From NCBI GenBank assembly GCA_018524725.1, contig JAEUWP010000092.1, forward strand, positions 16,722 to 80,721: DNA of 64,000 bases. The letters are read 5' to 3'. This document shows positions 1 to 64,000 of the stretch, piece by piece; position 1 is the stretch's first letter; each line of letters begins with the position of its first letter. Under the pieces are notes generated by a model. The model did not search any database and was not told the DNA's origin. It saw only the letters and a program-made list of their open reading frames with translations. This DNA comes from Podaxis mareebaensis (taxonomy: Eukaryota > Basidiomycota > Agaricomycetes > Agaricales > Agaricaceae). Both the position numbers and the translations under genes were made by a program.

Positions 1-1800
1 AGGTAAGACCTTGTACTGGATCTTGAGTTGGTATCGTAGGGTGTATAGGCGTCTTTCTGACTAAAAATAAATTTCGTCAACGGTTGTTCGGAACATTCAG
101 TGCTAGCGACTCACGTTCTCCCGCATGTAGTGGACATAAATAAGGACTGCAAAATAAGACGAGTTATAGGTAGTAGAATAGAACACCAAGCGAAAAGCAT
201 ACAAAAATGAAAGACAAAGAAGTTGATCATGTCTATCCGAATAGTTAGCAGGCTCGGATGCAATCTAGGGGTGCGAAATCGACGTACTCCTAACCCAACT
301 CGACCGCTCGGGTATCATGACAATTGAAGTCCTGGACACTCTGTGAGGATTCAGAAGATAGAGAGATATAAGTGAACTCACATGATGAAAAAGCTGATGG
401 CGCCGATGGCAGCCATCAACCTATTCAATTTCAGACCAAAGAGACCCATCGTTTGCAAAGCCTGTCGCCGACGTAAAATACAGCAAAAATCAAAGATAAT
501 AGACTGACCGTGGTGTAGTAGAATAAATAAAGAAAGTCGCGAGTGCTGGCACAATCTGTAAGGGTGTGGGGATCGCTGTTTTTCGTTGCGTAGAAATGGC
601 ATAATTTGCTGGAAAAAATGGCGCTTTAGGATGCTTCAAAACAAGAGAACGAAAAGGCATTACATGAACAGAACCAAGTAGAATCCCCTGGACGATAGAC
701 GTTGGTTTGGAAACAGGTGAGAAGCGTTGAGGGACTCACCAGGCCCAGATTGCAACAACCAAAAATAACTGGTAAAGAATAGGCCGGTCCCGGGGCCAAT
801 CGTAGATTACCATCCATCTGGCGACATGAGATATTATCTCCATGATAATGAAATGAAACGACGTACAGGACGGGGAATGCAAGAAGAGGTCCAACCTGGG
901 AAGATGCAGATGATTTCAAAGTTAAGATAGCTGGGTAATAAATGAATGACGCCGTACGTACCACGAAGTAGAACACGATATCACTCTTGGAAATATCATG
1001 ATCAATATCTCTGTCGAGGAAAGCAACTCCAAGGACCCAGTTCACAATAAGCCAGAGTGCTGCCCAGATTGCTAAGGATTTTTTGAGTATCCAATCTTCC
1101 TGTACAACGCCGTCAGCAAATGTGGGTGGGAAGGAAAACAGCAGATATGTACTTGTGCAAAATGACCTTCTGACTTCTCATCTCCAAAGCGAGTGAAGAA
1201 GAATTCTCGGAGAGTGGGGTAGAATTTGTAGCGTATGATGACGAGGGGTGTCCATATCCGCCAGAAGTTGTCGTGTATCACGCTTTCCTGGTCACTGACG
1301 TTACCAGCAACGGTTTGTCCTGTTTGGCCAATAACCGACTTGTCTAGTGGTGGAATGTTACCTCCGTGTTCTGACGGCGACTCGGAGGTTTTGATTTCCT
1401 CTGACCATACCCGATCCACGACTATCTCGTCCACCTCACCCTCCTCATCCAAAGGTTGTTCTGTTCGTCTGGCGAGGTTGTTGTCCGCCGCACTGTCACC
1501 AATAAGGGAACTGTTGGAAGGAGCTACACCCGCCCCGAGTTGCTTCTTCAAGCGCATCCAGTAGGCGCCGAAGCTGAGTCGAGCAGCCTTGGCCCTGGTA
1601 CGGGGGGAATCATGGGGATGTACGGCAGGTGGAGGGAGGATGTGGTCGACAGCAGTGGAGGTGGCCGGAGTGGGCATACCAGACTTGTTGAAGTCTTGGG
1701 TCTTCTCACCCATAGAGATGCGTAGCGGGGACCCCAGGTTCTCTTCGTCGGACCATTTGGAAGCATCAAAGCCGGTGATGCGTCTTAGCCAGGAAGGCAT
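1..1800 (-). CDS. Membrane-anchored histidine kinase, N-terminal part (runs off left edge)
   Basis: Spliced model on the minus strand: 1800-1153, 1099-962, 895-867, 817-740, 687-664, 608-509, 461-382, 340-288, 232-203, 146-115, 60-1. Phases agree throughout, giving about 424 codons in the window. The start is the first in-frame ATG (protein begins MPSWLRR). Residues 1-190 are polar and low complexity. They are followed by FWRIWTPLVIIRY and then at least five hydrophobic segments, including LAIWAALWLIVNWVLG, MVIYDWPRDRPILYQ, FYYTTALQTMGLFGLKLN and NFFVFHFFLIYVHYMREN. The last visible part, ERRLYTLRYQLKIQYK, is the linker that in basidiomycete hybrid histidine kinases leads into the H-box. The H-box, ATPase and receiver domains would lie left of position 1 and are not seen. 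Expected role: two-component sensing at a membrane. The membrane topology is seen; the kinase assignment rests on family resemblance. Confidence 0.78.
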
Positions 1801-2874
1801 TTGGGATGCCCGCTGTGGTAGAGGGGAAAGGAACGCAAACACCGAATGACAGAACGACAAGGGATGGATGGATAGACTTGTTGGGTAACACGACGCTCGA
1901 GGTGAGTGACGCTCTGGCCGGGGTCACAATCTACGCCGACAACGGCTATATCGGGCACGAAGCTCTGAATCTGAGATGACATAAGCCGATCGCGTTCCTT
2001 GGGAAGATGTGTTTGGGGCACGACCCTGGATTCTCCATTAGGAAAAGCCACAAGTCGCCGTAAGAGCTCGTATTCGCCGGGGCAGTCCGTCCGTGGTGAT
2101 CTGAGTCTCTTGCAACCGCTTGTTTGCCCATCTCCTACTCGGATACTCTGGCCCTGCATCCATATCAGATCAACAGTCATCAAACATCGCCGCGGCCTGT
2201 CGATTCCAATGTCGTCCCCACACCCCTTCGGAATCTTCCACCACACACCAAGAACCCTGTCAGGTTCCCTGCCTCCTTTCCTGGACCCATCCTGCCCCAC
2301 TTCCACAGACTGCCTATTTACTTACCAACACAGCCAAATGATGCGTCCTCTCTGGCGACATGACGCTTCCCCCTTTCATCGCCGTGGTTTGGTTCCAGCC
2401 ACATGCCTTGAGGGGCAAGAGGGCCCCCCGTTCTATTCTTGGTGAGCTTTCCCTGGAAAGCACGCGTAACCCCCCTGCCCCGAGTGAGAGGTCATCAAAG
2501 TGCCTGCTGTAGCATAGATACATTAGTACAAAAACACCCTTGCGAAAACACGGACACCGTACAATACCACACACATAAGAGAGGCGTCGTGGCCGCAGAA
2601 AAAGAGTCATTATTTGAAAATGCTGTGGTTGCTATTCCGAGATCAAGCTATCGTCGGAGTGCGAATTATTGGTCACCTCTTGTTTCCTCTCTTGCACCTC
2701 CATCGACCACCCTCCTCGCATTTTCGTTGAAACTACCTTACAACTCCTCCGAAGGACTCTTGAATTTCATATTTTCATTGATATCTGTGCACCCCACATC
2801 CTTGCATATTTTTCTTCGTTTGGTTCAACTTCCTGTACTCTGCCCAGCCACCGTCACACGAACCCGTGCAACAC
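1801..2874. other. Divergent intergenic region between histidine kinase and SNT2
   Basis: About 1.07 kb separates the two divergent start codons. The half nearest SNT2 is pyrimidine-rich on the plus strand (2690-2870), as is common upstream of fungal starts. Several open frames occur on both strands, but none has recognisable protein features or splice logic, so I take this as a shared promoter and 5' UTR region. Confidence 0.5.
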
Positions 2875-5800
2875 ATGGCCCATCCCGTATTCCTCAAAAA
2901 CGGAGACCAAGTCAAAGTCAATGGTATACCATTGAATAAAAACCCATAAATATGCTCTCAGAGGTGTTCACATATTTTTACAGACCATGTCTATTGTTCA
3001 CCGAGTTGGGAGGCCCGAGATGGCACGCCTTATTCCATTGCACGAATAATGGAGTTTCTTCCCCCTGAAGACGCCCCAAAGGGACCCGAAGGCAAAAACT
3101 ACCTATATACTCGAGTGCGCCTTGCGTGGTACTACCGCCCTAGCGACGTGAGTGACCGCACCGTCGCCGACTCCCGACTTCTTCTCGCCGCCATATATTC
3201 CGAGGTCTGCGACATCAATCAATTACGCGGCAAATGTTATGTCGTTCATAGAGACAAAATATCGGATCTTGCTGGTTGGAAGAAACGTCCAGATAGGTTT
3301 TACTTCAACCGTTTATTCGACCCATACATCAAGAAAGAGTTTGAAGTCATCCAGTCTACAGACGTTCGTAACAGTACGTGTCCCAAAGTGGCGCATGCGC
3401 TCTTTCAATTTTTCCTCCTCCGCTCCAAGCTCAACCGTCAATCTGAATTAGTACCTGACCACATCCGCGAAGTTTTGACATCGCGATATGAATACATTGT
3501 TGCCGAGAAAGAGGTAGTTGCAGACCTCACAGATAGCATACGTCTGTGTGCCACGTGCAATGAGTGGTGCCCGAGGTGAGTGTAGTTATCTTCTGTCAGA
3601 ATCTAGACAACCATCACGCCGCATGTGGGTTGTCACGATTTCGTCTATCCCATGCATCAATCAACATAGCATATCTAATGACCGACATTTCATCTTCCTC
3701 CCCAACCGGATGAACAGCGCTGAAACTGTGCAATGTGACCGTTGCAAGAAATACTTTCATATGGGCTGTGTCCAACCTCCCCTACATGCCAAGCCTTCTC
3801 GAGGATACGGTTGGACTTGCGCTCCCTGTTCTCGCAAGCATGAGGAAGAAGTCGATAGTCACGACGTGCGCTATCCTACACCCTCCGCCCCGCGCAAGAC
3901 GAATGCACCACCGGCTAGAGGACGGGGACGGCCTCGCAAAGATCGGGCCCAGGCCGAGCGGGAAGAGAACTTCCCCGTCAAGCACTTCAACATGTGGCCT
4001 TTCCGATATTTTGGGTAGGTACTTCCAATGATCTTCTGTAGATCTATAGCTCCGTCTCGGACTCAGCGAATATATCCTGACATGTTTTGATCTAGGCAAT
4101 ACACTGTTGCGGAAGATACCCTAGGTGAGTTTACGTGGCTTATCAATGCCAGTGTTAATTTTGGTCCTTCTGACCATCCCACACTACGAATAGACCCAGA
4201 GGACTTAATCTTTCCTCGTACGGCTACACGCCAAGGCCCAAAATATCAAGCCAATGTTCCACCGGCTCCAGACCCATATAATCACCCTCCAGGTGAGCGC
4301 TACGTCCTAATCGGCGCTTCCATGATCGAAATACCACATGAACCACTGTTTTCTTAGATATCGACGAGCGCGGTGGAGATAATACTGTTGAAGTTCTGGG
4401 CATCATTAACAGCTTGACAGAGGCGGAAGGTTTGTGATATGGCTCTTGTCGTCTTATGAATGACGTAAATCTAGGGTCTGACTTATCCATGGGTTTATCT
4501 TTCAACAGTTGCCGAAGGTAAGCATCGCCATTTCCAGCCATTGAAAGAAGGCTTACAGCATTCCCATGGCACTTTGCCCCCTTTTTGTGATTCTTCTCAC
4601 CACGGTCGCCAGTGGAAGCCTGCAAGAGAACCCTGACAGATAATAAGGAACTCCAAACGAGCGTGGACTGGTTGACAGAAGTCATTCGCCGCTTTTCTGA
4701 TGCAGCCTTAGCCGCCCGTCCGTTCACTGCGGTGAACATGAAGAACGTAATGCGGGTCGACAAGGTTGGTACTCTTGGTTACCATTTTACAGACAGTCTA
4801 AACCCTCGGTCGTTATGCTGTACAGTGGACAAAGGAAGAAACACCGTATAAGGATGAGGAGTGGACCCGAGAAGAAATCATCGCATTCGAGGATGCGATC
4901 ATGCATCATAATGCAGAGCTTCGGGCAGTACGAGATGAAGTCGTCACTCGCACGATGCCGGAGGTCGTCCGATTCTATGGTCACTGGAAAAAGTAAGTTT
5001 TCCCATATCACCTTCACACTTCCAATCATTCACATCTCTTCACACTTCACAGTCAGAAGCTGGGTGAACAGCACAAACGGATCAAAGAAAGTGGCGAACC
5101 GCCCAAACCCGCCAGCCGTCGTTATCGAAGCGACGAGGAAGCTTCTAACGGGCAGCATGTGGGGCTATCGGACGATGAGAGCTCCATAGTTGCTGAGCCA
5201 GCCTCAAGGACCCCAACCTGCGGCGCCTGTAGGACACGCGACTCGCCTACTTGGTGGAAAGCACCAAAAGGGTTGTCGACTAGCATCCTCTGCGATACTT
5301 GCGGAACAAACTGGCGCAAATATGCAGATCTTAATCTTGTCCGGCAGTCCCGCGAAGACTCACTTCCTTCTGCCAAGTCCAGGGCCAATGAAAAGCGTGA
5401 AGGAACGCCATTGTCAGGTCCATCATCCAAGCGGGCAAAGGTAATACTTTTCTTTCTTGTTTTCTGACGCATACATGTGCTCGTAGAGGAGTTAACCTCC
5501 TGCGTCCGATGTTCATTAAGCGCCGCAGTTTGGGTTCTGCCACGACGGGACTAACCCATTACCCTCTAGACTTCAGTTTCGGCACAGTCGACACCGCCAC
5601 CACCTCCTTCTACGGCACCCCAAGTACGTTGCTTGGCGTGTACTAGAACAGGACCATTAGGGAAAGTCCTTAAGTGCCAAAAATGCGAGGTCCGAGTCCA
5701 CGCTGGTGAGTAATCTCGGGTTCAAAGGGATACCCTTTTCCACGGACTTAACATAAATAACTGTGATGAACTTCAGGGTCTTGCGGCGCTGTCCTTCTAG

Positions 5801-7039
5801 ACCCAACGAAACCAGAAAAATGGACATGTGAGCTCTGTGACAACGAACAAACACAAGAAGCATCTATCGTACGTCTCATTTCCCCAACTACAGGCGAATT
5901 TTCTCTAAATAGCGATGTTTCCCTATCACCCTCTTCCCATGGATCGTCGTTGTGGGATTCTCACGGTACCAGAACCCGGACTGTGTTCTATGTCCGCGAG
6001 GGCGGAATGAGGATCGGAAAAAGAAGCCATACCCCCCAGCGGATACCTTCCTTCGTGTTTGCAAACCGACGGAGCAACAGTGTTGGGCGCATGTCTTATG
6101 CGCAGTATTTTCTCCGGAAATCACGTTTGCTGACGCTGCTCGCCTACGGCTAATTGAAGGCATCAATACCATTTCCAATCACCGCTGGTCGGCTGTAAGT
6201 ATGATTTCATATCACCCCGTCCCAATATCCCCATCAAGCGATGCTCATGACGCCTTTTCTGTTTTCCACTTTCTGATATTGATTGACTACCCCGTACCCT
6301 CTGATGTAGAAATGCGCTATATGCAACACTATCCAAGGGGCAGTGATCCGCTGTAGTGACTGCAACAGGGAGTTTCATGCGTCTTGCGCTTGGAAGCAAG
6401 GGCACAGATTCGGCTTTGAGATCCAACCCGTATGTGAATCAATCCCTTCCCGTAACCAACTGCTTATCGATCATCCGGTATGTCATCGTCTAAACTTATA
6501 TACAATCCAGGTCAAAAGCAGTCGACGTGATACGACCACTACCGTAACCTTTAAAGGCGAAACGGGATGCATGAACGCTATTGTGTCATGCAAAGACCAC
6601 GACCACAGCCGAAGGTCCATCTACGACATTTGTGAAACAAACGAAGGCGGCGAGGTTAGTCAATGCCATAAAACATACATCATTCTAGACTTCGGTGTGA
6701 ATAACAAACTTACATGAACCTCTCTCCTTCTCCCAGACGGCCCTTCAAGTCTACGTTCAGGCTTACAAACAGGCACCAGTGGGCCAGGCGCACGGGCTAC
6801 TCCGCAAAGCTCGACGGTTGGATAGCATCCTCCATGCCCGGTCCGAATCCATCTCGTCCAACGCATCAACGCCGCAATCTATTTCCTCTCCCGGACCCGA
6901 ATGTCACCAGTGCCGAACTCAATTCTCTCCAGCTTTCTACCCTACGTCAGACCCTGACCAGTACTTGTGCCATAAATGCTATTTCGAGGCAGCTGAGAAG
7001 ACGAACGGCCAGAGTAGCATGGGTATGATTGTATCATGA
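2875..7039 (+). CDS. SNT2: SNT2-type chromatin regulator (BAH-PHD-ELM2/SANT-GATA-extended PHD)
   Basis: Seventeen exons: 2875-2923, 2984-3373, 3452-3575, 3718-4014, 4096-4124, 4194-4292, 4358-4429, 4509-4517, 4613-4764, 4826-4992, 5053-5440, 5570-5705, 5777-5868, 5973-6194, 6310-6429, 6511-6654, 6737-7039; 930 aa. Order of domains: BAH (about 10-150, with DHVYCSPSW and FNRLFDPYIKKEFEV); PHD finger (LCATCNEWCP...CDRCKKYFHMGC, about 178-225); ELM2-like segment (about 280-330); SANT helix block (EEWTREEIIAFEDAI, about 410-465); GATA-like finger (CGACRTRDSPTWW...CDTCGTNW); extended PHD (CLACTRTG to SCAWKQGH); C-terminal CHQC...CHKC pair. The domain order is that of yeast and fission yeast Snt2, a histone-reading ubiquitin-ligase subunit that works with Rpd3/Ecm5-type or Lid2 complexes in the nucleus. 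The start is fixed by a 60-nt intron that joins MAHPVFLKNGDQVKV to the BAH core. A 9-nt exon (4509-4517) is unusual. Confidence 0.93.
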
Positions 7040-7313
7040 GCTGTTGAATTAAAAACTATAACATTACACAAATCACTAAGTCCGGGGGGGTACTGAAATG
7101 GTGGATGGCAGTAGTGGGTGAGGCGGATCATAATGCGAAACGTTAGAATACAAAGACACGACTAGCGTGGACAGTTGAAGACCTGACCACGAAGGGAACA
7201 ATAAAGGAAGAAACTAATGGTGTACTCTATGAACGGACTCTTTTGTAAAATAACACGTATGCTTTTTGGTTCTAGTAGTGTGAACGAATCATCAGTATAT
7301 GGTAAAGGAGATA

Positions 7314-10300
7314 TCAAATAGCATAAGGACAACGCACAACGACTTGTTTGGCATCAACGGATTTGATACTACTATCATCGCAGTACATCCATCCACCACG
7401 AGACGAAACAAAAGCGGTATCTGCACAATTGAATAATTGAATTAGACCATGCACCACACATTGTAGAAGAGAAAATAAAGTTTCGGCTACTCACAATGTC
7501 CACTAGTCAAGTTCCCAAAATGGTTGGTGACACCATACAAATCATAACGATATGGCGGCAGCTGAGTGCGTGGATCATCAAGTGACATGGGAAGACCTCC
7601 ATTCAACTCGCTCTTGTCAGCACCGGGGGGTAAAGGAGCCGGCATATAGTTCGTAAGATCCAATGACTTCATGGGGAACTCGACAAATGTGTCAATCTTG
7701 TCCGAAAATCGACCATTGGCCTCGAACCGTTTGAGGTGAATTAGCAGGATCGGGGGCAATCGGGCAAGTGAGAGTTTCTTGGACGCTCGCCGCTTCGTCT
7801 TGCACTTTGGGCAATCCCTGTAAAAATCAATGTGTTTGTTAAGTAACGTATATTCCCTTGCCGCGATACAATATAGTATAGGCAGAAAAATGAATTGAAT
7901 ATGAACACGTACCACGCATCGTCCTTTTCCAAGATCTCTTCATTAAAGAACGCGTCCAAACACCGCTCAATGGGTACTTTCCCATTCCTCCCATGCGGTA
8001 TGGGAAGTTGCAGAATCGAGAACACGTTGTACGTCGTCGATGTCTATTTCCGGAAAATAACATCAGCAAACTGCGAAAGACCATGCTTCGCGGACTCTGA
8101 AAAATGGCCCCGAAGCCTAAAACCACCAAGAAGTCCAGACGAAGAAGGCCATGAGGACGAACCTGATGACAAGTCAAACATTCCAAACGGTTCCTAAACT
8201 GCCCTTGGAAATAATCCACAATCAAGCTGTCATTCCGGGCTTTCCACGCCCTCCACTCCCTCTCGCTTGCGATCTGCGGTGGGAGCCGCTCAAGCTCAGC
8301 CTCCTGTTCAGGCGTGGGTGTCCAAACAGGTTTCACGATCACCCGATTCAAGTCCTCGTGAATCCCATCCATAAGGAAACTCAGAAACTCCTGAGAGTCG
8401 TGTTGATCTGAATTGTCATATTGTGACCGCAGTTGACATATTGATTTCTGCCAGCAGTCCAAAAAAAAGGCAGGTCAGATCAGGTTCATTAATTCATTTG
8501 GAGATCCCGAGACTAAATATGATCAGGGATCGGGATTGGGAAGAAAGGGGAGGGCCTGGACAGATGTATGAATGATTGATGAGTCGGTGGACTTACCCGG
8601 AATTCAATCGGCGTTAGGTAAGGCAAGTCGCCTCCCCACATCTCATATAACAACTTGGCAAAGGCACCTGTCAAACGACCTTTAGAACCCAACGGATTCG
8701 TATAGTTGATGGCATTCTTCCACCGATGTTCTATGAAATACCACGCGCATCCAATATTTCGTCAGTGCTGGCGGACATAGAAAGTAAAAGAAGAGCACCC
8801 ACCGGTAAAGAACCTCGCAAACGGCACGGTTGCACTCAAACACTGTATTGGCGCATTCATATAGCACGTATTACCCAAGTTCTTCAACCCAGATAGCCCA
8901 ATCTGAGCATCCGACCAATATATGATCGGGTAATCACTATTTATCCTCGGCGGTTTAGGAATACCATTAAACATCCCAGCGACATTTGCAGTCGATGCAC
9001 CTACACCCGCATGTGTCAGGCCAGGAGTTGTCGCCGACGGTGGCGATGCAGCTGGTGGAGGTGGAGCGGGCACACGAGGCCTGTTATCTTGCCTCTCAAG
9101 CGCAGGCGGGGCCGCCACGGGTGGAGGTCGGATGGGTAAAAGTTCGGGATAATCAATGGGCGTAGGACGTGCATGATTTTGATTATAGCCAAGCAATGCT
9201 TCTTGGCCCTGGTCCATGTAGTCGTTGCGCCGCCATGATGATGTAAATGAGGGGTTGATGGATGCAGGTGGGGGGGACGTGATGTCGGGTGGAGATACAA
9301 ACGTTGCTCCTGGCGTTCCAGTGTTGAATCCTGAACTGGAGCCTGAGGCTGTCGGGGATATGCGTCGAGGGAATTGGGGATATGAGATTGGGGTAATCGT
9401 TCCGTTAGTAAGTGTTGATGGTGTTGGTGGTTGCGCAGGGATTCCCTGTAGAGGCGGTTAGATGAAGACCCACAACGGAATGGAAGCAGATACGAACATT
9501 CTGAGATATAGTCGACCTGACCATTGCTGGACGACGCTGTAAGCCGCCAGCTGCTACTGAATTGCCCGTGTAATGAACTTCAGCGGGAGATCTTCCACAT
9601 GCACAATGAACAAAATTTCATACGCTCAAAATGAGAGAATACATACCTGGAATGTGAAGGTGTCTGATCCAACGAGACGTTAGGCCGGTTCTCTCCGTTA
9701 ACAGGCATAGACCTGAACGGGTTGAAAGACGTGTGTGTCTCATTACTCGATCCCAACGAAGGGCTCGACGTAACACCATTCAAGAAAGGGTTCCTCGTAT
9801 TAGGCATAGACGGCACGGGGCTCAACGGTGCAATTAGTTGATCAACCGAAGGTGCTGCCTTCAGAGTCCCAGTAGGTTCGAGGCCTTCTCCACGAACAAC
9901 CTCAGCTCCTCCAAGATCACGTTTCCAGGCCTCCATACCACCTACAACCAGCATCGGCATCCTCTTCAGCATTTTCCGGAACGCCTGTTCGCTAATCACA
10001 CGGACCAAGATCGACAGTGGCGTCTCACAGCTGCCAAACGTTGTAGAACTCTCATCATAGACCGCAACGATGTCAAACTTGTCACGGTTCGAGAACAGGT
10101 TCGCTTCGCCTTTTGGTGCTATGACCATTGAATCCTCCAACATTTCAGCAGTCACACTAGATAAAGCGAACATGAGTTCCACTAACGTAAAAGATTTGCA
10201 AGCGCAACTTACTTCTCCCGCATCAGAACAGTAGGTTCTACACAAACGATCGCCTGCGCTTTAATATGCTCCCGATCGAAATCCGCACGATTTCGAACAT

Positions 10301-11645
10301 CAATCACTAATACTGTATAATCCCGCATATAGGCCAGTAAGTCCTTCGGAAAAACTGTGTTCGTTTTGGGTATAGGGGGCTTCGCGGGTGACGGTTGCGA
10401 ACTGTTGGTCGGTGTAGTGGAGGAAGAAAGTCCGGAGGGCTTGTGAGGAGCATTCCCGCGAGTTGGTGATGGCGGACCACTGCTAAAGGCATTCGCGGTA
10501 GGTGTTACAGGTGTGCTTGACGGTCGTTCGATATGGAGAGGGAAGCTTTTAAATGTTGTCGGTGGAGAAGGTGGCACGTCACCATTGCTGATGTCCTTTA
10601 GACTGGGTTTTGATGAGACAGGACCGATGCCAGTAGGCACTGAGGGAAGAGAGAACTCGGGATTCTCGTCAAGCTCGTCAATGGAAGGAAAATGCTGTGT
10701 AAATCCGGAGAGATCAAAGGTGGTGTTGAGTTGTGGTGAAGATGAAGGGGAAGATGCTGGGGATGGTGGTCCAAAAGAGGAAGTTGGCACGAATGTATGA
10801 GCGGATTGGGGAGCAGAGGCTGAAGTTGAAGGAGCAACGTTCGATAGGACGGCGGAGGGCGATGGTTGAGCCGAATTAGTAGAAGGTCGAGTAGGTGAAA
10901 GCGGTAGATTGGATAGGCTGGGAATTTCACGGGAGATACGTTTCGTTGGGGCAATGGATAGACCGCTGTCTTGCAAAGCACGCATACGATCTGCAATGGA
11001 GCCGCCTGGCGCCTTGCTTATGGGCTTGTCATTGGACTCGGCATTGGTTCTGACACAAACAGTGGTTTAATAACCAGGCAGACTTGGTCAAGGGTGGGCC
11101 ACGCACGATTGCTTGTTTGCTTCGAAAGTCTTGAGCCTGTCCTCGACGTTCTGTGTTCTTGCGCTTAGATCACGACCAGCCCCCTGTGATAGAGATAAAC
11201 TCGAGAAGAGACAGAAAACCTCAAGACAACGACATACATTAAGAAAGTCCTGGACCTCTTTGCGCAGGACGCCTTTGGTCCTCTCTTGCTTAAATTCTGA
11301 CGAATCCATGGTCATTTTGATCAGGGTCGCGGTTTTGATGTAGCTCTCCAAAGCACCGTGAAGATCTCCAACACTTTCCTTCTCCTTGGCAATTACAATC
11401 TGGTTGTGGGCAGTGCGGATGAGAGAAAGTGGTGAGGCTTTGCTTGCCTCCTTGAAGACAGTCTCCTTTGCTCTGTTCTTGATATCGGTTACGGACATGT
11501 TTGCGTATGGTGAGAACTGGTCGGTGGAGGCTGTGGGACGAGCAGGTGAGGCGAGGGATGATCGAGCAGCTAAGGACATACATGGGTGAAGGGGATCTAA
11601 GGCTGAGAGACTGGGTGAGTTTGAGTTAAGGGTGACACCGGGCAT
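7314..11645 (-). CDS. Doa4/USP8-type ubiquitin carboxyl-terminal hydrolase with rhodanese domain
   Basis: Eleven exons: 11645-11238, 11183-11107, 11049-10213, 10156-9647, 9556-9517, 9445-8803, 8730-8597, 8447-8163, 8043-7913, 7817-7495, 7420-7314; 1164 aa. The N-terminal helical module (about 50-160, AKETVFKEASKASPLSLIRT) resembles the USP8 dimerisation/MIT-like domain. A rhodanese domain follows (about 340-500, VLVIDVRNRADFDREHI ... MLVVGGMEAWKRDLGG), then a Pro/Ser-rich linker and the USP catalytic core. The Cys box is GLKNLGNTCYMNAPIQCL and the His box GHYTAFVS. QLRSQYDNSDQHDSQEFLSF, a zinc-type CHQ/CPKC pair and GWMYCDDSSI complete the fold. The core removes ubiquitin from cargo; Doa4 and USP8 act at endosomes, so a role in endosomal sorting is inferred. 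Exon 5 (40 nt, donor GTCGAC) is the least certain. The stop is 275 bp from the SNT2 stop (convergent genes). Confidence 0.92.
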
Positions 11646-12253
11646 CGTGCGAGACGCGCAATACAGCCACGAGGAGGGCTGACGCTGCAGAGACCCAAGG
11701 ACAACAGAGAGAGAGAGGATCACCAGACAGTGGATTCCTGGAAACACACAATATACTGCTTATGTAACACCTCTCAAGACTGCGGCGTCTGCGCATTGTC
11801 CTCTGTCTGCCAAGATGCTCAAACGGGCCAACTATTATCGACTCATATTCCTTCTCCCAGCACTGGAGGCTGTGCCCAGGGAGGAGGGAGTTTGCTCCGC
11901 GCACGGTTTTGAGACCTGGACGGACTCTTCCATCAGTAGTAACTGTAAAATAAGTATGTACACCGCCTGTTTGTCACCTAATGACCACATCACCATTGCC
12001 ATTAATGTCACCTCCATCACTCAGGTTCTGGCGGGCCGATCGTCCAAACTACCTCCTAAAACAAATGTTCAAGCTGAACACTATGCGCATACGCAAAGAA
12101 TGCCATTTCCTCTGCCCACCATGATCCTGCAACAACAATTAGATTCGTGTATAATGGAATAGTCTAAGATACAGCGTGTTTGGTGATACATGCATACGGT
12201 AAAGAGGGGGTGCGAAGACAAAGACACGACACGAGACAAATACGGAGCATAAG
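11646..12253. other. Intergenic region upstream of the deubiquitinase
   Basis: About 0.6 kb between the deubiquitinase start and the TFIIF beta stop (both minus strand). It must hold the deubiquitinase promoter and the TFIIF beta 3' end. I see no supported gene, RNA or repeat in it. Confidence 0.4.
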
Positions 12254-13498
12254 TTATGATACCTCCTCCATATCCTCATCATCTTCATCTTCGTCATAGT
12301 CCTCATCCATCTCCATCTTGACCCCATCTTCTGACACACCCGTATTTGGTACATTCTCAGCTTTAATCTGTCGCCATCGCCAAGTTAAAACCCAAAGAAA
12401 GTGAGACAACGAACACAAGACGCACATTCTCATCCTTGTAGTTCTCCTTCAACTCCCACATGCCGTTGTACTCTCCACTCCGATGCAGGAATGCGATTTC
12501 CGACAGAACCTCTTTGAGATATGCCTCCGGCTGCTGTGTCTTTTCACGCAACGGCCGTAGGCCCCAGTGTGGTGTATTGCGGAAATAAGTGAAAAGTTGA
12601 TCGAGAAGTTGATTCCGCGGAATACGAGCCATCCGGTCGACGCCCTTCTGATGTTTTGGCTTCGTTTTCTGTGCGATTGTCGTCAGCTCATGGGCGATTC
12701 GGGAGAAAAAGGTACTCACAATAAGATCACTAAACGCCCCACCACTCCCAACACCCACACCACTACTAAGCCGATTAATCCCACCACGTCCACCAGACAC
12801 TCCCGCATCCTCAATCCATTTGACATGTCTCACAGGAGTATTATACTTCAGATTTCGCTCCCGCATCTGCTTCCTATAACTCTCGCTGAACGACGGCCGG
12901 AGATTACACTCATGTTTAATCCGTCCCGTCAGAATCGTTGTCCGCGCTCTCGAGTTATACGGCGCATTAGCACCATGAACAGACAACGACGGATCCTTTG
13001 GCCGTTCAGCAACGACAATCTGATTCTCCACAGTTTCGTTAACCATATCAAGTTCGTAGCAATCCGGTTCGGCACTAGACGTAGCATAAGAAGTCGTGAA
13101 ATTGAATGCGGGGCGGTTGGGAAGTTGTGGTGGTGGCGTGTTCCCAGTGGCAGAACCATTCGATTCCTGGCTATTGGGATCCCTGTTGGGTGGCAGGAAG
13201 AGTATAAAGCGAGGTTTTCCACCTCCTGGTGGTGTATATACACGTATTGTGGCGAGGTGAACGTCTTCTGCGTTCACGCTTGCCCAACGTTCCAAGAGGA
13301 ATTTGGGGATCTGAAGAGTGTAAATAGGTGAACATTTGGTCTCTGGATGCAAGAGTGCATAAGATGGACCTTGACGAGCCATACACGCCCGCTTCCTTGG
13401 TCCAGCATGAGGTGTTCGTCGGGGTCTGGTTGAGCATCGTCGTCGTTGGTGGTCTCGGCGTCAAAAGGTTTCTTCTCTTCCTCAATCGGTCCGTCCAT
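12254..13498 (-). CDS. TFG2: Transcription initiation factor IIF subunit beta (RAP30/Tfg2)
   Basis: Four exons: 13498-13370, 13310-12720, 12668-12426, 12367-12254; 358 aa, close to Tfg2 and somewhat longer than RAP30. The N-terminal dimerisation domain begins GSGRVWLVK and continues after the first intron as IPKFLLERWASVNAE, the standard start of the TFIIF beta barrel. The middle holds NYDYNTR-like features of the family (YRKQMRERNLKYNTPVRHVKW), and the C-terminal winged helix is RIPRNQLLDQLFTYFRNTPHWGLRPL ending near LKENYKDEN. An acidic tail (DEDYDEDEDDEDMEE) closes the protein. TFIIF pairs with the alpha subunit and stabilises RNA polymerase II at promoters. The start is the first ATG; an upstream in-frame TTG is ignored. 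Confidence 0.94.
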
Positions 13499-15391
13499 GG
13501 TCAAGTATTAGAAGCGTTTGGAATCAGGAGCGAGACTGTAGAGGCAAAAAGAGAGATACGCTGCACAGCAGGATAGAGTCAAGAGCCGAGACGAAGATTT
13601 AATTGTTAACAATGACTTAGTGGAGAACAAGTCCATGACTCCTGTTTGATTCTCGGGCCGTTGCCAAATAAAGGCATTGTCCCTTCAGGAACACAAAGAA
13701 ATACTCCACTTACAGTATGTACTCCTCACAAAATGGAAAAAGCAAGCGTATTAGCTAACACTATGCCACATACATTGTCTATCTATCAGAACTGAGTCAG
13801 ATATCATAGTCGTCTACCCCACACACATATCTTGAGTGTCGCTTGTGGTCGCGTCGGACTACGTAGGTTAATAACATCCCATGTCTGGTTTATTTTTAGT
13901 ATTCGTTTATATTGTTCATTTCCTCCGTTCTTCTCCCTCAGTTATGTACCATCAACTGAGGTGTACGTTGTCATTTCTCTCACCGTTGTATTTCTCACTG
14001 ATTGTACTGTAGTAACGCGTCGGCGTCCACTACAGGTCAATATAACAGTTGTGTACCATCAACTGAAGTTAACGCGTTCGCGTCCACTACAGCCAACAGG
14101 TCGAAGCGCTCAGGTGCGCAGGCTCCTCAGTTTCTATGGGCAGCGCTTAACACCTTACAGGTGGTTTATGTTAATCAGGCAAACTTCGCTACTATAATTC
14201 TACTCTAGCCTCTAGTCGATTCACCTTGTTATGTTGTTCAAGCTAATTGATTCCGTAGGCGACAGGCCATCAAGGCCACATTAAATTTTGTGTTTGGTCT
14301 CGCAAGTTATCGAGGATCAGCCCTAGTCGTGTATGAATAGAATGGGAAGATCAACACGCCTCTATGCTGTTGTTTCTATCGACTGTTATTGCGACATAAT
14401 GGAATCACTCAGCGGAGCTTGTTCTCCTACATGCACTACTGGTAGTGACTTTCCCCGGGGCGGGACTTTAGTCTTTGGCTGGGTCGACTGAATCAAGAAA
14501 CATAGCAGATGGCAGGACTAATGGTCACCACCTTGGCACTCTCCTGTCTCTCCTGTCACCCTCACCCACCGGAAAACATGACTCGGCTTAGAAGTGGAAA
14601 AACATAAGGCCACTTCAGAGCCCTCAATGCTACTGTATGGCATCGGATAACAGTGTAAATCGGGGAGAACTAATATTGTCATTCTGTACCATCCACCGGC
14701 TCATAGGTCTCATGTTCTCTGACATACAATTCTCTGTGATTTTCTCGATGCCCATCCAATAAAGTATCAACGCTGGTTCGTCCCCTTCATGGTTCATCAC
14801 TGCCTTGATAGGTGCCCGTATTCCAAAAGGGCGGTGTAATTTCCTTCGCGGCCGTATCATTAAGCTACTTTATCTATTCGTTTGATCAGATCGAACGTAA
14901 TTATGCAAAATGAGCGATCCTTCTGGGCAATGGGCATTTGTGGCGGGATGTCCGCGTTCGGTACCGTTGGCACAGGGCTTTCTGCCAGCACCTTCCCCGT
15001 CTATTTTCCTGTTTTCTCGGGAAGGCCATCTGATATGCTTCTAGCCTCTAACACTAGGATAAGCCGTGAAATCGACTGTTCAGCCGATTGCGTTTGCCAC
15101 TGGCCAATGCTCACCGTCTTAAGGGGTTCCCTGTTCCTGCTCAACGAATATGCTCGTTTCACAGTTTGCTGGTTCGCATCGGATATAATGACCTCCAATC
15201 CCAAGGGAGCAGATCTGGGATGGATGACATCCGCTTTGTATATGAGGCTCGAAAGTCAATCATATGGGCGGCTCGGCCGCACCGGAGCGAGGGCGAGTAG
15301 GCAGTAGCACGGCCACGTGATGAAACGCGTTCATTTGGAGTGATCAAGTTGGTCTTGCCAACTTGAGCTTCCAGCACTTCAGGACAACAAT
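13499..15391. other. Long intergenic region between TFG2 and the msd1-like gene
   Basis: About 1.9 kb between divergent starts. It contains the short imperfect repeat listed separately (13937-14091). Open frames on both strands at 14.6-15.4 kb lack any recognisable motif, splice pattern or conserved start. No tRNA or transposon end was found. It may be simply a bidirectional promoter with a decayed insertion. Confidence 0.35.
13937..14091 (+). repeat. Imperfect direct repeat with shared 23-bp cores
   Basis: Two cores recur: GTACCATCAACTGA at about 13946 and 14052, and TAACGCGTCGGCGTCCACTACAG versus the same with one change (GTTCGCG) at about 14012 and 14069; each is followed or preceded by the other at changed spacing. 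The arrangement suggests a partial duplication of an unknown short element or regulatory cassette. No coding potential is clear. Confidence 0.55.
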
Positions 15392-18259
15392 ATGGCCACT
15401 ACACCAGCAAGAGGTGTCCATTGGAACATCAAAGGTCCCTCTCCGGGTCTCCTCGATTCTCCAGTCTTCGAAGGTTCAACGGAATCGTACATATCAACTT
15501 CAAGTCTCGAGTATGTAAATGCCCAACTTGTTGCACATGGATTTGCACCGCCGCCTGGGTTATCGCTCGAAGGTCTTTCGGGAACAGATTCTGACAGAAT
15601 AGTCAAATGTTTGCTTGGGATGCTAAGTCAACGAATGGTATGTGTTCTCGTTCTCCGTCATTTATGTCGCCTTTACCGTTTCTCAGGAAGATATGTCGAG
15701 GACGGAAGAACTCTCGACGAAGCTCCGCACGCTAACATACGATCATGAACGGCTTCTGACAATGCATAGAACCGCGAAGGAGAAAGCCAGTAATGCAGAA
15801 CGGGAGATGAACCTCCACAAGACAAAGCTAACGTGTGTCGGTTTCATCAAGCCCTGATCGCGCTCGTTCTGATCATATACCAAGTGCAACTATGCGGACA
15901 TTACAATCCACAGAAGCTGCCCATAAACAAACAACAGCAGAGCTCCAACGCACACGAACATCTCTCCAAGCTCTCCGAGCCACACATCAAAATGAATTGA
16001 GAAAGAAAGAGAAGGACCTCGAGCGCATGACCGAAAAGTGGAGCAAGATTTCTGACGCACAGACTAAACTCATGTCTGTGCCTGCAGGAATGCGCTGCGC
16101 CAATGCTGCTGTTGCAGATGGCTCGGAAATCGTAGGGAAAACCCAGAGCTACTTGGAAATCGCTCTGGACGAAGCCGAGAAAGCGCGGGCTCAGTTGACG
16201 GACGAGACCATGCGTCTGCGGAGACTCATGCTCAAAGTTGTCAATCAGATGCAAGTGCTGCTGCATCAGGTTCGAGGGTTCGTTTCGGACAAAGATGAGG
16301 AGGCAAGTCGCTTCTTTTGGCACTCATTCGGGCACGGCTGACAACTGCCTTAGCCCACCCCATACACCTTGACGAGTCTCTTCCCTATGCAACCTCCGAC
16401 ACATGCACACGACGCCTTGACGACGATTCTTAACTCTCTTAGAGACTGTCTGACAGTCCTTCCTCAACATATCGCATCCGCGCCGTCCACATCCACTAAA
16501 CCACCGGAACAGGACCACGGCGAAATCGCGCGCCTACAAGGGATTATCTCGCAACTCCGTGAAGAAGTTGGTGAGTTGCGCAATCAAATCTCACTTACCA
16601 ATTTTTAATTACACCCCGTCAGAGCGATCGCAAAAGCAATCACAGACACATGCCGCGGAAACACAAGCTATGTTCGACAAGTTCGTCGCTGACCAACAAC
16701 AAACATCAAATAACATCGCCGAAATGAGTATGGAGCTTATGACCGCACCCATGATGGACGAGGAACGCGAAAGGCTAGAGAAAATAAAGGAAGAGCTTGA
16801 CAAGGAACGGGAGAAATTCACGCAGGCTGCTATCAAACTTGGCAAAGAGCGTGCTGCACTTGAGGTAGATCTCCTCCTAACATCAAAGGAAAGGCCAACT
16901 AACGCATAATGATAGGCTGAACGTAACAAACTCATGGACGAGAAGCGTTCGTGGCAAGTGCAACAAATGCTCGCCGACCTCCCTCCAACACCCGATCCTC
17001 ACCTCGCCCAACTTTCCGAATCAACGACCCGCCACAAATCACCCCGCAAACATGCGCACATCATGCACTCGCCCACCAAAAAATCGCCTAGGAAAACGCG
17101 TCGGACCTCCACACGTAAAACCACCCGTGTCTCGCGTCGTTCGTCCATTACCCCTGTCAAACCCAGCATCATTCCTTCATTCGAGACCGAACTCATACCG
17201 CCACCACCTCCACCACCACCACTTGCAGCACCGTCATTCTCGAATCTAAAGTCCACCGCAAGCATCCTTCCGTCATTTGTACTTCCGCCGCCATCTCCAC
17301 ACGCATCGTTACCTAGCAAACCTATCCTTCCTCCCCCTCAGCCTCCGTCACCAGAAGATTCGATTTTGAAACACATGCCTCCCGAAGAGGCTGAGGCTGA
17401 AGATATTGCAACGCCCTCCTCGACCACAGAACCCATTCCAATAACATCGACCGAAAACCAGAATTTAAATCCAAATCTCATAACTCCAGTCCGCCGTCCT
17501 TTCCCAGTCGCGAAACCCTTTGCACAACGTATGATCCACGCGTACTCCCCCGCGAGACCAAGCCCACTCAGCCGAATCCTCATGCTTGCAGACTCACCCA
17601 ACACACCCGATGGTGAATCTTCCTCTCGGGATGATATCAATGTTGGATTGGAGGCTGTACATGAGAGCGATGAAAGCCCATGCCCCACGTTACCCGAAAC
17701 CCCTAAACCGCAACAGCCGCAGATGTCGCTTGCGGCCGAGTTGGGTGTTGAGTCTCCGCCGGATGTGGTCGAGGTCGTGGAAGAGGTACCTTTGAGGGAA
17801 AGGAAGACGGAGATGAATGGACGTGCTAAAGTTTCTTCGAAACCCACTGGGAAAGGCGCCGTAGCGGAAGGAGGAAGAAAACCCTCTGCAGGTATAAAAG
17901 AACGGCCGAAATCTAGGTCGAGCTCGGATACAACGAGAGGGGTTGCTGCTACAACTTCGGGCCGGACGTCAAGTGGTATGGGTGTGGAGAAAGAGAACGC
18001 GAGGAAGGTCAGCGGGAAGACTTCGACAACAAGTGCGACGGCTGCATCTAGTACGACGCGCGTTGTTAGTGGTGCGAAATCTGCGAAACCCACTGCAGGG
18101 ACTAAGGTGAACGGTGTTGCGTCTACAACAGCCGCATCGCGAAGCAAGGCTGTTTCAAAGCCTGCTTCAACTTCTGCAACTGCTACCGCTGGTGTTGGAC
18201 CACGTCGGGTACCGGTTAACAGTGCTGAGGCTCCACCAATAGCAAGAAGAAAATCATAG
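15392..18259 (+). CDS. msd1: SSX2IP/Msd1/TINA-type coiled-coil microtubule-anchoring protein
   Basis: Six exons: 15392-15637, 15687-15832, 15885-16302, 16354-16570, 16623-16864, 16916-18259; 870 aa. Residues about 35-290 match the ADIP (afadin/alpha-actinin-binding) domain: YVNAQLVAHGF, DRIVKCLLGMLSQR, then a long coiled coil (ELSTKLRTLTYDHERLL, LQSTEAAHKQTTAELQRTR). A second coiled coil follows (ERERLEKIKEELDKEREKF). From about 425 on, the tail is disordered, basic and proline-rich (SPTKKSPRKTRRTSTRKTTR, PPPPPPPP), then Ser/Thr/Ala-rich. In fission yeast Msd1 and Aspergillus TINA, proteins of this family anchor microtubule minus ends at the spindle pole body; that role is inferred here. The third intron appears to use a GC-AG donor (GAG|gcaagt at 16303). 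The basic SP/TP-rich tail suggests CDK phosphorylation, which is inference. Confidence 0.82.
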
Positions 18260-18517
18260 ATATCGATCGCCGTTTCGCGCTGTTGACTATGGACTTTTTG
18301 TGTTCTTACGCGTCACCCATCGTGTGTTCATTGATGATAATATGCTATGTATCATAGATTACATACAGATAATACAGCCTTTTGTATACCCATTCGAACC
18401 GCAGAACGGAAGACTACAAAATACCGAAACACGACAAACTGGGTGGATGACAGGAATGGAAGAGGGGAGCTATTAGGATGGATAGGTGGGTATCAATACT
18501 GAATTAGGGATGATGAA

Positions 18518-21143
<2,626 letters not shown>

Positions 21144-21971
21144 GCTGGTAATCGAGGTGGAGGAGGTAGAGATTGATCTGAATCGACGGGGCTTGCATAC
21201 TGGGGGGAAGGCTTTTTATGTCTCCCGGGGACCCAGTAGGCGTTTGGGGAATTGATGCAAGGGAGGGGAGACAGTGTGACTGTATGTGACCCTGCCGGCA
21301 ACGAGATCAGATTAATGATTCATCTCCATAAGATGTATCACGTCCGAGAGTCGTGTTCGCCACAAGCGACTGTTTATCGGTAAGAGTGGTTTCATAACCT
21401 TACGAAGCTAAATCTTCACGGGTCCTATGTTTGTCTTCCTGATCAAGTTATTCTGGCACCACGCCGAAAGCTTCTTGAGAGCTGTGCTCTAGACTTTTTG
21501 CCCCGGAATGGTGATGCGTGGAAGGTCCGGTTGGGAATCTGTCTATGCAATCTATCAACGCACTGTCCCTATGTTTCGTAAGGGCTGAGCAAGATGGCGA
21601 AGCTGGATCACGTTCCTTCTGTAGCGAGCCTTCTGGATTATTAAAGCCAGGTGACGAGAAGCAAGGACTTGATACGGTGGTGGGAAATTACTCAACCAAC
21701 CAACTCCAATTCTCGACTTCTTTCAACGGCAGAAGCACCGGAGGGAGCAGGGACATTGAACTGGTTTCCAGCCCAACACACGATGATACACGGTGGTCAT
21801 GCTGGTTCAGAGCCATCATCGGGATTAGGATAATGAATGTATAGACGATACATGAAGTATATATCACTAAAGCCGAAGCCTGATTAGACAGCGTGTTCCC
21901 GTATGTGCAAAAGCCATTCTCGTCAGCACTTACAAAAAGACAGAGAAAAGATCCCAGTAATGACACCAATA
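21144..21971. other. Intergenic region upstream of the monooxygenase
   Basis: About 0.83 kb between the monooxygenase start and the POLD4 stop (same strand). It should contain the monooxygenase promoter. Open frames on both strands here (for example around 21518-21844) carry no recognisable motif, and I see no repeat or RNA gene. Confidence 0.4.
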
Positions 21972-22785
21972 TCAAACTTCATCATAAAATACACATTCCG
22001 AATAGCCCTTTTGCTCCATCCCCTCGCGAGTTAGGAGAATATCACGAATCTGTCATAGCTTGCTCAACACGAATCCGTGGAAGTGAGGTGATAATGATAC
22101 GCACTTCAAGTGGCGGGTTTAGACCGAGAGCATAAGCGCGCTCCCACCGTTCCAGCCGAGTAACACCTATGCATGGACCATAATCATAGTTCCTAATAAA
22201 AGTGCACCAATAAGAGCCTGATATCGAGAGATCAATCAACACGCAGGCGTACAGATCGAAAACACGAAGGATCTGATGGACGTTGTTTTCGTCTTTTCCA
22301 TGAACTACGGAAAAGTGAATCAAGCATTAGATGATGAGACGACTTGGAGACAACCGCATGTGGCGAAACGTACCCAGAGACAGCCCACTTCTCTTTGCCC
22401 TTGCTTCAGTAAAGAGCTTTCGCCACCTCGGATCCTTGATATTCAGTTCAGGTAGCTGTTTTGTATCGAGTTTCTCCTCTTTTGGCGAGCCTTGCTGGAT
22501 ATTGGACTTGTGTGAGGCTGAGGATGAGCGAGGAGTGATGCTGATCTTTTTGAGTTCTCCTTTTTCCCCTTCCTTGTCTTTAAGGGCACCAGCTTCCCCC
22601 TCCTTAGGCTCAATCGGTTCTCCAGGACTTGAGACGGGGTTACTCCTATGTTTTGCCAAGTTTCCGGCTGCTTTCTTTGCACCTGAGGCAGATGCCGTCC
22701 GTTTTGAACTGGGGAAATTCAGCTTAGCTTGCTTCATGGAAGCGCTTCCTCCCGAGTTTGAAGGGGTTCTTGAGGTGGAAGACAT
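21972..22785 (-). CDS. cdm1: DNA polymerase delta subunit 4 (Cdm1/POLD4)
   Basis: Four exons: 22785-22374, 22304-22253, 22192-22105, 22049-21972; 209 aa. The N-terminal 120 aa are Ser/Lys/Glu-rich and start with MSSTSRTPSNSGGSASMKQ, then KLNFPSSKR, a likely PIP-like or short basic motif of POLD4 proteins. The conserved part is DPRWRKLFTEARAKR, then VHQILRVFDLNYDYGPCIG, VTRLERWERAYALGLNPPLE and IRDILLTREG near the C-terminus. This is the signature of the smallest, stabilising subunit of the replicative polymerase delta. Intron 2 and intron 3 placements are supported because they alone restore the FDL-NYDYGPC and NPPLE-IRDIL joins. Acts in the nucleus at replication forks. Confidence 0.92.
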
Positions 22786-22953
22786 GGAGGCCTCTGAGGA
22801 ATATGTAGTGTGGAATTAGATTGTTAGCAGTAAACAAGTTCACTTCGGCGGTCGAACGTATGGGAAAACAAAAGTCAGGGCTAAAGCCACGGTGCCGCCG
22901 CCTGTTAACAATCTGAAGTCTATTAACATAGTAAATAAGCAACCCTTTATCAA

Positions 22954-23027
22954 GGCCGACTAGCTCAGTTGGTTAGAGCGTCGTGCTAATAACGCGAAGG
23001 TCTTGGGTTCGATCCCCACGTTGGCCA
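22954..23027 (+). tRNA. tRNA-Ile(AAU): tRNA-Ile (anticodon AAU), no intron
   Basis: Cloverleaf by eye: acceptor GGCCGAC with GTTGGCC plus A73; D-arm AGCTC AGTTGGTTA GAGC; anticodon stem TCGTG/CGCGA with loop CTAATAA, so anticodon AAT; T-arm with TTCGATC loop. One T-stem pair is mismatched. It reads GAU/C/A-type Ile codons after A34 to inosine editing. It lies 170 bp upstream of the POLD4 start on the opposite strand. Confidence 0.95.
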
Positions 23028-24959
23028 TTCGGGAGTGTGATCATACCTTTTTGCCTTTGGCAAGGGGATTAAAGCTGCAGAGAGAACTAGATGATATGAC
23101 AGAAAAAGTAGGCCATTTCCATAGCCTTCGTGTTCTTTTGCGAATGTTACAACACAACAGAAAATGTAATGTCATCAAGAGGAAAGATCATCCTTCCTAC
23201 GTTCGATTGTGCCTCATTCCGTACTAACTCGGCCACCAGAACCCAGATAGTCTCCCTCCGTGATATAAATCACCTGATCCTTCGATGTTCTGGTCTAACA
23301 TACACAGGCCCCACCTCGAACAGCAATCTAAGTTCACCAACCAAGATCACAGACAGCTGCGTGGCACCACACCGGATCCTAGTCTCAGCAACATAGCTAT
23401 CCAGCACAAAAAATAAACCATTTCGTCCCCGTCGCCGAACGGCCACCGACCTGAAGCACCTCCCCCCCTCCTCCAACACCCCGGTATTAGTAACGGCAGA
23501 CAAGTGGACTACTAGCGGAGAAGTTGACCTTCCGGGGAGAGGGAACGACCGGTACGGGTTCTCGGAAACGGTCACCATTTCGTAATTGTTCATTGTTGGT
23601 ACAGGGAGGGTTCATAAGGGGATACAGGTGTTCCTGGATAGTGGCTCCGATTCACTTGGTGTATGTGAGTTATTGACGCTTTTTCCTGGATATTCAAGGA
23701 CGCACAGAACAAGTATCTGAAGGGCCGAAGATCTAAGCGACTCAGTTCTAAAAAAATATATGATATCTCCAACTGATCCAGACATCTCGTCGACAAACGC
23801 AATACGATACCCCGCATATAATAATAGCACAATACCATGCAATACAATCAAACCATAATCAATGCCACCAATGACACCAATGCCAGCACGACCCACGCGT
23901 TCCCCCGCTCAGCTACCCCCGCCTCTCAGGGATTCATTGCTCCAATTACATCACGACACGTTGCTAAATCAAGCCCTGTAGCGTGTACAAAGAAAAAAAG
24001 GCGCTGAGCACTTGGACAGAGATAAACACATCAACCTCCGATCATCTGCACCGGAGGTCTATTTATAGACCAGTCCTGGCCGCATGTCCCATATCAAAGA
24101 AGGGTAGCTTCCAAGGATGCAGGGGGGGCATTCTCAGGAAGCCTCTAAGGGAGTTGGAGACTGAGCAGGGAACGGGAGACGATGCCGAATATACCGGTGT
24201 GGCATCAGGGAAGAGAAGTTTTAGAGTCGCTAGCAAAAGGAACTCAGCTCCTGGATGGTGCGAATACAGGGGTCGGTCGGGCCGAAGACAGCAATAGTCG
24301 TGTGTTCACACTCAGGCTCCAGTCCTGCTGCGGAGGCAGGGGAGGGCAGAAGGAGCAGTTGTGGAGCAGTTCTTGAGGTGGATAGCATTCTACCTCTAAT
24401 TGAAGCTTTGAAAGATTGAAGGATAGTCGGTAGGATGTTAGCATTTGGACCCGAACTCGGGCAAAGATACGAGTCCTCCAACGCACCTCGTGATACAGTA
24501 CACTAATATTCGAAGACTCATCTTGATTAAATCTCAGGAATATTACTCACGATCCGACTTAAAGACTGAAGAGAAAGAAGACTCCAATTATTACATCCGC
24601 ATCGTAAAAAATAAGGTGAGCTATACAATACTATACAAGACAATACAAAAACTACAAGTGAGACAAAGCAAAGGTCAGCTTCGAATATCACACATGATGA
24701 AGATCGAAGGAAAGGGTCCATGAGGGTCCGTTCGAGTCGTACAAGTCGTCAATAAAACTTGTACGTGGAGAGTCCATTTATCTCTCTTCATTTTCGGTTC
24801 GTTCGTCATTTTCGGTTGGGCTGAGGGAGAAGACGAGAAAGTGGGGATATCGCAGAAAACGTGGCCTGACGTGCATAAAGGAGGCTCAACCAGTTGAACC
24901 TCCCTGAACGAAAATCACGAAAATCCATCGCGTTTGTGCTGAGCTGGAGGACCATGACG
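23028..24959. other. 1.9-kb stretch without a confident gene
   Basis: Both strands have short open frames. On the minus strand 23612-23896 gives a hydrophobic run (YGLIVLHGIVLLLYAGY) followed by a polar tail, which would suit a small single-pass membrane protein, but I cannot close a spliced model. On the plus strand 23391-23585 gives a basic peptide with no start. The rest (24.0-24.9 kb) looks non-coding; the last 200 bp should be the 3' UTR of the next gene. Confidence 0.3.
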
Positions 24960-26771
24960 TCACTTCCTCCCAAACAGCGAGCCAAGTCCCAACCTCTTCT
25001 TCCTTGCCATACTCCCCGAGTTCCTACTCACACTAACATCCAAATCCACATCCTTATCCATCATCATCCCAGCCCACTCCCTGCATTCAATCATATCGTC
25101 CAAAGGATCCAACGACGCAAGTATAATCTTCCCTCTTTGCGGTTTGTCTTCCCTAGGCCTCAGGGCAGCGGCATCCATGGTGGTAGTGGGCGCTTTCGCG
25201 ACTCGGTGGACAACAGGCTCCGGCGCAAAGGAAGCCTCAACAAATTCCCTCCTGGCTTCCGCAACTACACTCATAGACGGAGTCTTCGCAACCTCGACCT
25301 TCTTCCATCCTGCACTTGCAGGCGTAAGTTTCAACGGGGCCGGCCTCCTCTTGGCTTTCTTTCCCGTGCCAGGGGGTGGGATAACGAATGCGGAAGAGAA
25401 CCTTGCGGACTTGGGTGTGCGTGGAGTACGGGGCGCAGAAACTTGGTTGGTGGTAGTAGTGGTGGTAGAGGGAAACAGGGAGGATTTGGGCGAAACGCGA
25501 AATTGTACACCAGGTGAGCGAGGACCGAAAGCCGCTACATCAATCAAGAATTCAGGTTTCCGCAAGTGTTTCGCTGCGCGACGAGGACGCGAGGGAAGAG
25601 ACAAGATACTCAGCCCAGGTACGACAGGCGAAGTCCTCCTGAACGGTGATTTCGGAGCTACGGAGAATGAAAGAACAACATCCTCAGGTCCACACTGCGT
25701 CTCCTCAGCGGGCAAGACAAGGTACTTCGGATCCAAATCCGAATCCTGAGTCGACACACTCTCGCGTCTCGAGTCCGCAAGATCAACAAGCCCAGTCTTG
25801 ATAGGCGAGATAGGCGAAACACCATCCTCGGTTTCCTCTTTCCCAAATCTGACCCATTGACCTTCAACATTCCCGCCGTCAACATCCCCACCAAGCAAAT
25901 GCGCATACTCCATTTCTTCATCTTGGTCCCACCACAATCCACCTTTACCATCGCGATAAACATCACCAACACCGCAGTCGCCGCCGGCAGCACGCGCTTG
26001 AGCTTCCATAACCTTCCGGACGTTGCTCTCAACAGAACCGCCATCAGCGAATTGCATCAAAGCGATTTCGTTGGCGAGTGGTGGAGGCGGACGGACATGT
26101 GCGTATTTAGCCTTTTTGCGCTTCGCAATAAGCTCTGCGCGCGCACGGGTGCTCATGGATTTGGATTTGGTTGGGGAAGGGAGAGCAGCGGTAGCACGGG
26201 AAGTCGATTTTGAACGGGGGCGGAGGATACCAAGGGAACGGAACCGTTTAACGGTGCGCGTGGTGGTTTTCTTTGGAGAGGGAGGTTGGATAGAAGCGGT
26301 TAAAGGTGTCACTGGGGTTTTCATGGCGGCAGTGCGAACGAGGTGGGAAGGGGTAGAAGGAGTCTTGGGAGGGATGTGAACGAAGACGGAGGTATAACCG
26401 AGAGCGGGGAGGTTGATATCAATGTCCTGAGCCGAAGTGGGAGTGTGAATCAAGCTAGCGAGAGAGCCAGAGGGAGCACGGGAGTGCGAGATGGAAGGAC
26501 GCCTGCCGATACGAGTGAGAGAAGGGCGACGGTGAGGAGAGCGAGGAGCAGGAGAGCCTGGCTGGACGAGGGCAGCCCAAGCTGCGATGTTGCTGGCACG
26601 TCGGCGAAGGGGAGGGCTAGGAGGGATAGTAGCAGACAACGGCAAGGCAACAGCAATAGGAGGGGAGGGAGGAGCCTGGGTGGGCTTCTTCTTTTGAGGA
26701 GGGGGTCTCGCAAGGAAAGGGTAGCGGGCGGCCTTAATAGCCTGCTCGTAGTTAATTGTCTGCATAGCCAT
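24960..26771 (-). CDS. Disordered Ser/Pro/Arg-rich protein of unknown function
   Basis: One uninterrupted exon of 603 aa starting MAMQTINYEQAIKAARYPFL. I do not recognise a family. The first 20 residues look like a short conserved helix, followed by a proline-rich stretch (PPPQKKKPTQAPPSPP). Basic SP/TP-rich blocks follow (PRSPHRRPSLTRIGRRPSIS, SPTKSKSMSTRARAELIAKR). A more ordered patch occurs at about 230-300 (NEIALMQFADGGSVESNVRK, GGLWWDQDEEMEYAHLL). The end is also short and basic (KKRLGLGSLFGRK). The density of S/T-P and R-x-x-S sites suggests a phosphoprotein regulated by kinases, which is inference. Lack of introns is unlike its neighbours. A nuclear or cytoskeletal regulator is possible but not shown. 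Confidence 0.75.
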   Translation of the reverse strand: MAMQTINYEQAIKAARYPFLARPPPQKKKPTQAPPSPPIAVALPLSATIPPSPPLRRRASNIAAWAALVQPGSPAPRSPHRRPSLTRIGRRPSISHSRAPSGSLASLIHTPTSAQDIDINLPALGYTSVFVHIPPKTPSTPSHLVRTAAMKTPVTPLTASIQPPSPKKTTTRTVKRFRSLGILRPRSKSTSRATAALPSPTKSKSMSTRARAELIAKRKKAKYAHVRPPPPLANEIALMQFADGGSVESNVRKVMEAQARAAGGDCGVGDVYRDGKGGLWWDQDEEMEYAHLLGGDVDGGNVEGQWVRFGKEETEDGVSPISPIKTGLVDLADSRRESVSTQDSDLDPKYLVLPAEETQCGPEDVVLSFSVAPKSPFRRTSPVVPGLSILSLPSRPRRAAKHLRKPEFLIDVAAFGPRSPGVQFRVSPKSSLFPSTTTTTTNQVSAPRTPRTPKSARFSSAFVIPPPGTGKKAKRRPAPLKLTPASAGWKKVEVAKTPSMSVVAEARREFVEASFAPEPVVHRVAKAPTTTMDAAALRPREDKPQRGKIILASLDPLDDMIECREWAGMMMDKDVDLDVSVSRNSGSMARKKRLGLGSLFGRK

Positions 26772-27644
26772 CGGAAGGATCAATAATTAGATCAAGGTTT
26801 CGGTCTAGCCGCCTGGAAACAAAAGTTAGCTTGAGCATAGGAGTGAAGGCAGAAATACGAACTGGAGTGGAACAAAGTCTAGTAGTTGGTGTTGTACAGA
26901 AAGATGAAGAAAAGAGGAGAGTGAGAAGATCCGCTGCCTGACTGCTCAGCAGTACCTGTGAACGGGATGCCTAGCCTCAGACCGACCGTCATGCTTATAT
27001 CTAATGAGTGGACAAAAGGTGTGCAGCCACAATAGACCACCATTATCGAAGACGTACAAATATGTGCAAATACTTTATTGTTGTACTGACCCCTGTCACT
27101 CTCCTCTCAGCCAATCACGTCACGCCCTACGTGGTCCCCGAGGTCCTGCCGCGTGTCCTAAAAAGGAGTAACAACTTCCAGGTTCGGCAGGCAGCGCTTA
27201 TTGTCCTTCCAATTCTTCGGACGCGGATTCTGTGCGGCCCACGCCTGTCAGCTCGGGATGCTCTACATACCTCCTGGTGCATTCTGATTCTTGGCGCCCA
27301 TCATCTGATTCATGACACAATAAACCGTCCTCGAGGAACTGGCAAAGTGTTACAACGGAACTTCGCAATCATGCAATGTAGGAAAGGCAATTAGCCAGCG
27401 ATGGAGTACAATGTTACATGCCATGCTTCAACGTGAAGCACATCCAGGCCTTTTGTATCTCAGGGTTTGACACATTCTACAATAACGTCCCCTCACGTCT
27501 TCTGTCCACAGAATGCATTCCTTTAATGTGACTACTATACATTCAAAGCTCTGCGTCCCAAGAAGCCCAACCGTACACACAAGAAACCGAGGATCCGGTA
27601 TACACAATGAAATGCGACATGTATGCGTGTAAATGTCACAAGAG
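26772..27644. other. Intergenic region upstream of the disordered-protein gene
   Basis: About 0.87 kb between the start of the disordered-protein gene and the stop of the ZNF511-like gene. It holds that promoter and the ZNF511-like 3' UTR. The plus-strand frame at 27.0-27.4 kb and a short minus-strand frame (27244-27158) are discussed under rejected items. No RNA gene or repeat was recognised. Confidence 0.4.
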
Positions 27645-29026
27645 TTAAGTAGCGCCACCTCTGCCCCCTTTCCTGCCACGGCTCCCGCGTCCTCTTTCTC
27701 CACTGGCATGCCCAGCTGGAGGAAGCAGAACGACATCACTACCCTCTCCACCAGACACGTCCACTTCCATCCCCGTGCCGATGGATGCCGATACTCGATG
27801 CCCCTTGCCTTTTCTTCCTCTTCGGCCCCTCCCGCCCCCAGCTCCACCTGCGCCAAGTTGCCCGCTTTCTGTGACTGAAGACGTACTTGCACTTCGCTGA
27901 TGACCACTACTAGTGGTACCTTGGGGTGGCACGATCCCCCCTCTACCACCTCTACCCCTACCTCTTGCCCCTAGTCCACCACCACGTCCACCTCGGCCGA
28001 ACCTGATAGAACTCGGCACGAGGCTGAGAGAGCTCATACCTTCCGCTAATGCATCGACATCTGCGTTGGCACCAGCCCTCGTATTCGTGGCGCGCGGTGG
28101 ACTAGCAGGATGCAAAGACCGAACATTCGGTCTCGGTGTCTTCTCGAGTTCTTCCACATCTGCTTCTTGTACCTCTTCCTCGCTCGAATCTTCGTCGCCA
28201 TCGCTATCTTCCACCACCATCCTATCCCTATCCTTCTCCTCTCCTCTTTCTTTCCCTTTCTTCTGATCTTGAACGCCCCTAGGCTTCCACTCTCTCCTAA
28301 TCATGCTCGCGCCTTCGCCCCATTTCCTCAACAAACCGCCGATGCCCTTGTTCGTCACTGCAAAAAAGAACTCTTTTGGATATTTATGTGCTTCGATCAT
28401 ATGTAGACGTCGGGCTTTAGGGGATTGGAAGAACCTCGTACACGTTGATACCATACACCCAAACTGATGAGCGGATCGTGAGTGTAGGTTCTCATGTTGA
28501 TAGTCATAATGTCACGAGAATCAAACTTACAATTTTCTCTCCACGTTCTTTTCGCACCGCTGCGAGAGGATCATGACATTCTGTCTGATGCTACGACCAA
28601 CGCCAGAACCACCAGAACCACCACCATCAGCACCATGATACACATCCACGCCACCAACAAGAATCAACTCACAAGCTCCAATAACTTCGCCTCAGGAAAC
28701 ACACACCCACATTCAGGCTGCTCACACACGTGTGCATGATACGTAGCATAATGCCTTTCTAATTCCTTCGAATTGGCAAGTGTGATAGGATGTCGATTGC
28801 ATGTTGGCGGGAGTGTACATAGGATCGGGCGCTGTTGCTCCACACCGCCGCCACCACCAGGGAAATCGTCTGGTGAAGTGGACGATCGTGCGATCTTGGT
28901 TTCAGGTGATGATATCGACAAGGATGACGGTGATGTTGAAGATGTTGTGGAAGAGGACGAACGGCGGGAAGGTGTCAGTGGCCGTGAGCGTTTGCCAGTT
29001 GTTTGTGAGGGAACTGGCGTTGCCAT
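27645..29026 (-). CDS. ZNF511: ZNF511-type C2H2 zinc-finger protein with Gly/Arg-rich tail
   Basis: Three exons: 29026-28673, 28590-28531, 28463-27645; 410 aa. After a Ser-rich head, three zinc-finger units follow in the ZNF511 order: CTLPPTCN with HYATYH; VCEQPECGCVFPEAKLLE ending HQTECH; and FGCMVSTCTRFFQSPKARRLH ending HMIEAHKYP. KYPKEFFFAV after the last finger is the family-typical exit. The C-terminal half is acidic (EDSDGDEDSSEEEVQEADVE) and then RGG-like (GRGGRGGGLGARGRGRGGRG), which suggests RNA binding or nucleolar location (inference). The second exon of 60 nt is needed to supply the Cys-His of finger 2. ZNF511 function is poorly known. Confidence 0.85.
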
Positions 29027-29202
29027 TGATTCGCGGGTGTAAAATATGCGGTAAGAGAGTGTGTGAATTGGGTGTTGAAGATAGGGACAGTGTAAGGAGA
29101 GATTGGGTGCGTTCAGGTGATAGAGCTGCGCCGCTGCGGCATTGCATTTGGATCGAACTTATCTTTAAGAATTTAAATACATTAAAATACTAACCTTATG
29201 TG

Positions 29203-29298
29203 TGCCCCATGGCTGAGTTGGTTACAGCGTCCGACTGTTATATTCGTAGCGAAATACTGGCAATCGGAAGGTCGTGAGTTCGAGCCTCACTGGGGCAG
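29203..29298 (+). tRNA. tRNA-Asn(GUU): tRNA-Asn (anticodon GUU) with 22-nt intron
   Basis: Acceptor TGCCCCA pairs with TGGGGCA, discriminator G; D-stem GCTG/CAGC; anticodon stem TCCGA/TCGGA with loop CTGTTAA, anticodon GTT. A 22-nt intron (about 29241-29262) sits directly after position 37, the canonical place. T-arm GTGAG TTCGAGC CTCAC. Ends could be shifted by one base if the acceptor is read as GCCCCAT. Confidence 0.9.
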
Positions 29299-29457
29299 AT
29301 TTTTTGAAGCTTTTCTGGTTTCGGCGCCTTGTGGTCTTGTAGAACTTGCTAGACGTTCCAAATAAGTAATCGGGTCAGTTATTTCGATCCAACTCAAAAT
29401 AAGCGCGCGACTCTATTTTACCTTGGCTTCATACTCTCATCTTCCACCTCTGGACCA

Positions 29458-31258
29458 ATGTCCTCTAAAAGCAAATGGGACCAACCTGCCCCAACAGACG
29501 ACAAGTCACCTACCTCCGCACCTCCCAGTAACAAAGACGGCAACAAAAGTGCATCCGACGCGGCAGCAGCAGCTGCTGCCATCGCTGCCAAAATTGCTGC
29601 CCAGTTCGCTTCTGGAGCTCTGAAGGACGAAGCCGCATTCCAGAAGGATATAGATATCAATGATGTCAGGAATCGGTACATGTTGACGAAGGGGTCTACG
29701 CAACAGCAGGTGGGTTTTCAGAAGTTCCTAACTTTATTTTGTTCTCGTACGCTATTCTTGTTCTTCGAAATAGCTATGGATTCTGAAGGGGGGCTGTCTC
29801 TAAGTTGTGTTTGCAGAGGAGCTTACGTTTTTACTTTCCTTTTTTTGTCGTAGATCCATGACGATACGGGTGCGTCGGTCAGCACGAAAGGAGTGTGGTA
29901 TCCTGACCGGAGCAAGGCGACCGAGAAGGATCCCCCGTTGTACCTCCATGTTACCGCTCCTACGCAAGAGGCTTTGCAAAAAGCTATTGACAAGATTAAT
30001 GAGCTTATGGCTATGGATCTTGGACCGTTGGTTGAGGATAAGAAGGATCGGTTGAGGGAAAAAGTAAGCCCTTCTCTCAAGCTTCTGGGAATGCTTTTCT
30101 TGGACGATGTCCGATTTGTTCTGGTTGTTGATTTTGGCTTCGGATAGCGCAAGTGGCCTGAGGAGAAGCTTACTGTTGGGTTGGAGTCTATTAGGAACTT
30201 TAACGTTCGTGCTAAAGTCGTTGGGCCGAGTGTACGTCTTATTCCTTTCTATCGGCGTTGTGTCAAGTTGACTCGTGTGTCTGAACAGGGATCCTTTGTC
30301 AAATACATCCAACAAGAGACTGGCACGCGTGTCCAGATCAAGGGGGTCGGCTCAGGCTTCATAGAGCAGGAAACAGGCCGGGAGAGCGACGAACCACTCT
30401 ACATTCACATTACGTACGCTTTTCCCTCTCCATCTTCTACCAGCGCAATCGAACTAACACAATTGAATGATTCTTCTAGTGGTCCAGATGAAGGACAGGT
30501 CCAACGTGCCAAAGTCCTCACTGAAGACCTGCTCCTAGTCGTCCGTCAAGAACACGCCAAAATGCAGGCATTCCTTCAACAACAACAAATGGAACTGCAC
30601 CAAGCCCAAGCCCAGTATGCTGCATATAGTGCCATGGCAGCGGTAGGTATTCTCATCTTATCACCGCAAGAGCAAGAACGTTCTTGTGTCTCTTTTCTTC
30701 TATCTCTACCGTGTCGAATGAAATGCTAATGACTAATCCTCTGAACTAACCCCTCCCTTTTGTCGCGTCATTTTGTCTGTTCGTCTCATCAATGTTTAGG
30801 GATACGCTCCTCCACCGCCGGCTAATGCACCCCCACCCCCTCCAGGTGAACAACCACCTCCACCTGCGGATGGCGCACCAGGAGCACCGACAGGTGTCTA
30901 CGACCCGTCGCAAACCGCGATGGCAGCAAGTGGAGCACCGCCTGCAGCATCGGATCAAGCAAGTCAAGACGCTTTTGCTGCTTACTGGTATGCCCTGTCT
31001 TCTTGCCACCCCCCGGTCTACCACTCACTCACTGGTCGACTGACGATGAATTCATACAGGGCTGCATACGGTTATGATGTAAACTCGCCCCAATTCAAAG
31101 AATGGGCCGCCCAGCAACAAGCACAATATGCACAATACTACGCCTCGCAGGGTTACAACGGCGCAGCCAACGGTGCCACACCCACCGCTCCCGCTAGCGC
31201 GCCTCCACCACCCCCACCAAACTCCGGAGACGCCCCTCCTCCGCCTCCACCATCATAG
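29458..31258 (+). CDS. KHDC4: KHDC4/BLOM7-type KH-domain RNA-binding protein
   Basis: Seven exons: 29458-29709, 29854-30063, 30148-30231, 30289-30413, 30480-30642, 30800-30987, 31060-31258; 406 aa. An Ala-rich helix (SDAAAAAAAIAAKIAAQF) precedes KDIDINDVRNRYMLTKGSTQ and a first KH-like unit (TGASVSTKGVWYPDRSKA ... PLYLHVTAPTQEAL). The second KH follows (ESIRNFNVRAKVVGPSGSFV, KYIQQETGTRVQIKGVGSGF). The C-terminal third is Pro/Ala/Gln-rich, with APPPPANAPPPPPG and repeated AQYAQYYASQGY. Vertebrate KHDC4 binds pre-mRNA and affects 5' splice-site choice; a nuclear splicing role is inferred. Short introns and their phases join the KH units exactly. Confidence 0.9.
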
Positions 31259-31463
31259 TCGGTAGGAATCCAGGTTGTTGTCGCGTTGTTGATAATTATG
31301 CCTCTAGCCCCTCTTCCCCGGGTAGGTCGTAGTCACTATGTCATCAGGTCTTATCGAAAGTGATTTTTGGTCACTATCTAATTCCACTGTAGTTTTCTTC
31401 AATGGCGCTCCCTGTCCAATAGAGCCGCTGAATATATACGTACATCACCCTTCTTTCGAGGTT

Positions 31464-31826
31464 TCAATCCAACCTCTCAGATTGATCTTTATACCCAGAC
31501 CATTTCGGCAAACCGTCATTGACATCCAACAACCGCGTCCCATAAAAGATATGAACAGTTGGTTTCAGATCCTCCCATTCTTTAATCTTCCCATCCTCGT
31601 TTCGATCGAGATTTGATCCCCACACACTCCATCTATTACCCCTCTCATGAAATGAAGCTACACAAACGCCACAGTTCTTGCAACGCCAACGCTTCTTCCA
31701 TGGCTTCGCTGCGACGGGATAGAGGTCGAGAAAACCGAATGCTGGTTCTTCATGCGTCCATTTGAAAGCGTTCGCTGGGAAATGGATAGTTTGAATAAAG
31801 GGAGCACCTATTGCACGGTTAACCAT
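31464..31826 (-). pseudogene. CENP-V/GFA-like (Mss4-fold) zinc protein, probably 5'-truncated
   Basis: A 120-aa frame with the family hallmarks: GAPFIQTIHFPANAFKWT, a CKNCGVCVAS zinc pair, WSVWGSNLDRNEDGKI and HIFYGTRLLDVNDGLPKWSG. This is the C-terminal two-thirds of the glutathione-dependent formaldehyde-activating/CENP-V fold. The first zinc pair (a CxC..C just before RAIGAPF) should be at the N-terminus, but here the sequence reads HMVNRAIG with no cysteines. Upstream DNA turns within about 70 bp into the duplicated segment shared with copy B. I infer that the 5' part was removed or displaced by that event. An upstream exon that I failed to see is the alternative. Confidence 0.6.
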
Positions 31827-31894
31827 ATGCTACGGGCCCGAAAATCCGACATCAACGTACTGGACAACCTCTGGCAAAGGGTACAATGGCAATA

Positions 31895-34800
31895 TGCGCT
31901 CAGGAGAGGGTCCCCCGTCGCTTCCCAATGAACAGTCCCGCAATAACAGCCGCCTTTATATATCTTTGCCATACTATGAGTATGGTTGTTCGTTGGGAGG
32001 GTGGGGACTAATAATTGTTATTGTAAGATGAAGATGACTGATCATCCGCTCATCCGGAAAGCGAACATGTGATGTGTTATGGATTCAGTTTACAGGACGA
32101 GCCGTAGAGACTGCCAGGATTGGGAACTTGGGTAACGTTCCCTTGCTTGGCAAGGGTTTCTGCACCCCCGTAATAGGACCCAATTTTCGACTCATCGCGT
32201 ACATAAGTGCAAACAATCTTATCTTATTTACACTCGTTCCCTTACCTCCACAATGTGACCCTTGAGTTTGGTACCTTTACCTTCTACTAGTTCCCTCCGC
32301 TTTAACAAAATAAATGATTTTACTTCTCCTCCTGCTCAAAAATGCGTGAAACACCAGCAAAGCTCCTGCGGGCCGCAAAGGGCTGCCAAGCAAGGGTTGT
32401 TGGAGTCGACACTTGTAGTATGTATTGAATCATAAACTGGACTGGCAGCCAAACATGGAATCTTATTCCCTATCCTACTCTCTCACTCCCTGCGCGATGC
32501 CATGCTCCGACCTTACCGACAACCACCTTTATCCATCTCGCTGTATGATGCTCAATGCTCATCAAAATGTACTGCAGGTGTTTACCCAGCTACTCGGCAC
32601 TTAATACCTGAAAAATCCACATTTACTTAGGTCGGCCCTTGTACCAGACTTGCCATGAAATGCCTCACGGCAGATGCAATTATCTCATAAAGCGCAGCTA
32701 TGCCACTACACCAACGCCGTCACAAAACGACGTTCCCCCGTTCAAGCCAAAGTTGATCAAACACAGGGGCTAACCTGCTCGTGAAAATCACATGTGATTC
32801 CGAAGACTTTGGTGAACTTGTTGAGGGAGATGGCACAAATTAGAGTTTATCCGTCCATCTCATGTGCTGCTGTGGGATCGGTGGGCTATTGCTTGAAATG
32901 ACCGGCGTTATGCGCTCAAGGTTTCTCATGCTCACCTTGCGACAGCGAAAGCTCTCCTCGATGATACTTCCTCCACTGTAATCTCCCTGTCCTGCACGCT
33001 CACATATTCTATTAGATCAACTGGGTCAACGGCGCCGTTTATGTTCAACAGATTTAGAGATTGATGGAATCACGGTCGTTATGTTCTGTGGGCTGTGCAT
33101 CACGGGTGTCTCTGAGCCACTTCCTGGCTTGTACAAGGCTGTTACATTTCCTCACTTCCACCCCCTGCTTTCACCGGTGCTTGCACCACCTACTTGTGTT
33201 CTACTGTCTACGCATGGGGAAATTCCGACGCTTTTTGGACGAGGTGTTCCGATGGTCGCCCGGAGCCGATACTCAACCTGAGGCCATCCCCAACACTGGT
33301 TCGTTCTGCTCTAGCAGTACTCCAACTAGGGGATAAAATCATGTGGGCTCATTTGTATCCCTTCAGGATCCACTCCATACGCCCCTACTATGGCGGTGAC
33401 CGGTGCAGCAACCTCTTTGTCAGGTTGTCGCACTGGCGGCCTTTTCGCGCATGCCCATCATTTTTCCATTAATCAACCAGTCATGGGAGAACAGATAGCG
33501 ATTAATAATGCTCCAAATGGTGGGCGATCTACGAACCGCTTAGTTCCAACTAGTGCAAGCTACTGAAACTTGTGCGACGTCTTCCAGTGCTAGAAAAAAT
33601 GCTCAATCATATCATCCCAAGGGCAGAATTCGACTCCTCTGATCGTGATGACCCTCCTCGATGTCACCCAGGCACGCGAACATGTTTTCTTGAGTGGCTC
33701 CATTCACGTATTCATGACAACACTCTTGGAACACGAATCATCTGGCTGCATGGGCCCGCCGGTGTTGGAAAGTCCGCAATTATGCAGACCCTAGCGGAAA
33801 TAGAGTCCCCTCGTTCCACATGCACGACCCTATTCTTCTCTCGGCCAAATAGACGAGACGACGCCAAGAAAGTTTTCACTACTCTGGCGTATCGCCTTGT
33901 TGTGCTCAACTCCCAATATCGTGCTTATCTAGAGCAGAATTTGGCTATCGACCCTACTTTCCTATCTAAATCCCTCGAAGAACAGTTTGAACGCCTCTTC
34001 ATAACCCCCTTCGTCAATAATCGCGTTGATGCCAACTCGCAGTGCTGGGTGGTGCTCCTGGATGGCTTGGATGAATGCAATGGCGAGAAAGAACAATGCC
34101 GGATACTTGACCTGATTCGTGACTCCATCATTCGCCATGCCACATCTACTCCTTTCATCTGGATAATCGCGAGCCGACCAGAAGCACATTTGACGGCTTC
34201 CTTTGCCCAGGTTGAGGTACAGGCCCAAGGTTTCTGGAAGCTCGAAGTACCCATAGACTCCGATGATGCCTCACGAAGCGTAGAGACCTACCTTCGCGCT
34301 GAGTTAGCAAAAATTCGACAAAATTATGCAGATTTCATCCCTCCCCATTGGCCCTCGGAAGCCGACTTCCTCATAATTGCGACCGCCTCTTCTGGGCTCT
34401 TTGTTTTCGTCTCAACCCTCGTCGGCTATATTTCTGAGGAAGACCCTATAACTCGCCTTCAATACGTTATATCTTCCATCCGTCAATCCAGGGTGAGTTC
34501 TAATAACCTGGGCCTGGAGCCGGAGAACCCATTTGAAGCCCTTGACATCCTGTATCGCTACATCATGTCGACTCTGTCGCCCAACTCGCTTCGTGTTGCG
34601 AAGGCAATTCTCAGTGCTTATCTCCCGGGTGTTGTAGAGATCTCACAGGATCCTGGGGAACATATCAGTCTCCTTGATGTGTGCAATATCCTCGGGTTCA
34701 AAAAAAATGAGGCTTACGCTGCTTTACGAAAACTACATTCAGTTCTTGCCGTCCCTTCGCAGAAAGAAGCGCACCAGAGCAGCGTTCGCTTCCTCCATGC

Positions 34801-35250
34801 CTCATTCTCCGATTTCCTCAAAGATAAATCTCGTTCCCAAATCTACTATATTGACATCAATGAAGCACTTGAGAACATATGGCGATGTTATGTTAGGGTT
34901 GTTAGACAGTCCATGAGTTCGCACAGTAAGCCTTCCCCCTATTTTCATGTGTTCGCAGTGATTCATCTGAAATAGACCATATCACGCTATCTTGGGAACT
35001 CAGCGACCCGGAATACCTTCAGCGCTTGGGCTCCAGAGCTCGAGAAAAGTGGTTAGAAATCCTGATCCATTGCTGTCATGAGTGCACTTCATGCCGAAGA
35101 GCGCCCGAAAACCTTCTTTCATTGGATACTTCCGAGTTAATTGAACTTTTTGATGAATTCAGCCCAATCTTGTTCGACTTTCGCGAAGTCGACTTACTAA
35201 AGGGCTTCCTTGACTGGATTTCGGAAGGACATGTACGTTATATACTACTT
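31895..35250 (+). repeat. Segmental duplication, copy A (CpG-rich)
   Basis: Aligns over its length with 36175-39528. Start of similarity: CCCCGTCG(C/T)TTCCCA followed by TATCTTTGCCATACTATG; end: CGGAAGGACATGTA(C/T) and CATATACTACTTACT or its TATA variant. 31895-33389 is non-coding upstream DNA (no gene recognised; similar in copy B) and 33390 onward is the NACHT gene. Copy A retains its CpGs. No terminal repeats or target duplication were found, so whether the unit is mobile is open. Confidence 0.8.
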
Positions 35251-35842
35251 ACTTCCACTAGTGTATCCAGTTCTCACAGTGTCCATAGGCACCGAGTTTG
35301 CTTCGTCAAAGAATGTTTTTCAAGGAGTTTGGCTTGGACCAGCTCAAGGAGCGTGACATCGACAACATGTTTAGAGGTCTTTCTTCGAGAGGCTGGGGCC
35401 GCTGTACTTTTCCGGGTTTTCCACTCCTGGTTGATATCGATTTGACAGTAAGCTGGGATGAACGCGCGTGCTCTAAATACCCTGTCTAAGGCCACCGCTT
35501 CTCTTTCAGGGCATTGACGCTTCCGAATGGAACCAAGTCAAGCAGCGTGCCCTGAACGGGGTGCCGTCTTGGGAATTTTACCCGCGGGCCAACTGGAGAG
35601 TCCTTCAGGAGCTGCTGAAGGAAAAGGAGACATTTTATGAGGGATCTGGACTCACCTTGAAGGACATTCAGGTAATGATTGTGGGAATGAGGCCATCCGA
35701 GTATTGCGCGATTGTTGGGCCGTTGGTGAGATACTCTCCCTCCGCCAGGAGGAAAGGGTCCGTGTATCTTGTAGTCCCTTATACTGAATCTACGGAGGAG
35801 CATGTCCCAGGCGATCCCAATGAAGGGCGAGGTCTGAGATGA
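33390..35842 (+). CDS. NACHT-domain NTPase (Agaricomycete NLR-like), copy A, apparently intact
   Basis: Five exons: 33390-33519, 33588-34925, 34976-35232, 35289-35447, 35510-35842; 738 aa. N-terminal leader of about 43 aa (HHFSINQPVMGEQIAINNA) is followed, through a 68-nt intron, by LEKMLNHIIPRAEFDSS and PPRCHPGTR, the usual entry to mushroom NACHT proteins. Walker A is GPAGVGKSAI (about 100), Walker B WVVLLDGLDEC (about 195), sensor-like IWIIASRPEAHL. Helical winged regions follow, with ISLLDVCNILGF and SVRFLHASFSDFLKDKSRS. No WD40, TPR or ankyrin repeats come after; the last 180 aa are unique. Such proteins are expanded in mushrooms and are proposed to act in recognition of non-self or cell death; the function here is unknown. 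The exon 3 acceptor (AATAG at 34975) is the least certain. Confidence 0.85.
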
Positions 35843-36174
35843 GAGGCTATGGTCGTCAAGCAAATCCGGGATGGTCTTATGCCAGCTCTTGATTTTCCTT
35901 AAATTTGTTTTTGGTTTTGTTTTATAATATGTGGTGGAGATGTGTATGTTTTGTATAGAAATCAATCTTCAGCAAGTTGCTGAACATAGACAGACTGTTG
36001 AGCATCTTTTTAGTTCCCATGCCAATAGAATTGCCGGTACCAGTCCGCACATGATCTTCCTTGCGCTTCCTGCGCTGAGCATTCACCCATGTTATGCATG
36101 TATAGCAATCAAAACTGGAAATAGGCACTCATACATGATGTGTTCGTCAAAGACAAGACACCTCGTTAGAGGGT
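35843..36174. other. Spacer between copies A and B
   Basis: About 330 bp, T-rich, containing the 3' flank of the NACHT gene. No gene, terminal repeat or target duplication was seen that would mark the junction of the duplication. Confidence 0.5.
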
Positions 36175-39100
36175 TGGTTCCCCGTCGTTTCCCAGCAAAT
36201 GGTCCTGTAATAGCAGCCTCTTGTGTATATCTTTGCCATACTATGGGTATGGTTGTTCACTGGGAGAGTGGGGAATAATAGTCATTATTATAAGATGAAG
36301 ATGACTGAATAGTAAATGTTTTCTTGGATGATCACCGCACTCATCTAGAATGCGAACATGTGATGTGTTATGGATACATTTTTACAGGACGAGGCCGCAG
36401 ACTCGCATGGAATTGCCAACTTCACCAGCCAAATATGGAATCCTGGAATACTGTCCTTCATCCTACTCTCTCATTTCCTGTGTGATGTTATGGCCTGACT
36501 TTACCAACCAAATGACTGCAGGTGTTTACTCAGCTTCTCGGCACTTAATACCCCCAAGAATCCACATTTTCTTACTTAGGTCAGCTCTTGTACCAGACCA
36601 ATCATCTCAACTGCAACTATACTGCTACACCAACTGGAAGTAACATCAGTGGCTTCTTCCTCCTGTTGCCATTGCAAAATGCTCCCCATTTAAGCAAAAG
36701 TTGATCAAACATGGGTGCTAACCCATTCATGAAACTCTCTCACTTGCAGTTCTGAGGAGGCTGGTGAGTTGGTGAGGGAGATAGTGCAAATAACCAGAGT
36801 TTGTCTGTCCATCCCATGTGCTGCTGTGGAATCGATGGGTTATTGCTTGAATGACTGGTGTTATGCACCTTAGGTCCTTCATGTTCATCTCACAGCAGTG
36901 GAAGCTCTCCTCAATGATGCTTCCTCAACTGTAATCTCTTCATCCTGCATGCTCACATATTCTACCAGGTCAACTTGGCCAATGACACTGTTCATGTGTT
37001 ATCTTCAGCAGATTTAGAGATTGATGGAACCACAGTCATCGTCTTCTTTGGTCTGTGCACCATGGGTGTTTCTGGGGTGCATCCTGGCCTGTCTGAGGCT
37101 GTAGACATCTTCCTCACTTCCATGCCATACTCCACTAGTGCTTGCACCTACCTTCTACTTCTGCCCTACTGTCTAGGCATAGGGAAATTCCGATGTCTTC
37201 TGGACAAGGTGTTCCAATGGTCACCCAGAGCTGATACCCAGCCTGAGGCAATTCTCAACACTGGTTCATTCTGCTCTGGTGGTCTAGGGGATAGGAACAT
37301 GTGGGGTCATTTCTAGTGCTTCAGGATCCACTCCATCTACTCCAGTGGCTGGGCCAGTAACACTACTTCAGAATCAGCCATCCCACTGTACAACCACACC
37401 CACACTTATTGTTGGCATTGGTAGCCCATGTAATGCCCATGGTCCAGGTACTTATGTGTCCAGATATCTTGACAATAGGATTGACTCTGAAACTTGCAAT
37501 TGGTTGCTTCCCAGCCCTGATTCAATCCCAAATATCTTCTCAGTTGACTTGAGCTTTGACCCACAACAGTGAGGATGGAATTCAGGTTCACTCTTTCATG
37601 GATAATATCAACCGAGGTATAACCTTTGATAGCCTTGTCAAGTGGCAAAAAGGAGGCTCACCAGCATCTTCTTTGTTAGGTTCTTACACTAGTGGCCTTT
37701 TCATGCACGCCAGCCATTTTTCCATTAACCAACCAATAATGGGAGAACACATAGTGGTTAATAATGCCCAAATGGTGGGTGATTTATGAACTGCTTGGTT
37801 CTGATTAGTGCAAACTACTGAAGCTGAAGCTTGCATGATGTCTTTAGTGCTAGAAAGAATGCTTGATCATATCATCCCAGGAGCAGAATCTGACTCCTCT
37901 GATTGTGATTCTCCCCCTTGATGTCACCCAGGCACATGGACACACTTTCTAAAGCAGCTCCAAACACATATTCATGACAAAGCTGGACACGAATCATCTG
38001 GCTGCACAGTCCTGCTGGTGTTGGCAAGTCTGCCATTATGCAGATGCTGGTGGAAATTGAGTCCCTTCATGCCACATGCACGACACTATTCTTCTCTTGA
38101 CACAATAGATGAGATGATGCTAAGAAAGTTTTCCCTACTCTGGTGTATCACCTTGTTGTGATCAACTCTCAGTATCATGGTTATTTGGAAGAGAATCTGG
38201 CTGTTGACCCTACTTTCCTATCTAAATCCCTTGAAGAACAGTTTGAACACCTCTTCATAACCCCCTTCATCAATAATTGTGTTGATGCCAACTTGTGGTG
38301 CTGGGTGGTGCTCCTGGATGGCTTGGATGAATGCAATGGCAAGAAAGAACAATGCCAGATACTTGATCTGATTCATGACTCCATCATTCACCATGCCACA
38401 TCTACTCCTTTCATCTGGATAATTGTGAGCTGACCAGAAGCACATTTGACAGCCTCCTTTACTGAAGTTGAGGCACAGGCCCATGGTGCCTGGAAGCTCA
38501 AAGTACCCATAGACCCCAATGATGCCTCACAAAGCATAGAGATCCATCTTTGTGCTGGGCTCACAAAAATTCAACAGAAATATGCAGGTTTTATCCCTCC
38601 CCATTGGCTGTTAGAAGGTGACTTTCTCAAAATTGTGACCTCTTCTTCTGTGCTTCTTGTCTTTGTCTCAGCCCTCCTTGGCTATATTTCTGAGGAAGAC
38701 TTTATAACTCACCTCCAATACATTTTATCTTCCATCAGCCAATCCAGGATGGGTTCTAATAACCTGGGACTGGAGCCAGAGAACCCATTTGAAGCCCTTG
38801 ACATCCTGTATCACCACATCATGTCAACTTTGTCACCCAACTTGCTTCATACTATGAAGGTGATTCTCAGTGTCTATCTCCTGGGTGTCATGAATTATGC
38901 ACCTTATCCTGTGACCTGTCCCAGTCTCATTGATGTGTGCAATATCTTAGGGCTCAAACAACATGTGGCTTATGCTGCTTTACAAAAACTACATTCAGTT
39001 CTTGCCATAACTTCACATGAAAAAGCAGGCCAGAGCAGTGTTTGCTTTCTTCATGCCTCATTCTCCGATTTCCTCAAAGGTAAATCTCATTCCCAAATCT

Positions 39101-39528
39101 ACTATATTGATATCAACAAAGCACTTGAGAACATATGGTGATGTTATGTTAGGATTGTTAGACAGACTATAACTTTGTCCAGTAAGCTTTCCCTTTATTT
39201 TCATGTATTCACAGTGATTCATCTGAAATAGGGTATATGATGGTCTCTTGGGAACCCAAGAAGTCAACCCATGTTGATCCTCTTCAAGCAAATCTGTGTC
39301 TCACAGCTCAAAGAAAGTGGTTAGAAATCCTGATCCATTGCTGTCACAAGTGCATTTCTTGTCAAAGAGTGCCCAAAAACCTTCCACTGGATACTTCCTG
39401 AGTTGATTGAAGTTTTGATGAATTTGGCCCAATCTTGTTCAACTCTCACAATGCTAACTTTATTGTGAGCCTCTGCAACTAGATTTCGGAAGGACATGTA
39501 TGTCATATACTACTTACTCCCACTAGGC
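36175..39528 (+). repeat. Segmental duplication, copy B (CpG-stripped)
   Basis: Second copy of the 31895-35250 segment. Many copy-A CpGs appear here as TpG or CpA. It contains about 270 bp (about 37365-37640) absent from copy A. It lacks the last 600 bp of the NACHT gene. From 36480 on, CpG is almost absent. Confidence 0.8.
37640..39142 (+). pseudogene. NACHT NTPase, decayed copy B
   Basis: Collinear with the intact gene at 33390-34930. Readable parts include the leader (HASHFSINQPIMGEH), the region LAVDPTFLSKSLEEQFEHLF, Walker B WVVLLDGLDECNGK and the end HASFSDFLKGKSHSQIYYID. Breaks: the Walker A area is frameshifted (38000-38040), and stops occur where the intact copy has CGA. One is TGA at 38431-38433 opposite CGA at 34175-34177; another is at about 37919 in the PPRCHPG segment. 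The 3' exons 3-5 are reduced or missing. Not expected to make a protein. Confidence 0.88.
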
Positions 39529-39805
39529 ATCATGAATTTCCTGCACCTGCACCCACACCCTACTGCAGGACATGGCAGTGGTACCAAGCCTACTGCATAT
39601 GTCAAGTAGCAGTACTGTATGGGGTGTGGTAGTGGTACTGGATGCAGTCAGTGGTAGCAAGAGCTAGGTAACTATATGTATTAGGTCACAATGTTAGTGA
39701 GTAGCAATCTACAATAAATATGAAGATGCAAGGCATTTTCAGAATGAAATTTTTTGGTAATATAGCTACTCTCATTACTACTGATAGTTTTACATCAAGT
39801 GGTAC
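39529..39805. other. Non-coding stretch between copy B and minisatellite
   Basis: CpG-free DNA with scattered versions of the minisatellite words (GTGGTACTGGATGCAG at about 39632), so the array may have been longer. No gene seen. Confidence 0.4.
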
Positions 39806-40260
39806 TGGATGTATAATGCAGTACTGGATGCAGCACACCCATGGTACCTAGCAGTACTGGATGCAGCACACCCATGGTACCTAGCAGTACTGGATGCAGC
39901 ACACCCACAGTACCTAGCAGTACTGGATGCAGCACACCCATGGTACCTAGCAGTACTGGATGCAGCACACCCATGGTACCTAGCAGTACTGGATGCAGCA
40001 GACCCACAGTACCTAGCAGTACTGGATGCAGCAGACCCACAGTACCTAGCAGTACTGGATGTGGCACACCCATGGTACCTAGTGGTACTGGATGCAGCAC
40101 ACCTGTGGTACCCAGCAGTACTGGATGCAGCACACCTGCAGTACTCAGTGGTACTGGATGCAGTATCAGTGCAGTACTCAGCAGTACTGGATGCAGTATC
40201 ATCAAGGTACCTAGCAGTACTGGATGCAGTACCATTGCAGTACCCAGTGGTACCAACACT
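39806..40260 (+). repeat. 33-bp minisatellite, about 14 units
   Basis: Unit GGTACCTAGCAGTACTGGAT followed by GCAGCACACCCAT (33 bp, 11 codons), with variants CCCACAGTACC, CCTGTGGTACC and, towards the right end, more divergent units. Because 33 is divisible by three, several frames stay open on both strands as 11-residue repeats; that is a by-product. Variation among units is mostly TG/CA-type, fitting the CpG decay of the region. Confidence 0.93.
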
Positions 40261-43200
40261 GTAAGACTGTGGTACCCAGTAGGCCTGGATGTTGTGCACC
40301 TGGACTCTTAGCAAAGACTATCATGCATTCTTGCAACAATATCAATTCAGCATCTGTGGTCACTGGATCCACATCCATTGAGAAGCCCAAGTCAGCATCA
40401 GTGTCAGTTGGAATCCTCACTGGAGGTTTTGTTAGTGACCACATGACATCTGTGCTGATGATTCTGTGCATGTATCTGAATGAAAATGAATGTCAATTAG
40501 AAAATACTAGGCTTTTGCAGCACTCAGTAGTAGTAACCAGTGTTTCATTATAAGTATGTCTTGATTCATATCAGTTATTATTACATTTCTAAGGCAAATC
40601 GAATGTCAATTAAAAAATACAATGCTTTTGCTTGAGTTACTCACCAAGGAACCAGTACCTCAAATCCCAATCTCTTTGTAATGTCCTTATTGTCCCAATG
40701 CCCACTGATTCCATACAACAGGACAGCCACATCTCCCAATTTTGGTGGAGCATGGAGAGTGCAAAACTCACAGTTTTTGGAATTGAATAGATGCATGGTG
40801 GCATGTTGTGGATGGGACACCAGTTCGCCTTTGAAGGTATGTCCAACTGCACTACTCCCAGGTTTCAAATGAATGTAAAACTAGAAATAATATACACACA
40901 TTAGTAATGCAGATACTGGCCCCTCCAACCCATGTTCCTTCACGTGGTTCACCATGTCCAGCCATATGGCCCCCAATCCCTCCTCCACCATTGGCTGTAT
41001 ATTTGAATGATGTCTAAGAGTTTTTTTCTTGATGTTTCTGCCCAAATATATGCCAATTATGTTCTGTCTTTCATTTTCCATGTTGGTAATTGAAATGAAT
41101 ATGAAGTAGAGAGTTGGAGGAGGAGCAGTGTGCTTCACCATCACTATGTTAGCACCTAATTAGGGCATGTAGAGCTTAATGTGATGGGTGTTGCATTGTC
41201 ACTGTCCACAGTAAATCCAAGTCACCTTAGTAGCTTGTGTCTGATGCAATATGCAATAGCCTAAGGTTGGAATATCTAGGATGAGACCATATAGCCATAT
41301 ATCAAGAATCATAGACTTAAATTATAATTTTATAATGCTAGGGACTGATTCATCCTCCCTAAGTCCTGATTTCGGGTTATTAGTACCCAATACACTATCC
41401 CATGCACTGAATAACTTGTATTTTGATGACAATTGGGCACATCCTGTGCCATGCAATCTTTAGTTGTGACCTTGAAAATACTCCCAGAAGATTCCCCAGC
41501 TATAATAAACTGAATGAGAACATGGCATGATTATCCATAGTTCTTCCCTCCAACCATTTATAACTATTATCAACACTAATCCCCACACAGTAGCATGACA
41601 TATTCTGTGCTTGTACAATATAGCCATAAAGGGCATATCTCCTCCCAAAAAGGGACTGATCCAGATGACCCCAATCAATGGATCAGCAACATGGCCAGCT
41701 GGTTATCACATGGCTGCTCTTCATATGGAAATTGCAAATGATGAGCTTAGGCAGTAGGATGAGATGTGGGCCCTAGGCTGGGTGGTATGTCTGAGATATG
41801 AAGTGTAGCTGTCATTGAGCCTCTCTCCAGGAATTATATGCATAGACACAACTGCAGCACATGTGGCTTTTCACTACTACCCTGGAGAAGGCACAGTGGG
41901 CACTTCTGACACTTTGGACAACTTAAACATGAGGGAGGACCCAGCCAGCAATCATTCTTGACAGTGTTCATCTTGCCTCTCTTTTGTCACCCTGGTCTTG
42001 GATCCAGTGTGACTCACAGTTTTCATGGTGAAGTAGAATGTATGGTATATTATTTGGGACTGTATTCTAAAACCAAAAAGACCTTAATAGAAAACTTCAA
42101 TGACAACCTCAATGTAGATGATGATTATGGGTGGAAAAGTCATAGGGATGTCAATGGTACTATCAAAAAATGGCAGGCCTCTCAAGATCTTGAGGATGGG
42201 ATCCTTGAGGGAATGGCTCAGCAGTTGAGGTAAAGAGGGAGGTGTCAGTGGTGTCAGCCTCTATTTAGTGGTATCAACCTCCAATTACAGAATGATTATC
42301 CTTGAATCACTCACCTCCACATCTGGTAACTCAGACAAATGTAGATTCCTTGGGTTGATCATATTGGATTCCTGAACTATGATATAACCAAAAACACAGT
42401 CAGAGCAAGTAGAAAGCACTCACAGTCAGGGCAGGTATGTGTCAGTTGAAAAATGGCCAGGCAGGTCTAGTAAGGCAATGAGTAATCTCCATATATATGC
42501 TAGTGGACATGTTCAGGGTTACCATTACACAAACAGATGAAAACTCACATGTTGCATGTGGGTCCATCCAGATATCCCCAACATTCTCCTTAAAGGGAAG
42601 TAATCCTTAGACCCTTGGTGGTTCCTCCCTCCTGCCAACATCAATGCCTGGAATGACTAGAAGGATTTCATAATCCCATTGGGGGTTTTGATACTTTGGG
42701 AGATACCTTATATCAGTTATAATTCTACAGAGTTTGTTAGTTACTGCAAATTTGAAATTTCTATTGAAAAGGAAACTTATCATCCACTGTCATGTTTTCA
42801 ACAGCCACATCATATACCACTTCTTATGCCAGAGACTCTACAATCATGGTGCTTGTAAGCTTCCACTGCTGATGCTGAAACAAGGTGAACTCATGTTATG
42901 AAAGGGCTTTGTCAATCACTGTCTTAGTTATTTTCGCCAAACTTCTCAACCAAACTCTCTTAATCTGACTTCTGCCTTGAACCCTTCTAGTCCCCAGGGC
43001 CACCACTAAAACAAGCTGCTTCCATTGTCACAGCAATCTCACCCAGGGAACCAGCTATTGCATCATCATGTCCATCCCACAACTGCCAACCACACTACCA
43101 CTTTCCTGACACAAGTGCTGCCAAATTGGTCACAGGAAATAGGCTCTGCCATGTGTTCTTCATGTAAGACCAGTTAACTTGTAATCAGGCATTTTCAAAC

Positions 43201-43404
43201 CTAACTGTTTTTGACCCTAGATCCACCCAATCACCTCAAAACTTGGAAGCCTGACATACAATTGAACCCTCCCCATGGTGTTCAAGCTAATATGCCAGTT
43301 TCAAATGTTGAGGCCTGTATGTTAATTTAGTGTTTGATGTTATGTCCAAAGGTTATACTCATATTTTCTAAGACATCAATCAGGTTGAAAGCCTCCTTGG
43401 ATCC
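40261..43404. other. CpG-depleted decayed DNA, no intact gene
   Basis: About 3.1 kb almost free of CpG. A short direct repeat (GAATGTCAATTA..AAAATAC..GCTTTTGC) lies at about 40490 and 40600. Around 40640-41140 (minus) there are fragments that read as a broken protein (HATMHLFNSKNCEFCTLHAP). On the plus strand, 41630-41930 reads KGLIQMTPINGSATWPAGYH with stops. I take these as remnants of unidentified transposon proteins. 42.9-43.4 kb may be the unrecognised 5' part of element T1. Confidence 0.4.
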
Positions 43405-44713
43405 TTGAAAGCCACCATCAATCGAATGTCCAAAGTGCTGTTACAAGACACTGGTCCCCAGTCCTCCCATGGCCTATATTCATTTCCTTGGCCTGGCATA
43501 GTTCCAATACCCAATTCAATGCCTTCACTCACCAGCCACATTCCTATAAGCCCCACTAAGCCAAGTCCTGCCATTCTGGCCATACATGCCAAAGAACCCA
43601 AGTCCAACAAAATAGTTTTATATGGTCCTCCAAAGCCTAGTGATGACTTTATACCAGAAGTGGAGCCATGGGATCCTTGGGTACAGGGGCTTGTGAAGTG
43701 CAACTTCACAACTGCCAATCTTATCAAGGGGAAGTGGGTTCCTGTCCATTGGGCTGCAGAGAATCAGGGAGAGAGAAATCAAAAAGGTTGGGTTGATGCA
43801 CCAACTCCAAATGATGGACATTTGTCAATACACACTTGCTTGGGCATCATCTACTGCCAAACTGAAGGCTGTCAGTTCACAGTTTGCCCCTTGACTGACT
43901 GGGTTGCACAATGAAGACAACTTATAAATCCCAAAACCGGGGATCCAGTGTTATGCCACTGCAGTGCAGAACTAGAACATATTTGGTGTGGGCTGAAGGC
44001 ATATCAGTACACCTGGAAAGGTGGCATATATTATATACATCAAGGTACTCACAAGCATTGACAGCCACCAAGACCACTGCACCTGCTCCCAGGAGAGCAA
44101 GAGGAATTTGATGAGATGGCCATTCAGAACCCTATAGTGGGACCTGCAGGCTTGCAATTTGGAATATGAACTCTAAAGGGGCCCAGAAAGTCAGTCAGAG
44201 AAATCTTGGCTGCTCTTCATTCATGTGGATGAGTCACTTATGAATTGAATAGAGTGCATCAAGACCACACTCCTCCAGACCCCATGGGTTTCTTTGATGC
44301 CCTCAAAGAATTCACAAACAATTATCCCTACTTCATGAAATACTCACAAATTGGTACCATCAACATCATGTGCTTCCAGACAGACTTCATGGCATCCCAA
44401 ATACTGTATGAAAATGAGGAGCTGGAATGGGATCTTGCCTGTGGAATGGTCACTGACACTGCTCATAGCTTTTGGGCAGAACCCAGCTGGGTTTTGATGA
44501 TGTCTTCAGTGTTCTCACTGGTACTTCAATGCTGGATGCCTACTGTCATTTCCTTTATGGCTGGTGGCACAGCAGAGTATTACTGCATCCACTTCCTCAA
44601 TGTCTTCCAGACAATCGAATCCCAGGCAGAGCAATGTGGCATATTGCCCGGGGAAGAGATGTTTGGCATGGTATGTTGTGGCTTTAGGCACATTCAGCAA
44701 CCCCTGACACATA
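43405..44713 (+). pseudogene. Element T1, part 1: zinc-finger and MULE-like transposase N-terminal half
   Basis: Plus-strand protein fragments in the order seen in a family of repeats I know from mushroom genomes. First a GCM/FLYWCH-like zinc unit (LGIIYCQTEGCQFTVCP ... CHCSAELEHIWCG ... HQGTHKH). Then the transposase core: KYSQIGTINIMCFQTDFMAS, GMVTDTAHSFW (probable first catalytic Asp), and SWVLMMSSVFSLVLQCWMP with the SAEYY-like AEYYCIHFLNVFQTI. Stops and small frame changes break it, for example at 43912 (TGA) and 44158. The reading stops at the LINE insertion and resumes at 51650 in part 2. The MULE assignment is inference from the D-x2-H/W pattern and layout. Confidence 0.7.
44701..44713 (+). 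repeat. LINE target-site duplication, left copy
   Basis: CCCCTGACACATA, identical to 51637-51649 immediately after the poly-A. Bases 44714-44717 (ATCA) lie between it and the first base shared with the second LINE copy. Confidence 0.93.
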
Positions 44714-44802
44714 ATCACTTCCTTTCTCAGTAACTACCACTATCATTTCAGTGGCACAGTTATTCGTAGCACAAGGAATAAAGTTTTCTTTTCTAAATCA
44801 CT

Positions 44803-47430
44803 ATGTTGAACTCTAAGGAGACTAGCGGCTTCCTTGGAGGTATGAAGAAGACCGCCAACAGCATCTGTTCCAACATCGCCCATCGTCGGCGTTCAAGCGC
44901 CAGTCTAGCGCCCAATCCGACTCTTCCTCGAGAGGCCTCTGTCCCTCTTTTCAATGACTTTCAAGTTAACGAGGACTTTATTTGCAAACCCCCTTCCCCC
45001 TCACCATCTATTGGAGCCAAGCGCTCTTACTCCACCGACCACTCTCTCTCAAATTGCCTTGAGAAGAGTATGAAACTTCGAGAGGATGACGACGCTGCCT
45101 CTGTCTCTTCTGCTGAGGAGAATGATGACCAAGACAATTCACAGGGAACATCTACTCCCAAATCTATCGCCCCATCTCTTCCACCGGTTCGAGAAGATAT
45201 CGACTTGTCACCTGAAATAGCTCCCTCTTCTCATATGATGCTGTCTCCAGCCCAAGCCATCGCTGCATCACACGGCTTCGTCCCACCCACTCCTGGAGCT
45301 GCTTGGGACGAGTCCCAACCCTCGGATCCTCTCCCCACTATCCCATCTTTCACCCCTCTCTCCTCTCAACCACCCGCTGTGCAGCCTCATGTTGAAGCGC
45401 AGCCAACCCATGGAATGGATTGGTCATCTGTCCGCAATACACTTGGTGATGGCATCTGTATGATCGACATCACCAATACTAGTGACGTCATGGGGCTTAA
45501 TTGTCTCAACTCCTTATTGAGTTTCATCTCTTCCTGGTTAGGCAACTGGGCCCAATCGGGCGATCTGTCCACATTTGAAGGAGTTCCTCATCTCATTCAC
45601 ATTTTCCAGACTGTCGCACACTCAGAGCAGTTACGCAACATGTCTGTTCCTTACAACGATACACGCCTTAAACTGTATGACTTCGTGTCTATGCAGTTCC
45701 CACCCTCTCATACTCTCTCTCCTACTCCCACACCCATGTCAACTGGGCACTGCCACGAACATCGGGCTGAAAAGGCACTGGCAGTGTCCTCCCCTACCCC
45801 CAAAGACGCCCCGGGAATTCTCCAGGGCTCTTCCCCCATTCCCACACCTGACGCCTCTGGTATGTCCCAGGGCTCAGTTTCGCAATTCGAAAGGGACACT
45901 GCACGAGCAATCGCCCTCTCGCGTCTTCCTCCGGCTGACCCTAACAAACCAGGTGAGTTGTCCAAATCTATTATAGATGCTGACATGCTCCCTCCCCCCC
46001 CTCCTCCTCAATCCACTGTCCCTGCCACCCCTGGTCCATCCAGCCAGGGCAATAAGGCTAACCCTAACCCTAGTGGCTGGTCCACTGTTAATTGTCGCTG
46101 GGCGCCTCACAAAACAGTAGCCGCCCCCTCTCAGCATAAGCCTATTGTGATGCCTGCTTTCCCCCCCAAGGAAACCCATCCCCTTTCCCCTCGCCCCTCC
46201 CTTCCCTCCTCCACCCCCCCTCCTATCAACAAAGCCACCAAACCTCATTATAGGTCTGGTGCGCCTTCTCCCTCCACTCAGAGGACATCATACTCCAAGG
46301 CAGCTTCGCAACCGACCCTCAAAGTGGATGAGCTGTCAAAATATGCGGCTCTCCAAAATCAATTCCCTTCCATGTCACCGGTCGACATTATCAACTTCCT
46401 TCGCAATGCAGGGGACATCAAATCCCCTGCCCCCAAATCTTCTCCCTCCCCCTCTTCTCGCCCCTCCAGCTCCCCTAAGGCCACCCAAGGCCCATCCCGC
46501 AAGAATATCGTTGTCCTGTACAACGACATATTCAAACCAATAATGATCACCTCCCTCGACCTCGTAATCAGGTGCTGCAACAATGCCCTATACCAAAAGG
46601 GCTTCCTTCTCAAAATCGAGTCAGCAAAATCCAATGACAGGACCCTCTGGCTCTCCACTAACCAAGTCGTGACTGACGAGGAGCTTCTCATCATTAAGAA
46701 AGGCATCACGGACTCGAACCGGTCCGCGTTTGCTACCCAGGACATCAGGGATGCCGTTTCCCCTTCCCTACCCATGTCCAAGTCGTTCGTTAAATTAACG
46801 AACCTTCCCTACTTCCACCATGACAGTACCCCCCATGTCTTGGATGACTTCAAAGAAGTCATCGTAAACTCTCCCTACCATGAGATGATCCAACATCTCG
46901 TTGGTAAACCACGTTTCTGCAGAGTCTCCCCCCATTCTGATTCCGCCATTCTCTTCTTCGACCTTTGGGACTCTCAGTCAGCCTCCAGGGCCAAAACCCT
47001 CATTAACCATACCCTGCTCTTTGAAAATTGTGTCTGCACCTTCCACGGCGTGTCCATGCACACAGCCTCCCCTCTATGCAACTGTTGCTGGAGGTGGGGC
47101 CACCCCACCCACCTTTGCAGAGCACGCAACCCCAGATGCGCTATCTGCGGAGACCCCTACCACACCGACAACCACTGCCGCGATGGCTTCTGCTGCCGTG
47201 GCAAACCTGGTCCTAACCCGCACCTCCCCACTCCTGCAAACATCACTGAGTGTCCTCACGCGACCTCCTTCAATTGCCTCTCATGTGACTCCAAGGAACA
47301 TCACGTGAATTCTGACAAATGCCCCTTCTTCCGTCACCGTTTTGATCGGGAATGGATCTCCAATAAGCTTCAGGAACTTAAGGCCGATAAGAACCGTCGC
47401 GACTTCAACTCAGGTGCTGTTAATGTCTAA
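44803..47430 (+). CDS. LINE ORF1 protein (gag-like, zinc knuckles)
   Basis: Open frame of 875 aa without interruption. The first 450 aa are Ser/Pro-rich and disordered (YSTDHSLSNCLEKSMKLRED, PPPPPPQSTVP). About 560-720 is a more ordered region that would fit an RRM-like chaperone fold (VVLYNDIFKPIMITSLDLVI). The C-terminus has CCHC-like knuckles: CNCCWRWGHPTHLCRARNPR, CAICGDPYHTDNHC and CLSCDSKEHHVNSDKCPFF. It should bind the element RNA. The stop TAA overlaps the ORF2 start in ATGTCTAA. The start is the ATG at 44803, shared in position with the second copy. Confidence 0.9.
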   Translation: MLNSKETSGFLGGMKKTANSICSNIAHRRRSSASLAPNPTLPREASVPLFNDFQVNEDFICKPPSPSPSIGAKRSYSTDHSLSNCLEKSMKLREDDDAASVSSAEENDDQDNSQGTSTPKSIAPSLPPVREDIDLSPEIAPSSHMMLSPAQAIAASHGFVPPTPGAAWDESQPSDPLPTIPSFTPLSSQPPAVQPHVEAQPTHGMDWSSVRNTLGDGICMIDITNTSDVMGLNCLNSLLSFISSWLGNWAQSGDLSTFEGVPHLIHIFQTVAHSEQLRNMSVPYNDTRLKLYDFVSMQFPPSHTLSPTPTPMSTGHCHEHRAEKALAVSSPTPKDAPGILQGSSPIPTPDASGMSQGSVSQFERDTARAIALSRLPPADPNKPGELSKSIIDADMLPPPPPPQSTVPATPGPSSQGNKANPNPSGWSTVNCRWAPHKTVAAPSQHKPIVMPAFPPKETHPLSPRPSLPSSTPPPINKATKPHYRSGAPSPSTQRTSYSKAASQPTLKVDELSKYAALQNQFPSMSPVDIINFLRNAGDIKSPAPKSSPSPSSRPSSSPKATQGPSRKNIVVLYNDIFKPIMITSLDLVIRCCNNALYQKGFLLKIESAKSNDRTLWLSTNQVVTDEELLIIKKGITDSNRSAFATQDIRDAVSPSLPMSKSFVKLTNLPYFHHDSTPHVLDDFKEVIVNSPYHEMIQHLVGKPRFCRVSPHSDSAILFFDLWDSQSASRAKTLINHTLLFENCVCTFHGVSMHTASPLCNCCWRWGHPTHLCRARNPRCAICGDPYHTDNHCRDGFCCRGKPGPNPHLPTPANITECPHATSFNCLSCDSKEHHVNSDKCPFFRHRFDREWISNKLQELKADKNRRDFNSGAVNV

Positions 47431-50400
47431 AGGACCTCTTAACCGCCCTGCTCCTTCTTCTATTTCTTCAATTCCCATTCTTTTCTTTAATGTGCACCGC
47501 TCCTCTTCTCTCGTCGAACTCCTTCTCAATGACCCCCTCTTTAAAGACGTCTTAATTCTATGTCTCCAAGAACCTCCATTCAACGTTATTCGTAACGTTC
47601 CCTCTACTGACAACTCTGAAGGAGTCCCGTATAGAGGCACGCCTTATAACCCCAACTGGCATATTTTCTTGTCCAATGAGGACCGCCCTAGAACGGCCAC
47701 ATTCATTCGATGCTGTTGCGACTCGCTCTTACCTACCTCTCATCTGAACATCATCTCTTCCCCAGACTTTCAGCTCATCTCACTCTCTTTCCCCCGAAAG
47801 ATTTATTTTCTTAATTGTTACTTTGATCCTTCAGACGACTCTTCCATCTCTTTCCTTGAAGAACATGTTCATCTTCTCCCCAAGGGAATCATATGCGCTG
47901 GAGGCGACTTCAACTCCCATTCTCCCGAATGGGACCCCCATATCACTCATCATACCGCTCGAGGCGATCTGCTTATTGACATTATGAACTCTTTAGGCCT
48001 CTCCCTTTCTTCGCCATCTCAAGAGAAATACACTCACATCCCTTTTGATGGTAATAAACACCCATCTGTTATTGACCTAATCTTCATGATAGATGAACGA
48101 TCTCAAAGCCCAGTCCACCAAATCCGTGACGACTGGCAATTCACATCGGACCATCGCCCACTCCTCACTTCCCTCTCCACCCCTTCCCCCTTCCAACCAT
48201 TCATCGAAAAACTCACGATTCCCAGAGATTCGGAGGAAGAAGCTACCTTCCTCTACACAATCAGTGTCCGTCTCCAAAACATCCCTCCCACTTTTCACTC
48301 CGTGGAAGACATTCACTCATATGCTCAGTCTATGTCCCAAATCATCAACCAAGAATGGCAACGTAACGCTAAACTTGTCAAAATTTGCGCGCGCTCTAAA
48401 CCATGGTGGAACCTGGCATGCTCCTCTGCCCTCAAGGCTTTTCAATCTCACAAATCCAAATCCAACTGGACCAAGTTCCGGCGCACCACCCGCACTGCCA
48501 AACGCCTCTTTTTTGACAAAAAGATCAAAGACATAGCTGAGGAAGATCGCCGCCCCTGGGACCTGATGTCTTGGATTGGAAAGCGTAATCTTCCCCCCTC
48601 ACAATCCATCACTTTCAATGGGAAGAGTTGTGATGAGCTAGATGACCTCTGGCACACTCTCAACTCTTCTTACAATTCTGCTTTGGAGCACCCAGTCGAC
48701 CTTGACGCCATCAATTCACTTAACACTCATCCAGAGCACCCATGGCTCCCATTCTCCAAGGCTGAGCTGTTTGACGCTCTCAACCCCTGTGCCAACGCCT
48801 CCGCCCCAGGCCCTGACCATCTGTCATGGGCCCACGTCAAACACCTCATGTCCAGCGACATCTTCCTCCATAACTTCCTCACTTTCGCCACCAAATGCAT
48901 CGAATACTCTACATGGCCGGAACATTTCAAGAACTCCACCTCTGTTATCATCCCTAAACCTAACAAACCCCACTACTCTACCCCAAAAATGTTCCGGCCA
49001 ATAGTCCTCCTTAATACCCTCGGCAAACTCATCGAAAAGATGATTTCCGCCTGAATGCAATTCAAAGCATCACAACTCGACCTCGTTCACCCCCTCCAAT
49101 TCGGCGGCATCATCCAACACTCGACTGAAGATGCCGGTGTATATGTCACACACTTAGTCCGCTCAGGATGGAAACGCAAACTCAAAACCAGCGTCATTGC
49201 CTTCGATGTCGCTCAATTCTTCCCATCCACTAACCACTGCATCCTCACTACCACTCTTCAATGCCAAGGTTTCAATTCTCGGCTTGTTTCTTTCTTTTCC
49301 GATTATCTAAGTAACCATTTCACAACTTATTCCTGGAACAATAATTTGTCTCCTAAATTCTCTGCTTCTGTTGGCATTGGCCAAGGTTCCGCCCTTTCCC
49401 CCATCCTCACAGCCTTATCCCTTTCCCCCTTTATGTACAAATTTTTGAATGATCCTCGCTGTAAAATAGTTTCTTTTGTTGATGATGGACTTATTGTAGT
49501 TCAATCAGACTCTTTTCACACTAACTGCCACCTTCTTTCACAGGTCTACAAAAACTGTGAAGAATACCTTCGCCGCCTTGGCTTTGTCCTCGAAAGAGAC
49601 AAAACTGAGGCCTTCCACTTCTCCAACCGACCCTCTCACGAACCCAATCCCCCCGTTATCATCGACAACTCCCTCACCATCACTCCCAAACCCTTCCTAC
49701 GCTACCTCGGCTTCTGGTTCGACAGAAGTCTCTCTTTCAAAGAACACATCCGATTCTACTCCACCAAGGCGCTCTCTACCGTCCGATGCATGCGCATGCT
49801 TGGCAATTCCATCCGCGGTCTCTCCCCCCTCCACAAGAGACTTTTATATTGATCCTGTGTCATTCCTATAGCGACATATGGATTCCGTCTTTGGTTCAAC
49901 TGCAACGCGAGATACTGCGGTCTCATCAAGTCTCTCCAACGCATGCAACGACAAGCCGCCTTATGGATCACAGGCGCATTCCGCACCACCCCTACAGGTG
50001 GGGTTGAGGCCATCGCAGGTCTTATCCCCATCCAACTCCATCTCTTCAAGCTCACCAAGCGATGCTCCCTCCACTTCCACACCCTCCCCCCTTCCCATCC
50101 TCTCAAACTCCTCACGTGCGACATCGACCCCCTAGACGTGCGCCACACCAAACTACGCTCAACGGCACTCGACTTTATCTCAGATGCCCAACTGGTCACT
50201 GACTGGTTCCAGCATCTCCACCCTAGCACCAAACCTGGTCAGCGTCTACTGGACCTATTCACTGATCAAATCAAGTTCATCCAGTGCCCTGACCCTTCGA
50301 AAGAAGGCACCATGGCACTTCACATCGCCAACACTTCCTGCACTCGGGATCTCTCCTTCTCCTCCCCTGTCTCCCTCGCCATAGCTACTGATGGTTCCGT

Positions 50401-51343
50401 CCCCTCTAACCCTTCCCTCTCTGCCACATCTGCTTTCCTTGTCTTCAACTCTTCTGAATCGGACATTCTTTCTTCCGCTGTTCACCCTTGTGGTGAAGTC
50501 ACCTCTACAGACTCCGAATCATACGCTCTACGCCTTGGTTTATTTTCTTCTATTTCTCTTGCCAGATCTCTTAATTCCTCCTCTATTGTAGTTTTCACTG
50601 ACTCAATTTCTTCTGCTAAACTCCTATTTTCCTATAGACCCCACAGCGTGCATCCAGACTCCATAGCGGTCGCTCCTCTCCTTCACTCCTGGCTCTCCTC
50701 CTCCCCTCTTAACCATGTCCACTTCTGGTCGATCCCCTCGTCCGCCAACTGGTCCATCCATCATAAGGCACACACCCTCGCTAAATCCCTCCGCCTTCCC
50801 AACCCACGTCGCCAACCCATCCGCACTTCCCTTGGGTTCGTTCACAACCACTATACTCAGAAATGCCTATCCCTATGGCAACAACTAATGAACAACCCAT
50901 CTTACTGCAGCCATAACTGGCTCCCTCTCCTCAATCCCGCATTGCAACCCCTTCTACCCAAGTACGCCAAAGGTGGCACTTGGCTCAACTCGCCCCTCGG
51001 AAAGAACACCAACTTATGCACACACTTCATGCGTTGCGTCACCAATCATGTGCCCATCGGCGCCTTCCGTCAGCGGTTCTTCCCTGGGCGTCATATCACC
51101 TCATGCGCATGCGGTGAACCACTCGAAACTCGCAACCATATATTTGACGACTGCCCCCGCTTTCACTACCCAGTAGGAGCCCGCGACGGTTTCTTCTGGG
51201 TCATCCAGTTCCTAGACAAAAACCCCGTGGCCTTTTCATTTGCTGACCAGATCCAAGGACCCGTCACTCAAGAGGAGTTCACCACCTGCCACCTCAACAG
51301 AAGAGAGCGACTTGCAAGAAACGGAGTACCAGATGTGCACTGA
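47423..51343 (+). pseudogene. LINE ORF2: endonuclease, reverse transcriptase, RNase H; two in-frame TGA
   Basis: One frame of 1307 codons, broken only by TGA at 49052-49054 and 49850-49852. An APE-type endonuclease comes first (VLILCLQEPPF, GGDFNSHSPEW, SDHRPLL). The reverse transcriptase follows, with ASAPGPDHLSWAHVK, MFRPIVLLNTLGKLIEKM, AFDVAQFFPSTN, GIGQGSALSPIL and FVDDGLIV. RNase H shows SLAIATDGSVPSN, TSTDSESYALRLGL and VVFTDSISSAK. The C-terminal knuckle is CACGEPLETRNHIFDDC. Both stops replace what is probably an Arg CGA codon, as expected from CpG deamination. All catalytic motifs persist, so it is very recently inactivated, or a readthrough copy. Confidence 0.93.
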
Positions 51344-51636
51344 AGGTCTTTCCCTCCATCATCCCCTGTACCATAGCTAGCTCCCCGCTCCCATCTCTTC
51401 TCATCCTTCCCCTACTTTTTCGTTTCTTCTACTGATTCGTTAAGTTAGTTTCACTCTCTTCTCGTTTCACCTCTCTCGTGTAGTTCATATACTCTCAGCC
51501 TACCCCTTTCTCTATCTTTCATTCTCTTCTTTTCTTTTCTTCTCTAGTTTCGTTACTGGGACTGCTATCGTGCACCCGTTTGTAGTAGCTAGTCTATTGC
51601 AATAAACGTCGATAAAAAAAAAAAAAAAAAAAAAAA
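51344..51636 (+). other. LINE 3' UTR and poly-A tail
   Basis: CT-rich 3' UTR with AATAAA at 51601 and about 22 A at 51615-51636. Confidence 0.85.
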
Positions 51637-51649
51637 CCCCTGACACATA
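51637..51649 (+). repeat. LINE target-site duplication, right copy
   Basis: CCCCTGACACATA, identical to 44701-44713. Confidence 0.93.
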
Positions 51650-52220
51650 TTCCTAGGTCATAGATTTCAGTGAAGCCCAGTGAGAAGGCTTCATCCAGGC
51701 CTTCATCAGCTTCCAGCAGATTTGTCATGACTCCCATAGTGAAGATAAACTCCGAGACACCACCGAAAGACTTGTATGAGGCTGCACTGAACACTTCTGC
51801 TAAGCTGCCACCAGGGTAGCTTGTATCACCAGAGTTGTGGACCTCCACAAGAAGGAGGATTTCATGAAGCATGCCCTCAGTCTTTTGACCATTAACTTGG
51901 TTGAAGACTTCATCAAGATCATTGAGGAACTGCTTGCTGACTTCCCTCTAGTTATCAACTGGCTAGAGTGGTGGCTTTGGAAAGCCCATTTGATCATGAT
52001 ATTTCCTGCCTATGTAAAGATGTCCAATGAGCTTTGGGATCTTTTACCCAACACCACCAATGCTCAGGAGTCACTACATTTCCAGCTCTACTCATATGCT
52101 GGACATAACCACTGGTTTTTTGAGGGTTTAAGGGCTTTGCATCAATGGGCAATGATGTTTGAAGACAACTACAAAGGGCTGCAAAGTAAGCAATGTGATA
52201 TAATTGTTGAAATATAATAC
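51650..52220 (+). pseudogene. Element T1, part 2a: transposase C-terminal half
   Basis: Resumes the T1 frame: VIDFSEAQ then TGA then EGFIQAFISF, where the family has an Arg after SEA-(E/Q), again a CGA to TGA change. Further on, in a shifted frame, come WLEWWLWKAHLIMIFPAY, LPNTTNAQESLHFQLYSYAG and FFEGLRALHQWAM, which close the transposase core (the conserved N-A-x-E-S may hold the last acidic residue). The shift may be an intron or decay. Confidence 0.68.
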
Positions 52221-52402
52221 TGAACAACTTACCAGTGGGTAATCCATCTGACTATGGAGCACAAAACCAGTGGAAGAAGGAACAAGAGAAGGTAGAAGCT
52301 GCAGTGGCAAATCCTGCAACTCCTAAGTGGAAGCAGAAATGGAGCAAGTCCATGTTGCCTTGCAAGAGGAAGACTCAGAAGACCCGGTTTGTTAACAACA
52401 GT

Positions 52403-52604
52403 CAACCACCTGATACTGCTGCAAAGCTGATCCCCAGGGTCAAGATGGAATCTGGTCAAGAAAATGGTGAGGACCTCAGTGAAGACACTGTCAGCAAGGT
52501 TGGTTGACCACCTGATACTGCTGCAAAGCTGATCCCCAGGGTCAAGATGGAATCTGGTTGAGAAAATGGTGAGGACCTCAGTGACAACACTGTCAGCAAG
52601 GCCT
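52403..52604 (+). repeat. 101-bp tandem duplication inside T1
   Basis: Two adjacent copies (52403-52503, 52504-52604) starting TCAACCACCTGATACTGCTG and TTGACCACCTGATACTGCTG. The first difference, TCAACC versus TTGACC, is the CA/TG pair expected from one TCGACC after independent decay. Confidence 0.9.
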
Positions 52605-53910
52605 TGGACACTCTGAAAGCCTTGAAGCCACTACTGAAGAAAGCTCGAGCCAGCAAGGGCAACATTGACAGTGTGGCTTTCACCGAGGCCTTGATTTCCA
52701 CCAAGAATACCATTCAAAAAGGACAGAAGTCACCATGGGTGAAGGATCAGCCAAGCAAGAGTGTCCTGGACTCCACCCAGAATATCATCTGAAAAGCACA
52801 GAAATCACTACAGAAGAACTGTTGGACAAGCAAAAGTGTCATGGAAGGTGCATTCAGAGAAGCCTCATATCCATGGGACAATCAATTGTGCTGGCTCAAC
52901 ACATCCCTCCAGCTTCTTTATGTAGCCCTCCACCCAGCAATTGAAGAATTCTGAAAAGTTATCCATCGCATGAGCAATAATTCTACAATGCTCATGATCT
53001 TCCAACACCTCATTTGCCACACCAAGGAGATCTGTGATCCCATGTGGCTTGCCCAGGAAAGGGATGAAATTTGTGAAGCATTACATGAACACATCCTCAC
53101 AAATGCATTCAAAGCCAATTCTCTGACAGTAGGTGCCTCACTCTCTTCTGAGAGATCTGCAAACTAATTGGGCTGTGTAGGCATGGCTGTGGATAGGTCT
53201 TCACCAAGACTACTCGAATGGATATTTCCCCAATTGCATAGCACCTGTGGCATACTTCATAGTTATGGATACTGACATCTGCTATTGCATGGACCCAGCA
53301 ACTGGTGATATTGTACATATGCAGATCTACCCAAGGCCTCATATGCACAGTGAATTAATGGCCACATCATCTGACTTTACCCAATTTAATGGAGACTTTG
53401 AGGCTTGGTTTACAGATCTCATTACATTCAAGGATATGCCAGTTGAAAATGATCCATGTTGGTGCCAGTATCAAGACAAAGTGCAGATATGCCACAGTTG
53501 ATGTGCTGATATTTGTCATCTGGTTATCAGCATCCCTGTCATCCTCATCATGGAACTCTCTGTCAATGTACAGGGTAACACATTGCCATGGGATATCCCT
53601 TCTACCCTTAACACTGCATGCCCCAGTCATGCAAAGAAATACAAGATGATGTATGATCTAGTAGGACATGGGCTCAAAGACCCCTCAAAAAGTCATTTCA
53701 TTGCTTGCTACCTCAACACCCATGATCACTCTCTCTACACATACAACAATCTATGTAACAATGGAAGATGCATCTGCACCTCAGGTGCCAAGATCTCCTT
53801 GCAATTGGCAGGCACCAACCCTCCTCTCCCAAACAGATGCTTCCATCATATAGTTGTTTATCAACTGCATGGTGGATTGCATGCACAAGAACAATTCTAC
53901 CATGACTGAA
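52605..53910 (+). pseudogene. Element T1, part 2b: ubiquitin-protease (USP)-like domain
   Basis: After a helical linker, the frame contains PWDNQLCWLNTSLQLLYVAL (catalytic-Cys-type box; Cys codon at about 52887-52889). About 800 bp on, after many stops, comes KSHFIACYLNTHDHSLYTYN (His-box type; His codon at 53694-53696), followed by the typical SLYTY-N/D pattern. Between them, fragments IVMDTDICYCMDPATGDIV and GYPFYP/DIPSTLN-type text follow the same order as in related elements. The pairing of both boxes with proper spacing makes a USP-type cysteine protease the best reading. Stops are mostly TGA. No protein is expected from this copy. Confidence 0.62.
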
Positions 53911-54966
53911 TTTGAGCCTGCTATGCAGAACTGGGAATTGATTTCCTGGAAACAGACCTCTTCCATAGAGCATCACTGATCTGTTATGTGAGAGAGGACC
54001 TATCTCTCATGGATCCTAAATACTGGGTCTGGACAAGGTTTCTGACCAAGACCTTTGAATATGTCCACCCTTCTTTAACACATGTGTATCCAAAACTGCC
54101 TGACCAGTTGAGCTTCCTCATCGAGCTGTCTGCCATGGAATTGGAGGACACTGACAAAGAGGAGAAAGCTGTTGTGGAAAGCCTGAAGGATGGTCAGGCA
54201 GCCATTGAGGTAGAGCAAAAGGCTGCCACTTCACTCATTCCCCAATTGTGTGCCTGGAGCACTGACATGGAACATGAAACTCAGTCATATGGAATCCATA
54301 TTCAATGTTGTTGTGGCATGACTGGTGATTATGATGAGGTTCATTCCATTCATCATGGGCAATTGGTTCAGTGTCTTGGGTGTCTATGCCACTGTCATGT
54401 TATATGTCAGCAATCCCCAGCAACACATGACACCACTGCAAGACAATGATTTAGATGCCATGAGTGTGCCCTACCACCTCCTATGGAGAGTGCTAGAATT
54501 GCACTGTTGTAGGTACTGCAGGATATACATGAGACCATCACTGACAATTCTTGTAGAGTGAGGAGATACAAAGTGGAGCAGCTGCCATCTGGAGCAGCAG
54601 GGCTTAGGTGAGTTATTCTAGCCAGGAGAGTGCAGTTATTACTTACCAGTCTCAGAGTGGGTCAGGGCACACTGGCCTGTGTAGGTGACTTCTGGCACCC
54701 AGTTTGACTAGTGGAGTACTTGGAACAGGATTCCGGATGGAGAGTAAAATGGTGGAGAGGCTGTGAGATCCCCAATGACCCAAACCTTCTGGGGACAGTG
54801 ACAGTGATTAAAGAAGGGTGTCTTGTTATGTCATTATGGAAGCAGTCCAAGGAACAAAGATGTATATGAGTAAGCTTGCTGTAGTCATGGCTGTTTGCAT
54901 TCTGACCCCACCACTTAGCTTGGCAAATGGGTTTTGGCATGCAATGCAGAGAAATACACCCTGACT
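53911..54966 (+). pseudogene. Element T1, part 2c: PHD-like finger and RWWRG-type domain
   Basis: At about 54295-54410 the text CCCGMTGDYDEVHSI, then QLVQCLGCLCHCHVICQQ, has the Cys/His spacing of a PHD finger. Next (54660-54870) comes GDFWHPV..LVEYLEQDSG, WRVKWWRGCEIPND and LVMSLWKQSKEQRC, and a probable intron (54868-54914, gtaagc..cttag), then LGKWVLACNAEKYTLT. That frame runs straight into 61235 if the gypsy element and one target duplication are removed. A BAH- or Tudor-like reader role for the RWWRG part is a guess. Confidence 0.6.
54962..54966 (+). repeat. Gypsy target-site duplication, left copy
   Basis: TGACT directly before the 5' LTR; repeated at 61235-61239 after the 3' LTR. Confidence 0.9.
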
Positions 54967-55226
54967 TGTTATGGTCTCAGTTATATTTAGTACACACTTA
55001 CTCAGTGCACTGTCTCACCTTATGTTTCAGCCCCTTATTACACTTTGCCTTAGTCATCCACTGACTCATCTCTCTGTTTCATCTATTCTTAGATACTACC
55101 CTCACAGTATATAAACCCTAGGTAGAACCCCTGTATTCCTTATGCTTTACCAACTAGTTCTTTTCCCTTTGCTCATCCTCAAGTCTTTGCCTAGTTGCAA
55201 CCTGAGTTCATACAAAGGTTGTAACA
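54967..55226 (+). repeat. Gypsy 5' LTR
   Basis: 260 bp, no CpG. Contains AGTATATAAACCC, a likely TATA box, at about 55107. Differs from the 3' LTR only at 54972-54973 (TG) and 55011-55012 (TG). Confidence 0.97.
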
Positions 55227-55228
55227 TT

Positions 55229-55245
55229 TGGTAAAGTGTCACCAA
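55229..55245 (+). promoter_or_regulatory. Putative primer binding site
   Basis: TGGTAAAGTGTCACC starts two bases after the LTR and begins with the TGG that pairs with a tRNA CCA end. Which tRNA is not determined. Confidence 0.45.
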
Positions 55246-55338
55246 CTCACCTTGCAACAAGGAAGGCCCAGCTAGGGGCGTATACCGAGGCACAACCAGG
55301 TGTGACAACAGTGCTCAATTAGGAGTGAGGCTCAGTGT

Positions 55339-56463
55339 ATGAGTGGAAGCAACATTTGGAATAGTCGAGAAGGAACACCAGCACCATACAGCTTAGGACA
55401 AACCAGGGAGCCATCAGTGGCAGAGTTTTCAGACATTACAGAGAGCAAACACACCAATGACAAAGAGACTACTGAGTCAGAACTTGAAGACCAGCCAGTA
55501 CCTGCAGACAAAGAACAACCAGAGGAATTGGCAGATGAAGAAGACCTAGAAGAACCTGCAGATGAAGAAGAACCAGTAGACAAAGAAGACATCGATATTG
55601 AAATGGCTGAAGAAACAGCAGCAACTCAGCAGACAGGAGGGAAATCATTGGTCCCTGATCCAGGATTTTTCAATGGAAACAGAAGCCAGTTCAATGACTG
55701 GTGGAGGTTGATGACATTTTTCTTGAAGTTCAACAAGATCAACAACACCAACAGAAGGGCAGTAGCAGTACTCTCTCAGATGAGAGGAGGAACTGCAGGA
55801 CAATTCGCAAGCATGAAGCTTGACCAAATGGAGAACAGCAATAACACACTCGTGTGGGACACATTCTAGAAGGAGATAGAGGCAACATTCAGAAATGAAG
55901 GACAACAAAGCAATGCAGAATGGAGAATTGAGACATATAGGCAGAACAACAAACACACAGCAGACTTCCTCATTGAATTCAATGTATTGAAGACAAGGTC
56001 CAAGACAGATGACAAACACACCATATTCCTGCTCAAGAAGAACACATGTTCAGACATTATCAAAACCATATTGGGATTCCCAATCAAAGCGATGCCTGAG
56101 ACCTACAAGCAATGGAAGGAAACCATCCTGAACATTGGCTTAGGTTATGAAGCAGTGGAAACCCACACCAGACACACAGGAACCAGCATTACATATGGAG
56201 GAATGGGTCAACCAATGGAGATAGGGAGACAGATGATGCCCAACAGCAAGGCACCACCCTGATGTTTCAAGTGCAACATCATAGGGCATATCACCCAAGA
56301 CTGCAAGAAGCCAGAAGGAAGCCAGTGTTTCAACTGTGGCAAAGAAGGACACATCTCTAGAAATTGCAGAGCACCCAAGAAGGCACGAATCAGGAACATG
56401 GAGGAGGAACAAGAAGGTGAAGAAGGACCAGAGCAGCAGGGTTTTTCCAAAGGCTCAGAGTGA
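55339..56463 (+). pseudogene. Gypsy gag (capsid and two zinc knuckles), broken
   Basis: Starts at ATG 55339 with an acidic N-terminal part (Glu/Asp-rich to about residue 95). Capsid-like text follows: PGFFNGNRSQFNDWWRLMTF, ADFLIEFNVLKTRS and MPETYKQWKETILNIGLGYE. The C-terminus has CFKCNIIGHITQDC and CFNCGKEGHISRNC. Stops at 55867 (TAG) and 56263 (TGA) interrupt it. The first is not explained by CGA to TGA. Confidence 0.92.
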
Positions 56464-56479
56464 GTATGAACTCTCGAGC

Positions 56480-59400
56480 CACTGTATTTAAAGCTTCTTC
56501 TAGACAATCATACATGATTCCCCAAAGAAGAAGTGGAGTGTGAGAACTCTTTGTGAAACCAAAGGTTTGAACACCCAGAAACAAGCAATGGAGACCAACA
56601 ACACTGGTTGACTCTGGATGCACACACACCTGCATTGCCAAGAAAGCAGTCGAGGAACAAGAGATACCAATGAAGAAGTTAGAGAAACCATTCAAAGTAT
56701 ACAACACTGACAGAACTTGCAACAAGGGACAGAACATCATGGAATACACAGAACTGGAAATGGACATCAATGGACACAAGGAACAATTGGCAGCAGTTGT
56801 CTCACACATCGACTGAGCAGACATATTCCTAGGACATGATTGGCTAGTACAACACAACCCTGAGGTCGACTGGAATAATGGACAGATCAGATTCACAAGA
56901 TGCCCACTGGAATGCAAAATCAAGCATGAAACCATTGACATACCAAGGCTAAGAAGGAATGGCACACAGGAAGAAAAAGTACCAGACAAGATGGCAGAAG
57001 ACAACCTACCAGAATACATCTGAGGCTATATGCACCTGTTTAACAAACAGAATTTCAACAAACTACCAGACCACACAGAGTAGGACCATGAGATCAACCT
57101 CACTGAGGAAAGCCCATGTGAACTACCAGCCAAGGTTTACCCCATGATGGTCAAGGAAAAGGATGAACTCCATAAATTCATTGAAGAGAACCTCACATCA
57201 GGATGAATCCAGCCATCGAAATCCCCCTATGCATCACCATGCTTCTTCATCCCAAAAAAGGACAGATCCAAATGATTAGTACAAGACTATCAAAAACTCA
57301 ATAGTGTCACGGTCAAGGACAAAACACCGCTACCATTAATCAGAGAAATCATTGACAAGCTAAAAGATGCCAAATACTTCAACAAGCTGGACATCATCTG
57401 GGGATACAACAACATGCACATCAAGGAAGGAGATGAGTGGAAAGCAGCATTCCCAACAAATGAAGGACTATTTGAACCCACCATTATGTTTTTTGGTCTA
57501 TGCAACTCCCCAAGCACATTCCAAAGAATGATGAACACGGTCTTCTGAGAACTACTGCAGGAGGGAGTATTGGTCAACTACATGGATGATTTCCTCATCC
57601 CAGGCAAAACAGAACAAGAACTTGAAGAATGGACAATATGATTCCTGAAGATAGCTGACAAGCACAAGCTTTACTTCAAATGATCCAAATGTGTATTCAA
57701 TGCAAAAGAAGTGCCAATATTGGGAATGGTAGTAGGAGATGGAAAGGTCAAGATGGAAGAAGAGAAGGTGGTAGCAGTCAGAAACTGGCCTACCCCAACC
57801 ACAGTCAAGGACATTGAGAGCTTCCTAGGCTTTGCAAACTTCTACTGGTGATTCATCAAGAATTTTAGCAACATTGCAGGACCACTACACAAGCTAAAGG
57901 GGGGACAACCATGGGAATGGGGAGAAAGTCAGCAGAATGCATTTGAAGAACTAAAATGATGCATAACTGAGGAACTGGTACTAGCACTCCCACAAGATGA
58001 TGGAAAATTCAGAGTAGAAGTTGACACATTGAAATATGCCATTGGAGGAGTCCTATCACAAGAACAGGGAGGAAAATGGCATCCCATCACATTCCTATCC
58101 AGAACACTATCACTGGCAGAATGCAACTATGAGATATATGACAGAGAACTCCTCACAATCATTGAGGCACTAAAAGCATGGAGGCAATACCTACTCAAAG
58201 CAAGGGCACCATTTGAAGTTTGGACTGATCACAAGAACTTGGAATACTTCTGATCCCCATGATGAGTAAATGCAAGGCAAATGCAATGGCACCTGAGACT
58301 ACAAGAATATGACTTCACACTAAAACACATACCAGGGAAGACAAACACCAAGGCTGACATCCTATCACGAATCATGCACTTCAACGAAATAGAAGAAGAC
58401 AAGGAGGTCACAATACTCAAAGATGCACTATTCCAATGATGACTCCATCATGAAGAGACAATTACAGAAGAAGTCATCCTAGGAAGAGGACTATTCGAAG
58501 TAAAAGGAGATGAAGAAATACTGAAGGACATCAAGGGAGGAAGGAGAGAAGCAATAGTAGACAAATGGCTAAAGGAAGAACCTGAACAGACATGGGAATG
58601 AGAAGGAATCACATATCGAGACAGCAAAATCTATGTACTGAACCACAAGGACCTATGAAGCAAGATCATGAAGAGATACCATGACCCACCCAATATCAGA
58701 CACCCAGGATCCCACAGGATGATGGAGCTTATCAAGCAGACATACTACTGGCCAGCCATGAAAGCTGATATCAAGATCTACATACAAGGATGCAACAGCT
58801 GTCAAAGGAACAAAGCAATTTGGCAGAAGAAGGCAGCCCCACTCCACCCCCTTGAAACACCCAAAGGACCATGGCACAAAATCAGCATTGACATGATCGG
58901 ACCACTCCCAGAATCAAATGGAGCAGATGCAATCCTAGTCATCATGGACAGATTTACCAAGATGATCCAATTGATTGCAATGAACACCAACCTTGACTCC
59001 ATGGGATTAGCAAAGATATATCGAGACCACATTTGGAAACTCCATGGTGTTCCATGGAGGATCATTAGTGACAGAGGACCACAGTTTGCATCAGCATTCA
59101 TGAAGAACCTATGCAAAGCAACAGGGACAAAGCAAGGATTGTCAACAGCCTACCATCCCCAAACAGATGGACAAACAGAGTGGGTCAACCAAGAGGTTGA
59201 AACCTTTTTATGGGCATACATCGACTACACTCAAGACAACTGGACAGAATGGCTGTCCACAGCAGAGTTCCAATACAATGACAAAACTCACAGCAGCACA
59301 GGAGAAACCCCATTCTTCCTCAACTATGGATGACATCCTTGGAAAGGAGATCTCACCATAGAGTCACTAACACCATCCATCATGGAACTCCTCAAGAAAC

Positions 59401-59959
59401 TTATAGCATGCCAAGCTCAAGCCAGAGGATTATTAGAAAGCAAGAGACAAGCCATGACAAAGCACTATGACAAAAGGAGAATGGCAAGCAGGGATTATGA
59501 AGAAGGAACCCAGGTGTGGCTTGAAGGAACAAACATAATGACAAATTGACCAACCAAGAAACTTGACCACAAGTGCTATGGACCCTTCAAGGTACTCAAG
59601 AAAGTAGGACCAGGAGCATACCAATTGGAGCTACCAGAAGGATGGGTCATCCATGATGTATTCAATGAGGCATTACTAACACCATACCAACTGCTGAAGT
59701 TTGTGAATCAGCAAGCCGAACCACCACTGCAACCAGAGCTCATTAATGGGGAAGAAGAATATGAGGTAGAAGAGATCTGAGGACATCACAAGAAAGGCCA
59801 AGGAATGCAGTACCTCATGCACTGGAAAGGGTACAGCAACAAGCACAACACATGGATAGCTGAATCAGCACTCGAGAACACTTAGGAGGTGTTACAGGAT
59901 TATCTCTGAAGGTTTCCTGGAGCAAAACCTATAAAGAGGGGGGGTAATCAACAGTTATA
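56480..59959 (+). pseudogene. Gypsy pol: protease, RT, RNase H, integrase, chromodomain; broken
   Basis: Protease TTLVDSGCTHTCI (about 56600), RT with SPYASPCFFIPKKDRSK, FNKLDIIWGYNNMHIKEGDE, FGLCNSPSTFQRMMN and the catalytic YMDD (about 57583). RNase H shows ITFLSRTLSLAECNYEIYDR and WTDHKNLEYF. The integrase has an HHCC zinc part (HPGSHRMMELI, CNSCQRNK) and the DDE core (SIDMIGPLPES, RIISDRGPQFAS). The end has the integrase GPF box and a chromodomain (EYEVEEI, stop, YLMHWKGYSNKHNTWIAES). More than ten stops are present. Most are TGA where Arg (CGA) is usual, for example before LVQDYQ and in FYW-stop-FIK; TAG at 57082 and at 59883 are exceptions. The true end may be the TAG at 59957. Confidence 0.94.
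59933..59944 (+). promoter_or_regulatory. Internal polypurine tract
   Basis: AAAGAGGGGGGG followed by TAATCA, directly after the chromodomain. It has the form of a chromovirus plus-strand primer site but lies 1.03 kb before the 3' LTR. Confidence 0.6.
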
Positions 59960-59994
59960 GCAGCACAACAGCCCAAGCAAATTCAAATGAAGAC

Positions 59995-60939
59995 ATGGAT
60001 GCAGACCAAAGCACCCAGACCTTTGTCCCTACCACTCCCCCTACTGACACCCTCATTGCTGACATCAAACAACAGCTGTCAAACAACAACCCAACCAAGC
60101 AATTCGAAGAACACATACAACTAGCATGAGACATTGTCCACCTCCAATGAGTATACAACAATGTATGAGAAGCTGTCCAGCTATTCGCTGAAGCAGTCCA
60201 AGCTACTATTCCACAAGTCCACAACTCAGCCAAGGGGTCAGGACAAACCACCCAGATGAACCAGCACATCCATATCATCCTCCACAATGCCAACAAATAC
60301 CTCATATCTGACACAAGCAACTGGTTTACAAGCATCCTAGTCATGGTGGCAGAGTAACTCTCCAAGTTTGGTATAATGGACAATGAAGAAAAGGAGAACC
60401 TTGTATCATGCCTTGTAGCACTCACCCAAGAAAGGGACCCCTTCCCTCATGACCACCCAACTCCATGACCTGCCCCACAACACTACCCCCTAACCAACCC
60501 AGAATCAGATGACAAAACCCCCACCACCAAAGAAGAGGTTATGCACCTCATCAAGTTCCTCACCCCCAAATGCACAGGACCTGCCAAAGTCGAGAAGTGT
60601 GAGCCCCCAGTACCCTTCAAAACCTTGAAGAAAGATGGTGAGAAAGATGAAGAATACTGGAAGAAGATTTTACAGGTCCTAATCCAAGATCACAGCAACA
60701 CTGGCACCACCTACCATGGCACCATGATCCCCATGTATGGTAGAGGACCTGACCACATACCATTCTTCATTGCCTGGAAGAAAGCCACCAACCAGTTCTT
60801 CATTGGTCCTAACAAGAAGGATGTCACCCACTACATCACTCATTGACTACAAGAACCCCCAACATTCAAAGAAGCCCAGAATTTCCTTGCACATTTCACC
60901 TTTCCAGTACGCTGTAACTTACACAGACCCTTACATTAG
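59995..60939 (+). pseudogene. Extra gypsy ORF of unknown function between pol and 3' LTR
   Basis: One frame of about 315 codons from ATG 59995 (MDADQSTQTFVPTTPPTDTL) to TAG 60937, broken by TGA at several places, including 60126-60128 and 60843-60845, plus one TAG near 60356. Readable parts: NQHIHIILHNANKYLISDTS, KEEVMHLIKFLTPKCTGPAK, DEEYWKKILQVLIQDHSNTG and PMYGRGPDHIPFFIAWKKAT. No zinc finger, signal peptide or membrane helix was seen, so an envelope protein is unlikely. Restoring the frame is not attempted. It resembles neither gag nor pol. It may be a captured gene or part of the chromovirus lineage. Confidence 0.65.
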
Positions 60940-60961
60940 TTTCATATGGTCATGACACCTT

Positions 60962-60971
60962 AGGAGGAGGG
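60962..60971 (+). promoter_or_regulatory. Polypurine tract before 3' LTR
   Basis: AGGAGGAGGG three bases before the 3' LTR (TGTTAC). Confidence 0.7.
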
Positions 60972-60974
60972 TGA

Positions 60975-61234
60975 TGTTACAGTCTCAGTTATATTTAGTA
61001 CACACTTACTCAGTGCACCATCTCACCTTATGTTTCAGCCCCTTATTACACTTTGCCTTAGTCATCCACTGACTCATCTCTCTGTTTCATCTATTCTTAG
61101 ATACTACCCTCACAGTATATAAACCCTAGGTAGAACCCCTGTATTCCTTATGCTTTACCAACTAGTTCTTTTCCCTTTGCTCATCCTCAAGTCTTTGCCT
61201 AGTTGCAACCTGAGTTCATACAAAGGTTGTAACA
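60975..61234 (+). repeat. Gypsy 3' LTR
   Basis: 260 bp; identical to the 5' LTR except CA at 60980-60981 and 61019-61020 where the 5' LTR has TG. Confidence 0.97.
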
Positions 61235-61239
61235 TGACT
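61235..61239 (+). repeat. Gypsy target-site duplication, right copy
   Basis: TGACT, matching 54962-54966. Confidence 0.9.
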
Positions 61240-62061
61240 ACTGCCCTTGAGAATCCCACACTGATACCATATACCAAGGAGATCAATGACATTTTAAGAC
61301 CTCACCATGACATTTTGGAGAGATTCGTGTTTAACTCCAGGAGCATCCCAAATGCTGCAAGGTTTCCTGCAAAGAAATCTCGAGAAGCCCCCCATTTCAG
61401 AACATTGACAATAGAAGATGTTGGTCAGATCACAAACTGGATAGAGTGGGAGATCTGTCAATCAGATCCATCCTTGTGCCCAACATGGGTTGCAAAAGTG
61501 GCTGTTTGGCATGCTGCAAATATATTAGTTGTGCAATGCCAGGCAGGTAGCCATGCAGATGGGGAAATGCATTTGTCAGCAGCATGGCTTTCCCTAATGT
61601 ATTTGAGACCTCAGGTGGGGAAGGATGTGGACAGGGAATGCATTTACTACCTGGAACGATTGATGTTTGACAGATCATGGCATGCTGGGGAGGCTGGGAA
61701 CTATCAGTGGGGTCTGGAAACAGAGGGCCACCAAGATCTGTGGGATCCATACACCAAAGTTCCACCAGGTTGGGAATCACACTTGGAGGACAAGGTACAT
61801 TATAATGCCACTGGAAACTGCAGTAATTGGTAATGGAGTACATCTTACAGCAGAATCTACATCATAGACAAAGCAGGGGCAGTAAGGTTAATATTACTGA
61901 AGCAGTAGTGGTACAGGCAGAGGTGGTGAGTTAAGTATTCCACAAATGTGACTAGGATTGAGAGGGATTTGAATCAGGCAGGACTGGCACATGGGAAAAG
62001 AGGTAAAGGCAGAGGCCATGGAAGAGGGAGGGGGAAAGGAAAGGGGAAGGCCAGCAAGTAA
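61235..62061 (+). pseudogene. Element T1, part 3: C-terminal domain and basic tail
   Basis: Continues the T1 frame after the gypsy insertion: TTALENPTLIPYTKEINDIL, then FRTLTIEDVGQITNWIEW, VAVWHAANILVVQ and YYLERLMFDRSWHAGEAGN; the frame is open to the TAA at 61831. A probable last segment at 61980-62061 gives a Gly/Lys/Arg-rich tail (GKRGKGRGHGRGRGKGKGKA). No known domain was recognised here. It is the least broken part of T1. Confidence 0.6.
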
Positions 62062-62531
62062 TGCTGTAGCAAGGAGTCTGCAAAGTATTGTGTTGTTAAA
62101 TGTGGAATAAATCAGCCATCAAGGATTGGTATTGATCAGGCCAGGGGCCAAGGTCACATGCCCAGATCATCAGTACCAGAAGTAAGCACTGGTTTTGATA
62201 TTGTATGAGAATTGCATTACAGTATGGTTGAAGAGTGTATGATAACATGCCATCTCCGGTGTATGTGCATCTAGTCATTGTAGGCATCTTATCAATTGAC
62301 CTCGAGTCCAGAGCCACCCTGCCACCCTGGCCATGATTACTGCATTTAGGCTCCAAGGCTGGAGTGATATATGGGGTAATGCAATCATCAGGGGTTGATC
62401 TTGATGATCTGTAAGGTTTGAGGAGAGTTTGGCTGAGCATCATAGTTGATTATTCTAGTCAATTGATGATGGGAAGGAAAGATGATGAAGTCCTGGAGAT
62501 ACCCAGTGATCAGGAGCCCATTCATGAGCAC
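62062..62531. other. Probable T1 3' flank
   Basis: 470 bp of CpG-poor DNA between the T1 tail and the second LINE copy. No gene was seen. The T1 terminal repeat, if any, should lie here or have been lost at the LINE junction. Confidence 0.35.
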
Positions 62532-64000
62532 CTTCCTTTCTCAGTAACTACCACTATCATTTCAGTGGCACAGTTATTCGTAGCACAAGGAATAAAGTTA
62601 CTCGTTCTAAATCATTATGTCAAGCTCTAAGGAGACTAGCGGCTTCCTTGGAGGTATGAAGAAGACTGCCAACAGCATTCGCTCTAACATTGCCTGCTGT
62701 TGACACTCAAGTGCTAGCTTAGTGCCCAACCTGACTCTTCCTCAAGAAGCCTCTGTCCCTCTCTTCAATGATTTCCAAGTCTCTGAGGATTTCATTTGAA
62801 AGCCCCCTTCTCCTTCACCATCTATTGGAGCCAAACACTCCTATTCAACAGATCAATCCTTGTCAAATCAACTGGAAAAGAGTATGAAGTTTAGAGAAGA
62901 CAACGACACTGCTTCTGTCTCTTCAGCTGAAGAGAACACAAACGAACATAGTGAGGAAGGCTCTCAAGGCCTTTCTACCCCCAAATCTATCCACCCTTCT
63001 ATTGCGCTGGTTCACAATGAAATTGACATGTCTCCCGAAATAGCCCCCTCACCTCATAGGGTACTATCCCCTTCTCAGTCCATTGCTGCTGCCCACAGCT
63101 TTGTACCACCCACTCCTGGCGCAGCATGGGATGAATCCCACCCATCTGACCCCCTTCCTGCTATTCCCTCCTTCACTCCCATTTCCCCTCCTCCTCTTGC
63201 TGTGCAGCCTCATGTTGAAGTGCAGTCGACCCATGGAATGGATTGGTCATCTGTCTGTGAAGCACTTGGTGATGGCATTGCCATGATTGACATCACCAAC
63301 ACTAATGACATCATGGGGCTTAATTGCCTCAATTCCTTATTAAGCTTCATTTCTTCCTGGTTAGGATACTGGGCTGAATCTGGAGATCTCTCCTCTTTTG
63401 AGGGCATTCCCTATCTCATCCACATCCTCCAAATCATTGTGCACTCTGAGCAATTGCACAACAAGTCAGTCCCTTATAATGGACAACAACTCAAACTGTA
63501 TGACTTTGTGTCTATGCAGTTCCCCCCATCACACACTCTCTCTCCCACCCCAACACCTATGTCTACCAGTCATCACAATATCCATCGGGCTGAAAAAGCA
63601 CTGGCTGTGTCTTCCCCTTTCCCCAAGGATGCTACTGGGATTCTCCAGAGCTCCTCCATTAATCCCCCTGACACCTCTGGGCCTCCCCAGGGCTCAGAAT
63701 TGCAATTCGATAAAGACACAGTGTGAGCAATTGCCCTTTCTTGTCTTCCCCCTCAAGATATAAACAAACCAGGTGAGTCTTCTGGATCTAACATTGATAC
63801 TGAAATGCTCCCCCCCCCTCCCACCACTACCACCACTCCCAACGCCCTCCCTAAGGATCAAACCTCAGGGACAGGCAACACCAACACTAGCTCATGGACA
63901 TCTGTCACCCATTGACGGGTGCCTTGTAAACCAATAGCTGCCCAAGCTCTGCATAAGCCTATTGTCACTCCTGGTTTCCCCCCCCAAGCCCCTAAACCCC
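62532..64000 (+). mobile_element. Second LINE copy, CpG-decayed, runs off right edge
   Basis: Aligns from its first base (CTTCCTTTCTCAGTAACTAC) with 44718 onward of the intact LINE. Conserved through the 5' UTR and ORF1 to the window end. CpGs of the young copy appear as TG or CA, for example CATCGTCGGCGTTCAAGC versus CCTGCTGTTGACACTCAAG. Confidence 0.93.
62617..64000 (+). pseudogene. LINE ORF1, decayed copy (partial)
   Basis: Starts MSSSKETSGFLGGMKKTANS, as in the young copy. Stops at 62701-62703, 62798-62800, 63724-63726 and 63913-63915 are all TGA. The one at 63724 sits where the young copy has CGA (45904-45906). Zinc knuckles would be beyond the window. Confidence 0.9.

Follow-up and report, generated by a model that had tools for sequence, protein, structure and literature searches.

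Decay of methylated CpG is known from vertebrates, where deamination turns CpG into TpG or CpA on both strands, at sites that behave independently of each other, and where a preference for ACG is known. In mammals the resulting mutation excess is roughly tenfold. The decay that we describe here shares the products, the use of both strands and the independence of sites, but its excess is far larger, several hundredfold against some tenfold in mammals. In mushrooms, CpG hypermutation of transposons is already known: the portion of the Tricholoma matsutake report that was available describes a C-to-T bias at CpG in repeats, and lists two masc2 copies and neither rid nor dim2 (PMC6980582). That case is alike in being a CpG hypermutation of mushroom transposons. 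It is unlike ours in resting, in that portion of the report, on a dinucleotide bias with RIP presumed as the cause (PMC6980582), whereas we use LTR pairs verified by their target-site duplications (TSDs), together with strand and flank tests against RIP. RIP in Neurospora crassa also decays repeats by C-to-T change, but according to the available part of the source (PMC4352252) it favours CpA, whereas here CpG stands far above CpA. In Microbotryum the same kind of decay is described, in the same partial text (PMC4352252), for TpCpG, whereas here ACG is favoured over TCG. For CpG signatures, Amselem et al. proposed, in the part available, deamination of methyl-cytosine involving a Masc2-like gene (PMC4352252).

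The window, by which we mean the whole stretch of 64,000 nucleotides of Podaxis mareebaensis DNA analysed here, carries a Ty3-type LTR retrotransposon at 54967-61234 on the plus strand, the strand of all features given below. The sequence TGACT is found on both of its flanks (54962-54966 and 61235-61239), hence the element is a single intact insertion. It resembles Ty3/gypsy elements (Metaviridae) in its TG...CA LTR ends and 5-bp TSD, in a purine-rich stretch ahead of the 3' LTR, and in the order reverse transcriptase, RNase H, integrase with a weak protease match before them. These Pfam domains lie at 56571-56816 (aspartic protease, a weak RVP_2 match below cut-off), 57276-57548 (reverse transcriptase, RVT_1), 57960-58253 (RNase H, RT_RNaseH) and 58659-59333 (integrase, Integrase_H2C2 and rve). 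No structural difference from Ty3/gypsy was found; this copy has broken frames, and the domain matches fall in separate open pieces.

Each LTR is 260 bp long (54967-55226 and 60975-61234). Only four bases distinguish the two, and these form two reciprocal dinucleotides: TG at 54972-54973 against CA at 60980-60981 (site 1), and TG at 55011-55012 against CA at 61019-61020 (site 2). This is precisely what a first-pass annotation of the sequence had described, and its remark that no CpG is left in either LTR is equally correct: the count is 0 in each, where about 7.9 would be expected at an observed/expected ratio (O/E) of 0.9, the level of the window's gene-rich part. When four random changes were simulated, two reciprocal TG/CA pairs arose in 0 of 400,000 trials with 57% transitions and in 2 of 400,000 with 96% transitions.

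Relatives of the element allow the history of these sites to be followed. We scored 63 LTR copies from the host genome (an assembly of 36.95 Mb in 429 contigs), a sample that does not exhaust the family; a first search gave 86 candidate LTR places, 40 of which were scored, and two more queries were then added. Site 1 reads CG in 2 copies, TG in 34, CA in 25 and something else in 2, and site 2 reads CG in 5, TG in 25, CA in 29 and TA in 4. Among 15 TSD-verified pairs, the window element included, the two LTRs disagree as TG against CA in seven at site 1 and in three at site 2, that is, in six and two other elements, respectively. Because CG is retained in relatives and paired LTRs disagree, each of the two sites is a CpG whose decay runs separately in the two LTRs, as the annotation had proposed. 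Three more sites are live in the same way, with CG present in some copies and TG/CA disagreement within pairs: 55006-55007, 55143-55144 and 55220-55221. At all three the window element reads TG in both LTRs, by loss either before or after insertion. Site 55220 is the mirror position of site 54972 in the terminal inverted repeat of the LTR, and copies beginning TGTTACG... as well as copies ending ...CGTAACA occur. Column 55080 reads CA/CG in one pair.

It might also be thought that TG and CA are old subfamily variants, joined by gene conversion or by recombination between elements. Such variants do occur in the family: at four other LTR dinucleotides (columns 54993, 55021, 55046 and 55075) the copies carry TG, CA or TA, and as paired LTRs disagree there in 0 of 60 cells these are inherited subfamily variants. 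Conversion would, however, move these four columns too, yet none of the 60 cells disagrees, and relatives still carry CG at sites 1 and 2. We consider this explanation very improbable. The possibility of separate TG and CA subfamilies, which the annotation itself had raised against its reading, is therefore accepted for the four columns and rejected for sites 1 and 2, where pairs disagree and relatives have CG. A comparison of further LTR pairs of the family, which it had also suggested, did not bear out differences lying mainly outside CpG at these two sites.

Our main count is made of the 15 LTR pairs with an exact TSD. They hold 20 reciprocal TG/CA differences, 9 CG/CA and 2 CG/TG (11 of CG against TG or CA), next to 26 other transitions, one transversion and no indels; CpG sites thus account for 51 of the 78 mismatched bases, and for 4 of 4 in the window element. 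Five of the 15 pairs lack any non-CpG difference (C20, C215, C294, C319 and C353), the C319 pair having no difference at all, and the other ten hold 1-6 each. The annotation's statement that the LTRs differ by no ordinary substitution hence holds for these five pairs and does not extend to the family overall. Three same-contig pairs without an exact TSD were kept out of the main count; 8 of their differences are reciprocal, against 17 other transitions and 3 transversions, and 3 alignment columns hold gaps. The ten pairs with other changes and the transitions and transversions of these three speak against a reading by deamination.

For the rate we used a model in which each of the five live sites was either CpG or already decayed at insertion. 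The modelled CpG share at insertion is 0.84 at 54972, 0.52 at 55006, 0.56 at 55011, 0.52 at 55143 and 0.98 at 55220, and the model gives 2.13 changes per CpG per LTR, which corresponds to a loss of 88%. The background, counted without the live columns and column 55080, is 25 changes in 3,690 aligned positions of the pairs, or 0.0034 per base per LTR, all of them transitions; one transition and the sole transversion lie in live columns. CpG cytosines change at about 314 times the rate of other positions according to the model (bootstrap over elements 221-565), with a floor of 49 if only certain post-insertion events are counted and saturation is ignored. Adding the three uncertain pairs raises the background to 43 changes in 4,425 and lowers the ratio to 244 (175-379). 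The claim that change at CpG runs far faster than background is upheld by the 15 verified pairs. What surprises is how large the excess is; weak repair or very slow background mutation may lie behind it. Loss of internal CpG and other LTR changes were not significantly correlated (Spearman 0.41, P 0.19, 12 elements).

A large rate excess and the near absence of transversions in LTR pairs would also suit a RIP-like premeiotic mutagenesis at repeat CpG, in which an enzyme of the DNMT1/Masc2 type acts in bursts on duplicated DNA. The CpG hypermutation of Tricholoma matsutake has been presumed to be RIP, with a reservation of the authors' own in the available part of their report (PMC6980582). The residue of our LTR pairs mostly looks like cytosine change at CpA: taking C-copies as the base, the other transitions number 17 in 859.5 at CpA, 5 in 1285.5 at CpT and 2 in 657 at CpC. 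In five comparisons of internal copies, which include older divergence, CpA is not prominent (C20 versus C319: CT 42, CA 27, CC 24). CpA is not the main target, unlike in Neurospora-type RIP, as CpG is about 88% lost per LTR in the model and CpA about 2% changed.

Strand polarity provides a second line of evidence. Within 12 internal copies we used 296 CpG-derived sites with at least two TG and at least two CA copies; polarity agreed between copies in 41-61%, a range that the choice of variable sites pulls towards 50%. At 250 sites picked only for having at least one CG copy, decayed pairs disagree in 41%. Within copies residual polarity was not clearly clustered in any of five distance classes (17 of 300 permutations reached the most extreme value, at 300-1000 bp), and there was no strand bias per copy (108 of 300 permutations). 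Polarity is independent from copy to copy and from site to site within a copy. In simulations, 20% strand-locking in 300-bp tracts gave a correlation of +0.023 at 0-100 bp, against -0.012 observed, and 10% locking over whole elements gave an overdispersion of 3.5, against 1.08 observed (permutations 0.97, SD 0.42); locking of 5% would be missed. The strand tracts and per-copy bias looked for as marks of a RIP-like process are thus not seen at levels that would show, although repeated RIP cycles could also randomise polarity, which tells against the deamination reading. Strand-locked decay had been suggested by the window element itself (TG,TG versus CA,CA). However, only two of six TSD-verified elements with at least two reciprocal differences at the five live sites have a uniform sign, and the internal sites, being without clear clustering, contradict it as well.

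The same data bear on a third explanation, namely that the changes arose during reverse transcription or through a cytidine deaminase acting on single-stranded cDNA. The predominance of C-to-T changes would fit, but such a process would mark one strand, whereas TG and CA are both abundant in each of the 12 internal copies. Both LTRs would moreover share any change that preceded integration, and a gene duplicate outside any LTR (see below) decays likewise. We regard this explanation as extremely improbable.

The flanking base was informative as well. At sites with ACG on a single strand, the ACG strand changed 596 times versus 342 (site majority 79:20), and where only one strand reads TCG, that strand changed 526 times versus 728 (38:90). 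Since top-strand events are commoner overall (TG 1325, CA 967), the flank model was refitted with an intercept and bootstrapped over the 250 sites. The odds relative to T are then 1.60 for A (1.30-2.02), 1.26 for C (0.99-1.65) and 0.84 for G (0.61-1.17). ACG is favoured over TCG, CCG probably so, and GCG is not; the flank class with T above and A below has a slight opposite trend (29 to 25). It follows from these odds that TpCpG, given as the Microbotryum context in the available part of the source (PMC4352252), is not preferred in the copies of Podaxis mareebaensis, which counts against a RIP-like process.

Further evidence comes from the CpG landscape of the window. In 2-kb steps, CpG O/E lies at 0.79-1.10 up to 36 kb; past that point it is 0.03-0.20, save for a LINE-like element (44.5-51.5 kb) with 500-bp values of 0.41-0.96. 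In the gene-rich part, a frame of 608 aa is closest, among named relatives, to proteins of Macrolepiota fuliginosa (74%), Leucoagaricus (63%) and Leucocoprinus (62%), which fits a host of Agaricaceae type. A NACHT/NPHP3_N gene region is present in a CpG-rich copy (31900-35270, O/E 0.84) and a CpG-poor copy (36165-39535, O/E 0.11). The 149 aligned CpGs of the CpG-rich copy read TG 63, CA 57, TA 6, CG 12 and other 11 in the CpG-poor copy, while 12 of the 16 aligned CpGs of the latter are kept in the former. Decay is therefore mostly one-sided, unlike in RIP. The two copies nevertheless share some loss, as 31 reciprocal TG/CA differences stand against 3-15 for other kinds of double transition; this points to loss of some CpGs of the region in both lines or earlier, which speaks for a RIP-like process and weakens the argument from one-sidedness. 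The copies are old (79% identical, 186 transversions) and have relatives elsewhere in the genome. Also against a RIP-like process, the CpG-poor stretch at 53.0-54.9 kb has one nearly full-length genomic relative, 78-82% identical. Weighing both sides, we think a RIP-like mutagenesis unlikely. A tandem array (39752-40279, 528 bp, period 33 bp) lies in the CpG-poor stretch adjoining the NACHT-gene paralogue.

The LINE-like element (44718-51343) has long open frames and an endonuclease match and is surrounded by CpG-poor DNA; it has the look of a recent insertion within older, silenced DNA. Its diverged relative at 62532-63726 is poorer in CpG. The 29 CpGs of the CpG-richer copy correspond to TG 16, CA 6, CG 3 and other 4 in its counterpart, and there are 7 reciprocal TG/CA differences, the same trend as in the gene duplicate in a small sample.

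Over classical RIP we favour, and hold to be likely, an explanation by deamination of methyl-CpG in silenced DNA. It builds on direct observation of a TSD-intact insertion, CpG in relatives, independent decay, events on both strands, a large rate excess and methyltransferase gene pieces. A Ty3-type element would insert with CpGs in its LTRs and body, and the host would methylate the CpGs of the inserted copy, probably via DNMT1-like and DNMT5-like enzymes. The 5-methylcytosines would then turn to T on either strand independently, TG recording a top-strand and CA a bottom-strand event. This deamination would be spontaneous rather than enzymatic and would continue until only few CpGs were left. 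With each LTR decaying separately, initially identical LTRs would come to differ at reciprocal TG/CA pairs. Where the annotation had written of methylated or RIP/MIP-like repeats, the strand and flank tests favour the first, as deamination of presumably methylated CpG, and RIP less so.

Candidate enzymes are present in the genome. A PF00145 profile search gave five matches at four loci, which are known from exon matches, and the CpG methyltransferases are predicted ones. Locus C109 is a clear candidate for a DNMT1-like locus, with matches to DNMT1 chains in the PDB and an RFD match 2.2 kb away. On sequence similarity C147 is a predicted DNMT5-like gene: it matches PDB 7r76 at 4.7e-124, an entry named 'DNA repair protein Rad8' which we take to be Cryptococcus DNMT5. 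C150 matches DNMT2 and would be DNMT2-like. C384 has a BAH match below cut-off, and one exon of it compared with the PDB had no match; it is probably DNMT1-like. With regard to RID/Masc1, the methyltransferase of Neurospora-type RIP, the matches would thus class the four loci as DNMT1-like (C109, and probably C384), DNMT5-like and DNMT2-like. From the available parts of the sources, Agaricus bisporus has two DNMT1-RFD genes and methylation in Basidiomycota has a strong CpG preference (2026 review, PMC13297926), and the methylated share of reads at each CpG site averages 0.75-0.76 in repeats of the mushroom Marasmius oreades (PMC9674265).

Against our reading, with an excess far above the mammalian tenfold, deamination could be passive only if G:T repair were weak or background mutation very slow. 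It might be possible, and we propose this tentatively, that in this lineage of mushrooms methylated CpG of silenced DNA is several-hundredfold more mutable than other positions without RIP, perhaps owing to unrepaired G:T mismatches; methylation would then be a mutational defence, slow yet thorough. A search of the whole genome for PF03167 (uracil/thymine-DNA glycosylase family), with exons searched apart so that intron-split genes can be missed, gave no match; we take this as a lead only for unrepaired G:T mismatches.

Our addition is a controlled LTR-pair measurement; the strand and flank tests that accompany it point to deamination more than to RIP. A literature search judged by titles and abstract beginnings found no paper with an LTR-pair test in fungi, and one on RIP strand asymmetry found nothing. 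A reciprocal TG/CA in an LTR pair proves two post-insertion events on known strands, and LTR pairs are a built-in control separating methyl-CpG deamination from RIP, by which a RIP-like process in Agaricomycotina becomes testable in other mushroom genomes. Retrotransposon insertions are dated by LTR divergence; with 51 of 78 mismatches at CpG sites, ages from raw divergence would be inflated about threefold.

Some LTRs of the family have an unusual arrangement. Two TSD-matched pairs lie 26-28 kb apart (C308:10632-38507 and C375:72639-99031), presumably elements opened by later nested insertions. The LTRs at C153:23268-23527 and C185:9958-10217, on different contigs, are 99% identical over 245 bases and have the common flank ATTCC; they may belong to one element that the assembly broke apart, or represent two haplotypes. 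In the window, a 95-bp tandem duplication lies at 52405-52601, and its copies also differ at a CA/TG dinucleotide.
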